In this document: positions 1-64,000 of the stretch, one piece after another
Layout of the letters: the number at the start of each line of letters is the position of its first letter
Numbering within the stretch: the first letter of the stretch is position 1
From: Pseudacidobacterium ailaaui
GTDB taxonomy: Bacteria; Acidobacteriota; Terriglobia; Terriglobales; Acidobacteriaceae
DNA length: 64,000 bases
Direction: 5' to 3'
Assembly: GCF_000688455.1 (NCBI RefSeq)
Contig: NZ_JIAL01000001.1
Coordinates: forward strand, 2,697,001-2,761,000
Translations under genes and position numbers: made by a program
Notes under the pieces: generated by a model
Database searches by the model: none
Seen by the model: only the letters and a program-made list of their open reading frames with translations
Told to the model about the DNA's origin: nothing

Positions 1-281
1 AGTCCGGCATTGTTGATCAACACATCTATAGGCTGCCATTCTTCGGGCAGGCTTCGGATCTGCTGTTCAACCTGTTCCCGGTTGCGAACATCCAGGGCGA
101 GCGTGTAGATAGCATCGGCCCCTGCTTCCAGCAACTCGGGTTTCATATTCTCTAGTCTTTCCAGGCGACGCGCCGCCAGGAGCAGGCGGGCACCCTCCCT
201 GGCAAAAGCCCGGGCTGTAGCCTGACCAATTCCTGCGCTGGCTCCGGTAATGAAAACAATTTTTCCTTTCAGATTTCCCAT
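1..281 (-). CDS. SDR family oxidoreductase, N-terminal part (runs off the window)
   Basis: Only the first 93 codons are in the window; the gene continues to the left of base 1. The reading begins MGNLKGKIVFITGASAGIG, which holds the TGxxxGIG nucleotide-binding motif of classical short-chain dehydrogenases. It ends with IDVLINNAG, the NNAG motif that stabilises the central beta sheet. The family uses NAD(H) or NADP(H) to oxidise or reduce alcohols and ketones in the cytoplasm. The substrate cannot be inferred because the catalytic Ser-Tyr-Lys part lies outside. The start ATG is at 281-279. The downstream neighbour on the same strand is an MFS carrier whose stop is 96 bases upstream of this start. 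Confidence 0.85.
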   Translation of the reverse strand, partial: MGNLKGKIVFITGASAGIGQATARAFAREGARLLLAARRLERLENMKPELLEAGADAIYTLALDVRNREQVEQQIRSLPEEWQPIDVLINNAG

Positions 282-377
282 GCTGTCATCGTATCGGATG
301 GATGGTCCCCATGGTGCAGCCAGGCTTCACTCGCCGCCTTTTGAAGCCCCTCCAGAGACTTGCATTCCATGGGCCGC

Positions 378-1613
378 TCAGCGGAGTGGTGAAGGATGGT
401 CCTGACGGCTTGTTTCCGGAACAAGAAAGGAGAGGGCCATTGCGGCAGCCAGAGCAAGCACGGCAAATGCCCAAAACGTGGCTTTAAATCCAAGGTGCTG
501 TACTATAATTCCGGAGACAACCGGCCCCACCACGCCGCCTACCGCCTGGGCTGTGGCAAATAATCCGAGCAGACTGTTAAATTTGCCTTTGCCTGCGGTC
601 AGATCGGCGGCCATTGCCACCACAACCACGCCATAGATTCCGGCACCGATCCCGTCCAGCATCTGCAAAGCCACCACCGCGCGAGGACTGCTGGCAAATG
701 TGTAGGAAAGAATGCGTAAGGGAAGTGCCCAGAAACCAATCATCATCACCGCTTTACGTCCCCGGCTCTCACACATTCTCCCGCTTAGCCAGGCAACAGG
801 AACCATAACGACCTGTGCCATGAGAACCGTTGAAGTCATGAGAGAATCGGACCCGCCGAGCATTTTTACATACAGCGCCGTAAGCGGAAGCACGGGAGCG
901 TTGGCAAAGTGGAAAAGGGAAATCGCAACGAAGAGCCCTAGGATAGCACGGTCGCCAAGCAGGGAGCGCCAGCTCTGGTCGTGTTCGATTGTAGGGCCGT
1001 CTTTGCGTCCCGAACCCCTGGCCTCGTCCAGCTCATTGCGACGAATGAGGAAGACGGATGCGGCCCCAATGAGCGATGCGAACCCGACAGAATAGAAAAC
1101 ACCCGCCGTCCCGAACCATTTCACGAGTCCGATAGCAAGCAGGGCTGCGACGATGTTGCCCGCGTGGTTCCAGCTCTGGTTCTCGCCCATGAGTGGTCCC
1201 AGAAATTGCTTTCCGGCCAGTGCCAGTGCCAAGGCGCCCAGGAGCGGAGCAAAGAAGCTTTGCGTAATTCCAGAGAGAAAAAGCAGCGGGTCGATCCATG
1301 CAAATGCAGGTGGGACGATAGGCAACAGAACAAAACACAGGCCCGTAGTGATGGAGACTATGGCAAACAAAGTACGCCGTGAGGCCACCTTGTCCGTGAT
1401 GATCCCTGCCGGCGTCTGGAACAAAAGGGTTCCAAGTCCTGCGGTGGCTGTGGCGACCCCGATTGCGTCGTACCGCCAGCGAGCATCTTTCAGGAATGCA
1501 CTGAGCACGGGAAGCAGGACCCCAACCGACTCTGCCTGGAAGAAATTTGCGGCATTCAGGCCAATCCGGCTGCGGGCTGAGAAGGGCCAGCCGGATTGGG
1601 CCATTTCTTTCAT
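378..1613 (-). CDS. MFS transporter
   Basis: This 411-residue protein has a major facilitator superfamily pattern: about twelve hydrophobic segments in two halves, with a polar loop near residues 190-215 (RRNELDEARGSGRKDG) separating them. A motif-A-like loop follows the second helix (GIITDKVASRR, about residues 70-80) and again in the second half (WLSGRMCESRGRK). It is an inner-membrane, proton-coupled secondary carrier. The substrate is not evident; the sequence fits broad drug or sugar efflux groups. It is monocistronic or loosely linked to the SDR gene downstream. Confidence 0.8.
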   Translation of the reverse strand: MKEMAQSGWPFSARSRIGLNAANFFQAESVGVLLPVLSAFLKDARWRYDAIGVATATAGLGTLLFQTPAGIITDKVASRRTLFAIVSITTGLCFVLLPIVPPAFAWIDPLLFLSGITQSFFAPLLGALALALAGKQFLGPLMGENQSWNHAGNIVAALLAIGLVKWFGTAGVFYSVGFASLIGAASVFLIRRNELDEARGSGRKDGPTIEHDQSWRSLLGDRAILGLFVAISLFHFANAPVLPLTALYVKMLGGSDSLMTSTVLMAQVVMVPVAWLSGRMCESRGRKAVMMIGFWALPLRILSYTFASSPRAVVALQMLDGIGAGIYGVVVVAMAADLTAGKGKFNSLLGLFATAQAVGGVVGPVVSGIIVQHLGFKATFWAFAVLALAAAMALSFLVPETSRQDHPSPLR

Positions 1614-1720
1614 CCAGCGGTTAGACTGGAAAGCATTTCTCAGAGTTGTCTGTCACGCTACGCTGCGCCCCGCACTTTGCCATACGCACCTTCTTGCATC
1701 AAGACCACCAGGCGCATCGA

Positions 1721-2467
1721 TCAACCCATGTACATGCCGCCGTTGACATCCAGGACATGTCCCGTGATGTAAGAGGCATCATCGGAGGCAAGAAAACGGA
1801 CAGCCTTGGCAACATCCTCTTCCGTCCCGGGCCGTCCCAGAGGAACCTGCGTCAGCATGGCCGTGCGCTGCTTTTCATCCAGCACAGCGGTCATCGCGGT
1901 TTCGATGTACCCGGGGGCCACTGCGTTCGCTGTAATGTTACGTGAGGCCAGCTCGCGCGCGAGGGACTTGGTGAAGCCGATAAGACCAGCCTTGCTGGCA
2001 GCGTAATTTGCCTGTCCTGCCTGTCCAGTTTCCCCTACAACACTTGAGATATTGATGATGCGTCCCCAGCGCGCCTTCAGCATGGGACCAATCAGCGCCT
2101 GCGTGAGAAGGAATGTTCCGGTGAGGTTAGTGGCGATGACGTCGTCCCAGTCTGAGCGTTTCATGCGCAGCAGTAATGTGTCTTTTGTAATGCCAGCGTT
2201 GTTGACCAGGATATGTACGGTGCCGAAATGGTCCTGAACTGCTTTGGCCGTGGACTTGATGGATTCTTCGTTTGCAATATCAAGGACAAACGCTTTAGCA
2301 GTGCCACCATTCGCGGTGATTTCAGCAGCGACTTGATTCAGCTTTTCCTCATTACGGGCAGCAAGAGCAATCTTTGCTCCGGCGTGGGCCAGCGCAATCG
2401 CGCAAGCGCGCCCAATTCCTTGGGAAGCTCCGGTAACAAGCGCAGTTTTTCCCTGTAAAGATGACAT
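1721..2467 (-). CDS. fabG: 3-oxoacyl-[acyl-carrier-protein] reductase FabG
   Basis: A 248-residue classical SDR that matches FabG along its whole length. It carries TGASQGIG (residues 12-19) for NADPH binding, NNAGIT near 88-93, and the catalytic Ser-Tyr-Lys triad in NISSVVGETGQAGQANYAASK (about 138-158). The C-terminus ends in the usual VDGG-like stretch (DVNGGMYMG). It reduces 3-oxoacyl-ACP to 3-hydroxyacyl-ACP in fatty-acid elongation in the cytoplasm. No other fab genes are adjacent, so a role as a stand-alone SDR with another substrate cannot be excluded. Confidence 0.85.
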   Translation of the reverse strand: MSSLQGKTALVTGASQGIGRACAIALAHAGAKIALAARNEEKLNQVAAEITANGGTAKAFVLDIANEESIKSTAKAVQDHFGTVHILVNNAGITKDTLLLRMKRSDWDDVIATNLTGTFLLTQALIGPMLKARWGRIINISSVVGETGQAGQANYAASKAGLIGFTKSLARELASRNITANAVAPGYIETAMTAVLDEKQRTAMLTQVPLGRPGTEEDVAKAVRFLASDDASYITGHVLDVNGGMYMG

Positions 2468-2553
2468 GGTGTTCTCGGCTTTCTTTTTGAGAAGTGCAAA
2501 TGAAATTATAGAAGGGCCGCATCTTCACCGGCGGGAAAGATCATTTTGAAGCA

Positions 2554-3492
2554 TCAGAGGGGCTTCGCTACGGGCACAGGTGCAGCGGAGGCATGTTTCC
2601 CGAGGGCCGGCAGCAGCTCCAGCTCCCAGACATAGACCACCAGTTCGCGTGCATAGTGCAGCACCGGCTTTACCTCCGGCAGTTGGATGCCATGCACCTG
2701 CGGCAACTCGTTGATTTCAATTTCGGCCTCTGCCATCTCCAGGGGCCAGGGCAAATGATGAATATTTCCGCGATAGAGCGTGCCCTGTTTGTCTGTTGTG
2801 TACAGGCAATACCGTTCGGTGAGAAAGCTTTCAAGTCCTCCCTTTGTCCCTGGCTGGCACAAACTGCGATAACTTGCGCGAAACCGAACATCTTTTACCG
2901 TCAGCAATCGCGTGCTTTGGTAGTGAAACTCGCGCCCATCTTTCGTCTCGATTCTCATGTGGGCCCAGTAGTAGGGCAGCTTGAAAAAGGCGCGCGCAGC
3001 CAAAACCGCAGCTGGATTTGCCGCATCCAGGGAAAAAAAGAAGACTCCGGGCAGGTTGGAATGTCTTTCGCGCACATACGTCCGCAGATTCAGTTCCGGA
3101 AAGCGGTTTGCGCCAGGGATCAGAGGCATTCCCCGCAGCCGAATCCGGTCCATCCAGAAGGGGACCACGCCCACCCAGGCCGATCCATCGAAGGTATCCA
3201 GTACAAGTCCTGGAGGAATCAGATGTGCCATTTGCATTGCCGGAATCGGCCAGTGGGCGAACAGGAGATCGTTCCAGCGCTGCGTCATGGCCCAGCTCCC
3301 GGTGGGCAGCGGCCATGGGCGATGGCTTGTCTGGGAAAGGATGTTCTTCACTTCAGGCTGAGCAGCGCGTAAAGGAAGGCTCGCAAACTCCTGAAGCGGC
3401 ACAACTTGCAATTGAGACAACTCTTCCAGAGGCAAATGCCGTATTCTGGTTCCCAACATGCCTGAATCCATCGCTGAACCCGTTGCTGTCAC
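2554..3492 (-). CDS. DUF2071 (YqjF-like) family protein
   Basis: The 312-residue frame carries the DUF2071 signature: HRPWPLP followed by WxxLLFAHWPIP (about residues 57-85), then LDTFDGSAWVGVVPFWM and an LNLRTYVR segment. The biochemical function of this family is not established. The start is uncertain. The longest frame overlaps the first 35 bases of the divergent thyX gene, and one in-frame ATG (3459) shares bases with the thyX ATG. The conserved HRPWPLP block requires a start upstream of about 3320, so the real start lies between about 3330 and 3492. The predicted protein is soluble with no signal peptide. Confidence 0.7.
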   Translation of the reverse strand: MTATGSAMDSGMLGTRIRHLPLEELSQLQVVPLQEFASLPLRAAQPEVKNILSQTSHRPWPLPTGSWAMTQRWNDLLFAHWPIPAMQMAHLIPPGLVLDTFDGSAWVGVVPFWMDRIRLRGMPLIPGANRFPELNLRTYVRERHSNLPGVFFFSLDAANPAAVLAARAFFKLPYYWAHMRIETKDGREFHYQSTRLLTVKDVRFRASYRSLCQPGTKGGLESFLTERYCLYTTDKQGTLYRGNIHHLPWPLEMAEAEIEINELPQVHGIQLPEVKPVLHYARELVVYVWELELLPALGKHASAAPVPVAKPL

Positions 3493-5035
3493 GCCTGCTG
3501 TACCTCAAAACCAGACTGAAGTCTTTGCTGTGCACGGCGCCGACCCTGAGGTGCTGGCCTACGCCATGGCCAAATATTCGCGTTCGGCGCTCTCCATGAA
3601 GGAATCGTTAAAAGAAATCAGCAGCCAGCGCGCCGAACAGTTCCTGAACACATTTTATTTCCAATATGGGCACCGCTCGATTGCAGATCTAGCACATGTT
3701 GCTTTCGCCATTGAGAGGCTATCCCTGCTGGCCGCTATTTCTCTTGTGGACGAGCAGAGGTGGGATGGGCAGGAGCGCTCCACCCGCTATCAGAATTTCA
3801 AAAAAAGCGGCTGGTTTTTACCTGACTTTGGCCAGAACCAGGCGGAAAAAGATCTGTATTCACGCCAGATTGAGGAACTTTTTGCTGCCTACCATGCAAT
3901 CTCCGAGGGAATGTTTGAGTACCTGAAGACGCAGGTTGCCAGGCCCGCAGAGATGAAACAGGAAAGTTACGAACGTACTTTGCGTGCTCGCGCTTTTGAC
4001 GTGGCCCGCTACCTGCTTCCTTTGGCAACCAACACATCCCTGGGACAGATTGTCAATGCGCGCACCCTGGAAACGCAGATCTCGCGCCTGCTTTCCAGCC
4101 CGTATGCGGAGGTCAGGCAGTTGGGCGAACGTCTGCGCGCTGCCGCCGGTGGAGCGGCCTGGAACGTCCATGCCGAGGAGATGGCTGCCCTGCAGTGTGA
4201 GATATCGGCGCTGGACCCTGTCCTGGGCGAAAGGGCGGCAAAACTGCTCACCCGTGAGGTAAAAACCACGCCTACACTGGTGAAATATGCAGCACCCAAC
4301 CCCTACGAGATGCAGACCAGGCATGAATTGGCCCAAGCGGCGCAGGAGTTGATGAAAGGCATGACGATTGCTTCTGCTCCGGTTGTAGACCTGGTCGAGG
4401 CAGGTGAATCTCTGGAAGTAGAGATCGCCACGACTCTGCTTTATCGTGTCAGCCACTATTCCTACCGTCAACTCCGAGACCATGTGGCGGACCTGGATGA
4501 AGCAAAGCGCAACGAGATCCTTGCCCTTGGTGTCCGCCATCGTGGCCGGCATGACGAGCTGCTGCGTGAGTTTGCTGCAGGGCAGGCATTGCGGTTCGAT
4601 GTTCTTATGGACATCGGCGGCTTCCGAGACATGCACCGTCATCGCCGCTGCGTGCAGATCATACAAGGCTACACTTCGACGCACGGCTATGAGGTCCCCG
4701 AAGGAATTGCCGAAGCTGGCCTGCTGCCGCAGTACCAGTCAGCCATCGATGCGGCCTTTGCCACACACCAGCAAATCGGGCAGAGCAATGCTCCGGAAGC
4801 AGCACAGTCTGCCGACTATGTTCTTCCCCTGGCCACCAGGATACGCGCGCTGTTCAAGATGGATTTCGCAGAGGCCGTCTATATTTCCGAGCTGCGATCT
4901 CAGCCCCAGGGGCACTCCTCCTACCGCCGCGTGGCCTGGGAGATGTATCAGGCAATCAAGCGGCAGTACCCTGCGCTTTCAGAATTTTTCCGGACCACGG
5001 ATGTGAACGAACCGGTAGATTTGCTGAGAAGGTAG
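3458..5035 (+). CDS. thyX: Flavin-dependent thymidylate synthase, tandem-domain form
   Basis: This 525-residue protein is about twice the length of a typical ThyX and contains two ThyX-like halves. The first half has a degenerate motif with ERSTRYQNF (about residues 106-114), matching the C-terminal part of the ThyX signature (S-x-RY). The second half has FRDMHRHRRC (about 389-398), matching the RHR part. ThyX makes dTMP from dUMP using methylene-tetrahydrofolate and reduced FAD, replacing ThyA. Splitting of the signature over two halves suggests the halves act together in a pseudo-oligomer; this is an inference. No thyA is seen in the window. The start codon overlaps the divergent DUF2071 reading frame. 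Confidence 0.85.
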   Translation: MPESIAEPVAVTPAVPQNQTEVFAVHGADPEVLAYAMAKYSRSALSMKESLKEISSQRAEQFLNTFYFQYGHRSIADLAHVAFAIERLSLLAAISLVDEQRWDGQERSTRYQNFKKSGWFLPDFGQNQAEKDLYSRQIEELFAAYHAISEGMFEYLKTQVARPAEMKQESYERTLRARAFDVARYLLPLATNTSLGQIVNARTLETQISRLLSSPYAEVRQLGERLRAAAGGAAWNVHAEEMAALQCEISALDPVLGERAAKLLTREVKTTPTLVKYAAPNPYEMQTRHELAQAAQELMKGMTIASAPVVDLVEAGESLEVEIATTLLYRVSHYSYRQLRDHVADLDEAKRNEILALGVRHRGRHDELLREFAAGQALRFDVLMDIGGFRDMHRHRRCVQIIQGYTSTHGYEVPEGIAEAGLLPQYQSAIDAAFATHQQIGQSNAPEAAQSADYVLPLATRIRALFKMDFAEAVYISELRSQPQGHSSYRRVAWEMYQAIKRQYPALSEFFRTTDVNEPVDLLRR

Positions 5036-5046
5036 CTCTGGTTGAA

Positions 5047-5133
5047 TCAGTGGCCGCCCTCAGGCTTGCGGGTGGCCCAGAGAATGCAGACAGCAAAAAT
5101 TGTCACAAAGCTGAAAATTGAGAAGATAGCCAC
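5047..5133 (-). CDS. Small single-span membrane protein (28 residues)
   Basis: A GTG-initiated frame of 28 codons sits between thyX and the MarR gene, on the minus strand. It is preceded by a good ribosome-binding site (CGGGAG, 5141-5146) with a 7-base spacer. The product is a hydrophobic stretch (AIFSIFSFVTIFAVCILWA) followed by a short polar tail (TRKPEGGH), the layout of a one-helix inner-membrane miniprotein with a charged C-terminus. Such peptides are often small subunits of larger membrane complexes, but nothing nearby names a partner. The family is not recognised. The call rests on the ribosome-binding site, the length and the composition. Confidence 0.5.
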   Translation of the reverse strand: MAIFSIFSFVTIFAVCILWATRKPEGGH

Positions 5134-5177
5134 GGTTTTACTCCCGAGAAAAAATCAAAGACAGCATAGCAGGAGAG

Positions 5178-5639
5178 TCAGCCCTCCGTCAGCAGCTTTT
5201 CAAGCATGGTAATGCCTTCCCATACGGTCTTGCGTTCTGCTGCCGAGGCCCTTTTCAGGGCTTCGTTCAGAGGGTGAAGCGTCAATGCTGGCGCTTGCTT
5301 TTGCAGAAATTCCCGCACCGCTGGTGAGGGAAGAATCTGGGTCACCCTGCGGTCGCTTTCCAGAGTCTGGCGTATGAGCAGTCCCCGTTTCTCCAGCCGG
5401 TCAACGATGCCAGAGACGGTGCTGTGAGCAAGGCCCATCCTACTGGCCAGTTCTTTCATGCTGATGCCATCCTGCTTGCAGACGACCTCCATGACCAGCA
5501 TCTGCGGTCCGGTGAGATGGCCGCGGGCATACTGGGCTTCCAGCGGTTTGCGCAGCGCCTGACGGATATTCTGGAGCTTTCTTTCCACCTCTCGGGCCAG
5601 TTCAGGAACGGAAATGTCTCGTGTCAATCGTGTCTCCAT
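5178..5639 (-). CDS. MarR family transcriptional regulator
   Basis: A 153-residue protein with a MarR-type winged helix: LTGPQMLVMEVV (first helix), ISMKELASRMGLAHSTVSGIVDRLEKRGLL (helix-turn-helix, about residues 60-90) and a wing with LESDRRVTQILPS. The start METRLTRD at 5639 is chosen because it overlaps the stop of the upstream gene (TGATG, one shared base), which implies translational coupling. A longer frame to 5720 exists but runs inside the upstream gene. It probably represses its own operon through the palindromes at 6243-6276. The ligand is unknown. Confidence 0.85.
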   Translation of the reverse strand: METRLTRDISVPELAREVERKLQNIRQALRKPLEAQYARGHLTGPQMLVMEVVCKQDGISMKELASRMGLAHSTVSGIVDRLEKRGLLIRQTLESDRRVTQILPSPAVREFLQKQAPALTLHPLNEALKRASAAERKTVWEGITMLEKLLTEG

Positions 5640-6220
5640 CAAAAGAGGAAGGGGACCAGGGCACGCACCTGCTGACGATAGCGTATGTATTCTTCGCCAA
5701 AGCGCTGTACCATCAACCATTCTTCCATGGTCACTTTAAGCCAGAACCCAAAACCAACCAATATCACTCCCAGCAGGCCACGCAGCAGCCCTCGTTGCAG
5801 AGCACACCCCAGAATGGCCAGCAAGAGACCCGTGTAGATCGGATGCCTGACTATGCTGTAAGGCCCCTTTCGCACCAGAGTATGGCCTTCCTTGATGGTG
5901 GCAACACCACTCCAGTTGCCGCCCAGAACCAGCCTGGCCCAGATACTGAACCCTACCCCAATGGCAGCCAAGAGGAATCCAGCCATGGCCATGCGCGGAG
6001 TTACCGGAAACAGGTGAACATCCAGCCAGGCTCTGGTTGGGCCATGGAAGAAGACAAGAAAGCAGCCCAGTGCCAGAATGGAAAGCTGCCAGAAGCGGGA
6101 CATGCTGGATTGTCTCTGTACCGTTCGCTTGGTGCCGAGTGAGGTCAACAGCCAGACCGCGCATAGGAGGATCCACAGATAACTGGTGGCATGACGGAGG
6201 GTTTCGACGGAGTAGGACAT
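5639..6220 (-). CDS. Isoprenylcysteine carboxyl methyltransferase (ICMT)-like membrane protein
   Basis: A 193-residue integral membrane protein with four to five hydrophobic segments. The C-terminal half holds the ICMT/PEMT signature: LVRKGPYSIVRHPIYTG (about residues 114-130), where the conserved RHPxY binds S-adenosylmethionine, and EEWLMVQRFGEEYIRYRQQVRALVPF near the end. Bacterial members probably methylate small or lipid substrates in the membrane; the substrate is unknown. It is the first gene of a two-gene operon with the MarR regulator, under a promoter with a perfect -35 (TTGACA) and a strong operator. Confidence 0.8.
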   Translation of the reverse strand: MSYSVETLRHATSYLWILLCAVWLLTSLGTKRTVQRQSSMSRFWQLSILALGCFLVFFHGPTRAWLDVHLFPVTPRMAMAGFLLAAIGVGFSIWARLVLGGNWSGVATIKEGHTLVRKGPYSIVRHPIYTGLLLAILGCALQRGLLRGLLGVILVGFGFWLKVTMEEWLMVQRFGEEYIRYRQQVRALVPFLF

Positions 6221-6242
6221 GGTAGTTGGTTCCTCTTCTCAG

Positions 6243-6276
6243 ATACGTCGTATACGACGTATCGTATACGACGTAA
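6243..6276. promoter_or_regulatory. Probable MarR operator: 20-bp perfect palindrome plus a repeated half
   Basis: Bases 6243-6262 read ATACGTCGTATACGACGTAT, a perfect 20-bp palindrome. A second copy of its right part follows at once: CGTATACGACGTA occurs at 6249-6261 and at 6263-6275, a 14-bp register. The inner TCGTATACGA at 6262-6271 is again palindromic. The site lies just downstream of the -10 box of the methyltransferase/MarR operon, where a bound repressor would block initiation. Assignment to the MarR protein is by position and symmetry. Confidence 0.8.
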
Positions 6277-6304
6277 TTTGATACAAAAGAGGGAGTGGTG
6301 TCAA
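6276..6304 (-). promoter_or_regulatory. Sigma-70-type promoter of the methyltransferase/MarR operon
   Basis: On the minus strand TTGACA (6304-6299) is followed after 17 bases by TCAAAT (6281-6276), a 4-of-6 match to TATAAT. The predicted transcription start near 6269 falls inside the MarR-type palindromes. A GAGGA ribosome-binding site follows, about ten bases from the ATG at 6220. Confidence 0.65.
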
Positions 6305-6324
6305 GAAAAATTTTGATGCTGGCC

Positions 6325-7707
6325 TTAGAGAGTCATTTGAGGGTTCTCTTCCCGGACTGCGAGCAAGATACGGAGATCGCGCAGGTTATTGCCAGTTGGA
6401 CCGGTCATCACGGTATCGCCGAGCGCGGTAAATAGAGGACAGGTATCAAAACGGCGCAGATTCTCTTCCGGGTCAAAATGGTAGGCCCGTGCACGGGAGA
6501 CTGTGGTTGTGTCGGCAATGGCCCCGGCGGCGGGGCTGTTGCCATCAATGCCATCAGAACCTGCGCTGAGCACGACCATCGGCTGGCCTTCATGCCGGGC
6601 CAGTTCCAAGGCTGTGGCCAGTGCAAATTGCTGGTTGCGTCCACCGCATCCGGGGTCTCTGTCCAGTGGTACGGTGACCTCTCCGCTGGACAGCAAACAC
6701 AGGCGTGGATGCTCTGCCCGCAGCTCGTGAAAGCGCTTCAGTAGATAACGGGCCGCATCCGTATAGTCCCAGTCATCGCAAGTGTTATCAATCACAACGC
6801 GGAACCCGAGTTCGTGGGCGCGGTCACGTGCGGCGTTTACAAAGTCATAGTTGGAGAGCAAAGTGTCAAATTTGGTGTGCTGAAAACTCTCCTTAGCCTC
6901 AGGGCCGTGCGTTTCCTGGATGACCTCCGGTGGCAGCGACTCAAAATAGGCGCGCACGGCTGGGGGAAATTTTTCGAGCAGTTCATAGCGAACAAGGATC
7001 TCGCGGCATTCCTCCGGCGTGGAATGGTCTGGCAGGGTAGGAGAGGACGCAACAGCGCCAAGGTCCTTGAGCGGAACATCGGCCACCAGAAGGGTCAGCT
7101 TTTCCGCCTCGGGTGCAGCGAGTGCAAGGCGGCCACCTTTTACTGCGGAAAAGTATTTGCGGACAGTATTGATTTCCGTGATGGTTGCGCCGGATGCGAC
7201 CAGCGTCTCATGAAAGGCAATGCTGTCTTCCAGTGTGATTCGTGAGTCGCGTGGCAGCTCGAACATCGCTGAGCCTCCGCCGCTGACAAGAAAAAATACA
7301 AAAGTGTCCTTGCGGGCCCGTTTCAGCAGTTTTAATGCGGTCTCCGCAGCTTCAAAGGAATCCCTGTTGGGCAGCGGATGCCCTCCAGTAAAGTAGCGGA
7401 TGCGCCAGTTTCGCTTTTGGGGCAATTGGGGTGCGGAACAGACGCCCCGTATCTGGATTTTTTTGGGGAGACGCTCCAGCAAAGCGTCCAGCATGGCAAG
7501 GGCGGCCTTGCCGAAGGCGATGACAAAGACCTTCTTATACTCCTTCAATTCAATCGCAACCGGCTTCAGGACTGAAGAAGGATGATGGACCAGGACGGTC
7601 CCTTCAAAGTGCAGATGGCGGTCAAAAGACCTTCCGATGTCGCACGCTGCTAAAGCATGGCGGAAGATGTCTTCGGCTGCGGTATGGAGGTCGTCGAGAG
7701 TGGTCAT
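6325..7707 (-). CDS. Glycerate kinase, MOFRL/DUF4147 family
   Basis: A 460-residue protein of the glycerate-2-kinase (GckA/TtuD) family. The N-terminal DUF4147 part has VIAFGKAALAMLDAL and the glycine-rich VFFLVSGGGSAMFELP (about residues 139-154). The C-terminal MOFRL domain has PLDRDPGCGGRNQQFALATALELA and SAGSDGIDGNSPAAGA, and a final TGPTGNNLRDL. It phosphorylates D-glycerate with ATP, feeding glyoxylate, tartrate or serine-cycle carbon into glycolysis. It overlaps the upstream hydrolase by four bases (ATGA), so the two are co-translated. Length is normal for the family. Confidence 0.88.
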   Translation of the reverse strand: MTTLDDLHTAAEDIFRHALAACDIGRSFDRHLHFEGTVLVHHPSSVLKPVAIELKEYKKVFVIAFGKAALAMLDALLERLPKKIQIRGVCSAPQLPQKRNWRIRYFTGGHPLPNRDSFEAAETALKLLKRARKDTFVFFLVSGGGSAMFELPRDSRITLEDSIAFHETLVASGATITEINTVRKYFSAVKGGRLALAAPEAEKLTLLVADVPLKDLGAVASSPTLPDHSTPEECREILVRYELLEKFPPAVRAYFESLPPEVIQETHGPEAKESFQHTKFDTLLSNYDFVNAARDRAHELGFRVVIDNTCDDWDYTDAARYLLKRFHELRAEHPRLCLLSSGEVTVPLDRDPGCGGRNQQFALATALELARHEGQPMVVLSAGSDGIDGNSPAAGAIADTTTVSRARAYHFDPEENLRRFDTCPLFTALGDTVMTGPTGNNLRDLRILLAVREENPQMTL

Positions 7708-8384
7708 GAGACTTTTGTCGGAAGCAGATAGGTTTGCACCCAGTTACGGATGGCCAGTTGCACCTCGTCCAGTTTACCCGTGAAGAAATGTTCGGCGCCT
7801 TCCACCCAGACGACTTCGACGGGCGGGGCAACTTCATCAAAGACCGCCTCAAGCTGTTTGCGTGGAGCGAACTGGTCCATTGTTCCGCTGATAAAAAGCT
7901 TGGGCTGCGGACAGGATTGCAGAAATTGGTAATGGTAGTCGCGTCCTTCGGCATGGGTCGGTAGTCCCAGGGCCACCAGGCCTTGAACGCGAGGGTCCCC
8001 ACAGCAGGCACGTAATCCGACGGCCGCGCCAAAAGAGAAGCCCGCACAGAGGACCGGCAGACCAAATTCACGGTCCAGCCAGTCTACGGCAGCACGAACA
8101 TCGTCCTGCTCGCCATGTCCATGGTCATGGGTGCCATCGCTGAGCCCGGTACCACGAAAATTGAAGCGCAGAACAGGCAATCCGAGCGTCTGGAGCGCTT
8201 TCATCGCGTGGTATACCACTTTGTTATGCATTGTGCCACCACCAAGCGGATGCGGATGGCAGACCAAAGCTGCCATTGCTGCATCTGGGCCCCCTGTATT
8301 CAAAAGCGCCTCAAGTTTTCCCGCGGGTCCGCGAAGGTCATCAATCGTTCGCAGCGTGGCTGCGCCAGAATCGGCCATTGTCAT
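7704..8384 (-). CDS. Alpha/beta hydrolase (dienelactone-hydrolase-like)
   Basis: A 226-residue cytoplasmic alpha/beta hydrolase. It has the CHPHPLGGGTMHNKVV oxyanion-region motif (about residues 41-56) and FNFRGTGLSDG. The nucleophile elbow is GFSFGA (about 117-122, Ser at the centre). An Asp lies in SGTMDQFAP and a His in GAEHFFTGK, completing the triad. This is the family annotated as KANL3/Tex30 or dienelactone-hydrolase-related. The natural substrate is unknown. It is the first gene of a two-gene operon with glycerate kinase and is transcribed away from the M20 peptidase, with only 29 bases between the two start codons. Confidence 0.8.
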   Translation of the reverse strand: MTMADSGAATLRTIDDLRGPAGKLEALLNTGGPDAAMAALVCHPHPLGGGTMHNKVVYHAMKALQTLGLPVLRFNFRGTGLSDGTHDHGHGEQDDVRAAVDWLDREFGLPVLCAGFSFGAAVGLRACCGDPRVQGLVALGLPTHAEGRDYHYQFLQSCPQPKLFISGTMDQFAPRKQLEAVFDEVAPPVEVVWVEGAEHFFTGKLDEVQLAIRNWVQTYLLPTKVS

Positions 8385-8413
8385 TGTCCAACAACATTGT
8401 ATTCTGAGATTCG

Positions 8414-9424
8414 ATGACGTTTGATCCAGTGCAATTGACGAGAAGGCTCATTGATATTGAGTCGATTACCTACAATGAAGGTGCTGTCGGTGAATTTCTT
8501 GCCGATTTCCTTTTTCAGCGCGGTTTTTCTGTAGAAAAGATGCCGGTAGAAACACCGGATCGCTTCAATGTCTATGCTGGGGTGAAAGACGAGACACCTG
8601 ACGTGGTTTTTTCCACACACATGGATACCGTCCCGCCATTTCTTCCTAGCAGCGAGGACGATGAATTTATCTATGGTCGTGGCGCCTGCGACGCCAAGGG
8701 CATTATTGCCGCGCAGATTGCTGCTGCTGAGCAGCTTCGCGATGCCGGGATTCGCGCTGGGTTGCTCTTTGTTGTAGGGGAAGAGCGTGATTCCGCAGGA
8801 GCAAAGGTTGCCAATGCGCAGCCCCGGGGCAGCCGCTTTCTGATTAACGGAGAGCCTACGGACAACCGGCTGGCCATCGCATCCAAGGGAGCCTTGCGTG
8901 CCGCCATTCGTGCAAAAGGGAGGATGGCGCACTCGGCCTATCCTGAACTGGGAGAGAGTGCCGTGCATAAGCTTGTGGAGGCGCTCCACCGCCTGTTGCA
9001 AATCGAATTGCCGGTCACAGAAGATGTTGGCCCCAGTACGCTGAATGTAGGTCTGCTGGAAGGGGGGCGTGCGCCAAACGTGATTGCAGACTATGCTGAG
9101 GCGCAAGTGCTGGTGCGTCTGGTTGGGCCCTCCGCCGAGATACGACGTTCCATCGAAGAAGCAGTTGCCGGTCTGGCAGAGGTTGAATTTACGCTGGAAA
9201 TCCCGTTTACCCGCCTGCATGCTCTGGATGGATTTCCTACGATGGCCGCCGCATTTACGACAGACATTCCTGCGCTTACGAACTGGGGAGAGCCGCTCCT
9301 GCTGGGACCAGGATCCATTCATGTTGCTCATACATCGAATGAGAAACTGGCAAAACGCGAGTTGTTTGATGCCATCGGATTGTATATCGAGGTAGCCAGG
9401 CGACTGGTGTCTCATCCTGCATAA
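8414..9424 (+). CDS. M20 family metallopeptidase (ArgE/DapE/ACY1-like)
   Basis: A 336-residue di-zinc amidohydrolase. Metal-binding motifs are in order: STHMDTVPP (His then catalytic Asp, about residues 67-75), GRGACDAKG (bridging Asp, about 88-96), VGEERDSAG (general base and ligand Glu pair), a further acidic ligand in INGEPTDNR, and His in IHVAHTSNE near the C-terminus. A dimerisation domain with GRMAHSAYPELG separates the catalytic parts. It hydrolyses N-acyl amino acids or small peptides; ArgE-like, DapE-like and carboxypeptidase roles are all possible. It is followed after 15 bases by the YyaL gene, so they may be co-transcribed. Confidence 0.85.
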   Translation: MTFDPVQLTRRLIDIESITYNEGAVGEFLADFLFQRGFSVEKMPVETPDRFNVYAGVKDETPDVVFSTHMDTVPPFLPSSEDDEFIYGRGACDAKGIIAAQIAAAEQLRDAGIRAGLLFVVGEERDSAGAKVANAQPRGSRFLINGEPTDNRLAIASKGALRAAIRAKGRMAHSAYPELGESAVHKLVEALHRLLQIELPVTEDVGPSTLNVGLLEGGRAPNVIADYAEAQVLVRLVGPSAEIRRSIEEAVAGLAEVEFTLEIPFTRLHALDGFPTMAAAFTTDIPALTNWGEPLLLGPGSIHVAHTSNEKLAKRELFDAIGLYIEVARRLVSHPA

Positions 9425-9439
9425 ACGAGGCAAAGCGCC

Positions 9440-11548
9440 ATGTCTGGACTGAACGCCCTACAATACGCAGCATCCTCATATTTGCGGTCTGCCATGCATC
9501 AACCAGTGCAATGGCATGAGTGGTCGCCAGAGGTATTTTTGCTGGCAGTGCAGCAGGACAAGCCCATTCTGCTGGACATCGGTGCGGTATGGTGCCACTG
9601 GTGCCATGTCATGGACCGTGAATCCTACGAGGACCCGGTCCTGGCACAAATCATCAATGAGCATTACATTGCCATCAAGGTCGACCGCGACGAACGGCCT
9701 GACGTGGACAGCCGTTATCAGGCCGCAGTGCAGGCCATTTCCGGACAAGGGGGATGGCCTCTGACAGCGGTCCTCACTCCGGATGGACGGCCCTTTTTCG
9801 GTGGAACCTACTTTCCGCGCGACGACCGCTATGGACGCCCTGGGTTTGAGCGCGTTCTGCGCACTCTGGCCGAGGTCTGGAAAAGCAGACGCGAGGAGGC
9901 GATCGAAACCGCGCAGAGTGTTCTTGCTGCAGTGGAACACGGCGAAACCTTTTCCGGACGGGCCTCCAACCTGGGCCCGGAACTAGTAAATCAGCTTGTT
10001 GCGAAGACGCTCAGCCAGTGGGACCCACGGTATGGAGGCTTCGGCAGCCAGCCTAAGTTTCCTCATCCTGCAGCCGTGGACCTTTTGCTTGATGTGGCGG
10101 CGCGCGGTCATGAGGGCGCAAAAAAAGTGGCAATCAGCACGCTCAAGAAGATGGCCGCAGGTGGAATCTACGATCATCTTGCAGGTGGTTTTCATCGTTA
10201 TTCCGTAGATGAGCGTTGGGTTGTGCCGCACTTTGAAAAGATGCTGTATGACAATGCTGAGCTACTGAAAAACTATGTTCATGCTTTCCAGACATTTGTA
10301 GAGCCACAGTTTGCTTACATCACACGGGACATCATGCGCTGGATGGACCAATGGCTTACAGATCGCACACGCGGCGGCTTTTACGCCTCGCAGGACGCGG
10401 ATATTTCACTTGAAGATGACGGCGATTATTTTACCTGGACGCGCGAAGAAGCAGCAGCTGTCCTGAACAACGCAGAACTGGCCGTGGCTGAGATTTATTA
10501 CGACATTGGCGAGATGGGAGACATGCACCACAATCCTAAAAAGAATGTGCTGCATGTGACGCACTCGATTGAAGAGGTAGCGCAAAAACTCTCCAGAGAC
10601 GTGTCAGAGGTGGAACGCGATCTTGCATCGGCGAAAGAGAAGTTGTATCAGGCGCGGCTTCAACGTCCGACTCCTTTTATTGACAAAACCATCTATACAG
10701 GCTGGAATGCATTGGCGGTCTCAGCCTACCTGGAAGCGGATCGAGTACTGCAGCTTCCTGTTGCAGGGAGCTTCGCCCTGAAGACCCTGAACAGAATTCT
10801 GCTTGAGGGTTGGGACCCGAAAAGCGGGCTGAAACACGTTATTGCTTATGCGGCGGGGGTGGCTTCCAGACAGCAGATTACTGGCGTGCTCGATGATTAC
10901 GCTTTCCTCATCCATGCCTGCGTCGATGCATGGCAGGCCACCGGTCTTCTGCGCTATTTCAGCATTGCCGTGGAGCTGGCCGACGCGATGATCATCCGCT
11001 TTTACGATGAGACAGGCGGGGGGTTCTTTGACACGGAGACCCAAAGCATTTCCGCCCCTGGTGCTTTGCGCGCACGCCGAAAACCCTTACAGGACACCCC
11101 GACCCCGGCTGGAAATCCTGCTGCAGCTGCGGCGCTGCTTCGCCTGGAAGCACTCAGCGGGCGGCCAGATTTTCGTGAGAAGGCCGAAGACACTTTGGAG
11201 CACTTTGGCGGTATTGTCGAGCAGTTTGGTCTTTTTGCCGGGACTTATGGACTTGCTCTGCAACGGCTTCTTTTGCCTCCGCTCCAGGTGGTCATTATTG
11301 GTGAAGATGAGCGGGCAAAAAACCTGGCTGCGATGGCCACTGCGCGCTATGCCGTCAATAAGTCCGTGATTTTACTGCGGCCTGATCAGATTACAGAGCA
11401 GAATCTACCTCCGGTGCTGGCGGCGACCTTGCCTGGATTGCCTAAGCTCCATTCCGGAGACAGCTTTGCTATCGTCTGCAAAGGAAACACCTGCCTGCCT
11501 CCGGTCAGAGATGCGGAGGAGTTGTTGCAGGAACTGAGCGGGGCCTGA
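9440..11548 (+). CDS. Thioredoxin-domain protein YyaL (DUF255 / SPATA20 family)
   Basis: A 702-residue protein with the layout of the YyaL/spermatogenesis-associated protein 20 family. The N-terminal thioredoxin-like domain has WCHWCHVMDRESYED (about residues 52-66), a CxxC with unusual His-Trp filling, then VDRDERPDVD and QGGWPLTAVLTPDGRPFFGGTYFP. The rest is an alpha/alpha barrel resembling N-acylglucosamine epimerase, with HLAGGFHRYSVDERWVVPHFEKMLYDNA and FYASQDADIS. The function is not established; sugar or redox roles have been proposed. Length is typical. The stop is directly followed by the convergent antiporter gene. Confidence 0.88.
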   Translation: MSGLNALQYAASSYLRSAMHQPVQWHEWSPEVFLLAVQQDKPILLDIGAVWCHWCHVMDRESYEDPVLAQIINEHYIAIKVDRDERPDVDSRYQAAVQAISGQGGWPLTAVLTPDGRPFFGGTYFPRDDRYGRPGFERVLRTLAEVWKSRREEAIETAQSVLAAVEHGETFSGRASNLGPELVNQLVAKTLSQWDPRYGGFGSQPKFPHPAAVDLLLDVAARGHEGAKKVAISTLKKMAAGGIYDHLAGGFHRYSVDERWVVPHFEKMLYDNAELLKNYVHAFQTFVEPQFAYITRDIMRWMDQWLTDRTRGGFYASQDADISLEDDGDYFTWTREEAAAVLNNAELAVAEIYYDIGEMGDMHHNPKKNVLHVTHSIEEVAQKLSRDVSEVERDLASAKEKLYQARLQRPTPFIDKTIYTGWNALAVSAYLEADRVLQLPVAGSFALKTLNRILLEGWDPKSGLKHVIAYAAGVASRQQITGVLDDYAFLIHACVDAWQATGLLRYFSIAVELADAMIIRFYDETGGGFFDTETQSISAPGALRARRKPLQDTPTPAGNPAAAAALLRLEALSGRPDFREKAEDTLEHFGGIVEQFGLFAGTYGLALQRLLLPPLQVVIIGEDERAKNLAAMATARYAVNKSVILLRPDQITEQNLPPVLAATLPGLPKLHSGDSFAIVCKGNTCLPPVRDAEELLQELSGA

Positions 11549-11549
11549 A

Positions 11550-12800
11550 TCAGGCTGAGACCTCGGCCTTCTCCCGGACCAAGCTGCTGTCGTCGTTCCC
11601 GACTTTGAGGAGGTTTAGGATAGGCGTCGTGCTCATTGTGGTCACCAGTGCCATAACGACCATCATGGTGAAGAGCGTGGGAGAAAAGGCGCCCACGTTG
11701 TAAGCAATATTCAGCACGACCAGCTCCACCAATCCCCGAGTATTCATCAGCGCACCCAGGGCAAAGGCATTTCGCCATCTTTGGCCTGTCCAGCGGGCAG
11801 CCAGAACGCCGCCCCCCATCTTTCCAAAGACTGCGCCAGCCAGCACGATGGCGGTCCACCACCACATTTTTGCATCGTCCAGCAGGTCCAGCCGGGTGCG
11901 CAGACCGGTCAGAGCGAAGAAAAGCGGCAGGAGCAGGGCAGAGGTCACCATGTCGAGTTTTGCCCGGACCGCCTGCTGCCAATGCTCAATGCGCGGAAAG
12001 CATACGCCAGCAAGGAAGGCCCCGAAGAGCGGATGCACGCCAATCCATTCCGTGGCAGCCGCCGAGGCCAGTGCGAAGATGATGAAAATGCCCAGCAGTT
12101 CGAGGGAAAGATTTGGCTTTTTGCGTAAGGTAACGGCCCGTGCAGCGAGGGGACGTACCATGCCAAGCATCAGCAGGAGATACATGGCCAGGTATGCGAG
12201 GCGCAAGGGCAAGGAAGCCGGCCCCCCATCGGCCCCGATCAAAGTGAGCGCGAATGCCAGCAGCGTCCAGGCCAGCACATCATCCACCGCTGCACAAAGA
12301 ATGGCCGTCGTGCCCAGCGGCGTACCCTGCAGACGCCGCTCTTCCAGAATGCGCGCCAGAACGGGAAATGCCGTGATACTCATTGCGATACCCAGGAAAA
12401 GCACGAACGGAAGATTCCCGATGCCATGCGGTGCAAACCGGATGCGCAGTGAGTGCGCCAACGCTGCGGCCGTGATAAAGGGAATGAGAATGCTTGTTCC
12501 GCTGGCCAGCACTGCGGTCCTGCGTTGACATATAAGCTGGTCATAGTCCAGCTCCATGCCAATCAGGAAGAGATAGAGCACAAGTCCAACGGTTGAAAGA
12601 ATCTCAAGAGGGTGGAGAGAGCCTGCGGAAAACAGCAGTATGGAAGTGTGAGGAGCAAGGCGGCCAAACACAGACGGTCCCAGCAGAATCCCCCCGACCA
12701 TTTCGCCGATGACACGGGCCTGCCCAAGGCGGCGCGCCATCCACCCACAAATCAGGGTGACGGCCAGAATGACGGACATCTGCGCAAGTAAAAGAGTCAT
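11550..12800 (-). CDS. Cation:proton antiporter (CPA2 / Kef type)
   Basis: A 416-residue integral membrane protein with about twelve hydrophobic segments. Family features include GEMVGGILLGPSVFG (about residues 30-45), LFLIGMELDYDQL, and the acidic ion-binding pair region CAAVDDVLAW (about 185-194) that carries the conserved Asp-Asp of the CPA2 family. There is no C-terminal TrkA-N regulatory domain, so this is the short form. It exchanges H+ for Na+ or K+ in the inner membrane; which ion cannot be told. It is convergent with YyaL, with one base between the stops. Confidence 0.85.
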   Translation of the reverse strand: MTLLLAQMSVILAVTLICGWMARRLGQARVIGEMVGGILLGPSVFGRLAPHTSILLFSAGSLHPLEILSTVGLVLYLFLIGMELDYDQLICQRRTAVLASGTSILIPFITAAALAHSLRIRFAPHGIGNLPFVLFLGIAMSITAFPVLARILEERRLQGTPLGTTAILCAAVDDVLAWTLLAFALTLIGADGGPASLPLRLAYLAMYLLLMLGMVRPLAARAVTLRKKPNLSLELLGIFIIFALASAAATEWIGVHPLFGAFLAGVCFPRIEHWQQAVRAKLDMVTSALLLPLFFALTGLRTRLDLLDDAKMWWWTAIVLAGAVFGKMGGGVLAARWTGQRWRNAFALGALMNTRGLVELVVLNIAYNVGAFSPTLFTMMVVMALVTTMSTTPILNLLKVGNDDSSLVREKAEVSA

Positions 12801-12906
12801 AAGGGCCTGTGATGTTTCGGGAATTTTTTTATGAGATGCTGCTTTTGCCTTTTGTGTTGGGTAACTCGGGTGAGAACTTTCCCACTCTATCGTCTAATCT
12901 AGAGGC

Positions 12907-13920
12907 ATGGACAATCGCACTCCTCCAGAAGTTTTTGATGTCCTGGTCATTGGGGCAGGACCGACGGGCATGGCCTGCGCAATTGAAGCGCAGCGTATCG
13001 CTCTTCGTAGTGTGCTGGTGGATAAAGGATGTCTCTGTAATTCCATTTACCATTACCCGTCAAACATGACGTTTTTTACGACTCCAGAGCTGCTGGAAAT
13101 TGGTGATGTCCCTTTTCCCAGCGTAAACCAGAAGCCCACACGCAATGAAGCGCTGGAATATTACCGGAAGGTGGCCGAACACTATCAGCTTGATGTTCGG
13201 CAATATCAAAAGGTGAACACCATTTCGGGGGCAGATGGTGCTTTCCGTGTCCATGTAACAGATAAATTCGGACGCCAACTTACCCACCATGCGCGCAAAC
13301 TGGTGGTGGCCACCGGCTATTATGATCTGCCCAATCTTATGGGCATTCCGGGAGAAGACCTGCCCAAGGTCCATCATTATTATGAAGATCCGCATCCTTA
13401 CTACGGACTGGATGTAATGGTCATTGGTGGAAAAAATTCAGCGGCAATTGCGGCACTGGACTTGTGGCGTCACGGAGCGCGAGTCACACTTGTGCATCGT
13501 GGTCCTGCCATGCACAAGCACGTAAAATACTGGATCCTTCCTGACATTGAAAACCGCATCAAGAATGGGGAGATTACCGCATATTTTCAAACCCAGGTGG
13601 AACGCATCGAGGAAGATTCTGTCATTCTGAAGACGCCGGAGGGAGAAGTTTCGGTGAAGAATGATTTTGTCTTTGCCATGACTGGCTACCATCCGGACTT
13701 CGATTTTCTGATGTCGCTCGGGATCCGGCTGGAAAGTAAAGACCGCTGTCCCGAGTGCAATCCGCAAAGCTTGGAAAGCAACATACCAGGAATTTACCTG
13801 GCTGGAGTAATTCTTGCCGGCGAGCGTACGAATGAAATCTTTATTGAAAATGGCCGCTTTCACGGAAAGAGGATTGCGGCCGATCTGAAGGAGAAGCTGA
13901 CAGCTGTGCTGGAAGCTTAA
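12907..13920 (+). CDS. ypdA: YpdA-family FAD-dependent (bacillithiol-disulfide-type) reductase
   Basis: A 337-residue two-Rossmann flavoprotein. FAD binding is at VLVIGAGPTGMACAIEA (about residues 13-29) and NAD(P)H binding at VMVIGGKNSAAIAALDL (about 170-186). Family-typical segments are DKGCLCNSIYHYP, FTTPELLEIGDVPF, RNEALEYYR, and CNPQSLESNIPGIYLAGV near the end. YpdA reduces oxidised bacillithiol in Firmicutes, and related proteins occur in Bacteroidetes and Acidobacteria. Whether this organism makes bacillithiol is not shown here. It is probably a single gene, separated by 83 bases from the histidine kinase. Confidence 0.85.
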   Translation: MDNRTPPEVFDVLVIGAGPTGMACAIEAQRIALRSVLVDKGCLCNSIYHYPSNMTFFTTPELLEIGDVPFPSVNQKPTRNEALEYYRKVAEHYQLDVRQYQKVNTISGADGAFRVHVTDKFGRQLTHHARKLVVATGYYDLPNLMGIPGEDLPKVHHYYEDPHPYYGLDVMVIGGKNSAAIAALDLWRHGARVTLVHRGPAMHKHVKYWILPDIENRIKNGEITAYFQTQVERIEEDSVILKTPEGEVSVKNDFVFAMTGYHPDFDFLMSLGIRLESKDRCPECNPQSLESNIPGIYLAGVILAGERTNEIFIENGRFHGKRIAADLKEKLTAVLEA

Positions 13921-14003
13921 GTGAATGAGCGGTCCTCCCGGCAGAAGCGTAGCGATTTCACCCAGATTCTGGATGGAGCTTCGGCGTCTTCTGGGGAAAT
14001 TTT

Positions 14004-15908
14004 TTGAAGGACGGAAAACTGCTTTTGTGGAAGCCCAGAACAATTCGTGGCCAGTTGATTGCCAGCCTGGTTCTATTTGAGCTGCTTGCTCTTGGATTGT
14101 TTACTGCTTTTCTTGTGCGTGAGCAGCAGAAGGAGCTCCAGCAGCGCATTGACCGCCGCCTGGAGTATCAGGGATCGCAATTGGCATTGCAGGCTGCAGA
14201 AGCCATTGAGGAAGGCAAGGCCGATTCCCTACAGAAGATGGTGAGCACGCTGCTGCATTATCCCAGCATCGGCAACGTGCAGATTACTGATTTGCAGGGA
14301 AGGGCCATTGCGGGTGCAGATGCTTCCATGAACGGAAAGCTGAATCTGACGCCGACAGAGCGCAATTTTCTCAGACGTCTGGACCGACCGGCCATCTTCA
14401 ACCTTAAGGAAAACGTACGTGAAATCGTTGCTCCTGTGATGGTCCAGGGCCAAATCAGGGGACTGGTATGGATCGCCCCTAACGAAGAATCAGACCGCCT
14501 GCAACTGCATTCGTTATTGCGGGTCACACTCATCTCAGCCATTCTTGCTACTCTTGGGTGCACGATTCTGGCCACGCTGATGGCGCGGACGGTCACCAAA
14601 CCCTTGAATGTACTGATGCGTGCCACCCGCCAGATTGTGCGCGACCCGGAAGACCTCTCGAATTTTCCGCTCCCAGTTACCTCAGAAAATGAGGCAGCGG
14701 CTTTGACCACGGCATTCAATATGATGGTTGCCTCCATCGAGGAGCAGCGTTCCGGGTTGAACGATACTCTGGCGCTGCTGGACTCCATGCTGGCCAACGC
14801 CCCAATTGGTTTTGCGTTCTTTGACCGTAAGTTCCGGTTTGTTCGCGTCAACCAGTTTCTGGCGGACATGCATCACAGCACGATTAGCCGGCACCTGGGG
14901 CGCGCCGTCAATGAGGTCTTTCCGGAGTCCGCCGCAGTTCCGCTGCAGCGGGCCATTGACCAGGTTTTTTCCACAGGACGACCAGTGCAGGACCTGGAAT
15001 TGACCGGCGAGATCGAAGGCCAGCCGGGCCGCATCCGTGCATGGCTGGCCAATGTATATCCCGTACAGACGGGTTCTAATGCGGTGCGATGGGTTGGCGC
15101 GGTGATTGTGGACACAACGCAGCGCCGCAATTCCGAAGAGGCATTGCGAAAAACGGAAAAATTGGCTGCGGCAGGTCGTCTGGCAGCTTCCATCGCTCAC
15201 GAGATTAATAATCCGCTGGAAGCTGTAACGAACCTTTTGTATCTCATCCGTCTTCAGGAAAAACTTCCATCTGAGATCGAGAGATATGTGGACCTGGCCC
15301 AGCACGAGCTGGCCCGCGTTTCTGAAATTACCCAACAGACGTTGAGGTTCTACCGGCAGTCCACTCTTCCGGTTACAGCAAACATCTGTGAGCTGCTGGA
15401 ATCGGTGCTGACTTTGCATCAGGGGCGGGTCAATTCTTTGCATGTAGAAGTACGCCGCTTTTATGACTCACAGGTTGAAATCTTCTGTTTTGCAGGTGAA
15501 CTGCGTCAGCTCTTTGCCAACCTTATCAGCAATGCTTTGGATGCGATGATGCCCGGTCCAGGCATGCTGACGCTCAGCGTCCGGCAATCACGTTCGTGGC
15601 GTAATCCATCCGTTGAGGGAGTGCGCATTTCTGTTGCTGATACTGGATGCGGAATGTCCGATGAAGTGCGGGCGCGCATTTTTGAACCTTTCTTTACCAC
15701 AAAAGACGCAACCGGCACCGGGCTTGGTCTGTGGGTCAGCGCCGAAGTCATCCGCAAGCACCGGGGTGAGGTCCGCATTCGCAGCCGCGCCGCTGATACG
15801 TGCCATCCGCAGCGAAAGCCAGGGACGGTCTTTATGATTTTCTTTCCCCAGTCCGCTGTTGAGGGGCACTTGAGCGAAAATTACGCTAATAGCTCTCAGA
15901 CGGCATAA
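14004..15908 (+). CDS. Membrane sensor histidine kinase (HAMP-PAS-HisKA-HATPase)
   Basis: A 634-residue sensor kinase. A first membrane helix lies at about residues 14-36 and a second at about 170-192, enclosing a periplasmic sensor of about 130 residues. A HAMP linker follows (about 192-245), then a PAS domain (about 255-370, with NAPIGFAFFDRKFRFVRVN), a dimerisation domain with the phospho-acceptor His399 in IAHEINNPLE, and an ATPase domain with LISNALDAM (N box), VADTGCGM (G1), FEPFFTTK (F box) and TGLGLW (G2). It starts with TTG (14004) after a GGGGA ribosome-binding site. No response regulator is adjacent, so its partner is elsewhere. Confidence 0.85.
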   Translation: MKDGKLLLWKPRTIRGQLIASLVLFELLALGLFTAFLVREQQKELQQRIDRRLEYQGSQLALQAAEAIEEGKADSLQKMVSTLLHYPSIGNVQITDLQGRAIAGADASMNGKLNLTPTERNFLRRLDRPAIFNLKENVREIVAPVMVQGQIRGLVWIAPNEESDRLQLHSLLRVTLISAILATLGCTILATLMARTVTKPLNVLMRATRQIVRDPEDLSNFPLPVTSENEAAALTTAFNMMVASIEEQRSGLNDTLALLDSMLANAPIGFAFFDRKFRFVRVNQFLADMHHSTISRHLGRAVNEVFPESAAVPLQRAIDQVFSTGRPVQDLELTGEIEGQPGRIRAWLANVYPVQTGSNAVRWVGAVIVDTTQRRNSEEALRKTEKLAAAGRLAASIAHEINNPLEAVTNLLYLIRLQEKLPSEIERYVDLAQHELARVSEITQQTLRFYRQSTLPVTANICELLESVLTLHQGRVNSLHVEVRRFYDSQVEIFCFAGELRQLFANLISNALDAMMPGPGMLTLSVRQSRSWRNPSVEGVRISVADTGCGMSDEVRARIFEPFFTTKDATGTGLGLWVSAEVIRKHRGEVRIRSRAADTCHPQRKPGTVFMIFFPQSAVEGHLSENYANSSQTA

Positions 15909-15978
15909 CAGGGAGCTCCCCGGCGGGAGTGAATTGGGCTAAGCATGCAGTCGTTCCCAGGCCAGGGTGTTATAGACA

Positions 15979-16644
15979 CTACGGTTTGAGGATGGCATTA
16001 TATCCATCCGCCAGCAGACGCGAGCGCATTGCCCGGGCTGCATCCCGAGAAGCAAAGGGCCCCACCTGAACGTGGTAGAGCTTGTCTTGCGGCTCATTGC
16101 GCACAGAAACGGTATAGCCATGCTTTTGCAGGGCGTTGGCCAGCGTATTTGCGTCTTCCTGGCGCGATACTGCAGCGATCTGCACCATGAAAGATCCGCT
16201 GGATGGGGTAGAGGCCGGTGTGGCGACTGGGAATGCTGCGGGCTTCAAAGCGGGCCTGACGACGGAAGAGGGTTGTGCCAGGGTCTGTGCGGGAGCAGGT
16301 TTTGGCGTCGTATTTTCGGTGTCTTCCTGCGACATGCTCTGCGCCGCAGAAGGATTGGTTGGGTCCGCAGACTGGCCTTCTGTCTGCAATGCTTCCATGG
16401 CCGATGGCTTGGGCGTGCTGTTTGCCTGCGGCGTGGAGGTTTCCGCCTGTGGGCTGGCCGTCGGCGATGCCTCAGGTGGGCTGGACGTATTCGCTGTTCC
16501 GCGGCGTCCCATCGAGTAACCAAAGCCGAAAAACACGCCGCACACCAGCACAAGGCCAAAGAAAATCCCCAGTAACGTGCCTGTATTCAGCGTAATTTCA
16601 GACTCGTTTTCGTTTATCTCTTCGTACTCGGCCACATTTCTCAT
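15979..16644 (-). CDS. SPOR-domain membrane protein
   Basis: A 221-residue bitopic protein with a short acidic cytoplasmic N-terminus, one membrane helix (TLLGIFFGLVLVCGVFFGFG, about residues 23-42), a long Pro/Ser/Thr/Gln-rich periplasmic linker (about 50-145), and a C-terminal SPOR domain (about 148-221, with FMVQIAAVSRQEDANTLANAL and YHVQVGPFASRDAARAM). SPOR domains bind denuded septal peptidoglycan, so it probably acts at the division site like FtsN or DamX. It overlaps the slipin gene by four bases (ATGA) and is the last gene of the GT39-TPR-NfeD-slipin-SPOR run. Confidence 0.85.
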   Translation of the reverse strand: MRNVAEYEEINENESEITLNTGTLLGIFFGLVLVCGVFFGFGYSMGRRGTANTSSPPEASPTASPQAETSTPQANSTPKPSAMEALQTEGQSADPTNPSAAQSMSQEDTENTTPKPAPAQTLAQPSSVVRPALKPAAFPVATPASTPSSGSFMVQIAAVSRQEDANTLANALQKHGYTVSVRNEPQDKLYHVQVGPFASRDAARAMRSRLLADGYNAILKP

Positions 16645-17411
16645 TTTTGCTCCTCAGATCTGGCGGGAACAATTTTCTGGATCAGGGAAATCAGTTCCAC
16701 TGGCAGGGGGAAGATGACAGTGGTGTTCTTCTCCGTCCCGATATCTGTAAGTGTCTGCAGATATCGCAATTGCAAAGTCATGGGCTGTGTGGCCAGCAGG
16801 TTCGCGGCATCCACCAGGCGCTGCGCTGCGGCATATTCGCCCTCGGCATTGATAATCTTCGATCGCTTTTCGCGTTCGGCCTCTGCCTGCTTGGCCATGG
16901 CGCGTAGCATCTGCTCTGGAAGGTCCACCTGCTTGACTTCCACACTCACCACTTTTACGCCCCAAGGTTCTGTACGCTGGTCCATGATGCTCTGGATGCG
17001 CTGATTGAGAGCGTCCCGATGCGCCAGCAGACTGTCCAGCTCGACCTCTCCAAGCACGGAGCGCAAGGTGGTCTGTGCAAATTGGGAAGTCTGATAGACA
17101 TAATTTGAAACTTCGATCACAGCCTTTAAAGGATCGAGCACGCGCAGGGTGATGACCGCATTTACCTTGATCGTCACATTGTCGCGCGTAATGACGTCCT
17201 GCGGAGGGACTTCCAGGACTTCCTGTCGCAGGGAAACGCGGATCATCTGATCAAAGGGGCGAAAAACAAGAATGATCCCCGGCCCCTTGGGCTGCTGCAA
17301 AGCGCGTCCGAGACGGAAAATGACGCCGCGCTCGTATTCGCGCAGTATCTTGATAGAGTTCAGCAGATAAAGAATGATGACTGCTACGACAATCAGGCCG
17401 GGAATGCCCAT
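16641..17411 (-). CDS. Slipin / stomatin-like SPFH protein
   Basis: A 256-residue member of the stomatin/slipin group of SPFH proteins. A membrane hairpin or helix lies at residues 1-20, followed by YERGVIFRLGRAL and the SPFH core (VSLRQEVLEVPPQDVITRDNVTIKVNAV, QTTLRSVLGEVELD). The C-terminal coiled part is KQAEAEREKRSKIINAEGE and AAQRLVDAA. It forms membrane-bound oligomers at ordered-lipid patches. It is next to NfeD, its usual partner: in many bacteria NfeD clips or stabilises the slipin. Here the nfeD stop is 54 bases upstream. Confidence 0.9.
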   Translation of the reverse strand: MGIPGLIVVAVIILYLLNSIKILREYERGVIFRLGRALQQPKGPGIILVFRPFDQMIRVSLRQEVLEVPPQDVITRDNVTIKVNAVITLRVLDPLKAVIEVSNYVYQTSQFAQTTLRSVLGEVELDSLLAHRDALNQRIQSIMDQRTEPWGVKVVSVEVKQVDLPEQMLRAMAKQAEAEREKRSKIINAEGEYAAAQRLVDAANLLATQPMTLQLRYLQTLTDIGTEKNTTVIFPLPVELISLIQKIVPARSEEQK

Positions 17412-17464
17412 GGTCCTCCCTCCCGCACTGGGATTGTATCGCAGCCCATGAGCAGAAAAACGGG

Positions 17465-18784
17465 TTATTTTGTTGTGGACCGATTGTCAGGAACCCTTTC
17501 TACCAACAGGGTCAGGCCGCGCACATCGCGGACCCGCACAAGCTCGCCGGCTGAAACGCGTTCTGGGCATTCGGCAAACCAAAGCTCACCGTGGACCAGA
17601 ACTTGTCCGCGCGGGTCCAGCGGCTGCTGGGCCATTGCAATCGAGCCAACCAGGGCCTCCGGTCCAGTAAGAGACTTGTTTTTTCGCGCCCGCCACGCCA
17701 GCCGCACAAGGAAAGTCGTCACGGCACCGAAGGCAATGCCTGCTCCGATGGCCGTTCCCATGCTGACGCGCATCTCCGGAATGGGCCCTGCTACCAATGT
17801 CAACAGACCTAGAACCAGGCAGAGGATGCCTGAAGCTGCGAGTACACCGTGCCCGCCAAACTTGGCTTCGAGCAGCATCAGCACAAACGCACCTGCTATC
17901 AGCAGAAGGGAGGTGTAGCGCACCGGAAGCAGATTCAGCGCAAAAAGTGACAACAGCAAAAGCATCGTTCCCAGGGCACCGGGAACAATGGTACCGGGAG
18001 TATTGAATTCCAGATAAATCAGTAGCGCGCCAATGACCAATACGAGCACGGCCAGATTCGGATCCATCATCCGGTCAAGGATGTTTTCGCGCAAGGTCGT
18101 GGCCACCGGAATCAGATGAGCATGATGCGTGTGTAGGAAGGTAGTCGAGCCGTCGAAACGCGTCACATTACGGCCATCCAACATGTTGAGAAGAGCAGTA
18201 TTGCTGGGAGCAATGCAATCAATCAGCTTCAATTGCTCGGCCTCGCGCTCGGTGTAAGACTTTGAGTCCAGCACGGCGTCCTGCGCCGCTGCTATGTTGC
18301 GTCCTCGGCGTGAAACGTAGGAGCGCAGAAAAGCTGTTGCATCGTTCTCCAGCTTACGTTTCATCTCATCGTCGAGCTTTCCGCCCATCACCACCGGGTG
18401 AGCAGCACCGGCATTGGTGCCCGGCGCCATGGCAGCGATATCGGCGGCTTCAAGAATAAAAAAGCCCGCCGATCCGGCGCGGCTGCCCGCAGGAGCAACA
18501 TAGACAATGACCGGTACGGGAGAAGCGAGAATATCATGCACGATGGCCCGGGTAGATTCAAGCATTCCGCCCGGCGTGTTCAATTCGATCAACACAGCGT
18601 CGGCATGGAGTCCGGCTGCAATGGCCAGCCCGCGACGAAGATAACCCTCGCTTACCGGCTGGATCGTGTCGTCAACGTGAAGAAGTACGACCTGCGGTGG
18701 TTGTTGGGCTGGACAGAAAGCAGGGAAGAGCAGCGTCAGGATGCAGCCGACAAACAGGCCCAGGCCGTGCCGTCTTCGTTTCAT
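17465..18784 (-). CDS. nfeD: NfeD family membrane serine protease, long form
   Basis: A 439-residue long-form NfeD with three parts. An N-terminal signal peptide (to about residue 26) leads into a ClpP/SppA-like protease domain. Its catalytic Ser is probably in YVAPAGSRAGSAGFFI (about 98-113) and its catalytic Lys in the ENDATAFLRSYVSRRGRN/K segment. Next is a block of five or so membrane helices (about 230-360). Last is an NfeD OB-fold (about 375-435, ALVGSIAMAQQPLDPRGQVLVHGELW). It works with the downstream slipin in membrane quality control. Its start overlaps the TPR stop by four bases (ATGA), so the operon is translationally coupled. Confidence 0.88.
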   Translation of the reverse strand: MKRRRHGLGLFVGCILTLLFPAFCPAQQPPQVVLLHVDDTIQPVSEGYLRRGLAIAAGLHADAVLIELNTPGGMLESTRAIVHDILASPVPVIVYVAPAGSRAGSAGFFILEAADIAAMAPGTNAGAAHPVVMGGKLDDEMKRKLENDATAFLRSYVSRRGRNIAAAQDAVLDSKSYTEREAEQLKLIDCIAPSNTALLNMLDGRNVTRFDGSTTFLHTHHAHLIPVATTLRENILDRMMDPNLAVLVLVIGALLIYLEFNTPGTIVPGALGTMLLLLSLFALNLLPVRYTSLLLIAGAFVLMLLEAKFGGHGVLAASGILCLVLGLLTLVAGPIPEMRVSMGTAIGAGIAFGAVTTFLVRLAWRARKNKSLTGPEALVGSIAMAQQPLDPRGQVLVHGELWFAECPERVSAGELVRVRDVRGLTLLVERVPDNRSTTK

Positions 18785-20409
18785 GGCACTTGCTGGCCTT
18801 TCTGCTCCAGAGCCATTTTCATCACGCGCGCATTGGGATTATTAGGCTCAATCTTCAGTGCTGCGCTGATTTCATTGGCTGCGGTGGCCAACTGGTGTGC
18901 CTGCTCATCCATACGAGCCAGAATCAGATGGGCCTCTACGTTCGGCTGCAACTGCAAAGACTTCTGGGCCTCCTGACGGGCGGCGTCAGGATCGTTGGTG
19001 CGTTCGCGTACTTCGGCCAGTCCGGCATATGCGGAGGCTGAGGACGGGTCCGCCTGGATGGCAGCCTGAAACTCGCGCTCTGCTTCCAGCAAAAGTCCGC
19101 GATTCAAAAACTGTCTGCCATCCTTTACCAATGCGGCGGAGCGTTCCTGGCTAGGCAGAGCGGCCAGCCGCAGGTTTTGCATTTGCTCCATCTCAAAGGC
19201 GGCCTGGCGGAAACTGGCCTCGTTGTAGCTGCGTTTAATGCGCTCCAACGGCAGCTCAGGCGTCTGTGCCGCATTGGTAGCATTCTGCTGTTCCGTATGC
19301 AGCGTGTTGGCAAAGCTGGCAATGTCGGCGTCCTGTGGACGAAGCTTCATGGCCAGGTCTGCTTCCTTCATCGCGCCTGCAAGGTCGCCCCGTCGGCGGA
19401 GAGAAACAGCGAGGTTGAAGTGATAATCGGCGTCTTTCGGGTCTGCTGCTGCGGCTTGCTGAAAAAGAGATGTCCCATCGCGACCCCGGCGGGCTGCGGC
19501 CACGCCCTGGTTGTTGACTACTTCGGGCAGGGGAAGACGCGTCGTGTCAAAGGCAAAGGCGTCTTCAGCCTCAAGATATCTTCCGGTATAGAAAAAAGCC
19601 AATCCACGGTAAAAATCCGCTTCGAGTGCATTCGGGTCATCTTTTGGCAGATTCCCCAGAGTTGTTGCTGCCAGATCAAAGTTCTGGTTGGAAAAGTAGG
19701 CCTTTCCCAAGGCGAGCATTGCAGGATAAAAATGCGGCGCCAACCGCATGGCCTCGCGCAGATGACGGATGCGCTCATTCAGCGAATCCTCGGTCAGGCC
19801 ACGGATGTAATTTTCAAAGGCGGCAACGGGAAGATCGGAGTCTGCATTAAGAAACGTCTGCTGCGCCACGGCATAGCTTGGGTCTAGCTGCCGGACCGTC
19901 ATCCAGGCAAGGCTGTTCAACAGATCGAGCAGGCGCGTCATGTCCATTTGGATACTGATGGCATCGCCCAATTTCAATTCGGTCACATCCAGCACCTGCG
20001 CCGTTGCGTTGAGTGAATTTCCTGATGTGGTGAAAAAGCCAAAGATCACGTAGTCCGCATCGAGGGTCTGCGCGATGCGGATCGTGCTGGCGCGAGAAGG
20101 TTGAAAGTTGGCCGGCAGTCCCAGGCGATCGAGCGCATACAGGCGGTCGTTGCGGCTGATAGGAAGAAAGCCTGCCGCGCCAAGTCTACGGTTGAAGATT
20201 TCCGGAAAGGCCTCGCCAATCCAATTCAGGTCAGCCCGGCCGCTGTGGTTTTCAAAGGGCAGCACGAGTAGCAGTCGGCCGTGTTCGGCCGGCTCTGTTT
20301 CGGCATGGGGGCGTGAGGCAGCCGTAGCAGGTTGCTGGGCTGCGAGAACCGGCGCTGCGAGCAGCAGCAGACCGCAGATAAGGGAGCGAAATCGATTCAA
20401 AGGCCGCAC
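18781..20409 (-). CDS. Exported tetratricopeptide-repeat protein
   Basis: Start taken as GTG at 20409, one base after the stop of the upstream glycosyltransferase (TGAAGTG). This gives a 542-residue protein with a signal peptide (FRSLICGLLLLAAPVLAAQ). A longer frame to 20598 runs inside the upstream gene and lacks a signal sequence. The N-terminal region (LLVLPFENHSGRADLNWIGEAFPEIFNRRL) resembles the TolB-N/CsgG-like domain often found before TPRs. The remainder is many TPR units, e.g. AMLALGKAYFSNQNFDLAATTL and SASAYAGLAEVRERTNDPDAA. It probably scaffolds an envelope complex. The NfeD gene overlaps its end. Confidence 0.8.
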   Translation of the reverse strand: MRPLNRFRSLICGLLLLAAPVLAAQQPATAASRPHAETEPAEHGRLLLVLPFENHSGRADLNWIGEAFPEIFNRRLGAAGFLPISRNDRLYALDRLGLPANFQPSRASTIRIAQTLDADYVIFGFFTTSGNSLNATAQVLDVTELKLGDAISIQMDMTRLLDLLNSLAWMTVRQLDPSYAVAQQTFLNADSDLPVAAFENYIRGLTEDSLNERIRHLREAMRLAPHFYPAMLALGKAYFSNQNFDLAATTLGNLPKDDPNALEADFYRGLAFFYTGRYLEAEDAFAFDTTRLPLPEVVNNQGVAAARRGRDGTSLFQQAAAADPKDADYHFNLAVSLRRRGDLAGAMKEADLAMKLRPQDADIASFANTLHTEQQNATNAAQTPELPLERIKRSYNEASFRQAAFEMEQMQNLRLAALPSQERSAALVKDGRQFLNRGLLLEAEREFQAAIQADPSSASAYAGLAEVRERTNDPDAARQEAQKSLQLQPNVEAHLILARMDEQAHQLATAANEISAALKIEPNNPNARVMKMALEQKGQQVP

Positions 20410-20410
20410 T

Positions 20411-22027
20411 TCAAGGCTGATTATATTGGAACGGGTGCAGAGGAAGCCTTGCTTCCTGTGGGCGGTCAAAGCGAAGCACCGCCGCCCATTCCCCATGCTG
20501 CTCGCCGTGCCAGGTGATGATGCCGCCCAGCAGATGGGCGATGGAGCTTGGTGGCAGATCACGGTGGAAATCAAAATAGCGCGTATCCAGGGCCTCATTC
20601 CTGCGGCCCAGGCTTAGCCATGGATGTGGCGGGTCATACTTGGTGGAAAATACCAGGGCCACGGAGTATTCCGGAGCAAGCCGGGCGGCTGCTTTCACCT
20701 GATCAAAGGAGAAGTTGTCCACGGCAACAGTATCAATCGGATATGGAACGTAACCCAGCTCCGGTTTACGTAATTCATCGGTGACAGGCCATGCGGTCAG
20801 CACAACGGCTCCGGGATCATGCTGCACAATCTGCTGGATAGCGGCCTGGTGCAGCAGAATGACGTCCCTGTACGCCAGATTGTCTTCCGGAGCAAAGCGG
20901 TAGGGCGGATTGATGAAGATTCCTGCCAGAAAACCCGCCGCACATAGGGCAACGAGCGCGGGCCACATTTGGAACCGCCGGTAAAAAGTGTTGACACAGA
21001 GCAGCAAAACTAACGGGTACAAAGGCAGAAGATAGCGTGTAAGGAGTGCTCCACCCAGGACAGAAAATAGAACAAGATTGGCCAGAATCACGATATAGAA
21101 GGTGTTCTGAGCCTGAGTGGGAATGCGCTCCCGGCCATCAATCGGCGGCAGCATCATACATGCCAACATGAGGAGCACCGGCACAAACAGGTTCATATGT
21201 GCTGTTAATTGCAGCAGGCGATGGAAAAAGGCTAGCAAAACCCGCAATGGAAGAATCGTAGCTGTGGCGTTATAACGCAGGTATTCCGGATTGCCAAAGA
21301 TGAAACCTGTGCGGTGCCAGTGCCAGGCATACCAGCAGGTGAGAGGAAGAATCGGGAGCAGAAGTGCGGCCCCCTGCAGCCACTGGCGCTGGCGTGACAA
21401 TTGCGACGGAGGTTTGGTGCGGCTTGGGTTTGCAGCCAGAAGCATCATCTCCCAGACTGCCAAGGCCAGTGGAGTTACAACGGCCGTTTCTTTACACAGA
21501 GCTGCGAGTGAGAAACAGAAAACACACGCCCAGGTCTGTTTCTCCAGATAGAAAAGCAGCGCCCAGAGAGTGGCTGTAGCCGCAAAGAGGTCTGCATGGG
21601 CCAGAGAGCTTTGCACAAACCAGATGGGATATATCGTCGTAAGCAGAACCGTTGCCCATGCCACATGCCATTTCCGGGTCGTGTTTCTGCCCATTTGGAA
21701 AACAGCCAGCAGAGCGAGTGAGGCCATGGCGCACATGGCTGTTCGTGTAACCCAGGGGGCGAACCCGAAGACTTTCCACCAAAGTGCCAGATAGATCGAA
21801 GGCAGAGGAGGATGGGCGTTCGAGAGCGTTGAAAAGGGAATCAGTGCTCCGGTACGAAAAAAATCATACGCGGCAGGAATATAGTAGCCGGCTTCGTCCC
21901 AGTAGTATGGCAAATGGAGCAGCGGAAGGTGGGCTGCCAGAACAGCGGCAAAGATTGCAAAAAAAAGAGCGGCCTTTTTCATTTCGTCAGTTGTCATCAT
22001 ACGAAAGCCGAAGGCCGTTCTACGCAC
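20411..22027 (-). CDS. GT39-type glycosyltransferase (dolichyl-P-mannose-mannosyltransferase-like)
   Basis: Up to 538 residues with about twelve membrane helices. The N-terminal loop has YYWDEAGYYIPAAYDFFRTG (about residues 41-60), carrying the Asp-Glu pair that is catalytic in GT-C enzymes of the PMT/ArnT group. NAHPPLPSIYLALWW follows, another conserved block. It moves a sugar from a polyprenyl-phosphate donor to a periplasmic acceptor; donor and acceptor are unknown. The first codon in the frame is GTG (22027), with ATG alternatives at 22000, 21997 and 21982. An AGGAGG lies 18 bases before the GTG, too far to decide. It is the first gene of the minus-strand run. Confidence 0.8.
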   Translation of the reverse strand: MRRTAFGFRMMTTDEMKKAALFFAIFAAVLAAHLPLLHLPYYWDEAGYYIPAAYDFFRTGALIPFSTLSNAHPPLPSIYLALWWKVFGFAPWVTRTAMCAMASLALLAVFQMGRNTTRKWHVAWATVLLTTIYPIWFVQSSLAHADLFAATATLWALLFYLEKQTWACVFCFSLAALCKETAVVTPLALAVWEMMLLAANPSRTKPPSQLSRQRQWLQGAALLLPILPLTCWYAWHWHRTGFIFGNPEYLRYNATATILPLRVLLAFFHRLLQLTAHMNLFVPVLLMLACMMLPPIDGRERIPTQAQNTFYIVILANLVLFSVLGGALLTRYLLPLYPLVLLLCVNTFYRRFQMWPALVALCAAGFLAGIFINPPYRFAPEDNLAYRDVILLHQAAIQQIVQHDPGAVVLTAWPVTDELRKPELGYVPYPIDTVAVDNFSFDQVKAAARLAPEYSVALVFSTKYDPPHPWLSLGRRNEALDTRYFDFHRDLPPSSIAHLLGGIITWHGEQHGEWAAVLRFDRPQEARLPLHPFQYNQP

Positions 22028-22124
22028 TGGATAGAATACGCAAACCTCCTAAGAGCTCCACTAGCAGAAGAAGGCATGCTACACGCAGAAGATGCCGCCC
22101 GATGCCATTCGAAAGGTCACCAGT

Positions 22125-22154
22125 TTGACCCGCCTCTTTAACCGTTGTTAATAT
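22125..22154 (+). promoter_or_regulatory. Promoter of the initiator tRNA
   Basis: TTGACC (22125-22130) is followed after 18 bases by TAATAT (22149-22154), or after 17 by TTAATA. The expected transcription start falls at or next to the first base of the mature tRNA, so the 5' leader would be very short or absent. Confidence 0.55.
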
Positions 22155-22159
22155 TGAAC

Positions 22160-22236
<77 letters not shown>

Positions 22237-22310
22237 AATCTTTCAATCACTTACAAGATTTGATTGCTCCCGGCAAGTCCCCGTTATCCCCCGATAGGAA
22301 TGGCTGCAAT

Positions 22311-23493
22311 TTACTGTAGCGTCGCAGATGCCTCGCCTGTGGCAGAGTTCTGCGAGTTGGGGCCAAATACCAGTCCTACAACCTGGCTGTTTGCTTGGCG
22401 TTTCGTTTCCGTCATGGCCCGCCCATAGACATTCATCGTCGTCTGGATCGAAGCGTGACGCATCAATTCCTGTTGCACCTTCATAGGAGCACCGGTCTCG
22501 TCGAGCCAGGAGCGGTAGGTGTGGCGAAAAGTGTGCCACCCAATGTCTTCTCCCAGTTTGGCGAGCTTTGCAGCCCGTTTGATCTGCGACTTCTGCAGGC
22601 TCTCCTGGTGGTACGGCCTCCCCGTGACCGGATTGGCAAAAACCCAATCTTCATCTCGCGGGAAGACTGAAGCAGAGCGCCATTGCAACAGCACCTCCGC
22701 CAGACGAGCATCGAGCGGAACATCGTCTCTTGAGTATTCCGTCTTCACGTCGTCCACCCTTCCGCCCACCACGCTTCTCTGGACCAGAACCGAGCGATTC
22801 TCGAAATTGAAATCGCCCCATTGCAAGCCCAGAATCTCGCTGACCCGAAGCCCCAGGCACTGCGCTACCAAAACCATCGTGCGGTAGGGTTCACCCCAGA
22901 AACTTGAGCAGTTCAAAGAACTCGTCCACGTCAAGAACCCGTGGCCGCTTGAGCCGTTTGCTTCCATTCTTCACGCGCACCAGAGAGACAGGGTTCTTGC
23001 CGAGTTCGATAATGCCCCACCGCTCCGCGCACTTGAAGACTTGGTGCATGATTCCCCGTACATGAGTCTTTGACTTTGGGGCCAGCGGCAAATCGTGCAA
23101 CCACTGCTCCATCGCCATCGGTTTCAGCTTATCCACGGGGTGTTCTCCCCAACGTGGGCGGATGTGGACTCGGATGTTCGACAAGTGCGATTTCCGAGTC
23201 GAGTAACGCTCCGAGAGTTCCTGCTCGATATACCGGTCGAGCAAGGCTCCAAAAGACGCCGCCTCCACTTCCGCGCGTGGAGATTCTTCGTTGAGTCTAA
23301 GAAGAAGAGCTTGCGTGGCTTTCCGTGCTTGGGTCTCCGTTGTGAGCACACCGCGATCACCAAGGATCACGCTCTGCCGTTTACGCATCCCCTGAGAATC
23401 CGTTTCGTAATAGCGGAACTCCCACACGTCCGGTCCGCGCTCGCGCTTCCTCAACCGCAGACTTCCATATTGATACCGTGTCCGAACTAGCAA
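22311..23493 (-). pseudogene. Tyrosine-type site-specific integrase, split by a one-base frameshift
   Basis: Two overlapping frames make one phage-type integrase. The first (22891-23493) covers the N-terminal Arm/SAM-like DNA-binding region and ends at DVDEFFELLKFLG. The second (22311-22967) continues with EPYRTMVLVAQCLGLRVSEILGLQW. The two join perfectly if one C is removed from CCCC at 22894-22897 (GGGG on the coding strand). Catalytic residues are all present in the second part: Arg in LGLRVSEI, His-x-x-Arg in HTFRHTYR, His in LMRHASIQ, and Tyr in TTMNVYGR. It would cut and rejoin DNA at the adjacent tRNA-fMet. The lesion may be real inactivation, a frameshift event or a homopolymer read error. 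Confidence 0.88.
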
Positions 23494-23539
23494 GGGTTGA
23501 TCTCCTCTCTGGTTACGGGCACGAGTGGCTGATTCCAGC

Positions 23540-23758
23540 CTACTGTGCCTGGTCGTCGTCGAGTGGTTCGATCCTCGTGCCGGATCGGTAAAGGTCGGAC
23601 GCCCGGAAGCGCCACAGCTTTCCTACGCGCACGCCGTGAACGATTCCATTTCGTGCGTAACGCTGAAGGGTCTTGGGGTGAACTTGAATGATGGCTGCCG
23701 CCCGATCACTGTTTAGCAGCGGTTCGAATGAAACGGGAGAATGAGGGGAATCGAACAT
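23540..23758 (-). CDS. Excisionase-like helix-turn-helix protein
   Basis: A 72-residue protein starting MFDSPHSPVSFEPLL at 23758; an upstream in-frame extension to 23797 seems unneeded. It carries a MerR/Xis-type winged helix: LNSDRAAAIIQVHPKTLQRYARNG followed by VGKLWRFRASDLYR (the wing). This is the common 'helix-turn-helix domain, excisionase family' pattern. Lying immediately upstream of the integrase on the same strand, it probably serves as recombination directionality factor or as a regulator of int. Confidence 0.8.
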   Translation of the reverse strand: MFDSPHSPVSFEPLLNSDRAAAIIQVHPKTLQRYARNGIVHGVRVGKLWRFRASDLYRSGTRIEPLDDDQAQ

Positions 23759-24079
23759 GGTTCGCACACTCCTTAACACCACAATGTGTGGGGCCAAGAC
23801 GCACTGTCAACCCACTGCTTGGGGCGCATTTTCATTCTCATGGATGCGGCGTGCGAAGCAAAAGCGAACGGTTGGGTACAGTAAGTGCATAGAGGTGCAC
23901 CATTGTCATTCTTTGGCACTCATTGTCCTCGTGGATTTTCGATCTCACAAAAACGAAATTAGTTTCGGACCTCTATTCCACTGGACAAATCCCGCTGACA
24001 TTCGCCAGACAGCTACAGAGTAGCAGGCAAAGCGAGTGATGCCACGACATCGCCTCGTGATGGAACAACTGCGAATCCG
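23759..24079. other. Non-coding stretch upstream of the excisionase gene
   Basis: I see no credible gene in these 321 bases. A short inverted repeat GTGCA-N6-TGCAC is present near 23890-23902. A regulatory region for the integrase/excisionase pair would be expected here, but no clear promoter could be picked. Confidence 0.4.
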
Positions 24080-25195
24080 TCACCGTTCCGTCAAGGGAAC
24101 GATCCTATGATCGTAGAGAGCCAGTACCTGTTTCACCATCGTCACGGGTTCTCCTCGGAAGGACTGGTCGGGCGCATTGGATAGAACTACTACAGCCAGA
24201 CTATCGTCTGGGAAAATCGCGTTGAAGCAGTATCCCCCTGCGAAAGGGGCATAGCCGTTATGCCACACTTCACGGTGGGTTCCAATGGAAGTGGCGACGA
24301 AGCCCATCGCATATTCTAGGGGTTTTCCATCCGGCAACCTGCCGTTGGTCCAAAGCTCGCGCCGGGAACCCGAATCAAGTATCTTGTCGCTGAGCAGGGC
24401 CGAATCCCAACGAGCCAAATCTCGTGCCGTTGAAACGATGCTGCCGGCGCCATAGTACAGATCAAGGCTGACCGTGCGTTTCACAGGCCGGAAATTTCCA
24501 TTACTGCCTTCGTACGGCGTCGCGGTTCCCGACTGGGCCGCAAATCCATTCCCGGATGAACTCATGCCGAGTGGGCCGAAAATATGATGAGCCAGAAAAC
24601 TTGAATACGTAGTACCGGACGCACGGGCAACTACAGCGGCGAGCATCGCATAATTTGTGTTGCTATAAGCCCACTTTGCACCGGGGGCAAAATCAGGTTT
24701 ATCTGTTCTCAAGAAATTGATGATTGTCTCAGGCGCAATACGTCCGGTAAGTGGCCAGGGATGTTCACGAGTATTCGGCTAATTATGCAGGCCAGAGTCC
24801 TGGTTCAAAAGCATCCGAAGAGTGATCCGGTCGGCATTGGGCATACTCGGGACATACTTTTCAAGCTTATCTTCAAGGGAAATCTTACCCTGCTGCGCGA
24901 GAAGAAGGATGGATACGGCAGTGAATTGCTTGGTAAGCGAGCCGATGGCGAAACGCGTGTCTGCCGTGACGGGTGATCTTGTCGCAAGGTTGGAAAATCC
25001 ATATCCCTTAGCGAAGACAATACTTCCGCGCGACCACACGAGAAACGCGAAACCGGGTGCCCGATGGTGGTTATAAGCTTGTTCGCCAATTTGATCGAAC
25101 GCGGACTTCGCCGGCCTTTCGGCGCTAACCATCACGGGACCACCCAGAGGCAAAATCAACAGGATACCGACAAGTCTCTGAGCGAGGCGACCCAT
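24080..25195 (-). pseudogene. Serine hydrolase (class C beta-lactamase family) with in-frame amber codon
   Basis: The frame reads through from MGRLAQRLVGILLILPLGG (signal peptide, start 25195) to the stop at 24080, except for one TAG at 24781-24779. It follows NQDSGLHN where relatives have Tyr (typical SGLHNYPN). Active-site motifs are intact on both sides: GSLTKQ (SxxK nucleophile motif) before, and YSNTNYAML (Tyr-x-Asn motif) and a HNGYAPFAGG box after. The intact form would be an exported penicillin-binding-protein-like esterase or peptidase of about 370 residues. Reading: recently inactivated by a single substitution (TAT or TAC to TAG). It could work only with amber suppression. Confidence 0.8.
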
Positions 25196-25255
25196 GAATC
25201 TGATCCTACTATTCCTTGGGGCAGTCCTCAGTATCCGGCCCCTCATGCTCCAAAA

Positions 25256-25389
25256 GACATTCCCCGGATAGCAACAGCATAGCCGAGGCGCGGGCGGTGT
25301 CAAGGGCGGCTGCGCCGCCGCGAAGCGGTCAAGACCCTTGACACTGCCCTCTCCGCCTCGGCGCACAATCCCAATATCCGGGGAATGTC
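25256..25389. repeat. 134-bp nested inverted repeat (MITE-like or large hairpin element)
   Basis: The ends are perfect 15-bp inverted copies: GACATTCCCCGGATA (25256-25270) and TATCCGGGGAATGTC (25375-25389). Inside lies a second, imperfect pair: GCCGAGGCG (25282-25290) with CGCCTCGGC (25354-25362), then GTGTCAAGGG (25297-25306) with CCCTTGACAC (25335-25344). These are broken only by a 3-base bulge and one mismatch. The apex is GC-rich (25307-25334). It has no coding capacity. It abuts the serine hydrolase start region and lies about 1 kb beyond the end of the relaxase gene. It could be a miniature transposable element, a structured termination site or a transfer-origin remnant. Confidence 0.7.
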
Positions 25390-25478
25390 AGGTTTTTTGC
25401 TTCTCTCCGCAAGCATTCCGGGCTTCAGCGCCGTGCAGGCCGTAGCAGCCCAGTGCAGTCCGATACAGCGCGTCTCTC

Positions 25479-25940
25479 TCAACCAACGGTTGCAGAGCGT
25501 TTTAGCGATGAACTGCCATTGCCGGCGCGCCTGCTGGAACGCGCCCGTGTCGCAGAAGATCGGACAGCGCCAGTCCTCCGCCTGCCGCGCGAAGTACGCG
25601 CCACGCGCCGGGGAAGCGTTTGCAAACGTTCAATAGTGTCCGGGAATCGAGTAACAAGTTCCACAAATGTGGCGGCGAGCGGGCTGACCTGCCCTCCCTG
25701 CTCCCACTTCTCTACCGTGCGCGGGCTGACGCGCAGCATGTTCGCCCAGACCGCGCGGGAGACATTGAATTGCTCGCGAGCCGCAACGAAGAATTCCGCA
25801 CCCGGAGATTGCTCCACATTGGGAACTGGTACAGCGTGGGAGCGAAGCGTCACCTTGCCCTCGCGCTGGGCTTTCATAGCCTCCACGCCTTCCATCAACT
25901 CGGCAAACAGATTCCGCTTTGTCGCGTTCTGCTTTTTCAT
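25479..25940 (-). CDS. HTH antitoxin/regulator (HigA/NadS-like) with Arg/Ser-rich tail
   Basis: A 153-residue protein. Residues about 55-95 form an XRE-type helix-turn-helix (FFVAAREQFNVSRAVWANMLRVSPRTVEKWEQG), the pattern of antitoxins paired with RelE/HigB-like toxins. Family members usually end soon after the next helix. Here about 45 extra residues follow (RRVARTSRGRRRTGAVRSS and on), very rich in Arg and Ser, which looks like out-of-frame readthrough into non-coding DNA after loss of the original stop. It overlaps the toxin stop by four bases (ATGA), so the toxin gene comes first. It should bind the palindromic operator at 26327-26345. Confidence 0.75.
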   Translation of the reverse strand: MKKQNATKRNLFAELMEGVEAMKAQREGKVTLRSHAVPVPNVEQSPGAEFFVAAREQFNVSRAVWANMLRVSPRTVEKWEQGGQVSPLAATFVELVTRFPDTIERLQTLPRRVARTSRGRRRTGAVRSSATRARSSRRAGNGSSSLKRSATVG

Positions 25941-26326
25941 TTCCTGCTCCTGGCCCTTCGCACGGCACGTTCCGCTTCGAGTAGCCGTCTTAACTGGTCT
26001 CGCTCCTCTTTCGTCATATCAGCAGCTTCATCTTTGTGATAAAGCGTCAGCAGCCAGATTTCCTCTTCTGACAAGAAGCGGTAGTAAATAATCCGCAGGC
26101 CGCCGCGCCTGCCCTTGCCGCGGCGTGAATCTCCCCACCGCAGCTTGCGAATGCCTCCGGCACCAGGCACCATGTCTCCGGCTTCGGGATTCTTCGCCAA
26201 GTACAGCTGCAAATCGGCGAATCCATCATCGTTGAGATAACGATCCCGATACCGCGCGAAGGCCGGCGCTTCGACGAACTGAAACCATCCCGTGCTGTTG
26301 CGCCTGGGGCCACTCTGTCTCCTCAT
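25937..26326 (-). CDS. RelE/HigB-like toxin of a type II toxin-antitoxin pair
   Basis: The core FQFVEAPAFARYRDRYLNDDGFADLQLYLAKNPEAGD, then GIRKLRWGDSRRGKGRRGGLRIIYYRFLSEEEIWLLTLYHKDEAADM, is the RelE/HigB2 fold: a Lys/Arg-rich middle and an IYY-x-W-L-L-x-x-Y-x-K end. Such toxins cut mRNA on the ribosome. The start is uncertain. In-frame ATGs exist at 26335 and 26326, but both lie inside the predicted promoter/operator, upstream of the expected transcription start. A C-terminal coiled tail (KEERDQLRRLLEAERAVRRARSRK) completes it. It is translationally coupled to the antitoxin. Confidence 0.75.
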   Translation of the reverse strand: MRRQSGPRRNSTGWFQFVEAPAFARYRDRYLNDDGFADLQLYLAKNPEAGDMVPGAGGIRKLRWGDSRRGKGRRGGLRIIYYRFLSEEEIWLLTLYHKDEAADMTKEERDQLRRLLEAERAVRRARSRK

Positions 26327-26353
26327 TATACCCATGCTGGGTATAGTTCGCAA
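26325..26353 (-). promoter_or_regulatory. Toxin-antitoxin promoter with embedded operator
   Basis: On the minus strand TTGCGA (26353-26348) is followed after exactly 17 bases by TATAAT (26330-26325). The spacer and the start of the -10 box hold the palindrome TATACCCATGCTGGGTATA (26327-26345 on the plus strand, 8-bp arms around 3 bases), an ideal operator for autorepression by the antitoxin complex. Confidence 0.75.
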
Positions 26354-26382
26354 ATTTCTCGTGCTGCGTCGCTGCTGTTCAA

Positions 26383-29112
26383 CTACAAGCCCAGCCCAAT
26401 ATCGTGACCAATGTTTATTTCGTGGCGAGGGACGTGTGGTTCGATTTGATGGGCTGGAGCTTGCTGAATGCTGCGCTCTGGTTGGGGCAAATAAGCTTGC
26501 TCACGCGCCAACTCCGTGGCTGACGGACGCGCAGACGAGATTCCAAGTGATTCACGCAGTTGCTCACGGTCGCTGGTGACGATTGCGATTTCGCTGCGAC
26601 CACGCGAAGCCCCGACGTAGAACAACTCCTGTTTCATGGCATCGGCTGACAGGATTACGCCGTCAACCGTTTTCCCCTGGCTGCGATGGGCGGTAATGGC
26701 GTAGCCGTGATCGAATAGGTGATAATTCGTCGGCAGTGTGCGACCATCCTCAAGTTGAATGCGTCCCCGCTCGATACCACGCACTGTCACCAGCTCGCCA
26801 TTCGTCGCGCGGAAATCGGCATCTCGGCGATTGGCCGTAAGCATGAGCCGGTCGCCCGGAGCCACGTCAATGGATTGCCGCTGATAGACAGAAAAGGAGC
26901 GCGTCTGTGCCGGTGTAAAGCTCCTCTCCTCGCCGTGAGCATTGCGAGCGATCACCGTGCCAGAGTCAACACGGCTGACAGTGAGCGACTCGTGTTTCTC
27001 CATACCCCTCGCTGCTCGATGCACTACCAGCACCTGCCCCTCACGATAGTTCGCCAGATCACGTTTCTGGGCTTCCGTCCATTGCAAAGGGACATATCGA
27101 TCCATCGTGACGCTTTGGCCGAGATGTCCGCGCGCAGAAAGGTCATTGCGAATCGCGCGAGTGACGCGGCCAATTTCCTCATGCGTGGGCGCGACAACCA
27201 AAACACGCCGCGACGGATCGACGGTCATCTCCCGGTAAAGATCAGCAACCGCCCGGCCACGCTCGCTACAGGGGACCTCGTGCACAGCGCCAAGCCGCTC
27301 CAGCTTCTCAAAGCCCTGTTCGGGAGCCTGGCGCTGGGTTTGAATGGCGTCTCTATATTGTGCGTGTGTCTGGCGCTGTACGCCGGTCAGAGAGACGCTC
27401 TTCATCTGCGACTCGCGCTCCAGAATGCGCAGGGCGTCTGACGCCTCGACGCTCTGTATCTGGCGTGTATCGCCCGAAAAAACGACGCGTGCCATATGTT
27501 GCTCGGCAAGCCGGAGTATGCCCTCCATCTGTCGCCCCGAGATCATTCCGGCCTCATCGACGACCAAGACCCTGCCCCGGAGCGCAGATTGGGCCGTTTC
27601 GTCCCCAACCAGGCGTGAGACCGTCATCGCATCGCGAAAGCCCACCTTTTGCAACTCCTCCACCGCACCGCGCGTGGGCGCAACCGCTGTGACTTCGCGG
27701 CCAGACTCACGCAGGCCGCGATCAATCTCCTTAAGTGTCGCGGTCTTGCCGGTTCCGGCAGCCCCGCGCAAATTGATGGCAAAATCGCGAGAATCCAGAA
27801 CCTGCTGCACGGCGCGCCGTTGCTCATCACGCAGGTGCTCGGATGGTTGAAACTCATGTCTGCCGCCAAGCCGCGCGTATTGGTCGGTGCCATGGTTCAC
27901 CATGGCAACCATGCGCTGTTCACGATCCAGACTCTCGTGTGTGGCCAGCCGGTCGCCGGCATGAATGACGGCTCCCTGGGATTTTTCGATTTCCAGCGCG
28001 CCGCGCAACTGGCTGAGATCGACCCGTCCACGACCGTATCGCAGAGCTTCGGCTAGCAGTTCGTGATCGTAGACGACAGAGCGGCGTTCGAAGAGATGGT
28101 CCTTTGCGTGTTGCAGCGAATCCGCCGCTGGCGAAAATTCATATGAACCGCTCCGGCTTTGCTCCAGGGATGCGCCTCGCAGGCGATCCAGGCTGTGAGA
28201 TTCTTCCGGTGAGAGTCGTGCTCGTTGTTGTTGGCGAACTTGTTCCGTGGCAATCTCGGTGAGCTTGTCAGCGTGGGATTCCCGGACCAGCACGGCCACT
28301 TCGTTGTCTGTCGGCTTCCGGCCATGATGTTCTTTGAATTCTTCAATGGCTGCGTCGCGCTGTGCGCTTCGCTGACTGTAGCGTTCCAGAAGTTCATCTG
28401 CCACGCCACGAATTTCAAAGCCGAGATCCCGGCCACGGGAATCACGGCGTGGTTCAATCTCATAACCAAGATTCCGCACCTCGTTTGCCAGAGCGTTCCG
28501 GTAGACCTCTGTGAGGTATGCCCGCCGCTCGTACAGCCCCGACGCCTGCAAAGCCTTCCACCGGCCCTCTACGCCGTCGTAGGTAAGATTGGCGGCCACG
28601 GCGTGAGTATGCAGTTGTGGATCGAGTTCTCGGCTTGTATCGTGCCGATACGTCGCGATAATCCAATTGCCGGTTACGCGATTCTCATTCGCTCCGTTCG
28701 GTCGCACACGAGCGCCTGCATGGTTTTCCGCTTCCGCCAGGGCTTCGCCGACGGCTTTATCGTGGGCGGCGACCAGGCGCTCGTCACGGCCAACCACAGC
28801 TTGAACAGAAACCGACTTTGGCGCAGAGAATGTCAGATCGTAGAGAGACCGCGCCTTGCTCTGTTCGCTCCCGTCACCGTTTGTCCGGTCGGCGCTGTGG
28901 CGCGGGCGCAGGAACTCGCCGGTTTCGGGATGCAGCCCTTGCCGCACCGCCTCAAACTGTTCAGGTGCGACGTTGCCCCGCAGCCCAAGCAGCTCTGCGC
29001 CGCGGCCGTGCCACTCGCCCTGTACACGACGGTGTTCGTCGTAGTAGTCGCTGTGTTGCAGATGCCGCTGTGCATAGCCAGCGCCGCCGGTCATAGCCCG
29101 TATAGTCAGCAC
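26383..29112 (-). CDS. MobF-family conjugative relaxase-helicase (TrwC/TraI type)
   Basis: A 909-residue protein. The N-terminal relaxase domain has tyrosines near residues 13 and 23-24 (SDYYDEH), a GEWHGRGAELLGL block, LTFSAPKSVSVQ, and the metal-binding His cluster in ATYRHDTSRELDPQLHTHAVAANL (about 154-177). The C-terminal SF1 helicase of the RecD/TraI type has a Walker A at LRGAAGTGKTATL (about 448-460), VDEAGMISGRQM (Walker B) and a C-terminal TAHRSQGKTVDGVILSAD motif. It nicks oriT and unwinds the strand for transfer. No coupling protein or type IV secretion genes are in the window, so this is a remnant or a mobilisable element. Confidence 0.9.
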   Translation of the reverse strand: MLTIRAMTGGAGYAQRHLQHSDYYDEHRRVQGEWHGRGAELLGLRGNVAPEQFEAVRQGLHPETGEFLRPRHSADRTNGDGSEQSKARSLYDLTFSAPKSVSVQAVVGRDERLVAAHDKAVGEALAEAENHAGARVRPNGANENRVTGNWIIATYRHDTSRELDPQLHTHAVAANLTYDGVEGRWKALQASGLYERRAYLTEVYRNALANEVRNLGYEIEPRRDSRGRDLGFEIRGVADELLERYSQRSAQRDAAIEEFKEHHGRKPTDNEVAVLVRESHADKLTEIATEQVRQQQRARLSPEESHSLDRLRGASLEQSRSGSYEFSPAADSLQHAKDHLFERRSVVYDHELLAEALRYGRGRVDLSQLRGALEIEKSQGAVIHAGDRLATHESLDREQRMVAMVNHGTDQYARLGGRHEFQPSEHLRDEQRRAVQQVLDSRDFAINLRGAAGTGKTATLKEIDRGLRESGREVTAVAPTRGAVEELQKVGFRDAMTVSRLVGDETAQSALRGRVLVVDEAGMISGRQMEGILRLAEQHMARVVFSGDTRQIQSVEASDALRILERESQMKSVSLTGVQRQTHAQYRDAIQTQRQAPEQGFEKLERLGAVHEVPCSERGRAVADLYREMTVDPSRRVLVVAPTHEEIGRVTRAIRNDLSARGHLGQSVTMDRYVPLQWTEAQKRDLANYREGQVLVVHRAARGMEKHESLTVSRVDSGTVIARNAHGEERSFTPAQTRSFSVYQRQSIDVAPGDRLMLTANRRDADFRATNGELVTVRGIERGRIQLEDGRTLPTNYHLFDHGYAITAHRSQGKTVDGVILSADAMKQELFYVGASRGRSEIAIVTSDREQLRESLGISSARPSATELAREQAYLPQPERSIQQAPAHQIEPHVPRHEINIGHDIGLGL

Positions 29113-29675
29113 GAACCGACACTAACGCTGTTCGAATTTGTAATGCAACTTCCTTGTGTCCCGCCGTCTTGATTACCGTCCAATGCAGAAGCCTACAGGA
29201 GCATGGCCCTACGCCCAGTTTGCCGGTATTGCGGTCTTCACGGACAGAATCCGCAGGCGTCATTTCGGCTGAGTCCGGCCAAGATCGTTCTCGCTGCGCT
29301 CGTTTTGAAGGTAGACACCATCCCTAAGCCTCACGGCTTAGGAACGGTCGTGTCTGGTGCTCGGCTCGAATGAGACTCGAACAATCTAAGACCGTAATCG
29401 AGTCAATTCGGCAGCCATTCGAGGTGCGTACCACCCGGTGAGTTGAGGGACCGTTGCGGTTGGAGCTTTCGCTAAGAATTCGCTGCGTTTTATAATTGGT
29501 GACCAAGAACATCGGTTCCGGAATTTGCACGTTCTAAGCCCTTAACAGTTCGGCACTTACCTGTCAGAATGCGAAATCGTTCTGCGCGCGCTGGCGTAAT
29601 CCCGGAAGGACTTGCTGACTGGGAAGGCGGGCTGGCGAATAAATGTTATGCCATGCCAGATGGAGCAAGTAACGT
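29113..29675. other. Intergenic stretch between relaxase and helicase-nuclease genes
   Basis: These 563 bases hold no convincing gene. One perfect 8-bp hairpin with a 4-base loop is present: CCTAAGCC-TCAC-GGCTTAGG (29323-29342), without a T-run, so not a standard terminator. As the DNA upstream of a MobF gene, it is a possible place for oriT, but no recognisable nic site was found. The ATG at 29676 has GGAG about ten bases upstream. Confidence 0.4.
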
Positions 29676-32600
29676 ATGGCGACGACCCCAACTCGCGCGA
29701 ATGAAGAATTGCGCCTTACCCTGTCGGAGGTTCGTAAAGACCTCCTTGACTTTGGCCTGCGCAATCCCCTCCTTAATTATAGGCTCTTGAAAACGCGAGG
29801 GCTCGAAGTTCCTGAAACGCCCCCAGCAGATGTTTTCCGCCTGCTCGTCACCGAGGGTGCAGAGCTTTCATTTCTTCCTATTGAAGCGACGCCGCGCATG
29901 GGGCTGCTTTATGAGCCCGAGGACAGCGAGCGAGATGATCGACGCGCACTTGTGCGAACGATGTCGGGTAAAAGAACACAGACGCAGCAGCAAATGGGCT
30001 TTGAACCCAATTCCAATGAGTTGCCAACAGGCCTTTCTGAAAAGGAATTAGAAAAACGACTCCTGGCTACTTATTACGCCGCCAAGAGTTCGATTGAAGA
30101 GCAAGGAGTCAACACCCTGTTCATCGCCCTTGGTATGCTCATCTGGCGAGACTCCAAAAATGCCGATGAGGTTCGCCGCGCACCACTATTGCTGATTCCA
30201 GTCGAGTTGGAGCGGCGAAGTGCGGGCGAAGGGTTCCATCTGAAATACTCTGGCGACGACGTGGCCCCGAATGTCTGTCTGCTGGAATACCTAAAACAGT
30301 CGTTTGGTCTTGTTCTGGATGGATTATCTGATTCGGAAGAGATCGACGTTGACTCCTATCTCTATTCCTTTGGTAAGGCTGTTTCCAAGCAAGATGGTTG
30401 GAGCGTCGATCCAGAGTCGGTAGTCCTGGGGTTCTTCTCATTCGCAAAGTTTTTGATGTATCGAGACCTTGACCCAGCTACGTGGAACGACGAATCAATG
30501 CTGCTCAACCACGACGTTTTGAATCGCCTCCTCGGGGCAAGTACCTTTACAGGGGACGCATCACCCCTCTCAGATGACGTATTCGTCGATGACCATATCC
30601 CTCCATCGAGTACCGCGCACGTCGTGGACGCCGACAGCACCCAGTCGCTCGCCATTTTCGACGTGCAGCGCGGACTAAATATGGTGATTCAAGGGCCACC
30701 CGGAACCGGAAAATCGCAAACAATTGTCAACCTGATCGCAGGTGCCTTGGCCTCTGGGCAAAGAGTGCTGTTCGTCGCTGAGAAAAAGGCTGCGCTTGAG
30801 GTTGTCAAGAGTCGGCTAGATCGCATCGGACTGGGAGCAGCGTGCCTTGAATTGCACAGCAACAAGATCAAGAAGAAGGAAGTTATCGGCGAGTTGAAGC
30901 AGACTGCATGGCTTCAAACCAGAGCCGCCCGGCGCGACGAATCGACTGTCGCTGCATTGGATGAAGCAATCACTCGGCTAAACGAATACTGCAATGCGGT
31001 CAATTCCCAAGTTGGCAAATCGGGTGAGACCATCCGTGATCTCTACGGTTTAGTCTTGCCTCTAAACAGGAAACTGAGTGGCATTGCACGCCCCGGGCTG
31101 GAGATTTCCAACTGCCTGAACTGGACATCTGCCGATGTTTATCGCCGCCAAGAACTCGTTGAGCAACTACAGGAGCGTGTCTCGCAGATTGGCGTACCAA
31201 GTCAACATCTATTCTGGGGGAGCCAGCTTCAGGTAGTGCTGCCATCCACCAAGGATAGTATTTGCCGTTCACTGAACGACGCCGAAGCCACAGCTGCAGC
31301 CCTTCACATCGCCGTGTGCAACGTGGCAACAATGCTTGGTCAAACACCCCCAGAGTCGCGTAGAGCGTTTGACGCTCTTTGTGCCACCGCGAGACAGGTT
31401 GCACTCGCCCCACCACTGGAAAGCATCGACACAGCGAATCCAGATTGGCTTAACCAAGAGTCGCAAATCGAGTCTGCGTTGTCAGCCCTCTCGGATGTCG
31501 TAGGCATCCGCTCTCACTGGCAAGGTCTTATTCGTGAGGAAGCATGGTCCACGGATGTATCGCAACTCCAAGCAGTGCTAAATGAACTGAGCCACAAGTG
31601 GTGGAGAATCTTTTCCTCTCGCTGGAAATTTTTGAAGCGCGAGGTCGCTGCGCTGATTACCAAGCCCATCGGTCAGTCGAATGCGCCTATGAACGAAATA
31701 CTTGAAGCCATCAGTTCGGAAGCAAAGGGTACTGCTGTCCTGGCATCTTCAAGGCAACTTCTTTCAAGCCTCTACGGGGTTCATTGGAGAGATGAACAAT
31801 CCGATGTGCCTCTCTTGAAGAGTCAATTCGCGTGGATCGTTGCTACAAAGCGCGGTGTAAAGGCAGGGCAATTCGACGAATGGTGCCTCAACGCAGCAGT
31901 TGCGTTTTCAGATAAGGCTGCACTTCTGGAACGTCTGTCGGAAATTGACACTCTCGTTCAAGCGTATTGGACGCGCTTGGAAGAAGTTTCCGATAAGTTG
32001 AAACTCGGCGACGCCAATTCTTGTCCACTTCGGGCAGCTCTTTCGACGAAGTGGGGCAAAGACGCTGCTACCTTCTTCAAGTCTGTTTCGGAAGCGGTGG
32101 GTGATCTCGATGGCATCGCAGCATATTTGCAAGATCGGGATCGGTGCAAAGATGACGGGTTAGAGAGTGTTGTGCAATTGGCAGACACTTGGAAGGATGC
32201 GGGGCGGTATCTATTCGACTTCTTCGAGTACACGCGGGCATCGAAACTTCTGGAGACAGCTTTCCAGAATAGCCCCGTTCTTTCATCTTTCGATGTGCTG
32301 CGCCATAAAAGCACATGCCAGTCTTTTCGAGAACTCGATTTGCGTCATATCGAATTGAGGCGCGAGGCGCTCGCAAGAAAGCACGTTGACGGTCTGCCTA
32401 GGAATGGAACTGACAGTGGCCAGATCAGTGTTCTTTGGAGAGAGTTCGAGAAGAAGGCCCGTCACATGACCATCCGCAAGTTAATCAGCAAAGCGGGCAA
32501 TGTGGTCCAGACCATCAAACCCGTCTTTCTGATGAGCCCGCTTTCAGTGGCAAACTTTCTACCGCCTGGCACTATCAATTTCGACCTCGTGATCTTCGAT

Positions 32601-34496
32601 GAAGCGAGCCAGGTCAGACCAGCGGATGCGCTGGGGGCGATTGTTCGTGGAAAACAGACGGTCGTGGTCGGCGATAGCAAGCAGCTTCCTCCGACGAGCT
32701 TTTTTGAAACCATGGTGGCGCAGGACGCCGATACAGAGGACGACGATGCCGTTGCCACATCCGATATTGAAAGCATTCTTGGACTGTTTTGCTCAAGAAG
32801 AGCGCACCAGCGCATGCTTCGGTGGCACTACCGCAGCAAACATGAATCGCTGATTGCCGGGTCGAATCATCTGTTTTACGATAACCGGCTTGTCGTGTTT
32901 CCAAGCCCTGACCGGCACAAACAAAATGTCGGATTGGTTTATCGGCGCATTGAAAACGCGCACTACGACAGATCGCGTACAAGAACAAATCCGAATGAAG
33001 CAAGAGCGGTTGCGGAGGCAGTGATTCGTCACGCAAAGGAGCAACTGGAGAAACCGGCAAAGGAACGGTTGACGCTTGGAGTGGCGGCACTCAGCGTTGC
33101 ACAGCGTGACGCGATCCTCGATCAACTTGAAATGCTTAGGCGGCATTCACCTGCAAGCGAGGAATTCTTTGTAGCTACATCACATGAGCCATTCTTCGTG
33201 AAGAACTTGGAAAATGTTCAGGGTGATGAACGGGATGTGATTTTCATCAGCATCGGATACGCGAGAACTGCCGAAGGCTATTGGGCAAACAGTTTTGGGC
33301 CAGTAAATCGCGCTGGGGGAGAACGGCGGCTCAACGTGCTGTTTAGTCGTGCCCGAATCCGATGCGAAGTATTCACCGGAATTTGTTCGGAAGACATCAA
33401 CACAGAAAACAGCGGCGATGGTGTAAGAGCACTCAAGACCTTCTTGTCTTATGCCGAGCATGGTCAACTCGATGTTCCTTTTGCTTCTGGCCGCGCATCA
33501 GATTCGCCGTTTGAAGAAGAAGTTGTAAACGCGCTTCAAATGCGAGGCCATACCGTCCATACTCAAGTTGGCTCAGCGGGCTTCTTTCTCGATCTGGCAG
33601 TTGTTGACCCCGATTCTCCGGGCCGATACCTGCTCGGCGTTGAGTGCGATGGGGCAGCGTACCACAATGCTCGCTCAGCCCGTGACAGAGATCGTCTTCG
33701 TCAGGCGGTCTTGGAGTCCCTTGGTTGGAAGATTCATCGCATTTGGTCAACCGCATGGTTTCGAGCGCCCGAAAAGGAAATGAGGGCTTTGGAGGCGGCT
33801 ATCGAAGAAGCCAAGCTGCACCGTGGCGAAAATCCGAAGGAGAGCACCAAGCAGAAAGTCAAACCAGCATCCTCTCCCATACGACGCCCCGACGATCTAA
33901 GCGATCCTCCGCCTTTGGCAATCCAGTCGCTAAACGGCACAAGGTATAAGTTCGCAAAAATGAAAATCAATCTTGGTATGCAGGAATTACACGAGGTTTC
34001 GCGGGAACAACTGGCCAACTGGCTGCAACAAGTGGTTGCTGTTGAAGGGCCTGTTCATTGGCTGGAAGCTACAAAGCGCATTGCAGATGCTGCAGGAATT
34101 CAGCGTGTTGGCAATCGCATTCAAAAGGCATTTCAAAGTGCTTGCACCTACGGGCATATGTACAAGAAATTCGAGAGCCGCAAGGGATTTCTCTGGTCTT
34201 ATGACCCCGTTCCTGTTCAGGTTCGTGATCGCTCTGAATTTCCGCCGCAGCAAAAGAAGCTTGAATATGTGGCCCCCGAGGAGATTTGTGCCGCCATAGA
34301 ACAGGCGGTGAAGGAGAGCTACGGAATGGCCGCCGCCGATGTCGCAGTTGCAGCCTGTCGCCTCCTAGGATTTGCGCGTATTACCGAAGATATGCGTGCG
34401 GCTATTGGAGAGCAACGAGAGAAGCTAGTCAAAGAAGGCAGATTGGAGTTGAGGGGAGAGACCTTAGTACTGAATCAAGATATCTCAGTGCGTTAA
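29676..34496 (+). CDS. DUF4011-SF1 helicase-Vsr-like nuclease-DUF3320 protein (probable anti-phage defence, Hhe-like)
   Basis: A 1606-residue multidomain protein. DUF4011 lies at the N-terminus (VRKDLLDFGLRNPLLNYR, about residues 19-36, and on to about 300). An SF1 helicase has Walker A GPPGTGKS at 340-347, Walker B IFDEAS near 974-979, VVVGDSKQLPP, and ALSVAQRDAILDQL. A Vsr/MTES_1575-type nuclease spans about 1275-1370 (FEEEVVNALQMRGH, then DLAVVDPDSPG, LLGVECDGAAYH) with Asp and Glu-x-Asp in place. The C-terminus resembles DUF3320. This fused layout matches, from memory, the single-gene defence protein called Hhe. It most likely unwinds and cuts foreign DNA. No frameshift is seen. Its stop overlaps a convergent pseudogene. 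Confidence 0.8.
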   Translation: MATTPTRANEELRLTLSEVRKDLLDFGLRNPLLNYRLLKTRGLEVPETPPADVFRLLVTEGAELSFLPIEATPRMGLLYEPEDSERDDRRALVRTMSGKRTQTQQQMGFEPNSNELPTGLSEKELEKRLLATYYAAKSSIEEQGVNTLFIALGMLIWRDSKNADEVRRAPLLLIPVELERRSAGEGFHLKYSGDDVAPNVCLLEYLKQSFGLVLDGLSDSEEIDVDSYLYSFGKAVSKQDGWSVDPESVVLGFFSFAKFLMYRDLDPATWNDESMLLNHDVLNRLLGASTFTGDASPLSDDVFVDDHIPPSSTAHVVDADSTQSLAIFDVQRGLNMVIQGPPGTGKSQTIVNLIAGALASGQRVLFVAEKKAALEVVKSRLDRIGLGAACLELHSNKIKKKEVIGELKQTAWLQTRAARRDESTVAALDEAITRLNEYCNAVNSQVGKSGETIRDLYGLVLPLNRKLSGIARPGLEISNCLNWTSADVYRRQELVEQLQERVSQIGVPSQHLFWGSQLQVVLPSTKDSICRSLNDAEATAAALHIAVCNVATMLGQTPPESRRAFDALCATARQVALAPPLESIDTANPDWLNQESQIESALSALSDVVGIRSHWQGLIREEAWSTDVSQLQAVLNELSHKWWRIFSSRWKFLKREVAALITKPIGQSNAPMNEILEAISSEAKGTAVLASSRQLLSSLYGVHWRDEQSDVPLLKSQFAWIVATKRGVKAGQFDEWCLNAAVAFSDKAALLERLSEIDTLVQAYWTRLEEVSDKLKLGDANSCPLRAALSTKWGKDAATFFKSVSEAVGDLDGIAAYLQDRDRCKDDGLESVVQLADTWKDAGRYLFDFFEYTRASKLLETAFQNSPVLSSFDVLRHKSTCQSFRELDLRHIELRREALARKHVDGLPRNGTDSGQISVLWREFEKKARHMTIRKLISKAGNVVQTIKPVFLMSPLSVANFLPPGTINFDLVIFDEASQVRPADALGAIVRGKQTVVVGDSKQLPPTSFFETMVAQDADTEDDDAVATSDIESILGLFCSRRAHQRMLRWHYRSKHESLIAGSNHLFYDNRLVVFPSPDRHKQNVGLVYRRIENAHYDRSRTRTNPNEARAVAEAVIRHAKEQLEKPAKERLTLGVAALSVAQRDAILDQLEMLRRHSPASEEFFVATSHEPFFVKNLENVQGDERDVIFISIGYARTAEGYWANSFGPVNRAGGERRLNVLFSRARIRCEVFTGICSEDINTENSGDGVRALKTFLSYAEHGQLDVPFASGRASDSPFEEEVVNALQMRGHTVHTQVGSAGFFLDLAVVDPDSPGRYLLGVECDGAAYHNARSARDRDRLRQAVLESLGWKIHRIWSTAWFRAPEKEMRALEAAIEEAKLHRGENPKESTKQKVKPASSPIRRPDDLSDPPPLAIQSLNGTRYKFAKMKINLGMQELHEVSREQLANWLQQVVAVEGPVHWLEATKRIADAAGIQRVGNRIQKAFQSACTYGHMYKKFESRKGFLWSYDPVPVQVRDRSEFPPQQKKLEYVAPEEICAAIEQAVKESYGMAAADVAVAACRLLGFARITEDMRAAIGEQREKLVKEGRLELRGETLVLNQDISVR

Positions 34497-35420
34497 GTAC
34501 CTTTTGGCAGCAAGTCTTTAGTCCCGACGAGATAGAGCCGTTCAGCCGGATCACTGGCAAGCTGCAGCAATTCGGGCGAGAAGCCTCCCAACGCGAAGAG
34601 GACATAACTGGGCTTGTTCCGCCAGCGAGCCTCGGGCAAGCTGGCAACCTTCGCTTGCAGCGCGCTCAGATCGATCAGGCGCATTACACTATCCGCGCGC
34701 CACTTGCATTCGCCAAAGAGGTAGGTTCCGTCAGCGAGTTCCGCCATGAGGTCGATTTCGATGCGACCGTCACGGCTCCAATAGCGGGCCATCTTGCGAA
34801 CTGTCAAGCCGAGACGCTGTTTTGCGTGACGTTGAAGCCACTGCCCGCAGATTTCCTCGAATACCGACCAGCCCATGTACTCGGCCAAGCGAGGCGCGAC
34901 ATGGGTGGCATACACAGCCGCAGGATCAGAAAACTGCAAGTCGCTGGCAAGCGGCGCGACGAAGCGATACCAGAAAGCCAGGAACGGATCGGCAACGCGG
35001 TACAAGTGCGCGACGTTCGGAATGCTCGTCAAAAGGCAATTCGCGTCGAATCCAACCCCGTTTCCAGAAGGCTGCGCAAAGGCTTTGAAAGCGCCCCGCG
35101 TTCCACACCGATCAACTGTTGAATGCCGTTGAATTTTGTTTCGCCGCCAGCAATCGCGGCAAGAATTGCGTTGTAAGGCGCAGGGTCGCGAATCTGTTCG
35201 CTGCCAAGGAGGAAGCGCACTTCATTTTCGAGAATGGCGCGCGGCTGCATCAAGAGAGTGACAATCTCTTCGGCAGGTGGGCGAGACGGATCGACCAGAG
35301 CGTGATACCGCGGTGTTCCGCCAAAAACACCGTACATTAGCAGCTTTTCAACAACGCCATAGTGCGGGCTGTTTGCGTAGAAGCAGGCGACATCTTCGTA
35401 CTGAAGCGGATCATGCCGAG
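34493..35420 (-). pseudogene. 3' fragment of an AAA/DUF234-type ATPase, frameshifted twice
   Basis: Three frames together give the C-terminal half of an archaeal-type ATPase with DUF234: GVFGGTPRYHALVDPSRPP, then IQQLIGVERGALSKPLRSLLETG (winged helix), GWIRRELPFDEHSERRA, and YRVADPFLAFWYRFVAPL with a nuclease-like tail (GRIEIDLMAELADGTYLFGECKW). They join if one C is removed at 35056-35059 (CCCC) and one base near 35003-35007. The N-terminal P-loop half is gone: upstream of about 35,420 the DNA switches to TonB-receptor sequence. Such ATPases are common in accessory DNA and their role is unclear. Confidence 0.75.
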
Positions 35421-37758
35421 CCGAAAGTTCGGCGCAAAGACCTGTCCTAGAGTTACCGGCATCTGAAACGTGGAGTTCGACGCTGGTTTCGTCTTGAGAG
35501 ATGCGAAAGGCGGGAAAGGGATGGTTCCGAGCGGTGTCCCTGACCATGGATCGCTCAGTGGAATGTTCTGACCGAGGGAAGGGTTCGCGTAAAACGTAAA
35601 GGTTGGGCTGAAGGGGGCAATATCTGCGATGTGATTGTACTGCGAGTAGCGCAGCGGAGCCGTGAAGATGCCGAAGCCGCTGCGGACCGCTGTCCCCTTG
35701 CTGAAGAAAGGCTGCCAGCTGAATCCGATTCTTGGCTCGACGTAGCCATACGTAGTTGGCATAAGAGCGTCGGTAATCCCCGTATCGCCCGGGAAGACCA
35801 TACCACGCGGTGCGTTGGGGAACCGCGTGCTCTGCTGCCCTGGGACAAAGACCGACCCGCGACCTCCCACGGAAGCAGGAGGGGTATTCGGATCCCACCG
35901 CACGACAAGATTCACAGTGAGATTTGGCCTCAACTGATATTGGTCCTGCGCATAGAGACCGAACTGCCAGCCTTTGACGCTGATGATCTCGCCGGCGCCC
36001 TGTGTGAATTGATAGACATCTCCAAGCAGAAAGTCGGCGAGGCCGAAGCCGGTATATCTATTCGAGAACTTCAGAATGGGCACGCTAGGATAGTCAGCAG
36101 ACTCCTGTGCAAACTGCCTGTTGACATCGACACCGAGCGTCACGGAATGGTGCTGACCGAACTGACGTGTTACGGCCTCGGTCAAGCCATAGGTCCTGTG
36201 GTTTTCGTCTTCGAGCTCCGGGGAGTGTGTATTGAAGCTGTTTGTAACGCTGAACTGTTCAATATAGCAGCTATCCGGAGGATCGACAACATTGATGACT
36301 TTCGACCAGCAGAAGGCATCTCCTTAATTGTCTCTGACTGTGCCAGCCGCATTCACATGTTCGCCTGTCCAGGGTGATATTGTTCAAGGTTTTCGCATTG
36401 ATCGCCCAGGTGTGGCCAATAGCCTCATTGAAGTATTTGCCTGGTATTGCCTGCAGCCACGCCAGAATGTTCCCATTCACGGAACCTCCCTTCTGGTTGT
36501 AATACTGGGTGAAGCTGCGGACGAAGAGATGTTGATTGTCGTTGATCGTGTAATCGATCCTCGCCGTTCCTTCGTTATAGGAGTCGTGCTGAGCCGGTCC
36601 GGCATAATTCGTCAAACCGGTCGCTGGCGTCTGTCCGAGAGGGAGGGCGGTCGTTGCGATCGTCACTGCGGCACTGTTGAAGAGAGCAGGGTTGACCTGA
36701 TTCGGCTTTCCGTTGACCGTAGCGAACGGAGCCTTAAGGGTTGTGGGTACCGCACTGAAATCGCCGTTGAGCATCGCCTGGGTCGGCGTATATGTCGTAT
36801 TCCTTGCTGCGTTGGTGCTTTCCCTAGTTCCCTGGTAGTTCACAAAGAAGAAGAGCTTGTCTTTGAGGATCGGGCCTCCGACGTCGCCACCAAATTGATT
36901 TCTCTTCAGTGAATCGACGGCGTGCGAGAAGTAGTTCGCGGCGTTCAGGTTGTTATTGCGAATGAACTCGAAAAGGTCGCCGTGAATCTGATTGGTGCCC
37001 GATTTCGTTTGCACGCTGACCACTGCATTCGGTGCGAAACCGTAGCGGGCATCGAAGTTGTTGGAGATGACTTTGAACTCCTGGGTCGCGTCCGAATTTG
37101 GAAACGGCGCTGCCAGTAGCAGGTAGGTGTTCATATTCGGCGCACCATCGAGGAGATAGTAAGTGCTCCCCTGTCTGCCGCCGCCCGCGGAGGCTCCGGT
37201 TTCATCCGGGAGGGACTGACCTCCCTGTAATTTGCTGGCCGTAGAAAACATGACGTTGCTGATACCTGGAGTCAGAAAGACCAGATTCGCGGGATTGCGG
37301 CCATTGAGCGGAAGCTCTTTGACGGAGTTCTCGCCGATGACCTGGCTGATCTCGCTGTTGGTTGTATTCACGAGGGCCGCGCCGCCTGTCACTGTGACGG
37401 TCTCGTTGGTGCTTCCTACCTCGAGCGCGATATCGACGGTGGCATTCTGTCCTACGGTCAGAGTGATTTCGGTCTGGATCTTTCTTTTGAAGCCGTTGGC
37501 ATCGACCGTGACGGTATAAGGGCCGGGCAGCAACCGGCCGACGTTGTAGACGCCGGAGGCGTTGGTCACTGTGTCCTGGCTTGCGTTCGTCGCGGAGTTT
37601 TCGACGTGGAAATGGGCTCCAGGAACTGCGGCGCCGGTCGTATCGGCAACCGTGCCCGTAAGTGTGGCGTTCGTCACTTGAGCAGACGAAACAGACGTGA
37701 AAATCAGGATACTGGCGAAAGCCCCCATAAGTGTTCGTAGCATTCGCGTTACATGCAT
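35415..37758 (-). pseudogene. Oar-like TonB-dependent receptor, broken and truncated
   Basis: The gene starts with a signal peptide (LMGAFASILIFTSVSSAQ) and a carboxypeptidase-regulatory-like domain (ATLTGTVADTTGAAVPGA, about residues 30-47). A plug follows with VKELPLNGRNPANLVFLTPG, then barrel sequence. At about 36,345-36,360 the frame is lost, and in the continuing frame a TAA interrupts (RDN-stop-GDAFCW) before barrel sequence resumes (TEAVTRQFGQHHSVTLGVD). It ends abruptly at FAPNFRLGM near 35,415, where ATPase sequence begins. Intact acidobacterial relatives are about 1000-1200 residues and import carbohydrates or metals across the outer membrane. At least three lesions make it non-functional. 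Confidence 0.85.
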
Positions 37759-38021
37759 CGATATTGTCCTTCTCTCTCTGTGGAAGCTCGCCGAGCGGTT
37801 TCACTTCGGCGTAACTCTTCTATGGAAATGCAAAGCTGGTGAATGCTACCCATCGGGAGAAATGATCGGCAATCGCACTTCCGCAGGTTAAGGGAATCCC
37901 ACAATTGTCAAGACGGAGATGCTACATACGTCCCGTTGGCGAATCGCACAAATGTACTACTCATCGCTCCGATGGATCGACGACGTAGCACTTGAGGGGG
38001 CACACACGAATAAAATGAAGC

Positions 38022-38960
38022 ATGTCGCTCATGAGCTGGACGGAAGCAACGAAACTATGCCCGTTCTTTGCTGCGGTTCGCACCCGTCCTGGGGATAGGT
38101 CCCGGGTCCAACATGTCCACCGGTCATGGAGCAGGATCGGTCGCCATTGCTTGCAGGTCGCAAAGAGGCTTTTCGTCATTTCGTATTGTCTGGGCTTGAG
38201 CCTCTGCTGTGCACAGTCTGTACCACGATTCATCGAGCACGCGCGCGATGTACTCGTTCTTAGCTCGGAAGATGCTGCGAGAGCAATCTCGGTCACACTT
38301 CATGCGGTGGTGACCTGTACCACGGACTATGGGCTCTTTGTTGAAGACCGAACGTCCGGCATCTGGATTGATTGGAGCCACCCGAAAGACTTTGCTCCCG
38401 GCGATGAGCTCAAAATCAAAGGTCATTCCAACGTCGGAATCTTCTCACCCACCGTGACAGCTGATTCCATCCAGAAGCTCGGGAAAGCTCCAGTACCTTC
38501 ACCTCGACCTGCCAATTTGAGGCGGTTACTGAGCGGTGATGAAGAATCTCAGTATGTCAGTGTCATTGCCACGGTGCGCTCCATAGGCTTTCGCCCCAAT
38601 GTACACCCTCACAGAGGGTTTGGCTCAAGCTCACCATAGACAACAGTTCTATCTTTGCAACATTGCCAGAAAGCGCTCGTGCCGTAGCAAATGGCTTGAT
38701 CGATGCTGTAGTTAAAATCGATGCAGCGGCCACATGTGCAAAAACTCCAAACGGACAACTGGCTTTTATTGTTCTGGTGGTGCCCGGAATACGCAGCATC
38801 AGCGTCATACATTCAGAGCAATCTGGCGCGCGATGTCAGTCTCATTGCGGCCTAAGAAGTATCCGATTGGGTCGTTTTTCTTGAAGAAGCAATCAAGCTC
38901 TTCCGAGAGCTCAAATTTGACGTTCAATATGGTGCGCGCACTTCATCTGTCCCTTTCTAG
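38022..38960 (+). pseudogene. Remnant of an acidobacterial sensor protein (N-terminal OB-like sensor part)
   Basis: The first 205-codon frame has a hydrophobic segment (LFVISYCLGLSLCCAQ) then VTLHAVVTCTTDYGLFVEDRTSGIWIDW and FAPGDELKIKGHSN. This is the pattern of the N-terminal sensor module found before histidine-kinase or GGDEF domains in Acidobacteria. At about 38,615-38,630 the frame is lost and continues in another (LKLTIDNSSIFATLPESARA through GQLAFIVLVVPGIRSISV). It decays again near 38,815-38,855, with further stops. No kinase domain remains. Family naming is from memory of the sequence style and is tentative. Confidence 0.45.
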
Positions 38961-39118
38961 AGACTGACCATTGCATCGTGCAAATAAAAACAGAGCTCAT
39001 GCTCATCCCGACATGCTGCGTGAATATTAGCTAGTCGTTCTTCAGGAAGGAAACCAATTATTCTGATACCTTTTGTGCCAATGAGAACTGAAAATGGAAT
39101 TGCTTGACTCGAAAAGAA

Positions 39119-39370
39119 TCAACCGACGACTGTTGGGAAAAAATGTGAAAGTTCCGCAAATGCTCTGTTCGCCGAAGGATCAAGCCGACACTCTTCGTGA
39201 GGAATGATCGTGCGCAAGGCTTCCCGGCAACGAACCAGGTCCGATGCCGTGAATTGGCACTCAAACACGCAAAACTGAAGGTGACCTCCAAATCCGCGTA
39301 TCAGCTTGAAGACCTTCTCCAGGCGCTTATCATCCGAAATGTCGTAACAGACAAGATAAGAACTCCGCAT
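39119..39370 (-). pseudogene. cas2: cas2 remnant, C-terminally degenerate
   Basis: Starting at 39370 the frame reads MRSSYLVCYDISDDKRLEKV, then FKLIRGFGGHLQFCVFECQFTASDL and REALRTIIPHEE. This is the Cas2 ferredoxin fold, with the YDISDDKR first strand (Asp in the active-site position) and QFCVFEC second block, typical of Cas2 from type I-G/I-C-like systems. The expected last part (…QVLFIDLG…) is replaced by unrelated residues and a stop at 39119, so the fourth strand and swap strand are missing. Cas2 partners Cas1 in spacer acquisition; no cas1 or cas4 is near. It is transcribed away from the cas effector operon, about 470 bases off. Confidence 0.8.
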
Positions 39371-39382
39371 GGTACTTCTCAA

Positions 39383-39841
39383 CGGCTTGGTTTGCGTAGA
39401 GCGTGTTAACGTGTTTTCTTTCGTTTATATGCTCCCATGCAATGGCGGGGTGAAATATGATCGTCGTGGGAGACGCTGCTTCGGTTGCCTCTGCTGCGAG
39501 CGTTATTTTGCTCGGCCTCCAATCCTTTTACGGTCCCTGTTTTGGTATGCGCTATGGATTTCCGTTCGTTTTTCTTGTTAAACAATACTCGACTGGCTGC
39601 TTTCTTTGATTGCCAAGGCCGCATGGCAGACAAGATGGGGTCTGATCTCCTGAGTGCTCCGACTAGCTTTGGCAAAATGGCTGGTAACTCTTGTCTCGCG
39701 TTGGAAACGCGGTTAGGGGGTATTGGGCCGGGTGATGGGCATGATAGTCTACCTGCGATTGAAAGCGCACAGCGAACGGATCAGATTATCCAAATGATCC
39801 AAACTATGTAACGAAATATTTGGACAGGCCTCTGGCAAACC
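39383..39841. other. Stretch between the cas2 stump and cas3, no array seen
   Basis: These 459 bases carry no recognisable gene. Where cas1 (or a cas4-cas1 fusion) would sit upstream of cas2, I see only non-matching short frames. No direct repeats spaced like a CRISPR array were found by eye. The cas operon promoter must be here, but no good -10/-35 pair stood out. Confidence 0.45.
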
Positions 39842-42685
39842 ATGAAAGAGTCGATCGGCATGAATAACGGGCAAGAAACACTGAGAGATGTGATAGTGTT
39901 TGCCAAGCAATTTGAAATACTGACAGGCTTCACGCCAATGAGGTGGCAACAGCGCCTGTACGACGAATACTTTGCTAACGGCGCGTTGCCTTCTTCGGTC
40001 AGCATGCCCACAGGTCTGGGTAAGACAGCGGTCATGGCTATTTGGCTGGTTGCTTTGGCACAGCAGATGAAGTCAGGCCAAGTCAGTTTGCCACGCCGTA
40101 TGGTTTATGTGGTGGACCGCCGCGCTGTGGTCGACCAGGCGACGCATTTTGCCGAAGACCTGCGCGCTAATCTTCAGAATATTGAAGCCATAGAGCTGCG
40201 TGACGCACTAGGGTTGGGAGAGGCCGAAGCCCTACCCATCTCCACTTTGCGGGGCCAATTCGTAGATAACCGCGACTGGTTGGAAGACCCATCGCATCCT
40301 GCCATCATCGTCGGCACGGTCGACATGGTCGGCTCACGGCTGCTCTTCGAGGGCTATGGAGTCAGCCCCAAGATGCGGCCTTATCACGCTGGACTACTTG
40401 GAGCAGACACGCTGGTGCTGCTGGACGAGGCGCATCTGGTTCCACCTTTTGAAGCGCTGCTGGCCGAGATCGCCGAAAATGCTGGACGATATGGTTCGCA
40501 GGAGAAAGCACTTGGAGCACTGATTCCGAAATTTCAACTATTGCCACTATCAGCCACCGGGCGCAGACAAACGGCGCGCCCGTTTGTGCTGGAAGAAAGG
40601 GATTTTCGTAATCCCGATGATGCCATCGTCCTGCCACGCCTTTTCGCAGAAAAGCACCTGACCTTGCATGCAAAAAGCGGCGAGAAACTCGAAGATGGCT
40701 TGGCCAAGCTAGCCTGGGCCGCCGCACGAGAGACGCAAGAACCAAACAACGGCGAGAATACGAATACTAGTCTCAAGCCCGTGCGTGTCATCGTCTACTG
40801 CGATTCGCGCGACGTGGCGGAAAAAACCAAGGCTGCGCTTGACAAAAAAGCCGAGGAAACCGTCTCCAAAGGAAGAACAGAGCTTTTCGTAGGCGCACGC
40901 CGGGTGAGAGAACGCACCATGGCCGAACAGCGGTTGAAGGAATTGGGGTTTCTTGCAGACACTGGTAAGCAAACGGCGCCAGCCTTCCTTGTGGCTACTT
41001 CGGCAGGTGAAGTCGGCATAGACCTGGATGCTGACCATCTGGTTTGCGATCTGGTGGCCTGGGAACGAATGGTGCAACGCTTCGGGCGCGTGAACCGGCG
41101 CGGAGGCGAAAATCGGCTAGCGAATATAGTGGTCATTGATGAAGGCGAGCCCCAACCTAAAAAGCAGGAAGCGCCGACTGCCGATGAGCAGATGCGCATA
41201 CGCATCTACCGAGGCGTCAAGCAACTGCTCGAAAAATTGCGTGACGTTCATAGCGCGACAATCAGCGTCAGTCCTGAATCTTTGCGCCAACTGAATGAAC
41301 GCGCCAGCAAGGACGACACCCTGCGTCAACTCATCGCTGATGCCAGTTCTCCTGCGCCGCTGCGTCCGGCACTGAACCGCGCGCTGGTGGATGCCTGGAG
41401 CATGACCTCTCTGCCAGAACATACCGGGCGGCCTGAAATCGCACCTTGGCTGCGTGGCTGGGTGGACGAGGAGCCGCAAACGACGGTGGTGTGGCGCAAG
41501 TACCTGCCGGTGCGTACAAAGCCGCAGGTGACGAAAAAAGAAATCGAGGATTTCTTCGAGGCTGCGCCGATCCATACGAGCGAAACGCTGGAAACGGAAG
41601 CATTCTCCGTTATGAAGTGGTTGAAGGCTCGGGCCAGTAAATTCGACGTAGAAGTAAACGATCATGTATGCGGCATATTGCTGACTGTGGATGGCAAGTT
41701 CGCCCAAGCCTTGTATGTGAAGGACTTGCTGGGTGATTTAGAAAGTGACAAAGAGCGCCATAAAGACATAGAGAAAAAACTGACAGGCAAAACTCTCGTC
41801 CTCACTGCGAACTTCGGTGGCTTGAAGGATGGCTTGCTAAAAAAGGACGAGAAAGATGGCTGGTTGAGTCCCGACAGGGAGAGGTTGCAATTGCCTGAAA
41901 CTGCCGATGGCGATGCGCACTGGATGGATACAGACGGAGAGACGCCGCCCGTTATTCGCTTCCGCATCGTCGAACGCGATACGAAGTCCGCAGAAGACAG
42001 CGATGATGCCTGGCTTGAAAGCCAGCGCTTTGTGTTGGAACGTAGCGACGACGGCGAAATCACGCGCTGGCTCTCCATCCAGAAATGGCGCGACACCTCG
42101 AACACCGAGAACGACCGCGCGGAAGGGCGGCCACAGGCGCTGGCTGAGCACCAGTGCTGGACAACGAAGCGTGCAGAAGCGATTGGTAAACGGCTCGGTC
42201 TTCCAGAGGACTATATCGCCATGCTGGCAATCGCCGCGCGATTGCACGACGAAGGCAAGCGCGCCAGGTGCTGGCAGAAAGCCTTCCAGGCAGAGCGTGA
42301 CAAGAAGAAATTTGGCATATCGGGCGACTTGGCCAAAACGCGCGGCCCTATCCATCAACAAATGCTGGGCGGTTACCGGCACGAATTTGGTTCGCTACCC
42401 CATGCGAAAGATGACGCCGAGTTCAAGAAGCTCCCGGAAGAACTGCAAGACCTTGCCTTGCATCTGATTGCCGCACATCACGGTTACGCACGGCCCTTGA
42501 TCGCTACCAGTGGCTGTGATGATGCGCCTCCTTCAATGTTGGAAGAACGCGCCTGCGAAGTGGCCCTGCGCTTTGCCCGCCTGCAAAAACGTTGGGGGCC
42601 GTGGGGCCTGGCATGGTGGGAATCGCTGCTGCGCGCTGCCGATGTGCAGGCGTCGCGTGACAACGACAAGAGGGAGAAGAACTGA
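39842..42685 (+). CDS. cas3: Type I-G (I-U) CRISPR Cas3, helicase then HD nuclease
   Basis: A 947-residue Cas3 with the reversed order typical of subtype I-G/I-U: SF2 helicase first, HD domain last. Walker A is MPTGLGKT (55-62), the DEAH box is in LVLLDEAHLVPP (about 193-204), and the C-terminal helicase motif is ERMVQRFGRVNRRGGEN. The HD nuclease has RLHDEGKRARCW (His-Asp 802-803), HQQMLGGYRHEFGS and LIAAHHGYARP (about 876-886). All catalytic motifs look intact. It unwinds and degrades the target strand after Cascade binding. Its stop overlaps the next start (TGATG), and all four cas effector genes form one tight operon. Confidence 0.92.
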   Translation: MKESIGMNNGQETLRDVIVFAKQFEILTGFTPMRWQQRLYDEYFANGALPSSVSMPTGLGKTAVMAIWLVALAQQMKSGQVSLPRRMVYVVDRRAVVDQATHFAEDLRANLQNIEAIELRDALGLGEAEALPISTLRGQFVDNRDWLEDPSHPAIIVGTVDMVGSRLLFEGYGVSPKMRPYHAGLLGADTLVLLDEAHLVPPFEALLAEIAENAGRYGSQEKALGALIPKFQLLPLSATGRRQTARPFVLEERDFRNPDDAIVLPRLFAEKHLTLHAKSGEKLEDGLAKLAWAAARETQEPNNGENTNTSLKPVRVIVYCDSRDVAEKTKAALDKKAEETVSKGRTELFVGARRVRERTMAEQRLKELGFLADTGKQTAPAFLVATSAGEVGIDLDADHLVCDLVAWERMVQRFGRVNRRGGENRLANIVVIDEGEPQPKKQEAPTADEQMRIRIYRGVKQLLEKLRDVHSATISVSPESLRQLNERASKDDTLRQLIADASSPAPLRPALNRALVDAWSMTSLPEHTGRPEIAPWLRGWVDEEPQTTVVWRKYLPVRTKPQVTKKEIEDFFEAAPIHTSETLETEAFSVMKWLKARASKFDVEVNDHVCGILLTVDGKFAQALYVKDLLGDLESDKERHKDIEKKLTGKTLVLTANFGGLKDGLLKKDEKDGWLSPDRERLQLPETADGDAHWMDTDGETPPVIRFRIVERDTKSAEDSDDAWLESQRFVLERSDDGEITRWLSIQKWRDTSNTENDRAEGRPQALAEHQCWTTKRAEAIGKRLGLPEDYIAMLAIAARLHDEGKRARCWQKAFQAERDKKKFGISGDLAKTRGPIHQQMLGGYRHEFGSLPHAKDDAEFKKLPEELQDLALHLIAAHHGYARPLIATSGCDDAPPSMLEERACEVALRFARLQKRWGPWGLAWWESLLRAADVQASRDNDKREKN

Positions 42686-43560
42686 TGGCCGAATCAAAAA
42701 TCCCGGTGGACTTGTTCAACCCGGGCCAGGTGTTCGCCTGCCTCGGCTTCATGGAACTGGCTGATGTGCTGCTCGGCGATGCCGAAGCGGGGTTTGATTG
42801 GAGTGATAAGGAGCAGGTCTGGTTTCGCCTCGCAGCGAATGGAGACGAATGCCCGTTCAAGGCTGCAATCGAATTTGTAATAGGTGCAGATCTTAAATCC
42901 TTATCACCCTCGGCCAATAAAATAAATACAGCAAAGTGGAATGTGCAGACGAGAGAGATCGGTGAAGATGAGGCATTTCCCTTTCCTTCGCCAAATAGCC
43001 CCGCCACCTTACCCATTGAACTTTCCAGGGACGGCAGGGTATTTCAAGTAAATCACTGGGGCGACGGCACTGTGCGCGACAACGTGAAATTTTGGGCAGG
43101 TTCGGGCGGGTATCCGGGGGCAGCATTGTGGCGCGATGCGGTGGACTTGGTAGAAAAGCAAGCGCTTGCTCACACTGCCAATCCTTTCGCACTGCGAGCA
43201 CCACAGAGCAGCAGTTTTCGGTTTGACTGGCACAGAGATTACATTCCATTAGATGCAGGGTTCTCGCCGAACGAGCATGGGGACATCGAGATGGTGGGTT
43301 ACCCGCTGGTGGAGTTGTTTGCAGCCATAGGCATGACTCATGCACGTCCACAGCGGCCTGACAAGCGCAACAAGCTCTTGTATCGCTATGGCGTCATTGG
43401 TAGCGATGCGCAAGATGCAGGGCTACTCGCTCCGCCCCTCTTGCGTGTCGCGCTCGGCGCGCATGTACTGCCGTTTCCACAGCGTTGCTTCCGCATGAAT
43501 TTGGGTTGGCCGGGTCAGGAAAATCAGGCTCGTTGCATTACGACGGTGACCGAAGAATGA
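42685..43560 (+). CDS. csb3: Type I-G CRISPR protein Csb3 (GSU0052 family, Cas8u2-like)
   Basis: A 291-residue protein that begins with the family pattern PVDLFNPGQVFACLGFMELADVLLG. Further typical pieces are VNHWGDGTVRDNVKFWAGSGGYPGAALWRDAVDL and DAGFSPNEHGDIEMVGYPLVELFAAIGM. In the Geobacter type I-U reference locus the equivalent gene is GSU0052, next to cas3. It is taken to be the small large-subunit analogue (Cas8u2) of the surveillance complex, which recognises target DNA. Position two in cas3-csb3-csb1-csb2 agrees with that. No frameshift is seen. Confidence 0.85.
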   Translation: MAESKIPVDLFNPGQVFACLGFMELADVLLGDAEAGFDWSDKEQVWFRLAANGDECPFKAAIEFVIGADLKSLSPSANKINTAKWNVQTREIGEDEAFPFPSPNSPATLPIELSRDGRVFQVNHWGDGTVRDNVKFWAGSGGYPGAALWRDAVDLVEKQALAHTANPFALRAPQSSSFRFDWHRDYIPLDAGFSPNEHGDIEMVGYPLVELFAAIGMTHARPQRPDKRNKLLYRYGVIGSDAQDAGLLAPPLLRVALGAHVLPFPQRCFRMNLGWPGQENQARCITTVTEE

Positions 43561-43611
43561 TCCATGCCACCTACCAGTACCATCGTCACTTTAGACAACA
43601 GGAGAATACAC

Positions 43612-44949
43612 ATGAGCACCGCTGAAATCACCGTCACCGAAGAATTACTCGACCAATGGGCCACCGACCCAAACGGTCCAGTCGCCTTACACTTGAAGCA
43701 GAAGCTGCTGCCTGTGGAGGGCGAAGGCGGCGTGATCTTTCCGCCGACCTATGCGGACATCGGCTACAACATCGACACGTTGTCCGACGGCACCAAGGTG
43801 GCGACCATCGATAGCGTAGGTTCACAGGCCAATCGCATGGAACCGATATTCAAGTCGATTAAGAACGAAAAGGGCGAGGAGTTGAATCCGCTGGCCGCGC
43901 TTGTGCCGCAGGTGGAAATTATTTTGAACCCCGTGCCTGATGACCAGGATGCAAAGAAAAAGCTGGTCAAAAGGCTGGCTTCTTCTGAAGAAATAAAAAA
44001 AGAACTCGAAAAGAAAGAAATTGATGAACTGAAACAACTTTGGATCGCCAATTTGGAGCGGCGGCAATCGCTTCTGGACTTGGCGCACCGCAGCGCCGAT
44101 GCCGTGGTGAAGGCCACGCCCACGCTGTTGCCACACATCAACAATGCGTTTCAAGAACTCAACCGCAACGGCAACGCCACCCCCTTATGCGCTATTGCGC
44201 CAACTTCGCTTTTGTTCGGCGTGTGGGATTCGCGCGATGGAACGGGCGAGAAGCGTCCCCGGCTTGTGCGCTCCATCATTCGGGCGTGGGATGTTGAGCC
44301 GCTGTTCTCTGCCGCGCAATTCAATTCTGCATGGAAGTCACTGGACGAGGCGCAGCAGGAAGAGCTCGAAAAGGAAGCGCAGGCCAAGAGAGTCAAGCTG
44401 TCTGAAAGGGGATTTGCGGATGCGCCTGTTGTATTCAGGAAGGTCAGCCAGAACGCGGCCAAGCAGATGACAGAGTTTCGCAACGGTTCTCCGAACCCAG
44501 AGCGCCGCACGCTCGGCGGCGTGCTTGCCAAAGGCCCGATTTATCGCGATGTCACCATCAATCTCGTTGCGCTACGGGCATTGCGTGGTGCGGATGGTGA
44601 AACGGAGCAGATTCGCAAATACTTACTGAGCCTTGCCTTGCTCGCCGCGACTTCTGAACTTGAACTGTCCCTGCGCGAAGGCTGTCTGCTTCGTTACGCT
44701 GATGAGAAGGACGAATGGAAAATGGTTCCGCGCCGTGGCGCACCGATATCTATTGCCGGCTTTCCTGACCGCGACGACCTCGTGAAACTGGCAACGACTG
44801 CTGCCGAACCGTTCAAGGCGAGGTGGCCGAACGAGAAGGACAATGCGGGGGAAGAAAGACCTCTTCCGCTTGAACACAAGTTTGATCTCGCGGCGGCCAA
44901 GAAAATCATTGCCAAGAAGGATGCGGAAGAAGAAACAACTACGCCATGA
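43612..44949 (+). CDS. csb1: Type I-G CRISPR Cas7 (Csb1, GSU0053 family)
   Basis: A 445-residue RAMP-type backbone protein. Start chosen at the ATG 43612 (MSTAEITVTEELLDQW), which has CAGGAGA eleven bases upstream; the frame is open to 43564 but that start has no such site. Recognisable segments are GGVIFPPTYADIGYNIDTL, DSVGSQANRMEPIF, ATPLCAIAPTSLLFGVWDSRDGTGEKRPRLVRS and GVLAKGPIYRDVTINLVALR. The family is Csb1, the Cas7 of type I-U/I-G, which coats the crRNA in multiple copies. It ends with a 4-base overlap into csb2. Confidence 0.9.
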   Translation: MSTAEITVTEELLDQWATDPNGPVALHLKQKLLPVEGEGGVIFPPTYADIGYNIDTLSDGTKVATIDSVGSQANRMEPIFKSIKNEKGEELNPLAALVPQVEIILNPVPDDQDAKKKLVKRLASSEEIKKELEKKEIDELKQLWIANLERRQSLLDLAHRSADAVVKATPTLLPHINNAFQELNRNGNATPLCAIAPTSLLFGVWDSRDGTGEKRPRLVRSIIRAWDVEPLFSAAQFNSAWKSLDEAQQEELEKEAQAKRVKLSERGFADAPVVFRKVSQNAAKQMTEFRNGSPNPERRTLGGVLAKGPIYRDVTINLVALRALRGADGETEQIRKYLLSLALLAATSELELSLREGCLLRYADEKDEWKMVPRRGAPISIAGFPDRDDLVKLATTAAEPFKARWPNEKDNAGEERPLPLEHKFDLAAAKKIIAKKDAEEETTTP

Positions 44950-47105
44950 GCAAAGCCCTTCTCATCTCCGTTCGCTTCCATGATGGCCGCTACCACGGCG
45001 CGGGTGACTGGCCGCCGTCGCCCGCGCGCCTGTTCCAGGCACTGGTGGCGGCTGCAGCTCGCCCTAGGCTGAACGACGAAAAACGTAAGGCGCTGAGATG
45101 GTTTGAGAAACTCGACGCTCCGATGATTGCTGCGCCGACAGCTTACACAGGACAGCCGATCAATCTGTTCGTTCCGAACAATGACCTGGACGCCAAGGAT
45201 GGCGACATTCGGCGCATCGCGGAGATTCGCAGCGCCACGAAGCGCATCCGCCCGCGCCTGTTTGATGCCACTGTACCTCTGCTCTACATCTGGCATTTTG
45301 ATGGCGATGAGAGCCAAGCCCAATGCATCTGCAACATCGCCGATGGCCTTTATCAGCTTGGCCGTGGCGTGGATATGGCTTGGGCGGTGGGCGAGCAGAT
45401 CGATGAAGCAAGGACCGAAAAACTACTGAGCGATTATCCCGGCGCCATCTATCGGCCATCACGGGGCGGCAAGGGCCTGGCATTGGATTGCCCTGACGAG
45501 GGTTCGCTCGTCAGCCTGGAAACCCGGCACCAAGCGAACGCCCAACGTTTCTCGTACGTCAACGGCAAAATCCAGTTTGCGAACGCACCCAAGCCGCGTT
45601 TTCGGGCTGTGGCCTACAATAGCACGACAACACACCTGCTGTTCGAACTGCGGTGCACCACCGCACCCGGCACACCTTTTGCGCCTTGGCCATTGAAAAG
45701 TGCAGCAGCGTTGGTGCGGACGTTGCGTGACGGCGCATGCGCGCGGCTTGAACGGCACTTTAATGGCAGTGGTGTAGTGGAGAAAGTGCTGATCGGTCGC
45801 AACGCAACCGAAGCCGACAAGACGCAGCGCGTCCGCATTATACCGCTACCGTCCATCGGCCATGTCCATGCCCACCCCGGCATCCGCCGAGTGCTGGTGG
45901 AGGTTCCGCCGAATTGCCCGATCCGCGTAGACGACATGGTTTGGGGCTTCGCGGGCCTGGAAGTGGCCCCTCCCGTGCACGATGATGTAACGGGCGAGAT
46001 CCTCTCTTCACCGGTCGAGCTGGTGAGGACGGAAGATGACTCTATGCTGGCTCATTACGGCGTGGAGGAAGAACATTCTGCCCGCCTGTGGCGCAGTGTG
46101 ACCCCACTTGTCCTGCCGGAAGATGCGAAGCGTCGGCGGATCCCCCCTGCAAGACCGCACGAGGAAATTAAGAGTGGCAAAGAGCGTGCCGACGAACAGA
46201 GGCGTGTCTGCCACACTGTTCTACAGGCGTTGCGCCATGCTGGTCGGCGTGAGAAAGTTGTCGGCATCCGTGTGCAACGCGAACCCTTCTCTGCTAATGG
46301 AGAACGCGCGGAAGCCTTTGCCAATGGTACCCGTTTTTCCAAACATCAGCTGTGGCATGCAGAAATTGAATTTGCCGAAGCCGTCTGTGGGCCACTGATA
46401 CTGGGCAACGGGCGTTACTGCGGCCTAGGCCTGATGGCTCCGGTTCAACAGGTAGAAGGCGTAGTGGCATTCAGCATCGTGGATGGCTTGGCCGCCGATG
46501 CCGAGCCTTTGCATCTGGCGCGTGCACTGCGGCGCGCCGTGATGGCCCGCGTGCGGGACATCATGCATCTTCGGGATACGGATGCTCTTCCCGTCTTCTT
46601 CTGTGGCCACGAACTTGATGCTTCTACAGCGCGACGCGGCGTGCACACGCACTTGGCTTTCGTGCCCGACTTAGCGCGCCAGCGTCTGCTGGTGATCGCT
46701 CCGCACTTAATAGAACATCGGAACCCCTTCAAGGATGAATACGCGCATTTGAAAACACTGGAGCGCGCGTTAGCCGGTTTAAGCGAACTGCGCGCAGGAC
46801 GAGCTGGCAAACTGGATCTGGAACAGGTGGATATTACCCCCGAAGCTGACCCGCTGTTTGCCGCTTCCAGAGAGTGGACGTCAACTACACCCTACGTGCC
46901 CACGCGACATGCCAAGCGCAATGGCAGCGACTCCCTGCACGAAGATGTGTTGCAGGAAGTGCAGCGTCGCCGGTTGCCGGCGCCATTCGTAGTATGGATG
47001 AAAGGCAGAAGTTTGCTATTACAGTTCAAGGTGGCCGTTCCGGGCCCCGTCCTGCTGGGGAAGACAATGCATTTCGGCGGTGGCTTATTTGCATGCAGCA
47101 TGTGA
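44946..47105 (+). CDS. csb2: Type I-G CRISPR Cas5-Cas6 fusion (Csb2, GSU0054 family)
   Basis: A 719-residue protein of the Csb2/GSU0054 family. It starts LLISVRFHDGRYHGAG followed by WPPSPARLFQALVAAAARP, the typical Cas5-like opening. Middle parts include SATKRIRPRLFDATVPLLYIWHF and TTHLLFELRC. The second half is the Cas6-like RAMP part (HLAFVPDLARQRLLVIAPHLIEHR; near the end LLGKTMHFGGGLFACS), which processes crRNA precursor. A Cas6 activity implies that an array should exist somewhere. ATGA overlap with csb1 shows coupling. It is the last gene of the accessory region; 222 bases of empty DNA follow before the chromosomal anti-sigma gene. Confidence 0.9.
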   Translation: MSKALLISVRFHDGRYHGAGDWPPSPARLFQALVAAAARPRLNDEKRKALRWFEKLDAPMIAAPTAYTGQPINLFVPNNDLDAKDGDIRRIAEIRSATKRIRPRLFDATVPLLYIWHFDGDESQAQCICNIADGLYQLGRGVDMAWAVGEQIDEARTEKLLSDYPGAIYRPSRGGKGLALDCPDEGSLVSLETRHQANAQRFSYVNGKIQFANAPKPRFRAVAYNSTTTHLLFELRCTTAPGTPFAPWPLKSAAALVRTLRDGACARLERHFNGSGVVEKVLIGRNATEADKTQRVRIIPLPSIGHVHAHPGIRRVLVEVPPNCPIRVDDMVWGFAGLEVAPPVHDDVTGEILSSPVELVRTEDDSMLAHYGVEEEHSARLWRSVTPLVLPEDAKRRRIPPARPHEEIKSGKERADEQRRVCHTVLQALRHAGRREKVVGIRVQREPFSANGERAEAFANGTRFSKHQLWHAEIEFAEAVCGPLILGNGRYCGLGLMAPVQQVEGVVAFSIVDGLAADAEPLHLARALRRAVMARVRDIMHLRDTDALPVFFCGHELDASTARRGVHTHLAFVPDLARQRLLVIAPHLIEHRNPFKDEYAHLKTLERALAGLSELRAGRAGKLDLEQVDITPEADPLFAASREWTSTTPYVPTRHAKRNGSDSLHEDVLQEVQRRRLPAPFVVWMKGRSLLLQFKVAVPGPVLLGKTMHFGGGLFACSM

Positions 47106-47327
47106 ACACTGAGGCCATCAAAACTTGTCTTAGAAGCAACTGTGCCAGCCCCAAAACTTCATAGTTGCAAGCAGAGAGGCAATTCTGGTTGCTCTGACGT
47201 GACTTTCCATGTCAAAGTTTAGCTGGTCTATCAGGCTACCTATATAAAGGTGGGACTTTTACAGAAAATTCTCATTACATCAGTACTCGCGCGAGAGACG
47301 TATTCTGGTCAGAGTGCCGGATGAGGC

Positions 47328-47615
47328 CTACATTCTTTTCCCGGCACTCACTGTTTCTTTGCTGCCCTCGTTGCCGCGAATGGCGGACTGAATGTTGTCC
47401 CAGACCTTCGGGCTAGGGTCATGGATCGGCAGCAGGAGCTTCGCCTGTGACGCGATATATTCAAGATCGCGCACCAAAGCGGCACAGTTCTCGCAGTTTT
47501 TTACATGTGGATCATTGCTGACATCCACGCCCGACTCAAAAAGTTCCGGCAGTTTTTCTTGAAATTCCGCGCAATTCATGGTTCCCTTGCCGTGCGTGTT
47601 TTGGTGTCCACTCAT
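47328..47615 (-). CDS. Anti-sigma factor with zinc-finger (zf-HC2) domain
   Basis: A 95-residue soluble protein with a ZAS/zf-HC2 zinc-binding pattern: Cys near residue 14 (MNCAEF) and [12 protein letters not shown] (His-x3-Cys-x2-Cys, about residues 37-48). It lacks a membrane helix, so it is a cytoplasmic anti-sigma factor, possibly redox-sensing through the Cys ligands. The start ATG at 47615 overlaps the sigma-factor stop (ATGA), supporting the longer N-terminus over the ATG at 47579. It should bind and inhibit the upstream-encoded ECF sigma factor. Confidence 0.8.
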
Positions 47616-48244
47616 GCCACTGACTCCTTGCGCTGTCCTGAGCGGAGCAAATCACGCAACTTCATGCGTGCTTTATGCAGTTGAGATTTGCTGTTGCCAA
47701 TCGAGCAATCCAGCATTTCAGCAATTTCGTTATGTTCGTAACCTTCTACGTCATGCAGAACAAAAACCAGTCTATATCCTGGAGGGAGGTTCTCCACGGC
47801 GCGTTCCAAGGCTACGCGGTCCAGAGAACCGGACAGCACAAGATCTCTTTCTCCGATGTCTTTGCGTGGCCCGTCTTCCTGCGATGGCTCCAGGGTCTCT
47901 TCCAGAGACACCTGAGGCAGGCCCTTCTTCCGCAGGTGCATCAGAACAACGTTGACCGCCAGCCTGTGCAGCCATGTAGAGAATGCCGAATCACCCCGGA
48001 AAGTACCGATCTTGCGATAGAGCTGGAGGAAGGCTTCCTGCGTCAGGTCTTCGGCCTCTGCAACATTGCCCAACATGCGCAGGCACAAAGAATAGACCCT
48101 CCGCTTATGCAGAGAATATAAGGTTTCAAAAGCCTTGGCGTCTCCTGCCTGGGCACGTGCGATGGCATCAGCTTCGCCTTCAATCGGGGGATTGCGCCGC
48201 ATATGCTGTATCGGTTTGGTTTGTACGTTTGCGCTCATTCGCAC
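47612..48244 (-). CDS. ECF-type RNA polymerase sigma factor
   Basis: A 210-residue sigma-70-family factor. Region 2 is [69 protein letters not shown] (about residues 30-100), and region 4 is [51 protein letters not shown] (about 150-200). This is an RpoE/SigW-like ECF factor. It directs RNA polymerase to stress-type promoters when its coupled anti-sigma factor lets go. The two genes overlap by four bases. Autoregulation is usual, but no clear self-promoter was identified upstream. Confidence 0.9.
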
Positions 48245-48411
48245 TCTGCTTATATGAAAAATTCAAAATTCCATTGCTGGAAGTATTTCGTCAATCGACT
48301 GCCTGAATCGAGGACCGCATTTATGAATCTATGACGTCTTCATTCTGATCATTCTGTTTGGAGACTAAGGAGCTTAGAAGAGAAAAGATGCCAAATGGTT
48401 GTCCGTGGGCT

Positions 48412-49437
48412 TCAGGAGCCAATAAATCGCGCATACAGGGTCCGGGCCTGGGTCACATCAGTAGTGCCCTGCACAATGGTGCGGCCATCAGCAAAAAGCG
48501 TCAACACATAGGGTCCATACTCAAATCTGAGCAGCAGGTTGTTGTAGCGTACAGTTCCGTGACGGACAAGGCGTTTTTCCATCTCGTGGAAGTCCACTGG
48601 ACGGTGCCTCTCATGGATTTGTACAGAGTTACGCCCGCAAAGGGTTATGTGTGGACGGCCTTCGCCCCTAAGATGCCGAAAATCATGCTGTTGGCACACC
48701 TCACAGTCCGGCCGCGGGCGGCCTGTTGGCACTTCAGAGCGTTCATTGGTCCACAGATCGAAAGAAAGCAGGCTGCGCCTTATCTGGTGTTGGGCGCCCA
48801 CAATGAACTTGATTGCTTCCGTAACTTCAACGGAAGCAGCCAGGTTGACGGCCGTATTAAGGATTCCAGCAGTATCACACGTTTCTACGGTGCCTTGCGG
48901 AGGCTTGGGAAAGATACAAGCCAGGCAGGCCGTGTTGCCAGGCAGCACATTCATGGTAACCGCATATGCGCCGATTGCAGCCGCATAGATCCACGGCTTG
49001 TTTTGTTCCACAGCATAATCATTCAGCAGATAGCGGGTCTCAAAGTTGTCCGTGGCATCAAGAATGATGGCTGCATCTCTCAGGAGCTCATGCAGGTTGG
49101 CCGGGACCAGGTCAGCTACATGAGCGTGAACAGTAATACCGCTGTTAAAGCTCATGATCTTGCGTCGCGCCGCCTCAGCTTTTGGCAAAGACTGCGCAGC
49201 ATCGGATTCGTCAAAGAGCACCTGCCGCTGGAGATTGCTTTCTTCCACAAAGTCGCGATCGATGAGGGTGAGCGTACCGACTCCCGCGCGGGCCAAAAGG
49301 CTGGCGGCAGCCGCCCCGGTGGCCCCGCAGCCCACAACAGCCACGTGGGCCTGGCCCAGTTTTTTCTGGCCCTCTTCGCCAATTCCTGGATAAAGGACCT
49401 GGCGGGAATATCGGGCGGTAAGCTGTGCGACAGTCAT
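48412..49437 (-). CDS. MoeB/ThiF-type E1-like adenylyltransferase
   Basis: A 341-residue ubiquitin-activating-like enzyme. It opens with RYSRQVLYPGIGEEGQKKLGQA and has the ATP site VAVVGCGATGAAAASLLARAGVG (about residues 32-54) followed by LIDRDFVEESNLQRQ. The adenylation Asp lies in LDATDNFETRYLLNDY. Zinc-ligand Cys pairs are TACLACIF and CEVCQQH. A C-terminal extension of about 85 residues replaces the rhodanese domain. It adenylates the C-terminal Gly-Gly of MoaD- or ThiS-like proteins for sulfur transfer in molybdopterin or thiamin synthesis. Which one is not clear from neighbours. Confidence 0.88.
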   Translation of the reverse strand: MTVAQLTARYSRQVLYPGIGEEGQKKLGQAHVAVVGCGATGAAAASLLARAGVGTLTLIDRDFVEESNLQRQVLFDESDAAQSLPKAEAARRKIMSFNSGITVHAHVADLVPANLHELLRDAAIILDATDNFETRYLLNDYAVEQNKPWIYAAAIGAYAVTMNVLPGNTACLACIFPKPPQGTVETCDTAGILNTAVNLAASVEVTEAIKFIVGAQHQIRRSLLSFDLWTNERSEVPTGRPRPDCEVCQQHDFRHLRGEGRPHITLCGRNSVQIHERHRPVDFHEMEKRLVRHGTVRYNNLLLRFEYGPYVLTLFADGRTIVQGTTDVTQARTLYARFIGS

Positions 49438-49603
49438 CTGCTGATTATCTCGCTTCCTGATTAGTATAAAAGTGAAAGCACCTGGGCAGGTTACAGGCCC
49501 GGAGTTGCTGATTTGACGGTAAGCAGCATCTTAAGAAAACTGAGTCCATATCGAGAGAATCTGATTGTTTTTTTGCTGCAAATCCTGGTGGAGAATTTGC
49601 TGG

Positions 49604-52600
49604 ATGGGGTTCATGGCCTTGGCGATGTGCCTGCGGGTCCCGCTCTTGGCTGCGCAACAGCCTGGTCACGATGGTGAAATCACACTGCGTACCTGGAGCG
49701 GCCTGCAAGTGGACGCAATCCAGTTCAAAGGCATTGATGCAGAACGTTTGGATCCGCTGCCCCAAAACCTTGCTCAGCAGCCTCATCAGCCACTCAATCC
49801 GGAAAATGTGCGGCAGAGCTTGCGCCGGTTGTATGAAACTGGTCTTTATAAGACGATCCAGGTCGAGGGGCAACGCCATGGAGACAAGGTCACGATTATT
49901 TTCGATGGCACACCCAATCTCTTTATTGGGCGCATTACGGTCAATGGTGTAAACAATCAGCGCCTTTCCGGAGTGTTGGAACGCTCTACGCGCATGAATC
50001 CCGGCACAATTTTTACGGATGATAAGCTGCAGCAGGCGCAGTCGCAGTTGAAGCAGACCCTTGAAGAAAATGGGTACTATGAATCGAAAATCTTTGCCAG
50101 TACGACGATAGATCTGACCAACTCTCAGGTGAACGTCGCATTTCAGATTGAACTGGGCAGACAGGCGCGCGTAGGCGATGTTGCTCTTCAGGGCGACAGT
50201 GGCATGAGTGTAGAGAAGTTTCGGAAAACAGGAAAGCTCAAGGAAGGATCAAAGGTCACACGGAATACAGTCAGCAACGCCCTGACACGCTTACGCAAAA
50301 ACTACCAGAAAAATGACCGGTTGGAAGCGACCATCAAACTGGACTCTCGCACGTATCAGCCTCCCGTGAATCATCTGGACTATGGCTTCACTGCAAATCG
50401 TGGCCCCCTGGTTACGATTCGCGTAGAAGGCGCATCCTTGAGCAAAGGTAAGATTAAAAACCTGGTTCCAGTCTATGAAGAAGGCACTGTGGATGAAGAC
50501 CTCTTGAATGAGGCAGACCGCCGCATACGCGATTACTTTCAGCGACAGAGTTACTTTGACGCTAGAGTGACCCATCGTGAGCAGCAGGTAGATCCACAAC
50601 ATGCTTTGATTACATTCCACGTAGATCTGGGAAAGAAACACAGCGTGGACGAAGTCCGGATTACCGGCAACAAGTATTTTGACGATGATCTGATCCGCCA
50701 ACGGCTCAGTGTTGTACCGGCAAGCATCCTCAGCCGGCATGGCATGTACAGTTATGCGCTGGCGCAGCAGGATGCGAGCAATATAGCAGATCTATACCAA
50801 AGCAATGGTTTTACCCAGGTTAAAGTTACTCCTGAAATTCAGGATGTAGATAAAAGTCCTAGCGGGCAGCCTTTGAAGACCGACCATATTACGGTCACTT
50901 ACCGGATTGAAGAAGGTCCGCAAATGCACATTGGGACCTACAGCATTCATGGCGAGCAAAAAGTTCCTCTGGCAGATCTGACTTCTTTGTTAAACACGCA
51001 GTCCGGGCAGCCCTATTCCGCTGCGAACATCAACAGCGATCGGGATTCCATTCTGACCTACTATCTCAGTCATGGTTTTGATAAAGCCCAGGTCCAGGTT
51101 ACACAGCATCCCTCGACTACAAAACCGAACACAATGGATGTAAACATAAGTATCACCGAGGGTGAACAGGTGTTCGTGAACCGAGTACTCATTTCCGGAC
51201 TCCATTACACGCGTCCCAGCACCGTCGAAGATCGGGTCCTGCTGCATCCCGGCGACCCGCTGGACCAGTCTGCTCTTTTGGAAACCCAGCGCAAGCTTTA
51301 CGATCTGACACTTTTCAACCAGGTAAATACTGCCATTCAGAACCCGATGGGTGATGAGCTGCGAAAGAATGTACTGGTGCAGTTTACTGAAGCGCGGCGT
51401 TGGGACCTGAGCTATGGTTTCGGTTTTCAAGCGCAGACTGGGAATCCGCAGACGAGCTGTAACAGCATTACACCGCAGGAATTGATCCAGCTTGGCATCA
51501 ATCCAGCCACATATACTTGCAGCCCAAATGGAAAGACCGGTGTAAGTCCGGCTTTCATGTTCAATGTTTCACGTATCAACCTGCGCGGGACTGATAAATC
51601 CATCTCTCTGAACACAACCTACGGCACTCTGGAGCAGAGGATCCAGACGATTTTTTCTAATCCTCATCTTTTTGATAATCCGAAATTCGATCTGATTTTT
51701 TCCGGTGGATATACCAATGCTCAGGATGTGACGACGTATGCCTCAACACGGTTAGAGGCTTCGATGCGGGTCACACATCATGTCGATAAACCAAATACAT
51801 TCATTTATCTCTGGAGTTACCGTCGGGTAAAGGTAGACCCGAACAGCGTGCAGGTGGCCCCGAACGAGATCCCTCTGGTCTCTCAGCCGGTGCGTGTCGG
51901 AGGTCCGGGAGTTACATGGATTCGTGATACGCGTGTGCCTACCCCCCTGGATGCGACGCAGGGCACCTACAACACGGTACAGGAAACCTGGGCCGACTCG
52001 CATTACGGTTCACAAGCCAATTTCAATCGCATTGATGCAACCAACTCCAGCTATTATGCCTTCGGAAAAGAAAACAAATGGGTCATCGCAAGAAGCACCC
52101 GCATTGCCGTTGAACGGTCCTATGGGGCAGACAAATATGAGCTGATTCCCCTGCCTGAGCGCTTATATGCCGGAGGCGCACAGTCGCATCGCGGCTTTGG
52201 TATTAACTCCGCGGGGCCGCGCGATTCCTTGACTGGCTATCCCATAGGCGGTGCTGGGGCTTTTGTAAACAGCACAGAACTGCGCATGCCCAATCCGACA
52301 TTGCCTTATGTAGGAAACAGTCTTGGCTTTGTGCTCTTCCATGATATGGGGAACGTATTTGAGAACTCCTCCGACATTTGGTCCAGCATCTTCCGCATCA
52401 AACAGCCGCACAGCTATACCTGTAAGGATTTCAGCGAAGTAGACCAGTCAGTACCACATCAGCATTCCAGCACGGGAGGCGCAGGGACCTGCAGCTTCAA
52501 TGATTTCTCTCATGCTTTAGGGCTGGGTTTGCGTTATCACACCCCTGTAGGTCCGCTGCGTCTGGATTTCAGCTATAACCTCAATCCCCCGATCTACCCG

Positions 52601-52690
52601 ATCCTCATTGACTATTCCGGAGGTCCCACGCCGCGACTGGGCCAGGCGCCGCACTTCAACTTTTTCTTCAGCATTGGGCAGGCATTCTAA
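49604..52690 (+). CDS. Outer-membrane assembly factor, BamA/TamA-like (POTRA + Omp85 barrel)
   Basis: A protein of about 1028 residues. Start set at ATG 49604 (MGFMALAMCLRVPLLAAQ, signal peptide) because GGTGGAG precedes it; the open frame begins at a TTG, 49565. At least five POTRA-like repeats fill the first two-thirds, e.g. NLFIGRITVNGVNNQRLSG, HSVDEVRITGNKYFDDDLIR and VFVNRVLISGLHYTRPSTV. The C-terminal barrel has YAGGAQSHRGFG (the conserved Arg-Gly loop) and ends in an aromatic beta-signal (FNFFFSIGQAF). Followed directly by SurA-like and TamB genes, it is more likely the TamA-type partner than the housekeeping BamA, but both fit. Confidence 0.85.
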   Translation: MGFMALAMCLRVPLLAAQQPGHDGEITLRTWSGLQVDAIQFKGIDAERLDPLPQNLAQQPHQPLNPENVRQSLRRLYETGLYKTIQVEGQRHGDKVTIIFDGTPNLFIGRITVNGVNNQRLSGVLERSTRMNPGTIFTDDKLQQAQSQLKQTLEENGYYESKIFASTTIDLTNSQVNVAFQIELGRQARVGDVALQGDSGMSVEKFRKTGKLKEGSKVTRNTVSNALTRLRKNYQKNDRLEATIKLDSRTYQPPVNHLDYGFTANRGPLVTIRVEGASLSKGKIKNLVPVYEEGTVDEDLLNEADRRIRDYFQRQSYFDARVTHREQQVDPQHALITFHVDLGKKHSVDEVRITGNKYFDDDLIRQRLSVVPASILSRHGMYSYALAQQDASNIADLYQSNGFTQVKVTPEIQDVDKSPSGQPLKTDHITVTYRIEEGPQMHIGTYSIHGEQKVPLADLTSLLNTQSGQPYSAANINSDRDSILTYYLSHGFDKAQVQVTQHPSTTKPNTMDVNISITEGEQVFVNRVLISGLHYTRPSTVEDRVLLHPGDPLDQSALLETQRKLYDLTLFNQVNTAIQNPMGDELRKNVLVQFTEARRWDLSYGFGFQAQTGNPQTSCNSITPQELIQLGINPATYTCSPNGKTGVSPAFMFNVSRINLRGTDKSISLNTTYGTLEQRIQTIFSNPHLFDNPKFDLIFSGGYTNAQDVTTYASTRLEASMRVTHHVDKPNTFIYLWSYRRVKVDPNSVQVAPNEIPLVSQPVRVGGPGVTWIRDTRVPTPLDATQGTYNTVQETWADSHYGSQANFNRIDATNSSYYAFGKENKWVIARSTRIAVERSYGADKYELIPLPERLYAGGAQSHRGFGINSAGPRDSLTGYPIGGAGAFVNSTELRMPNPTLPYVGNSLGFVLFHDMGNVFENSSDIWSSIFRIKQPHSYTCKDFSEVDQSVPHQHSSTGGAGTCSFNDFSHALGLGLRYHTPVGPLRLDFSYNLNPPIYPILIDYSGGPTPRLGQAPHFNFFFSIGQAF

Positions 52691-53430
52691 TGGACTGGAT
52701 CAGACATGGTGGTCAAATCATCGCAGCTTTGCTGCTCAGCCTGCCTGTTTTTGCCCAGACTTCTTCAGCTTCCCCCGTTGTTTTGGACCGAGTCATCGCC
52801 ATTATCAATGGAGACGTGTTGCTGGAAAGCGATGTGCGTGAAGAAATGCGCATGAATGTGCTGCAGGCAGTGCCTGTTTTGCCCAGCCAGAATACGCCGG
52901 AACGGGCGGCACAGCGTTTGATTACGCGAACGCTGATCCTGCGGCAAATGAAAGAACAAAACGCGGTCAATTACAGCGTCAGCCCGCAGGAGGCACAACA
53001 AAGCCTTGCAGAATTCCGAAAACAGCTGCCAGCCTGTCATACCATGGAATGCACCACGGAAGCGGGTTGGCAGAATTTCCTGGCAAAGAATGGCCTTACC
53101 GAACAGGAGGTGCTGGATTGGTGGATCCAGCGGCAGGAGATATTGAAGTTTATTGATCAGCGCTTTGGCGTCAGTATTCGCATCAGCCATCAGGATATTG
53201 CGAATTACTATCAGAAAAACTTCCTGCCGGCATTTGCCAAGTCCAAACAGAAGCCTCCATCCCTGGAAAGTGTTGCTCCGCGCATCCGAGAGCTTCTGTT
53301 ACAGCAGCAAGTCAATGCGCAACTGCGCGATTGGCTCCACAGCCTGCGCGAACAGGGAAGTGTCCAGGTCCTCGACCCGAAATATGGACAAAGTACAAAT
53401 AGTGACGACGATACCGGAGGCGGAGCATGA
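52690..53430 (+). CDS. SurA-like periplasmic chaperone without PPIase domain
   Basis: A 246-residue exported protein with signal peptide LLLSLPVFAQ. The body matches the SurA N-terminal chaperone domain (VLDRVIAIINGDVLLESDVREEM, AAQRLITRTLILRQMKEQ) and the flanking helical part (LTEQEVLDWWIQRQEILKFIDQRF). The parvulin rotamase domain that normally follows is absent; the protein ends in a polar tail. It probably escorts unfolded outer-membrane proteins to the Omp85 protein encoded just upstream. Its start overlaps the upstream stop (TAATG) and its stop overlaps the tamB start (ATGA). Confidence 0.8.
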   Translation: MDWIRHGGQIIAALLLSLPVFAQTSSASPVVLDRVIAIINGDVLLESDVREEMRMNVLQAVPVLPSQNTPERAAQRLITRTLILRQMKEQNAVNYSVSPQEAQQSLAEFRKQLPACHTMECTTEAGWQNFLAKNGLTEQEVLDWWIQRQEILKFIDQRFGVSIRISHQDIANYYQKNFLPAFAKSKQKPPSLESVAPRIRELLLQQQVNAQLRDWLHSLREQGSVQVLDPKYGQSTNSDDDTGGGA

Positions 53431-56400
53431 GATCGCAACAGAGGCTTCCGGTCCATGTCCGAAAAGCTTGGATTCCGTTGACGCTGTCCATCATAGCTGT
53501 GATTGCCGGCCTTCTCGTGCTGGGCATCTGGTATGCTTCAACCCCGCAATTTGAAAATCTGGTACGTAAAAAACTGATTGCAGTGCTGGAGCAGTCCACG
53601 GGCGGCCGAGTGGAATTGCAAGCATTTCACTGGTCATTGCGGCATCTGGCCTTTGAAGCCGACGGCCTTACAATTCATGGCCTTGAAGCTGCGAACGAAG
53701 CGCCTTATGTCCAAGTCGACCGTATCTATGTACGAGTCACCATTCTGACTCTTTTAGGTCCGAAAAAGATAAGCCTTAACTATCTTGAGGCAGACAGACC
53801 CGCGCTTCATTTGATTATTTATCCAGATGGATCTACCAACCAGCCGCGTCCACGTACTGTGCGTCAGGGGAAATCAGTAACCGACGAAATCTTCGACCTG
53901 CAAGTGGTAAGAACAGAGATACGTGATGGTGTTGTTCTGATAAATCAAAGGGCGATTCCCTTTGAGTTTGCAGCTAAAGATTTTGGTGTGGTGGTCACTT
54001 ATTCGTCTGCAAACGATCACTACCTGGCCAAGGTCCATGCCGCAGATATTGTGGCGCAACGTGGGTTCCAACCTCCCGTAAGGTCGCATCTTGATCTGGC
54101 TGCGGACATCGGAAGAAATACCCTTGATTTCACTCAATTCCAGCTGCAAACGGGGGCCTCTCTTTTAGAGGCAAATGCTTCAGTCAGGAACTTCTTCGAT
54201 CCACACTGGACCCTGACGATGCAGGGCAAGGTGGATGTGCGGGAGATGATGGCACTTGCACCAGTGCAGGGGGTGGACAAAGGCACAGCCAGTATCAATC
54301 TGAGAGGACAAGGCACGAAGAAGCAATTTCAGGTCGAAGGGCCGGTCCTTGTCGAGGGTGCTGTGTATCACGCCGGTTCCTTCCGCTTAAGCGGAGCAGA
54401 CGCTAAGATGACCCTCCGCATGACGGAAGAGGACCTGGAGGTTACCGGGATTCTCGCAAAACTAGACCGCGGTGGAACAGTGAAAGCTGACATGCGCATC
54501 GTGCACTGGATGAAGTCGCAGCGGCAGGGAAGTGTGCGCGCTGCGATTGCGGGATTTTCTCTTCAGTCCGTGATGAGGATGGTTGCGCCGACACGCTTTC
54601 AGGACCTTGGTTTTGACACATGGATTGCAGGCACTACTTTTGTAGACTGGACCGGGGACGCTTCTGACCTGAGTGGTAGGGCCAATGTAACACTTACTCC
54701 TTCGCGCCAAACGCCAACAGAAGAAGTACCGCTTTCTGGAAAGGTAGATGCTACTTACTATCAGAAGAACGGTACTGTGGAAGTCAAGCAACTCACGGCA
54801 CAAACGCCTGCAACCCAACTGGTTATCACGGGAGGAATGGGAGTATATCCTGCAAGCCGTCCTTCAACTCTCCTGGTAAATGTTGAAACTGCGAATCTGG
54901 GGGAGTTTGATAAGGTCCTGTCGGCCGTTGGGGTTGCCGCAAATGGAAAAAGAGGTGTACAAGCACTTCCTGTCCATCTGCTTGGGACAGCACAGTTTCA
55001 TGGTACAGTTTCCGGAACCCTTAGCAGTCCTGATGTGAAGGGCCATCTTGCGGCCAACCAGTTTGCCGTAGAAGTCTCTGGACGCTCCATTCCCTGGGAT
55101 TCCCTTGTGACCGATGCGGAGTACTCCCCGCGTGGCATCTTCGTTCAACAGGCCGTGTTGACTCGTGGCAAAGCGAGCATTCAAGCTTCTGGACAGCTGC
55201 ACGCTGCGCCTCTAAGCAAAGGTGGCTATTCCTTCAATGAAGGTTCGACGATCCAGGCAGATCTTCATGTACGGGATGCAGAGCTTGCCGATGTCATGGC
55301 AATTGCGGGAAGCACGATCCCGGATACAACAGGCACAATCAATCTGAACTTACATGCCGGAGGATCGCTCTCGAATTTGAATGGAGGTGGGCATCTATCC
55401 ATTGCCGGTGGAAAAATTTATGGCGAGCCATATCGGAGTCTGAATGCAGATCTGCGTTTTACCGGAGACGAGATCGGCAGCACGAGGCTCCTGTTCTTAC
55501 AAAATGGCGGACAGCTTACAGCAGAAGGCGGCTATCATCTCCGTTCCAGGCAGTTTCACTTTACAGCCCAGGGAAAAGGCTTCGATTTTGCTCATCTGGA
55601 ACGCTTCAAAAATACGCGTGTACCGCTTACTGGACAGTTGGCATTTACTGCCAGCGGTACAGGCACACCGACTTCGCCGAATCTTCAGCTGAATGCCCAT
55701 CTCGCTCACATCACAGTTGGAAATCAAACCAATGGAACAGTGGACCTGATTGCACATACCAGCGGCGACGCTCTTTTCTATGAAACATCCGGCCATCTTG
55801 GCGAAGCATTGTTACAAATCAGTGGACAGACCGTTATTTCTGGAGATCTTCAGACAAAGGCGCAGGCCCAGCTTACAAATTTTGACATGGATCCATTTCT
55901 GCAAATGTTCCATGTCGAAGGAGTAAAGGGGCATTCTTCTCTGGTTGGGCTGATTTCCGTTTCCGGACCATTGCGCACTCCGCGACAGATGCAGGGCGAA
56001 GCGCAGATCAGCCAGCTTGCGGTTTCACTGGGCGGGGTTCCGTTAAAGAGTCAGGGGGCTTTGCACGCTTTGCTTAGAAATGGGACCCTCCATCTGGATC
56101 CATTGCACATTACGGGCGAGGATACCGACCTGCGTGCGCAGGGCGAAGCGGGAATTCTAACTGACCGCCATACGATGAATTTCCAGGCGCAGGGGTCCGT
56201 GAATGTAAAGCTTTTACAAACACTCCGATCTGATGTGGCCTCTTCAGGGCAAATTACCTTTGCCATGAACGCAGGCGGCACTTTCCAGAATCCTGAACTC
56301 ACCGGACAAGTGAAGTTTTCCAATGTTGCCATGAGCGTTGAAAGCCTGCCGAATGGACTGAGCCAGCTGAACGGGACGTTGCAGTTTACCCAGGACCGTT

Positions 56401-57449
56401 TGCAAGTACAGAGCCTGACCGGAACTACAGGCGGAGGACAGGTAAATGTAACTGGATATATTACGTATCAGCAGGGCATTTATGCGGATTTGACGGTTAC
56501 TGGAAAAGACATCCGCATCCGGTATCCAGCCGGTATCAGTTCTATGATTGATGCCAAATTGCGTCTTCAGGGAACGCAAAGTGCTATGACATTGGGCGGA
56601 AATATTCAGCTGACCCGTTTTTCCATCAATCCCAATCTCGATTTTGCAAGTTTCAGAAATGTTTCTAGCAATACATCGCCACCGCCGGACCCGAATGCAT
56701 TTTCCAACCATGTACGTTTGAACGTGCACGTGACTTCGTCGCCGGACCTGGATTTTCAGAACTCCTATGCAAAGCTGGCGGGCGATGTGGACCTTAGAAT
56801 ACGGGGTACCGTGGCCCAGCCTTCCGTGTTAGGACGCATCACGATTACTGAAGGCAGCGCGACTTTTGCTGGAACCAAATATCAGCTCCAACACGGGGAC
56901 ATCTTTTTCAGCAATCCGGTCCGCATTGAACCTGTAATTGACATTGATGCTGCCACCCATGTAGAGGACTACGACATAACGATTGGCGTGCATGGCACGC
57001 CGAATAATCTGACGCCGACCTTCCGCTCTGAACCTCCGTTATCTCAGCAGGATATTTTCTCTCTCCTGGCGATGGGCCGCACAGAGGAAGAACAGCAGAT
57101 CTACTCGATGCAGGCACAGCAGGCCGGAGTAAACACAACAGCCGATGCAATTCTGGGCGGGGCATTGAATGCAACCCTGAGCAGCCGCATCCAAAAGCTG
57201 TTTGGAGGCGGAAGTGTCAAAATTGATCCTTCCTGGGTTGGGTCCATTGGCAACTCCACAGCACGGATCACCGTTTCACAGCAGATCTCCAACAATGCCA
57301 CGCTTACCTATGCCACCAATATCAACTCCACCGCCCAGCAACTCATTCAGGCAGAAGTCAATGTAACTCCGACGGTCTCGATTCTTGCCGTCAGGGATGA
57401 GTCCGGGGTGTTCAGCCTTATGTTCAAAGTGCATAAAAGATATCAATAA
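53427..57449 (+). CDS. tamB: Translocation and assembly module protein TamB (DUF490)
   Basis: A 1340-residue AsmA-like protein. An N-terminal membrane anchor (LSIIAVIAGLLVLGIWYAST, about residues 20-40) is followed by a long periplasmic beta-rich body of repeated strands that in this family forms a hydrophobic groove spanning the periplasm. The C-terminal DUF490 signature is clear: GRITITEGSATFAGTKYQLQ, DIFFSNPVRIEPVIDIDA and LSQQDIFSLLAMGRTEEEQ. TamB works with an Omp85 partner and is implicated in protein insertion and in phospholipid passage to the outer membrane. It forms one coupled operon with the two genes upstream. Confidence 0.92.
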   Translation: MRSQQRLPVHVRKAWIPLTLSIIAVIAGLLVLGIWYASTPQFENLVRKKLIAVLEQSTGGRVELQAFHWSLRHLAFEADGLTIHGLEAANEAPYVQVDRIYVRVTILTLLGPKKISLNYLEADRPALHLIIYPDGSTNQPRPRTVRQGKSVTDEIFDLQVVRTEIRDGVVLINQRAIPFEFAAKDFGVVVTYSSANDHYLAKVHAADIVAQRGFQPPVRSHLDLAADIGRNTLDFTQFQLQTGASLLEANASVRNFFDPHWTLTMQGKVDVREMMALAPVQGVDKGTASINLRGQGTKKQFQVEGPVLVEGAVYHAGSFRLSGADAKMTLRMTEEDLEVTGILAKLDRGGTVKADMRIVHWMKSQRQGSVRAAIAGFSLQSVMRMVAPTRFQDLGFDTWIAGTTFVDWTGDASDLSGRANVTLTPSRQTPTEEVPLSGKVDATYYQKNGTVEVKQLTAQTPATQLVITGGMGVYPASRPSTLLVNVETANLGEFDKVLSAVGVAANGKRGVQALPVHLLGTAQFHGTVSGTLSSPDVKGHLAANQFAVEVSGRSIPWDSLVTDAEYSPRGIFVQQAVLTRGKASIQASGQLHAAPLSKGGYSFNEGSTIQADLHVRDAELADVMAIAGSTIPDTTGTINLNLHAGGSLSNLNGGGHLSIAGGKIYGEPYRSLNADLRFTGDEIGSTRLLFLQNGGQLTAEGGYHLRSRQFHFTAQGKGFDFAHLERFKNTRVPLTGQLAFTASGTGTPTSPNLQLNAHLAHITVGNQTNGTVDLIAHTSGDALFYETSGHLGEALLQISGQTVISGDLQTKAQAQLTNFDMDPFLQMFHVEGVKGHSSLVGLISVSGPLRTPRQMQGEAQISQLAVSLGGVPLKSQGALHALLRNGTLHLDPLHITGEDTDLRAQGEAGILTDRHTMNFQAQGSVNVKLLQTLRSDVASSGQITFAMNAGGTFQNPELTGQVKFSNVAMSVESLPNGLSQLNGTLQFTQDRLQVQSLTGTTGGGQVNVTGYITYQQGIYADLTVTGKDIRIRYPAGISSMIDAKLRLQGTQSAMTLGGNIQLTRFSINPNLDFASFRNVSSNTSPPPDPNAFSNHVRLNVHVTSSPDLDFQNSYAKLAGDVDLRIRGTVAQPSVLGRITITEGSATFAGTKYQLQHGDIFFSNPVRIEPVIDIDAATHVEDYDITIGVHGTPNNLTPTFRSEPPLSQQDIFSLLAMGRTEEEQQIYSMQAQQAGVNTTADAILGGALNATLSSRIQKLFGGGSVKIDPSWVGSIGNSTARITVSQQISNNATLTYATNINSTAQQLIQAEVNVTPTVSILAVRDESGVFSLMFKVHKRYQ

Positions 57450-57591
57450 AGGGCAAAAAAAAGGCGATTCCTGGCATCAAATCTGAGTACAATTTCGCAG
57501 TAGCTTATATCGGGCTGCGATGTGTCCGGTATCTGGCGATGTTCTGCTTTTGTTCCGGGCCAAAGACGCAGCTCGCAGGAGAAAGATCTAT

Positions 57592-58404
57592 ATGAAGAAG
57601 GTGTCAAGGAGTCTTGTTCCGGCCATTGCGGCAGTCGTATTCAGTATCTCTCCAGCCGTGATGATGCCACATACAGCTGTCACCTTTGCGCAAAGCGCAC
57701 AGGATGCGCAGATTAAAGCGGACATTCTTAACAATGCATTGAACAAGTCAAAATTCAAAAATATTCAGGTAAGTGTACAAAACGGCATTGTAGTGCTTTC
57801 AGGGACCGTGGACGTTTATGACACCAAACTCGATGCTGACCGCCGAGTGCATCGAGTGAAAAATGTGAAGGGTGTTGAGAATGATATTGAGGTAGCAGGG
57901 CCAGAGGTTCCCGACCAACAGCTCCAGGACAAGCTAATCAAGGCCATCATGTATGACCGCGTAGGTTATCCGGGAGATAGCATGATCATTCGCGACGTCA
58001 CTCCATTCAATGCAATCAGTGTGAGTGTACACAATGGAGTCGTGACGCTGGGAGGACATGCCTACGGTCCGGTAGATGCCGACTCAGCGGTTGCCGTGGC
58101 TGCAAACACCCCTGGAGTGAAAGATGTCATCAACGATATTCAGGTAGATCCCGTATCTCCGATGGATGATCGGATCAGGATCGCAGTGTTTCGGGCCATC
58201 TACGGCTTTCCCAGCCTGAATAAATATGCAATTGACCCCGCTAAGCCTATCCGCATTTCTGTCCAGAATGGTCATGTGACACTCTACGGTGTTGTGGATA
58301 ATCAGGGAGACAAAGAGGCGGCCGGTATTCGTGCCAACTCAGTCCCGGGAGTCTTCAGTGTTACGAATGACCTTCAGGTTGCCGGCCAGCCAGAAAAGAA
58401 ATGA
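57592..58404 (+). CDS. Periplasmic protein with three BON domains
   Basis: A 270-residue exported protein. Start at ATG 57592 (MKKVSRSLVPAIAAVVFSIS), which has AGGAGA ten bases upstream; the frame is open further back but without a signal peptide. Three BON repeats follow, each with a VxNGxVxLxGxV core: VQNGIVVLSGTVDV, VHNGVVTLGGHAYG and VQNGHVTLYGVVDN. BON domains bind membranes or lipids and occur in osmotic-shock protein OsmY and secretins. It is separate from the tamB operon and ends at a clear terminator. Confidence 0.88.
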   Translation: MKKVSRSLVPAIAAVVFSISPAVMMPHTAVTFAQSAQDAQIKADILNNALNKSKFKNIQVSVQNGIVVLSGTVDVYDTKLDADRRVHRVKNVKGVENDIEVAGPEVPDQQLQDKLIKAIMYDRVGYPGDSMIIRDVTPFNAISVSVHNGVVTLGGHAYGPVDADSAVAVAANTPGVKDVINDIQVDPVSPMDDRIRIAVFRAIYGFPSLNKYAIDPAKPIRISVQNGHVTLYGVVDNQGDKEAAGIRANSVPGVFSVTNDLQVAGQPEKK

Positions 58405-58432
58405 AAAAGAAATTTGCCTTCAGCCACCAAAG

Positions 58433-58459
58433 GGCCTCGCGCAAAACGAGGCCTTTTTT
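58433..58459 (+). terminator. Rho-independent terminator after the BON gene
   Basis: GGCCTCG (58433-58439), a 7-base loop CGCAAAA, CGAGGCC (58447-58453) and a run of six T (58454-58459): a perfect 7-bp GC-rich stem with T tract, 28 bases after the BON stop. Confidence 0.9.
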
Positions 58460-58500
58460 CTGGCTTAAACTAGGAAAAGAAAGGAATTTTTATAGACAAG

Positions 58501-59367
58501 ATGGCCGTTTTGCGCAGCGTCGGTATTACGCTGGAAATGATTAAATGGGAGCATTCTGTTTTTGCGCTGCCTTTTGCCTTAACCGGTGCTATGCTTGCCG
58601 CGCATGGATGGCCACATCCCCACCAGCTTTTTTGGATCATTGTCTGCATGGTGACTGCCCGCTCGGCCGCGATGGCTTTTAATCGCTGGGCTGATGCTGA
58701 CCTGGATGCAATCAATCCACGCACTTCAAACCGTGCGATTCCCGCAGGCCTGCTGTCGCGCAGGTTCGTCGCTGTTTTTACTGTCTTGATGGCAGCATTC
58801 TTTATTCTGGCCGCAGGGCAATTAAACAGACTCACATTGCTGCTGTCCCCTGTTGCTCTCGCCATCTTATTGTTCTATTCCTATACCAAACGCATCACAC
58901 GCTGGTCCCATCTGGTTCTCGGTTTGTCGTTAGGGATTGCTCCAGCAGCGGCCTGGATTGCCATTCGAGGCAGCCTGGACTGGCGGATTGTGGTGTTGAC
59001 TGTTGCGGTCCTCTTCTGGGTGGCTGGTTTCGATGTTTTCTACGCCTGCCAGGATGCGGAGCATGATCGCACACATCATCTGTACAGCATTCCTGCAACT
59101 GTTGGCATTGCAAACGCATTTTGGATAGCGCGAATCCTGCATGTCCTCATGCTGGCTTTGCTTCTCTGGATGGTGAAGCTGTTTGTTTTAGGTCCGATCG
59201 CGCTGGCAGGAATCGTACTGGTTGCAGTTTTGCTCCTCTACGAACATCTGATTGTGTCGCCAAGGGACCTGAGCAGGTTGAATGCAGCATTTTTCACGAT
59301 GAATGGCATGATCTCTATTGTGTTCTTTGTCTTTGTGGCTGCCGACCTCTTATTGCGCTCTTCCTGA
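58501..59367 (+). CDS. UbiA-family prenyltransferase (quinone biosynthesis, MqnP/UbiA-like)
   Basis: A 288-residue integral membrane prenyltransferase with about eight helices. The first Asp-rich motif is NRWADADLDAINPRTSNRAIPAG (about residues 60-82) and the second is YACQDAEHDR (about 181-190). Both bind Mg-diphosphate. It attaches a polyprenyl tail to an aromatic acid. The 'UbiA-like polyprenyltransferase' variants with this NRWADADLD motif occur in futalosine-pathway menaquinone makers (MqnP), which would suit an acidobacterium, but no mqn genes are near to confirm it. Confidence 0.85.
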   Translation: MAVLRSVGITLEMIKWEHSVFALPFALTGAMLAAHGWPHPHQLFWIIVCMVTARSAAMAFNRWADADLDAINPRTSNRAIPAGLLSRRFVAVFTVLMAAFFILAAGQLNRLTLLLSPVALAILLFYSYTKRITRWSHLVLGLSLGIAPAAAWIAIRGSLDWRIVVLTVAVLFWVAGFDVFYACQDAEHDRTHHLYSIPATVGIANAFWIARILHVLMLALLLWMVKLFVLGPIALAGIVLVAVLLLYEHLIVSPRDLSRLNAAFFTMNGMISIVFFVFVAADLLLRSS

Positions 59368-59462
59368 AAAACAGAAGGGGCGCGGAACAAGGAACACGGC
59401 GATATCCCTGGTCTCGCGCCACCTTCAGATCAACCCAGACGGCTTTCAATTAAGCTGACTTT

Positions 59463-59759
59463 TTAAGCTGACTTTTTGTGTTCTTCGATCTTTTGGTTGA
59501 TGTGGTCCTTGATGTCTTGTGTCTTCTCAGAGATGCGTTCCCGAAGATGGTCTGCATGTTCCTTCTTCTCATCTTTTTGCTTCTCGTAGTGGTCCTTGGC
59601 AGCTTCTTTGATATTTCCTGCCACTTCCTTAGCGGCACCCTTTACCTGGTCCGTTACGCCGCTGTTTGCCAGCCGCTGATTGTTAAGGGTCTCTCCCAGC
59701 TTCTCCTTCACTTTGCCGGTTGCCTGTTCCAATTTGCCGCTTACTTGCTCTTTATTCAT
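59463..59759 (-). CDS. CsbD family stress protein
   Basis: A 98-residue highly charged protein starting MNKEQVSGKLEQATGKVKEK, the CsbD signature (xGkxeqxxGkxkexxG). The rest is Lys/Glu/Asp/His-rich with no hydrophobic core, so it is likely disordered or a long amphipathic helix (DHYEKQKDEKKEHADHLRER). CsbD proteins accumulate in general stress and late growth; the molecular role is unknown. The next gene on the same strand is the small Lmo0937-type membrane protein, also stress-linked in many genomes. Confidence 0.85.
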   Translation of the reverse strand: MNKEQVSGKLEQATGKVKEKLGETLNNQRLANSGVTDQVKGAAKEVAGNIKEAAKDHYEKQKDEKKEHADHLRERISEKTQDIKDHINQKIEEHKKSA

Positions 59760-59847
59760 AACATTCTCCTTCGGGCCTCAAGAGTGAGGCAGGTGTTGAT
59801 TTGGTAGGGTGATATCGGTAGGTCGTCCGGGACTGAAGCAGAAGATC

Positions 59848-59997
59848 CTACACCGCGCGTCGGCCCGTAATCAGCTGGATCAGCAAAACAACCAATGCGA
59901 TGACCAGCAAAATATGGATATACCAGCCGATTGCATGAAAACTCACTAGCCCAACCAGCCAGAGCACCAGAAGAATCACAAAAATCGTCCATAGCAT
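59848..59997 (-). CDS. Lmo0937-type small membrane protein (49 residues)
   Basis: Start at ATG 59997 (MLWTIFVILLVLWLVGLVSF). Two hydrophobic helices (about residues 2-18 and 25-42) are separated by HAIGWYIH and the C-terminus is TGRRAV. This matches the 'lmo0937 family membrane protein' pattern of about 50 residues seen widely in bacteria. Function is unknown; it often lies near CsbD or other envelope-stress genes, as here. AGAAAGAAAG precedes the ATG as a weak ribosome-binding site. Confidence 0.8.
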   Translation of the reverse strand: MLWTIFVILLVLWLVGLVSFHAIGWYIHILLVIALVVLLIQLITGRRAV

Positions 59998-60088
59998 AAA
60001 CTTTCTTTCTCCTATGGTGTGGTATGGTGCGGTTGGTGGCATTCCGGGTTGCCGCGCTATGGCAGCATTTCATCAGGAGAACGTAAAA

Positions 60089-60913
60089 ATGAAGGTCGCA
60101 ATTCAGGGAGAGCCAGGCTCTTTCAGTCATGAAGCAGCAGAAAAAATGCTTCCCAGGGCAACCATTCTGCCGTGCGCTCTTTCCTCCGATGTCTTCCGGG
60201 CCCTTCTGGAAGGACAGGTGGAAGCTGCGGTCATACCCATTGAGAACAGCCTTGCAGGCCCCGTCACCGAGCATTATGATCTGTTGCTTCAATTTCCTGT
60301 AGCCATTGAGCGCGAAGGTCTGCTGCGCATCCGCCACAATCTGATTGCTGTTCCAGGAGCAACCCTGAGTCAGGTCGAGCGGGTATATTCCCATCCAGTG
60401 GCATTGGCCCAGTGCCGCTCCTTCTTTGCACAACACTCCCATCTGCAGGCAGCGCCTTTTTACGACACGGCCGGGAGCGTGAAACATCTGATGGAGCTAC
60501 AGGACCCTAAAATTGCAGCCATCGCCAGCACACGCGCGGCCGAGTACTACGATGCCCAGGTGCTGGCCCAGGGCATTGAAGATAACCAGGAGAACTACAC
60601 ACGCTTTTACGTCGTACGACGTAAGGAAGATGTGCAGCTTTCGGAAGATGCTGACAAGGTCAGCCTGGCTTTTACCGTCGAAAATCGTCCGGGGACCCTT
60701 GTTTCCGCCCTCCAGATCTTTGCCCGGCATGGCACCAACCTGACCAAGATTGAGTCACGCCCTGTGCAAGGCAAGCCCTGGGAGTACGTCTTCTATGCTG
60801 ACTACCAATTGCCTCCGCAGACCCGGGCCGATACGGTTTTCCATTTGCTCTCGCAGGCCTGCTCGATGGTCAAGGAGCTTGGGCGGTACCGATCTGGCGA
60901 GCGACTGGCATGA
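60089..60913 (+). CDS. pheA: Prephenate dehydratase with ACT domain
   Basis: A 274-residue monofunctional PheA. Start at ATG 60089 (MKVAIQGEPGSFSHEAAEKM), with AGGAGA eight bases upstream; longer in-frame starts lack such a site. The catalytic domain has IPIENSLAGPVTEHYDLL (about residues 50-67) and the signature NYTRFYVV (about 170-177). The ACT regulatory domain (about 190-265) has ENRPGTLVSALQIFARHGTNLTKIESRP, where Phe binds for feedback inhibition. It turns prephenate into phenylpyruvate in phenylalanine synthesis. No chorismate mutase domain is fused. Confidence 0.92.
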   Translation: MKVAIQGEPGSFSHEAAEKMLPRATILPCALSSDVFRALLEGQVEAAVIPIENSLAGPVTEHYDLLLQFPVAIEREGLLRIRHNLIAVPGATLSQVERVYSHPVALAQCRSFFAQHSHLQAAPFYDTAGSVKHLMELQDPKIAAIASTRAAEYYDAQVLAQGIEDNQENYTRFYVVRRKEDVQLSEDADKVSLAFTVENRPGTLVSALQIFARHGTNLTKIESRPVQGKPWEYVFYADYQLPPQTRADTVFHLLSQACSMVKELGRYRSGERLA

Positions 60914-61059
60914 GGAGATTGATTTCAGGACACTTGCTGCCGATAGCTTAAGAGTGCATCTAAAGCATGTTAGAAGCAGGTCATGCTCCAGAGGCTCAAA
61001 TCGTCTCCAGATTGCGACTTTTTTCTTTGGTATGAATCAAAAGGTAGTAATTAACTGTA

Positions 61060-61079
61060 ATCAGATCATGTAATCTGAT
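61060..61079. promoter_or_regulatory. Inverted repeat just upstream of lon
   Basis: ATCAGAT-CATGTA-ATCTGAT: perfect 7-bp arms around 6 bases, ending 12 bases before the lon ATG. It would form a hairpin in the mRNA leader near the ribosome-binding site or act as an operator. It does not match a CIRCE heat-shock element. Confidence 0.5.
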
Positions 61080-61091
61080 AGAGAGACACTC

Positions 61092-63539
61092 ATGGCTAGT
61101 GATTTTCTTAGCGTCATCCACCCAAGTAATCCAAAACAACGTGAGAGCCGCAATGAAGGCAGGGTATTGCCCGTTCTGCCGGTCAGGGATACCGTGTTGT
61201 TCCCCCATGCCGTGCTGCCTCTTACTGTGGGGCGGGAGAGCTCCATTCAGCTGATCCAATCTCTCGGTGATGAGAAGACCATCGTGGTGGTAGCGCAGCG
61301 GGACGCGCATCAGGATGCTCCGCAGCCCGCCGATTTGCATATTTTCGGGACCATGGCGACCGTACATAAGGTCGTGAAAATGCCCAATCAAAGCTTGTTT
61401 GTCTTCACAGAGGGGACGGAACGGGTCCGGTTGGGGGCGTTTACCCAGACCGAACCATTCATGATGGCCCACGTTGATCCCATTGGGGATGTACCAGCCG
61501 AGGGTGGTCCGGAGCTGGAGGCATTGCAGCGCAATATTCTGGCGCAATTCCAGCAAATCGTCGCCTCCTCCCCTACGCTTTCGGATGAGCTTTCTACCAT
61601 TGCCGCCCAGATGGAAGATCCGGGCAGGCTAAGTGATTTCGTTACGGCGAACCTGCCGTTTCTCACCACACCGGACCGACAGGAGTTGCTGGAAACACCG
61701 GACGTTCGCGCCCGTCTGGAAAAGCTGCATAAACATCTCGTCAAGGAGATTGAAGTCCAGCAATTACGCAACAAGATCCAGTCTGAAGTGCAGGACCAAG
61801 TGCAGCAGTCCCAGCGGGACTACTATCTTCGCGAGCAACTGAAGGCCATTCAGAAGGAGCTCGGTGAGCAGGACGAGAGCCAGAAGGACATTGAAGAACT
61901 CAAGCAGAAGATTGAAGCTGCCGGGATGCCGGAAGAAACCAAAAAAGAGGCACTCAAGGAGCTGAATCGGTTATCGAGGATGTCTCCCATGGCTGCCGAT
62001 TATTCACTGACGCGCAATTACATTGAGTGGCTCGCGGCACTTCCGTGGTCAAAGTCTTCAGGCGGGGAAGTAGACATCGCGAAGGCAAAGGAGATCCTGG
62101 ACGAAGACCACTATGACTTGAAGAAGGTGAAGGACCGGATTCTGGATTATCTTGCTGTTCGCAGGCTTAAGCCAGACATGAAAGGGCCCATTCTCTGCTT
62201 TGTCGGCCCTCCGGGTGTGGGTAAAACCTCTCTGGGGCGCAGTATTGCGCGCGCCCTGGACCGTAAATTCCAACGCATTTCTCTGGGTGGAATGCATGAT
62301 GAGGCCGAGCTGCGTGGACATCGGCGCACTTATATCGGTGCGCTGCCAGGGCAGATCATCCAGAACCTGCGCCGCGCTGGAGCGAATGATCCTGTCTTCA
62401 TGCTGGACGAAGTAGACAAGCTTGGACGTGATTTTCGAGGGGATCCGGCCTCCGCTCTTCTGGAGGTCCTGGATCCGGAGCAGAACAGCACATTCCGTGA
62501 CAATTACCTAGACCAGCCATTTGATTTGTCCAAGGTTTTGTTTATCTGCACCGCCAACATGCTGGACACGATGCCGGCCCCGCTGCTGGACCGTATGGAA
62601 ATCATCGAGCTTCAGGGCTATACGGAAGAGGAAAAGCGTCACATTGCATTCCGTTATCTGATTCCGCGGCAAATTAAGGAAAACGGCATTCAGCCGGAGA
62701 ATATTGAGTTTCCGGAAGAGTCTGTTTCTTACATTGTGCGGCACTATACCAGAGAAGCTGGTGTCCGCAAACTTGAACAATTGATTGGCACGATTTGCCG
62801 CAAACAGGCGCGCCGCATTGCCGAGGGAAAAACGGAAAAGCTCGTGGTAACGCAAGAGGTCATCCATGAATTTCTGGGTGGCATTAAAGTCCGCGTGGAC
62901 ACGGAGATCGCAGAACGCACCCGGCGTGCCGGTGTGGCCGTGGGGCTTGCCTGGACGCCGGCAGGAGGGGACGTACTTTTTGTTGAGGCCAACAGGATGA
63001 AGGGCAAAGGCGGATTCACAATGACCGGTCAGATTGGACAGGTCATGCAGGAGTCCATGCAGGCTGCCCTCACTTGGGTGCGCTCCAATGCCAAGGCTTT
63101 GGGACTGACGGAAGATTTCATGAAGGACATGGACCTTCACATGCACGTGCCGGCTGGTGCAATTCCCAAAGATGGACCTTCTGCAGGCGTCACGATTGCG
63201 ACTGCTCTGGTGTCCCTATTGACAGATTCGCCGGTACGTCCGCTGACGGCGATGACGGGTGAAATTACCCTGAGTGGGAACGTGCTTCCCGTTGGCGGCA
63301 TCAAGGAGAAATTCCTGGCAGCCAAACGCGCTGGAGTCAAAGACGTGATCCTCCCTGCGGAAAACAAGCAGAACGTTGAGGAAGATCTGACTCCAGAGCA
63401 GGTGGAGGGGGTGAACATTCACTACGCCAAACATATTGAAGATGTGTTGGCTGTGGCGCTGCCTTCCTCTCGGGCTGAAGAAAAGAGAGACGAGCAGGTA
63501 AGGGAAGAGGTGCTGCAGGAAGCCTCGGCACAGACATAA
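61092..63539 (+). CDS. lon: ATP-dependent protease Lon
   Basis: An 815-residue LonA protease. The N-terminal substrate-binding domain ([21 protein letters not shown], about residues 22-42, to about 210) is followed by coiled coil and an AAA+ module with Walker A GPPGVGKT (372-379) and Walker [15 protein letters not shown], and the sensor/arginine-finger parts. The protease domain has the dyad Ser697 ([12 protein letters not shown]) and Lys740 ([14 protein letters not shown]). It degrades misfolded and regulatory proteins in the cytoplasm. Length and all motifs are normal. It is probably a single transcription unit. Confidence 0.96.
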
Positions 63540-63567
63540 ATAAAACGACCGTTGTTGCGTATGACCG

Positions 63568-63602
63568 GGTCCCGGAAGGACTGCATCAGAATTCCCGGGA
63601 CC
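63568..63602. terminator. Hairpin between convergent lon and phosphatase genes
   Basis: GGTCCCGG (63568-63575) pairs with CCGGGACC (63595-63602) around 19 bases, between two convergent genes. It lacks a T-run, so termination is likely by position only. Confidence 0.4.
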
Positions 63603-63603
63603 T

Positions 63604-64000
63604 TCAATGACCGGGCATATAATCGCAGACGAGAACAGTCAGGTCGTCAGTCTGCGAGACGGACCAATTTTTCACAGATGACATGATGTGGTTGGCGGCC
63701 TCAGCGTGGGTAAGGTGCGCGGTTTTGCATACGAGAGAAGAGAGTCTCTCGGTCCCAAATTCGTTTTCATTTGCATCCATGGCTTCTACGATTCCATCCG
63801 TATAAAGGACCATTCGGTCTCCGGCACGGAGCTTCCAGCTGGTCTGGGTGTATTCAGCGGTAGGGAAAAGCGCCAGCATAAGGCCATTCTCTTCAATCTT
63901 TATGGTCTGCCCTTCACGAAGCAGAAGCATGGGAGGGTGTCCCGCAGCAGCATAGCGGAGCTCGCCCTCTTCTGCGTCGAGATAAGCAAAGGCGGCCGTG
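63604..64000 (-). CDS. SpoIIE-type PP2C serine phosphatase, C-terminal part (runs off the window)
   Basis: The frame is open through the right edge, so only about the last 130 residues are seen. LRYAAAGHPPMLLLREGQ is the PP2C motif with AGHPP typical of RsbU/SpoIIE enzymes. It is followed by DRMVLYTDGIVEAMDANENEFG (TDGI-E, metal-binding Asp) and DDLTVLVCDY (the last metal-binding Asp). These phosphatases dephosphorylate anti-sigma antagonist proteins. Sensor domains, if any, are outside. It is convergent with lon. Confidence 0.88.
   Translation of the reverse strand, partial: TAAFAYLDAEEGELRYAAAGHPPMLLLREGQTIKIEENGLMLALFPTAEYTQTSWKLRAGDRMVLYTDGIVEAMDANENEFGTERLSSLVCKTAHLTHAEAANHIMSSVKNWSVSQTDDLTVLVCDYMPGH

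Follow-up and report, generated by a model that had tools for sequence, protein, structure and literature searches.

Among the closest described systems are the giant proteins of the MTES_1575 type, which, according to their published description, combine HEPN, transglutaminase, SF1 helicase, Vsr and two wHTH domains (PMC3710099). For the larger relatives, the same source proposes that modification genes are lacking, that the wHTH domains recognise DNA and that the Vsr domain is a DNase (PMC3710099). Proteins of this kind are also listed in the PADLOC and NCBIfam collections under the names PDC-S37 (PDLC05009), ProA (NF058533, an anti-phage protein) and Hhe (NF042953), the last being described by NCBIfam as a DUF4011 anti-phage protein. 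Neither a source for the name ProA nor the origin of the Hhe system was found in the literature, and a full-text literature search returned no paper under the name PDC-S37, in which PDC presumably stands for "phage defence candidate".

Here, we analysed a stretch of 64,000 nucleotides of the Pseudacidobacterium ailaaui genome (the window), in which one large gene had been noticed as a putative defence gene. By its sequence, this gene belongs to an already known kind, listed by PADLOC and NCBIfam under anti-phage proteins or candidates. Our preferred reading, to which we assign a probability of roughly 0.55, is that a mobile island carries it as cargo and that its product defends against phages on its own, as a one-gene system combining a UPF1-like motor, DNA binding by winged helices and cutting by a Vsr-fold module.

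Results

The gene lies on the forward strand, together with all its features given below, and consists of a single ATG-started open reading frame (29676-34496, 1606 aa) with no internal stop, encoding a full-length helicase-nuclease of the PDC-S37 type that is also ProA-like. The layout proposed in the preliminary description, a 1606-residue DUF4011-helicase-Vsr-DUF3320 fusion that unites an SF1 helicase and a Vsr-like nuclease in one intact gene, is confirmed by Pfam, motifs and models, and the three profiles suggested there as a check (DUF4011, DUF3320 and MTES_1575) all match above their cut-offs. DUF4011 comes first (residues 23-206, positions 29742-30293; 143.4 bits, Pfam cut-off 22.2), followed by the Walker A motif GPPGTGKSQTI (residues 340-350, 30693-30725), found by regular expression and invariant from G340 to I350 in an alignment of 13 full-length rows, the window protein included. 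The 12 relatives in this alignment match the window protein from end to end at 31-42% identity, which excludes chance. An insert of about 500 residues (approximately 421-929, 30936-32462), nearly all helical in the secondary structure of the N-terminal model, then splits the helicase by separating the Walker A half of RecA1 from its motif II half. Motif II (DEASQ, 975-979) and motif III (GDSKQLPP, 999-1006; together 32598-32693) were recognised by regular expressions and by invariant columns (D975, E976, A977, S978, Q979, G999, D1000, Q1003, P1005 and P1006), as were the motif V region KNLENVQGDERD (1176-1187) and motif VI (RRLNVLFSRAR, from residue 1217; together 33201-33359), and ENVQGDER is likewise present among the helicase motifs. 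All five elements of the UPF1-like SF1 set (Walker A, DEAS motif II, GDxxQ motif III, motifs V and VI) are present. The Pfam families AAA_11, AAA_12, AAA_30 and AAA_19 score above their cut-offs, ResIII staying below its own.

Downstream of the helicase motifs, the Vsr-like nuclease is recognised as MTES_1575 (PF18741; residues 1279-1376, 33510-33803; 135.3 bits, cut-off 38.2), and alignments show that E1280, D1306, E1323, D1325 and H1330 are all present. The protein is thus not a helicase devoid of its nuclease domain, nor has the nuclease lost its active-site residues, the two outcomes that had been named beforehand as counting against the fusion. The C-terminus holds two winged helices, the first corresponding to DUF3320 (1437-1484, 33984-34127; 59.5 bits, cut-off 25) and modelled as three helices with a beta hairpin, the second (about residues 1534-1599, 34275-34472) made of helices 605-618, 624-634 and 642-657 and strands 661-664 and 667-670 in the numbering of the C-terminal model. 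No other DUF4011 gene was found in the 3.69-Mb genome.

Two AlphaFold2 models were obtained, one for residues 930-1606 (68 rows, mean pLDDT 87.7, pTM 0.66) and one for residues 1-1020 (46 rows, mean pLDDT 86.7, pTM 0.65). In the C-terminal model, RecA2 is followed by a nuclease module of the order helix-strand-strand-strand-helix-strand-helix and by the two winged helices. E1280 sits on the first helix of the module, D1306 on a strand, and E1323 and D1325 at the end of the next strand. The structural control proposed earlier for the Vsr-like part is thereby answered for the fold and for where D1306 and E1323/D1325 lie in it, the answer on active-site geometry being one of secondary-structure placement. 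Residues 348-452 of the model (1277-1381 of the protein) superpose on I-Bth0305I (3r3p_A) with a VIA-align Z of 11.1 and an rmsd of 2.7 over 96 of 97 positions. Of the 44 rows in which E, D, E and D are intact, 37 were built into a profile, whose E, D and ExD fall on those of 3hrl, an endonuclease-like chain (E 0.0059); I-Bth0305I and Vsr were absent from its three PDB sequence matches (E up to 10).

The N-terminal model aligns with IGHMBP2 (4b3f; VIA-align Z 17.8, rmsd 3.4, 227 aligned), with UPF1 (2xzo_A; Z 17.7, rmsd 3.8, 243 aligned, the first aligned residue 8 corresponding to UPF1 295) and, in a tie with these two, with Dna2 (Z 17.4, rmsd 4.1, 239 aligned), and VIA-align recovers a UPF1-like core fold with stalk and 1B ahead of RecA1. 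All three of these matches start within model residues 1-9; chains consisting of RecA domains only, eIF4A for example, align over 164-177 residues from about residue 290. From this pattern, DUF4011 appears, in the model, to occupy the position that the stalk and the 1B barrel have in helicases of the UPF1 type. With the same model, Foldseek returned no helicase below E 0.001 (best helicase E 0.0028), and because its matches are weak there, the UPF1-like reading of the N-terminal half rests on the second aligner.

One aspect of these comparisons speaks against the preferred reading: with the exception of Dna2, the solved helicases that match best are mostly known to work on RNA (UPF1, Sen1, Senataxin and Aquarius). 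For both models, RNA helicases of the UPF1/Sen1/Aquarius group predominate among the closest structural neighbours, as would be expected if the protein acted on RNA or RNA:DNA hybrids, its UPF1/Sen1-like motor sensing phage transcripts or R-loops and its Vsr-fold module cutting or simply binding RNA. The nuclease profile is in line with this, its best sequence matches among solved chains being RAP-domain proteins (E 0.00034); for one such protein, FASTKD4, a cavity resembling that of Vsr and binding of a poly(A) tail have been described (PMC11879112). We nevertheless consider action on RNA unlikely: against the N-terminal model, the DNA enzyme Dna2 is level with the best RNA helicases (Z 17.4 versus 17.8), and the set of acidic residues that DNA endonucleases have is preserved in the nuclease module. 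The window protein also carries winged helices, a fold that usually binds double-stranded DNA.

Among the known families, PDC-S37 gives a full-length match, with 1796.2 bits and residues 10-1598 of the protein covering positions 4-1545 of the 1550-position model. The ProA profile reaches 1468.8 bits (1469.1 by genome search), below its curated cut-off of 1500. In the genome search of the phylum, 5 of 297 genomes had a ProA match above 1500, and three of these five matches were without the first 346-354 positions of the profile. In a control scan of five relatives, all five passed, whether they had an extra N-terminus (2200.7 and 1945.1 bits), were co-linear with the window protein (1637.6 and 1504.7) or had a longer insert (1647.1). 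Since the three scanned relatives without the N-terminus all pass, its absence is not the whole reason for the score below the cut-off. The extra N-termini share a conserved cysteine (21 of 23 rows) and a conserved histidine (22 of 23), and Transglut_core matched 2 of 10 scanned extensions at a limit of 0.01, one of them above the Pfam cut-off. A profile of the 23 extra N-termini matched 24 of the 84 loci that we compared (4 on plasmids, 80 on genome contigs), 23 of these being its own rows, and left the window protein unmatched at E up to 10.

Hhe, the name and layout first put forward for this gene, was rejected: the window protein obtains 979.9 bits against the NCBIfam cut-off of 2000, about half, and 743 bits with the PADLOC model (PDLC02194), as opposed to 1796 bits from end to end for PDC-S37. 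None of the five scanned relatives passes the Hhe cut-off either. As a separate observation, the relatives at five loci on methanogen contigs (L054, L062, L066, L067 and L070) are extended by large additional segments that follow the nuclease or lie C-terminally, L066 and L070 running off their contigs.

The distribution of relatives is patchy in both phylum and family. In the phylum, 22 of 297 genomes match at E 1e-20 and nine have a single continuous match to 1390 or more of the 1606 residues, both counts with the genome of origin included; in the family, the figure is 18 of 300 at E 1e-100, again with the genome itself. Two copies, 50-51% identical to the window protein, are present in the nearest family genome, one of them interrupted by a stop codon; the copy at locus L141 has an integrase-like stretch about 1 kb away. 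In the sole congener compared (G309), a 66-codon 3' stub (residues 1541-1606; 189 bp, 81% identity) lies at a different locus (L140, 9723-9920), the simplest reading being that the gene was once present and then lost. Relatives occur on 424 of 72,556 plasmid records, 19 of which match 80% or more of the query at a single site, on 1 of 50,697 phage records and at 44 loci of viral contigs, three of these (L143, L144 and L150) covering residues 16-1568 or more.

This distribution bears on whether the protein might serve in DNA repair or recombination and have nothing to do with defence. The pairing of an SF1 helicase with a nuclease is Dna2-like, and, in a study on Pseudomonas aeruginosa, a DUF4011 gene is a core gene present in every isolate (PMC10250203), so that not every DUF4011 gene is a mobile gene for defence. 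A housekeeping role here seems very improbable given the patchiness in phylum and family, the stub at another locus in the only congener compared, the relatives on plasmids and the presence of the gene on a stretch with an integrase and a relaxase.

On that stretch, a tRNA-Met gene (22160-22236) adjoins the remnant of a tyrosine integrase broken into two open reading frames (22311-23493, reverse strand; Pfam, the N-terminal match falling just below its cut-off). The 3' end of the tRNA had no second copy in the window or the genome with up to two mismatches. A serine hydrolase of the beta-lactamase family, also broken in two (24080-25366, reverse strand), comes next, followed by the mobility gene of the island, a MobF (TrwC-type) relaxase (26383-29112, reverse strand; Pfam TrwC 266.6 bits). 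Its best plasmid matches, Acidisarcina and Granulicella records among them, are MobF relaxases at about 96% coverage and 31% identity. A RelE-like open reading frame below the Pfam cut-off (25937-26353) adjoins it. Since the relaxase is an unbroken reading frame of 909 aa, the helicase-nuclease gene is not, as had been stated, the only large intact gene in the left half of the island. To the right of the gene lie a truncated DUF234 protein (34493-35032, reverse strand), an outer-membrane protein broken in two (35337-37758, reverse strand) and, from 39842 onwards, the type I-G cas genes Cas3g, Cas8g, Cas7g and Cas56g (39842-47105, forward strand; PADLOC). The position claimed for the gene between a conjugation remnant and the cas operon therefore holds for the relaxase on its left, which is unbroken, and needs correction on the right, where broken genes intervene. 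Between 21500 and 50000, a search for repeats at regular spacing gave none; a CRISPR-type array is therefore elsewhere or missing.

The gene seems to have no fixed partners. No DNA methyltransferase was found among the Pfam matches of the 22 proteins, out of 26 scanned, that lie on the island stretch (about 22-48 kb, where two more cas proteins were recognised by PADLOC only and the short open reading frames were covered in part), and a restriction-modification system was thus not recognised. Across the 84 loci, with neighbours taken as open reading frames of at least 90 aa in flanks of 6-9 kb (less at contig ends), no conserved partner emerged: the commonest neighbour families reach at most 11 loci and are irregularly placed, which fits a gene working alone. 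By eye, the commonest neighbour clusters resemble transporter, sensor-kinase and dehydrogenase genes. Near relatives without the extra N-terminus, 100 of 188 eligible open reading frames within 2.5 kb matched 191 PADLOC families at 1e-10, and 100 of 107 beyond 5.5 kb matched 13 families. This sign of a defence neighbourhood is only suggestive, because families and not proteins are counted, Gabija-like proteins match dozens of families each and the top family accounts for at most 4 of 100 proteins. An empty island site was not found either: in all five relatives compared, the sigma factor, ThiF and BamA genes of the right flank are not within 15-20 kb beyond the glycosyltransferase of the left flank, beside which no tRNA-Met was found. 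In none of the five do the two flanks (20411-22027 and 47328-52690) occur together within the 15-20 kb compared on each side, and the chromosome seems to have been rearranged here.

The integrity of the nuclease varies across the family. The C-terminal alignment holds 73 rows, the window protein and 72 of the 84 loci (10 dropped as broken, open-ended or carrying large extra parts, 2 more as open-ended), and masked letters in one of them (L080) leave 72 readable rows. The triad D1306/E1323/D1325 is kept in 52 of these, the window protein included, and missing in 20, so the nuclease cannot be the effector throughout the family; the wider set including E1280 and H1330 is intact in 46 of 73 rows. 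The 20 triad-less rows all show the DEASQ, motif III and motif V patterns, with Walker A in 18 and motif VI in 17. In the 52 triad-intact rows, DEASQ, motif III and Walker A are universal, motif V is matched in 45 and motif VI in 49; since intact rows also miss motif V and VI patterns, a missing pattern does not by itself denote an inactive helicase. In a quick tree without bootstrap, built solely from the helicase columns, the triad state changes six times, with five independent pairs on starred branches, which most simply represents repeated losses, and the extra N-terminus corresponds to one change. The starred set of the window protein comprises 22 rows, 17 with the triad and 5 without.

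The triad is missing in 13 of 22 rows with the extra N-terminus (the other 9 keep it) and in 7 of 50 rows without, these seven being four Bacteroidota and three others. By eye, no neighbour was common to the four co-linear rows from Bacteroidota whose nuclease is degenerate (L063, L071, L072 from Pedobacter and L076 from Mucilaginibacter). An exchange of the nuclease for the transglutaminase-like N-terminus as effector was considered and rejected: there is one N-terminus event and one independent pair only, and because the joint loss is a single clade of 13 rows, a causal link between N-terminus and triad loss would be conjectural.

Discussion

The defence cargo initially proposed stands as far as context and kinship go, the layout being listed as anti-phage or candidate and the stretch carrying an integrase remnant and a MobF relaxase, and the activity itself is predicted from sequence. 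In the favoured mechanism, an ATP-driven, UPF1-like SF1 motor would load onto DNA that is foreign or being replicated, the pair of winged helices at the C-terminus would aid DNA binding and a metal-dependent nuclease of the I-Bth0305I/Vsr fold would cut the DNA. Discrimination between self and non-self would probably depend on DNA structure or replication state and not on methylation, because no modification partner was found nearby. For the window protein, we infer ATPase and nuclease activity, DNA as substrate, a defence function and this basis of discrimination. The full-length PDC-S37 match and near-cut-off ProA match, the intact motifs, the patchy spread and the lack of a conserved neighbour argue for defence as the best explanation. 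What weighs most on the other side is the recurrent degeneration of the nuclease, together with the core DUF4011 gene in P. aeruginosa (PMC10250203).

The protein could also be a non-specific killer, in which a helicase sensor restrains the nuclease until phage-induced DNA damage or forks free it and the host chromosome is degraded in abortive infection. Such a pairing of nuclease and helicase is common to Hachiman, whose helicase, according to a published report, constrains the nuclease until DNA damage is met (PMC12278908). Nothing in our data tells this behaviour from direct cleavage of phage DNA, and we regard it as quite unlikely.

Returning to the stand-alone anti-phage protein, what emerges from our analysis is an intact PDC-S37-type protein whose island also bears type I-G cas genes and a MobF relaxase. 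It also provides a picture of the family, with a UPF1-like motor, DUF4011 seemingly at the stalk and 1B site, and a nuclease whose site is degenerate on a number of separate branches, the motor being retained there. This degeneration of the predicted nuclease site, with helicase motifs that mostly stay, is perhaps a new aspect. A tentative extension, possible if doubtful, is that the motor forms the immune core and the nuclease an exchangeable effector, one clade having a transglutaminase-like (peptidase-type) N-terminus and the window protein being a minimal form that would rely on the nuclease alone. The family picture makes testable which activity, motor or nuclease, gives protection, with intact and degenerate relatives as a natural test set.

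Compared with known systems, the window protein differs from PDC-S37, itself a candidate only, in nothing that was tested, two co-linear relatives scoring 2025 and 2090 bits. It is homologous to positions 355-1903 of the ProA profile and is missing positions 1-354. The likeness to Hhe is confined to two matched stretches over helicase and nuclease, and the Hhe profile is about 300 residues longer ahead of that part (window residues 810-1385 on positions 1117-1689 of 1797). The nuclease module shares its fold with Vsr and with the EDxHD homing endonuclease I-Bth0305I (Z 11.1 to the latter), and differs by its location within a helicase. Finally, the helicase, the Vsr-like nuclease and the two winged helices of the MTES_1575-type giants are all found in the window protein, in both cases with no modification gene nearby. 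Unlike these giants, it is without the N-terminal HEPN/transglutaminase-like part, DUF4011 starting at residue 23, and it represents a short form of the MTES_1575-type giant architecture.
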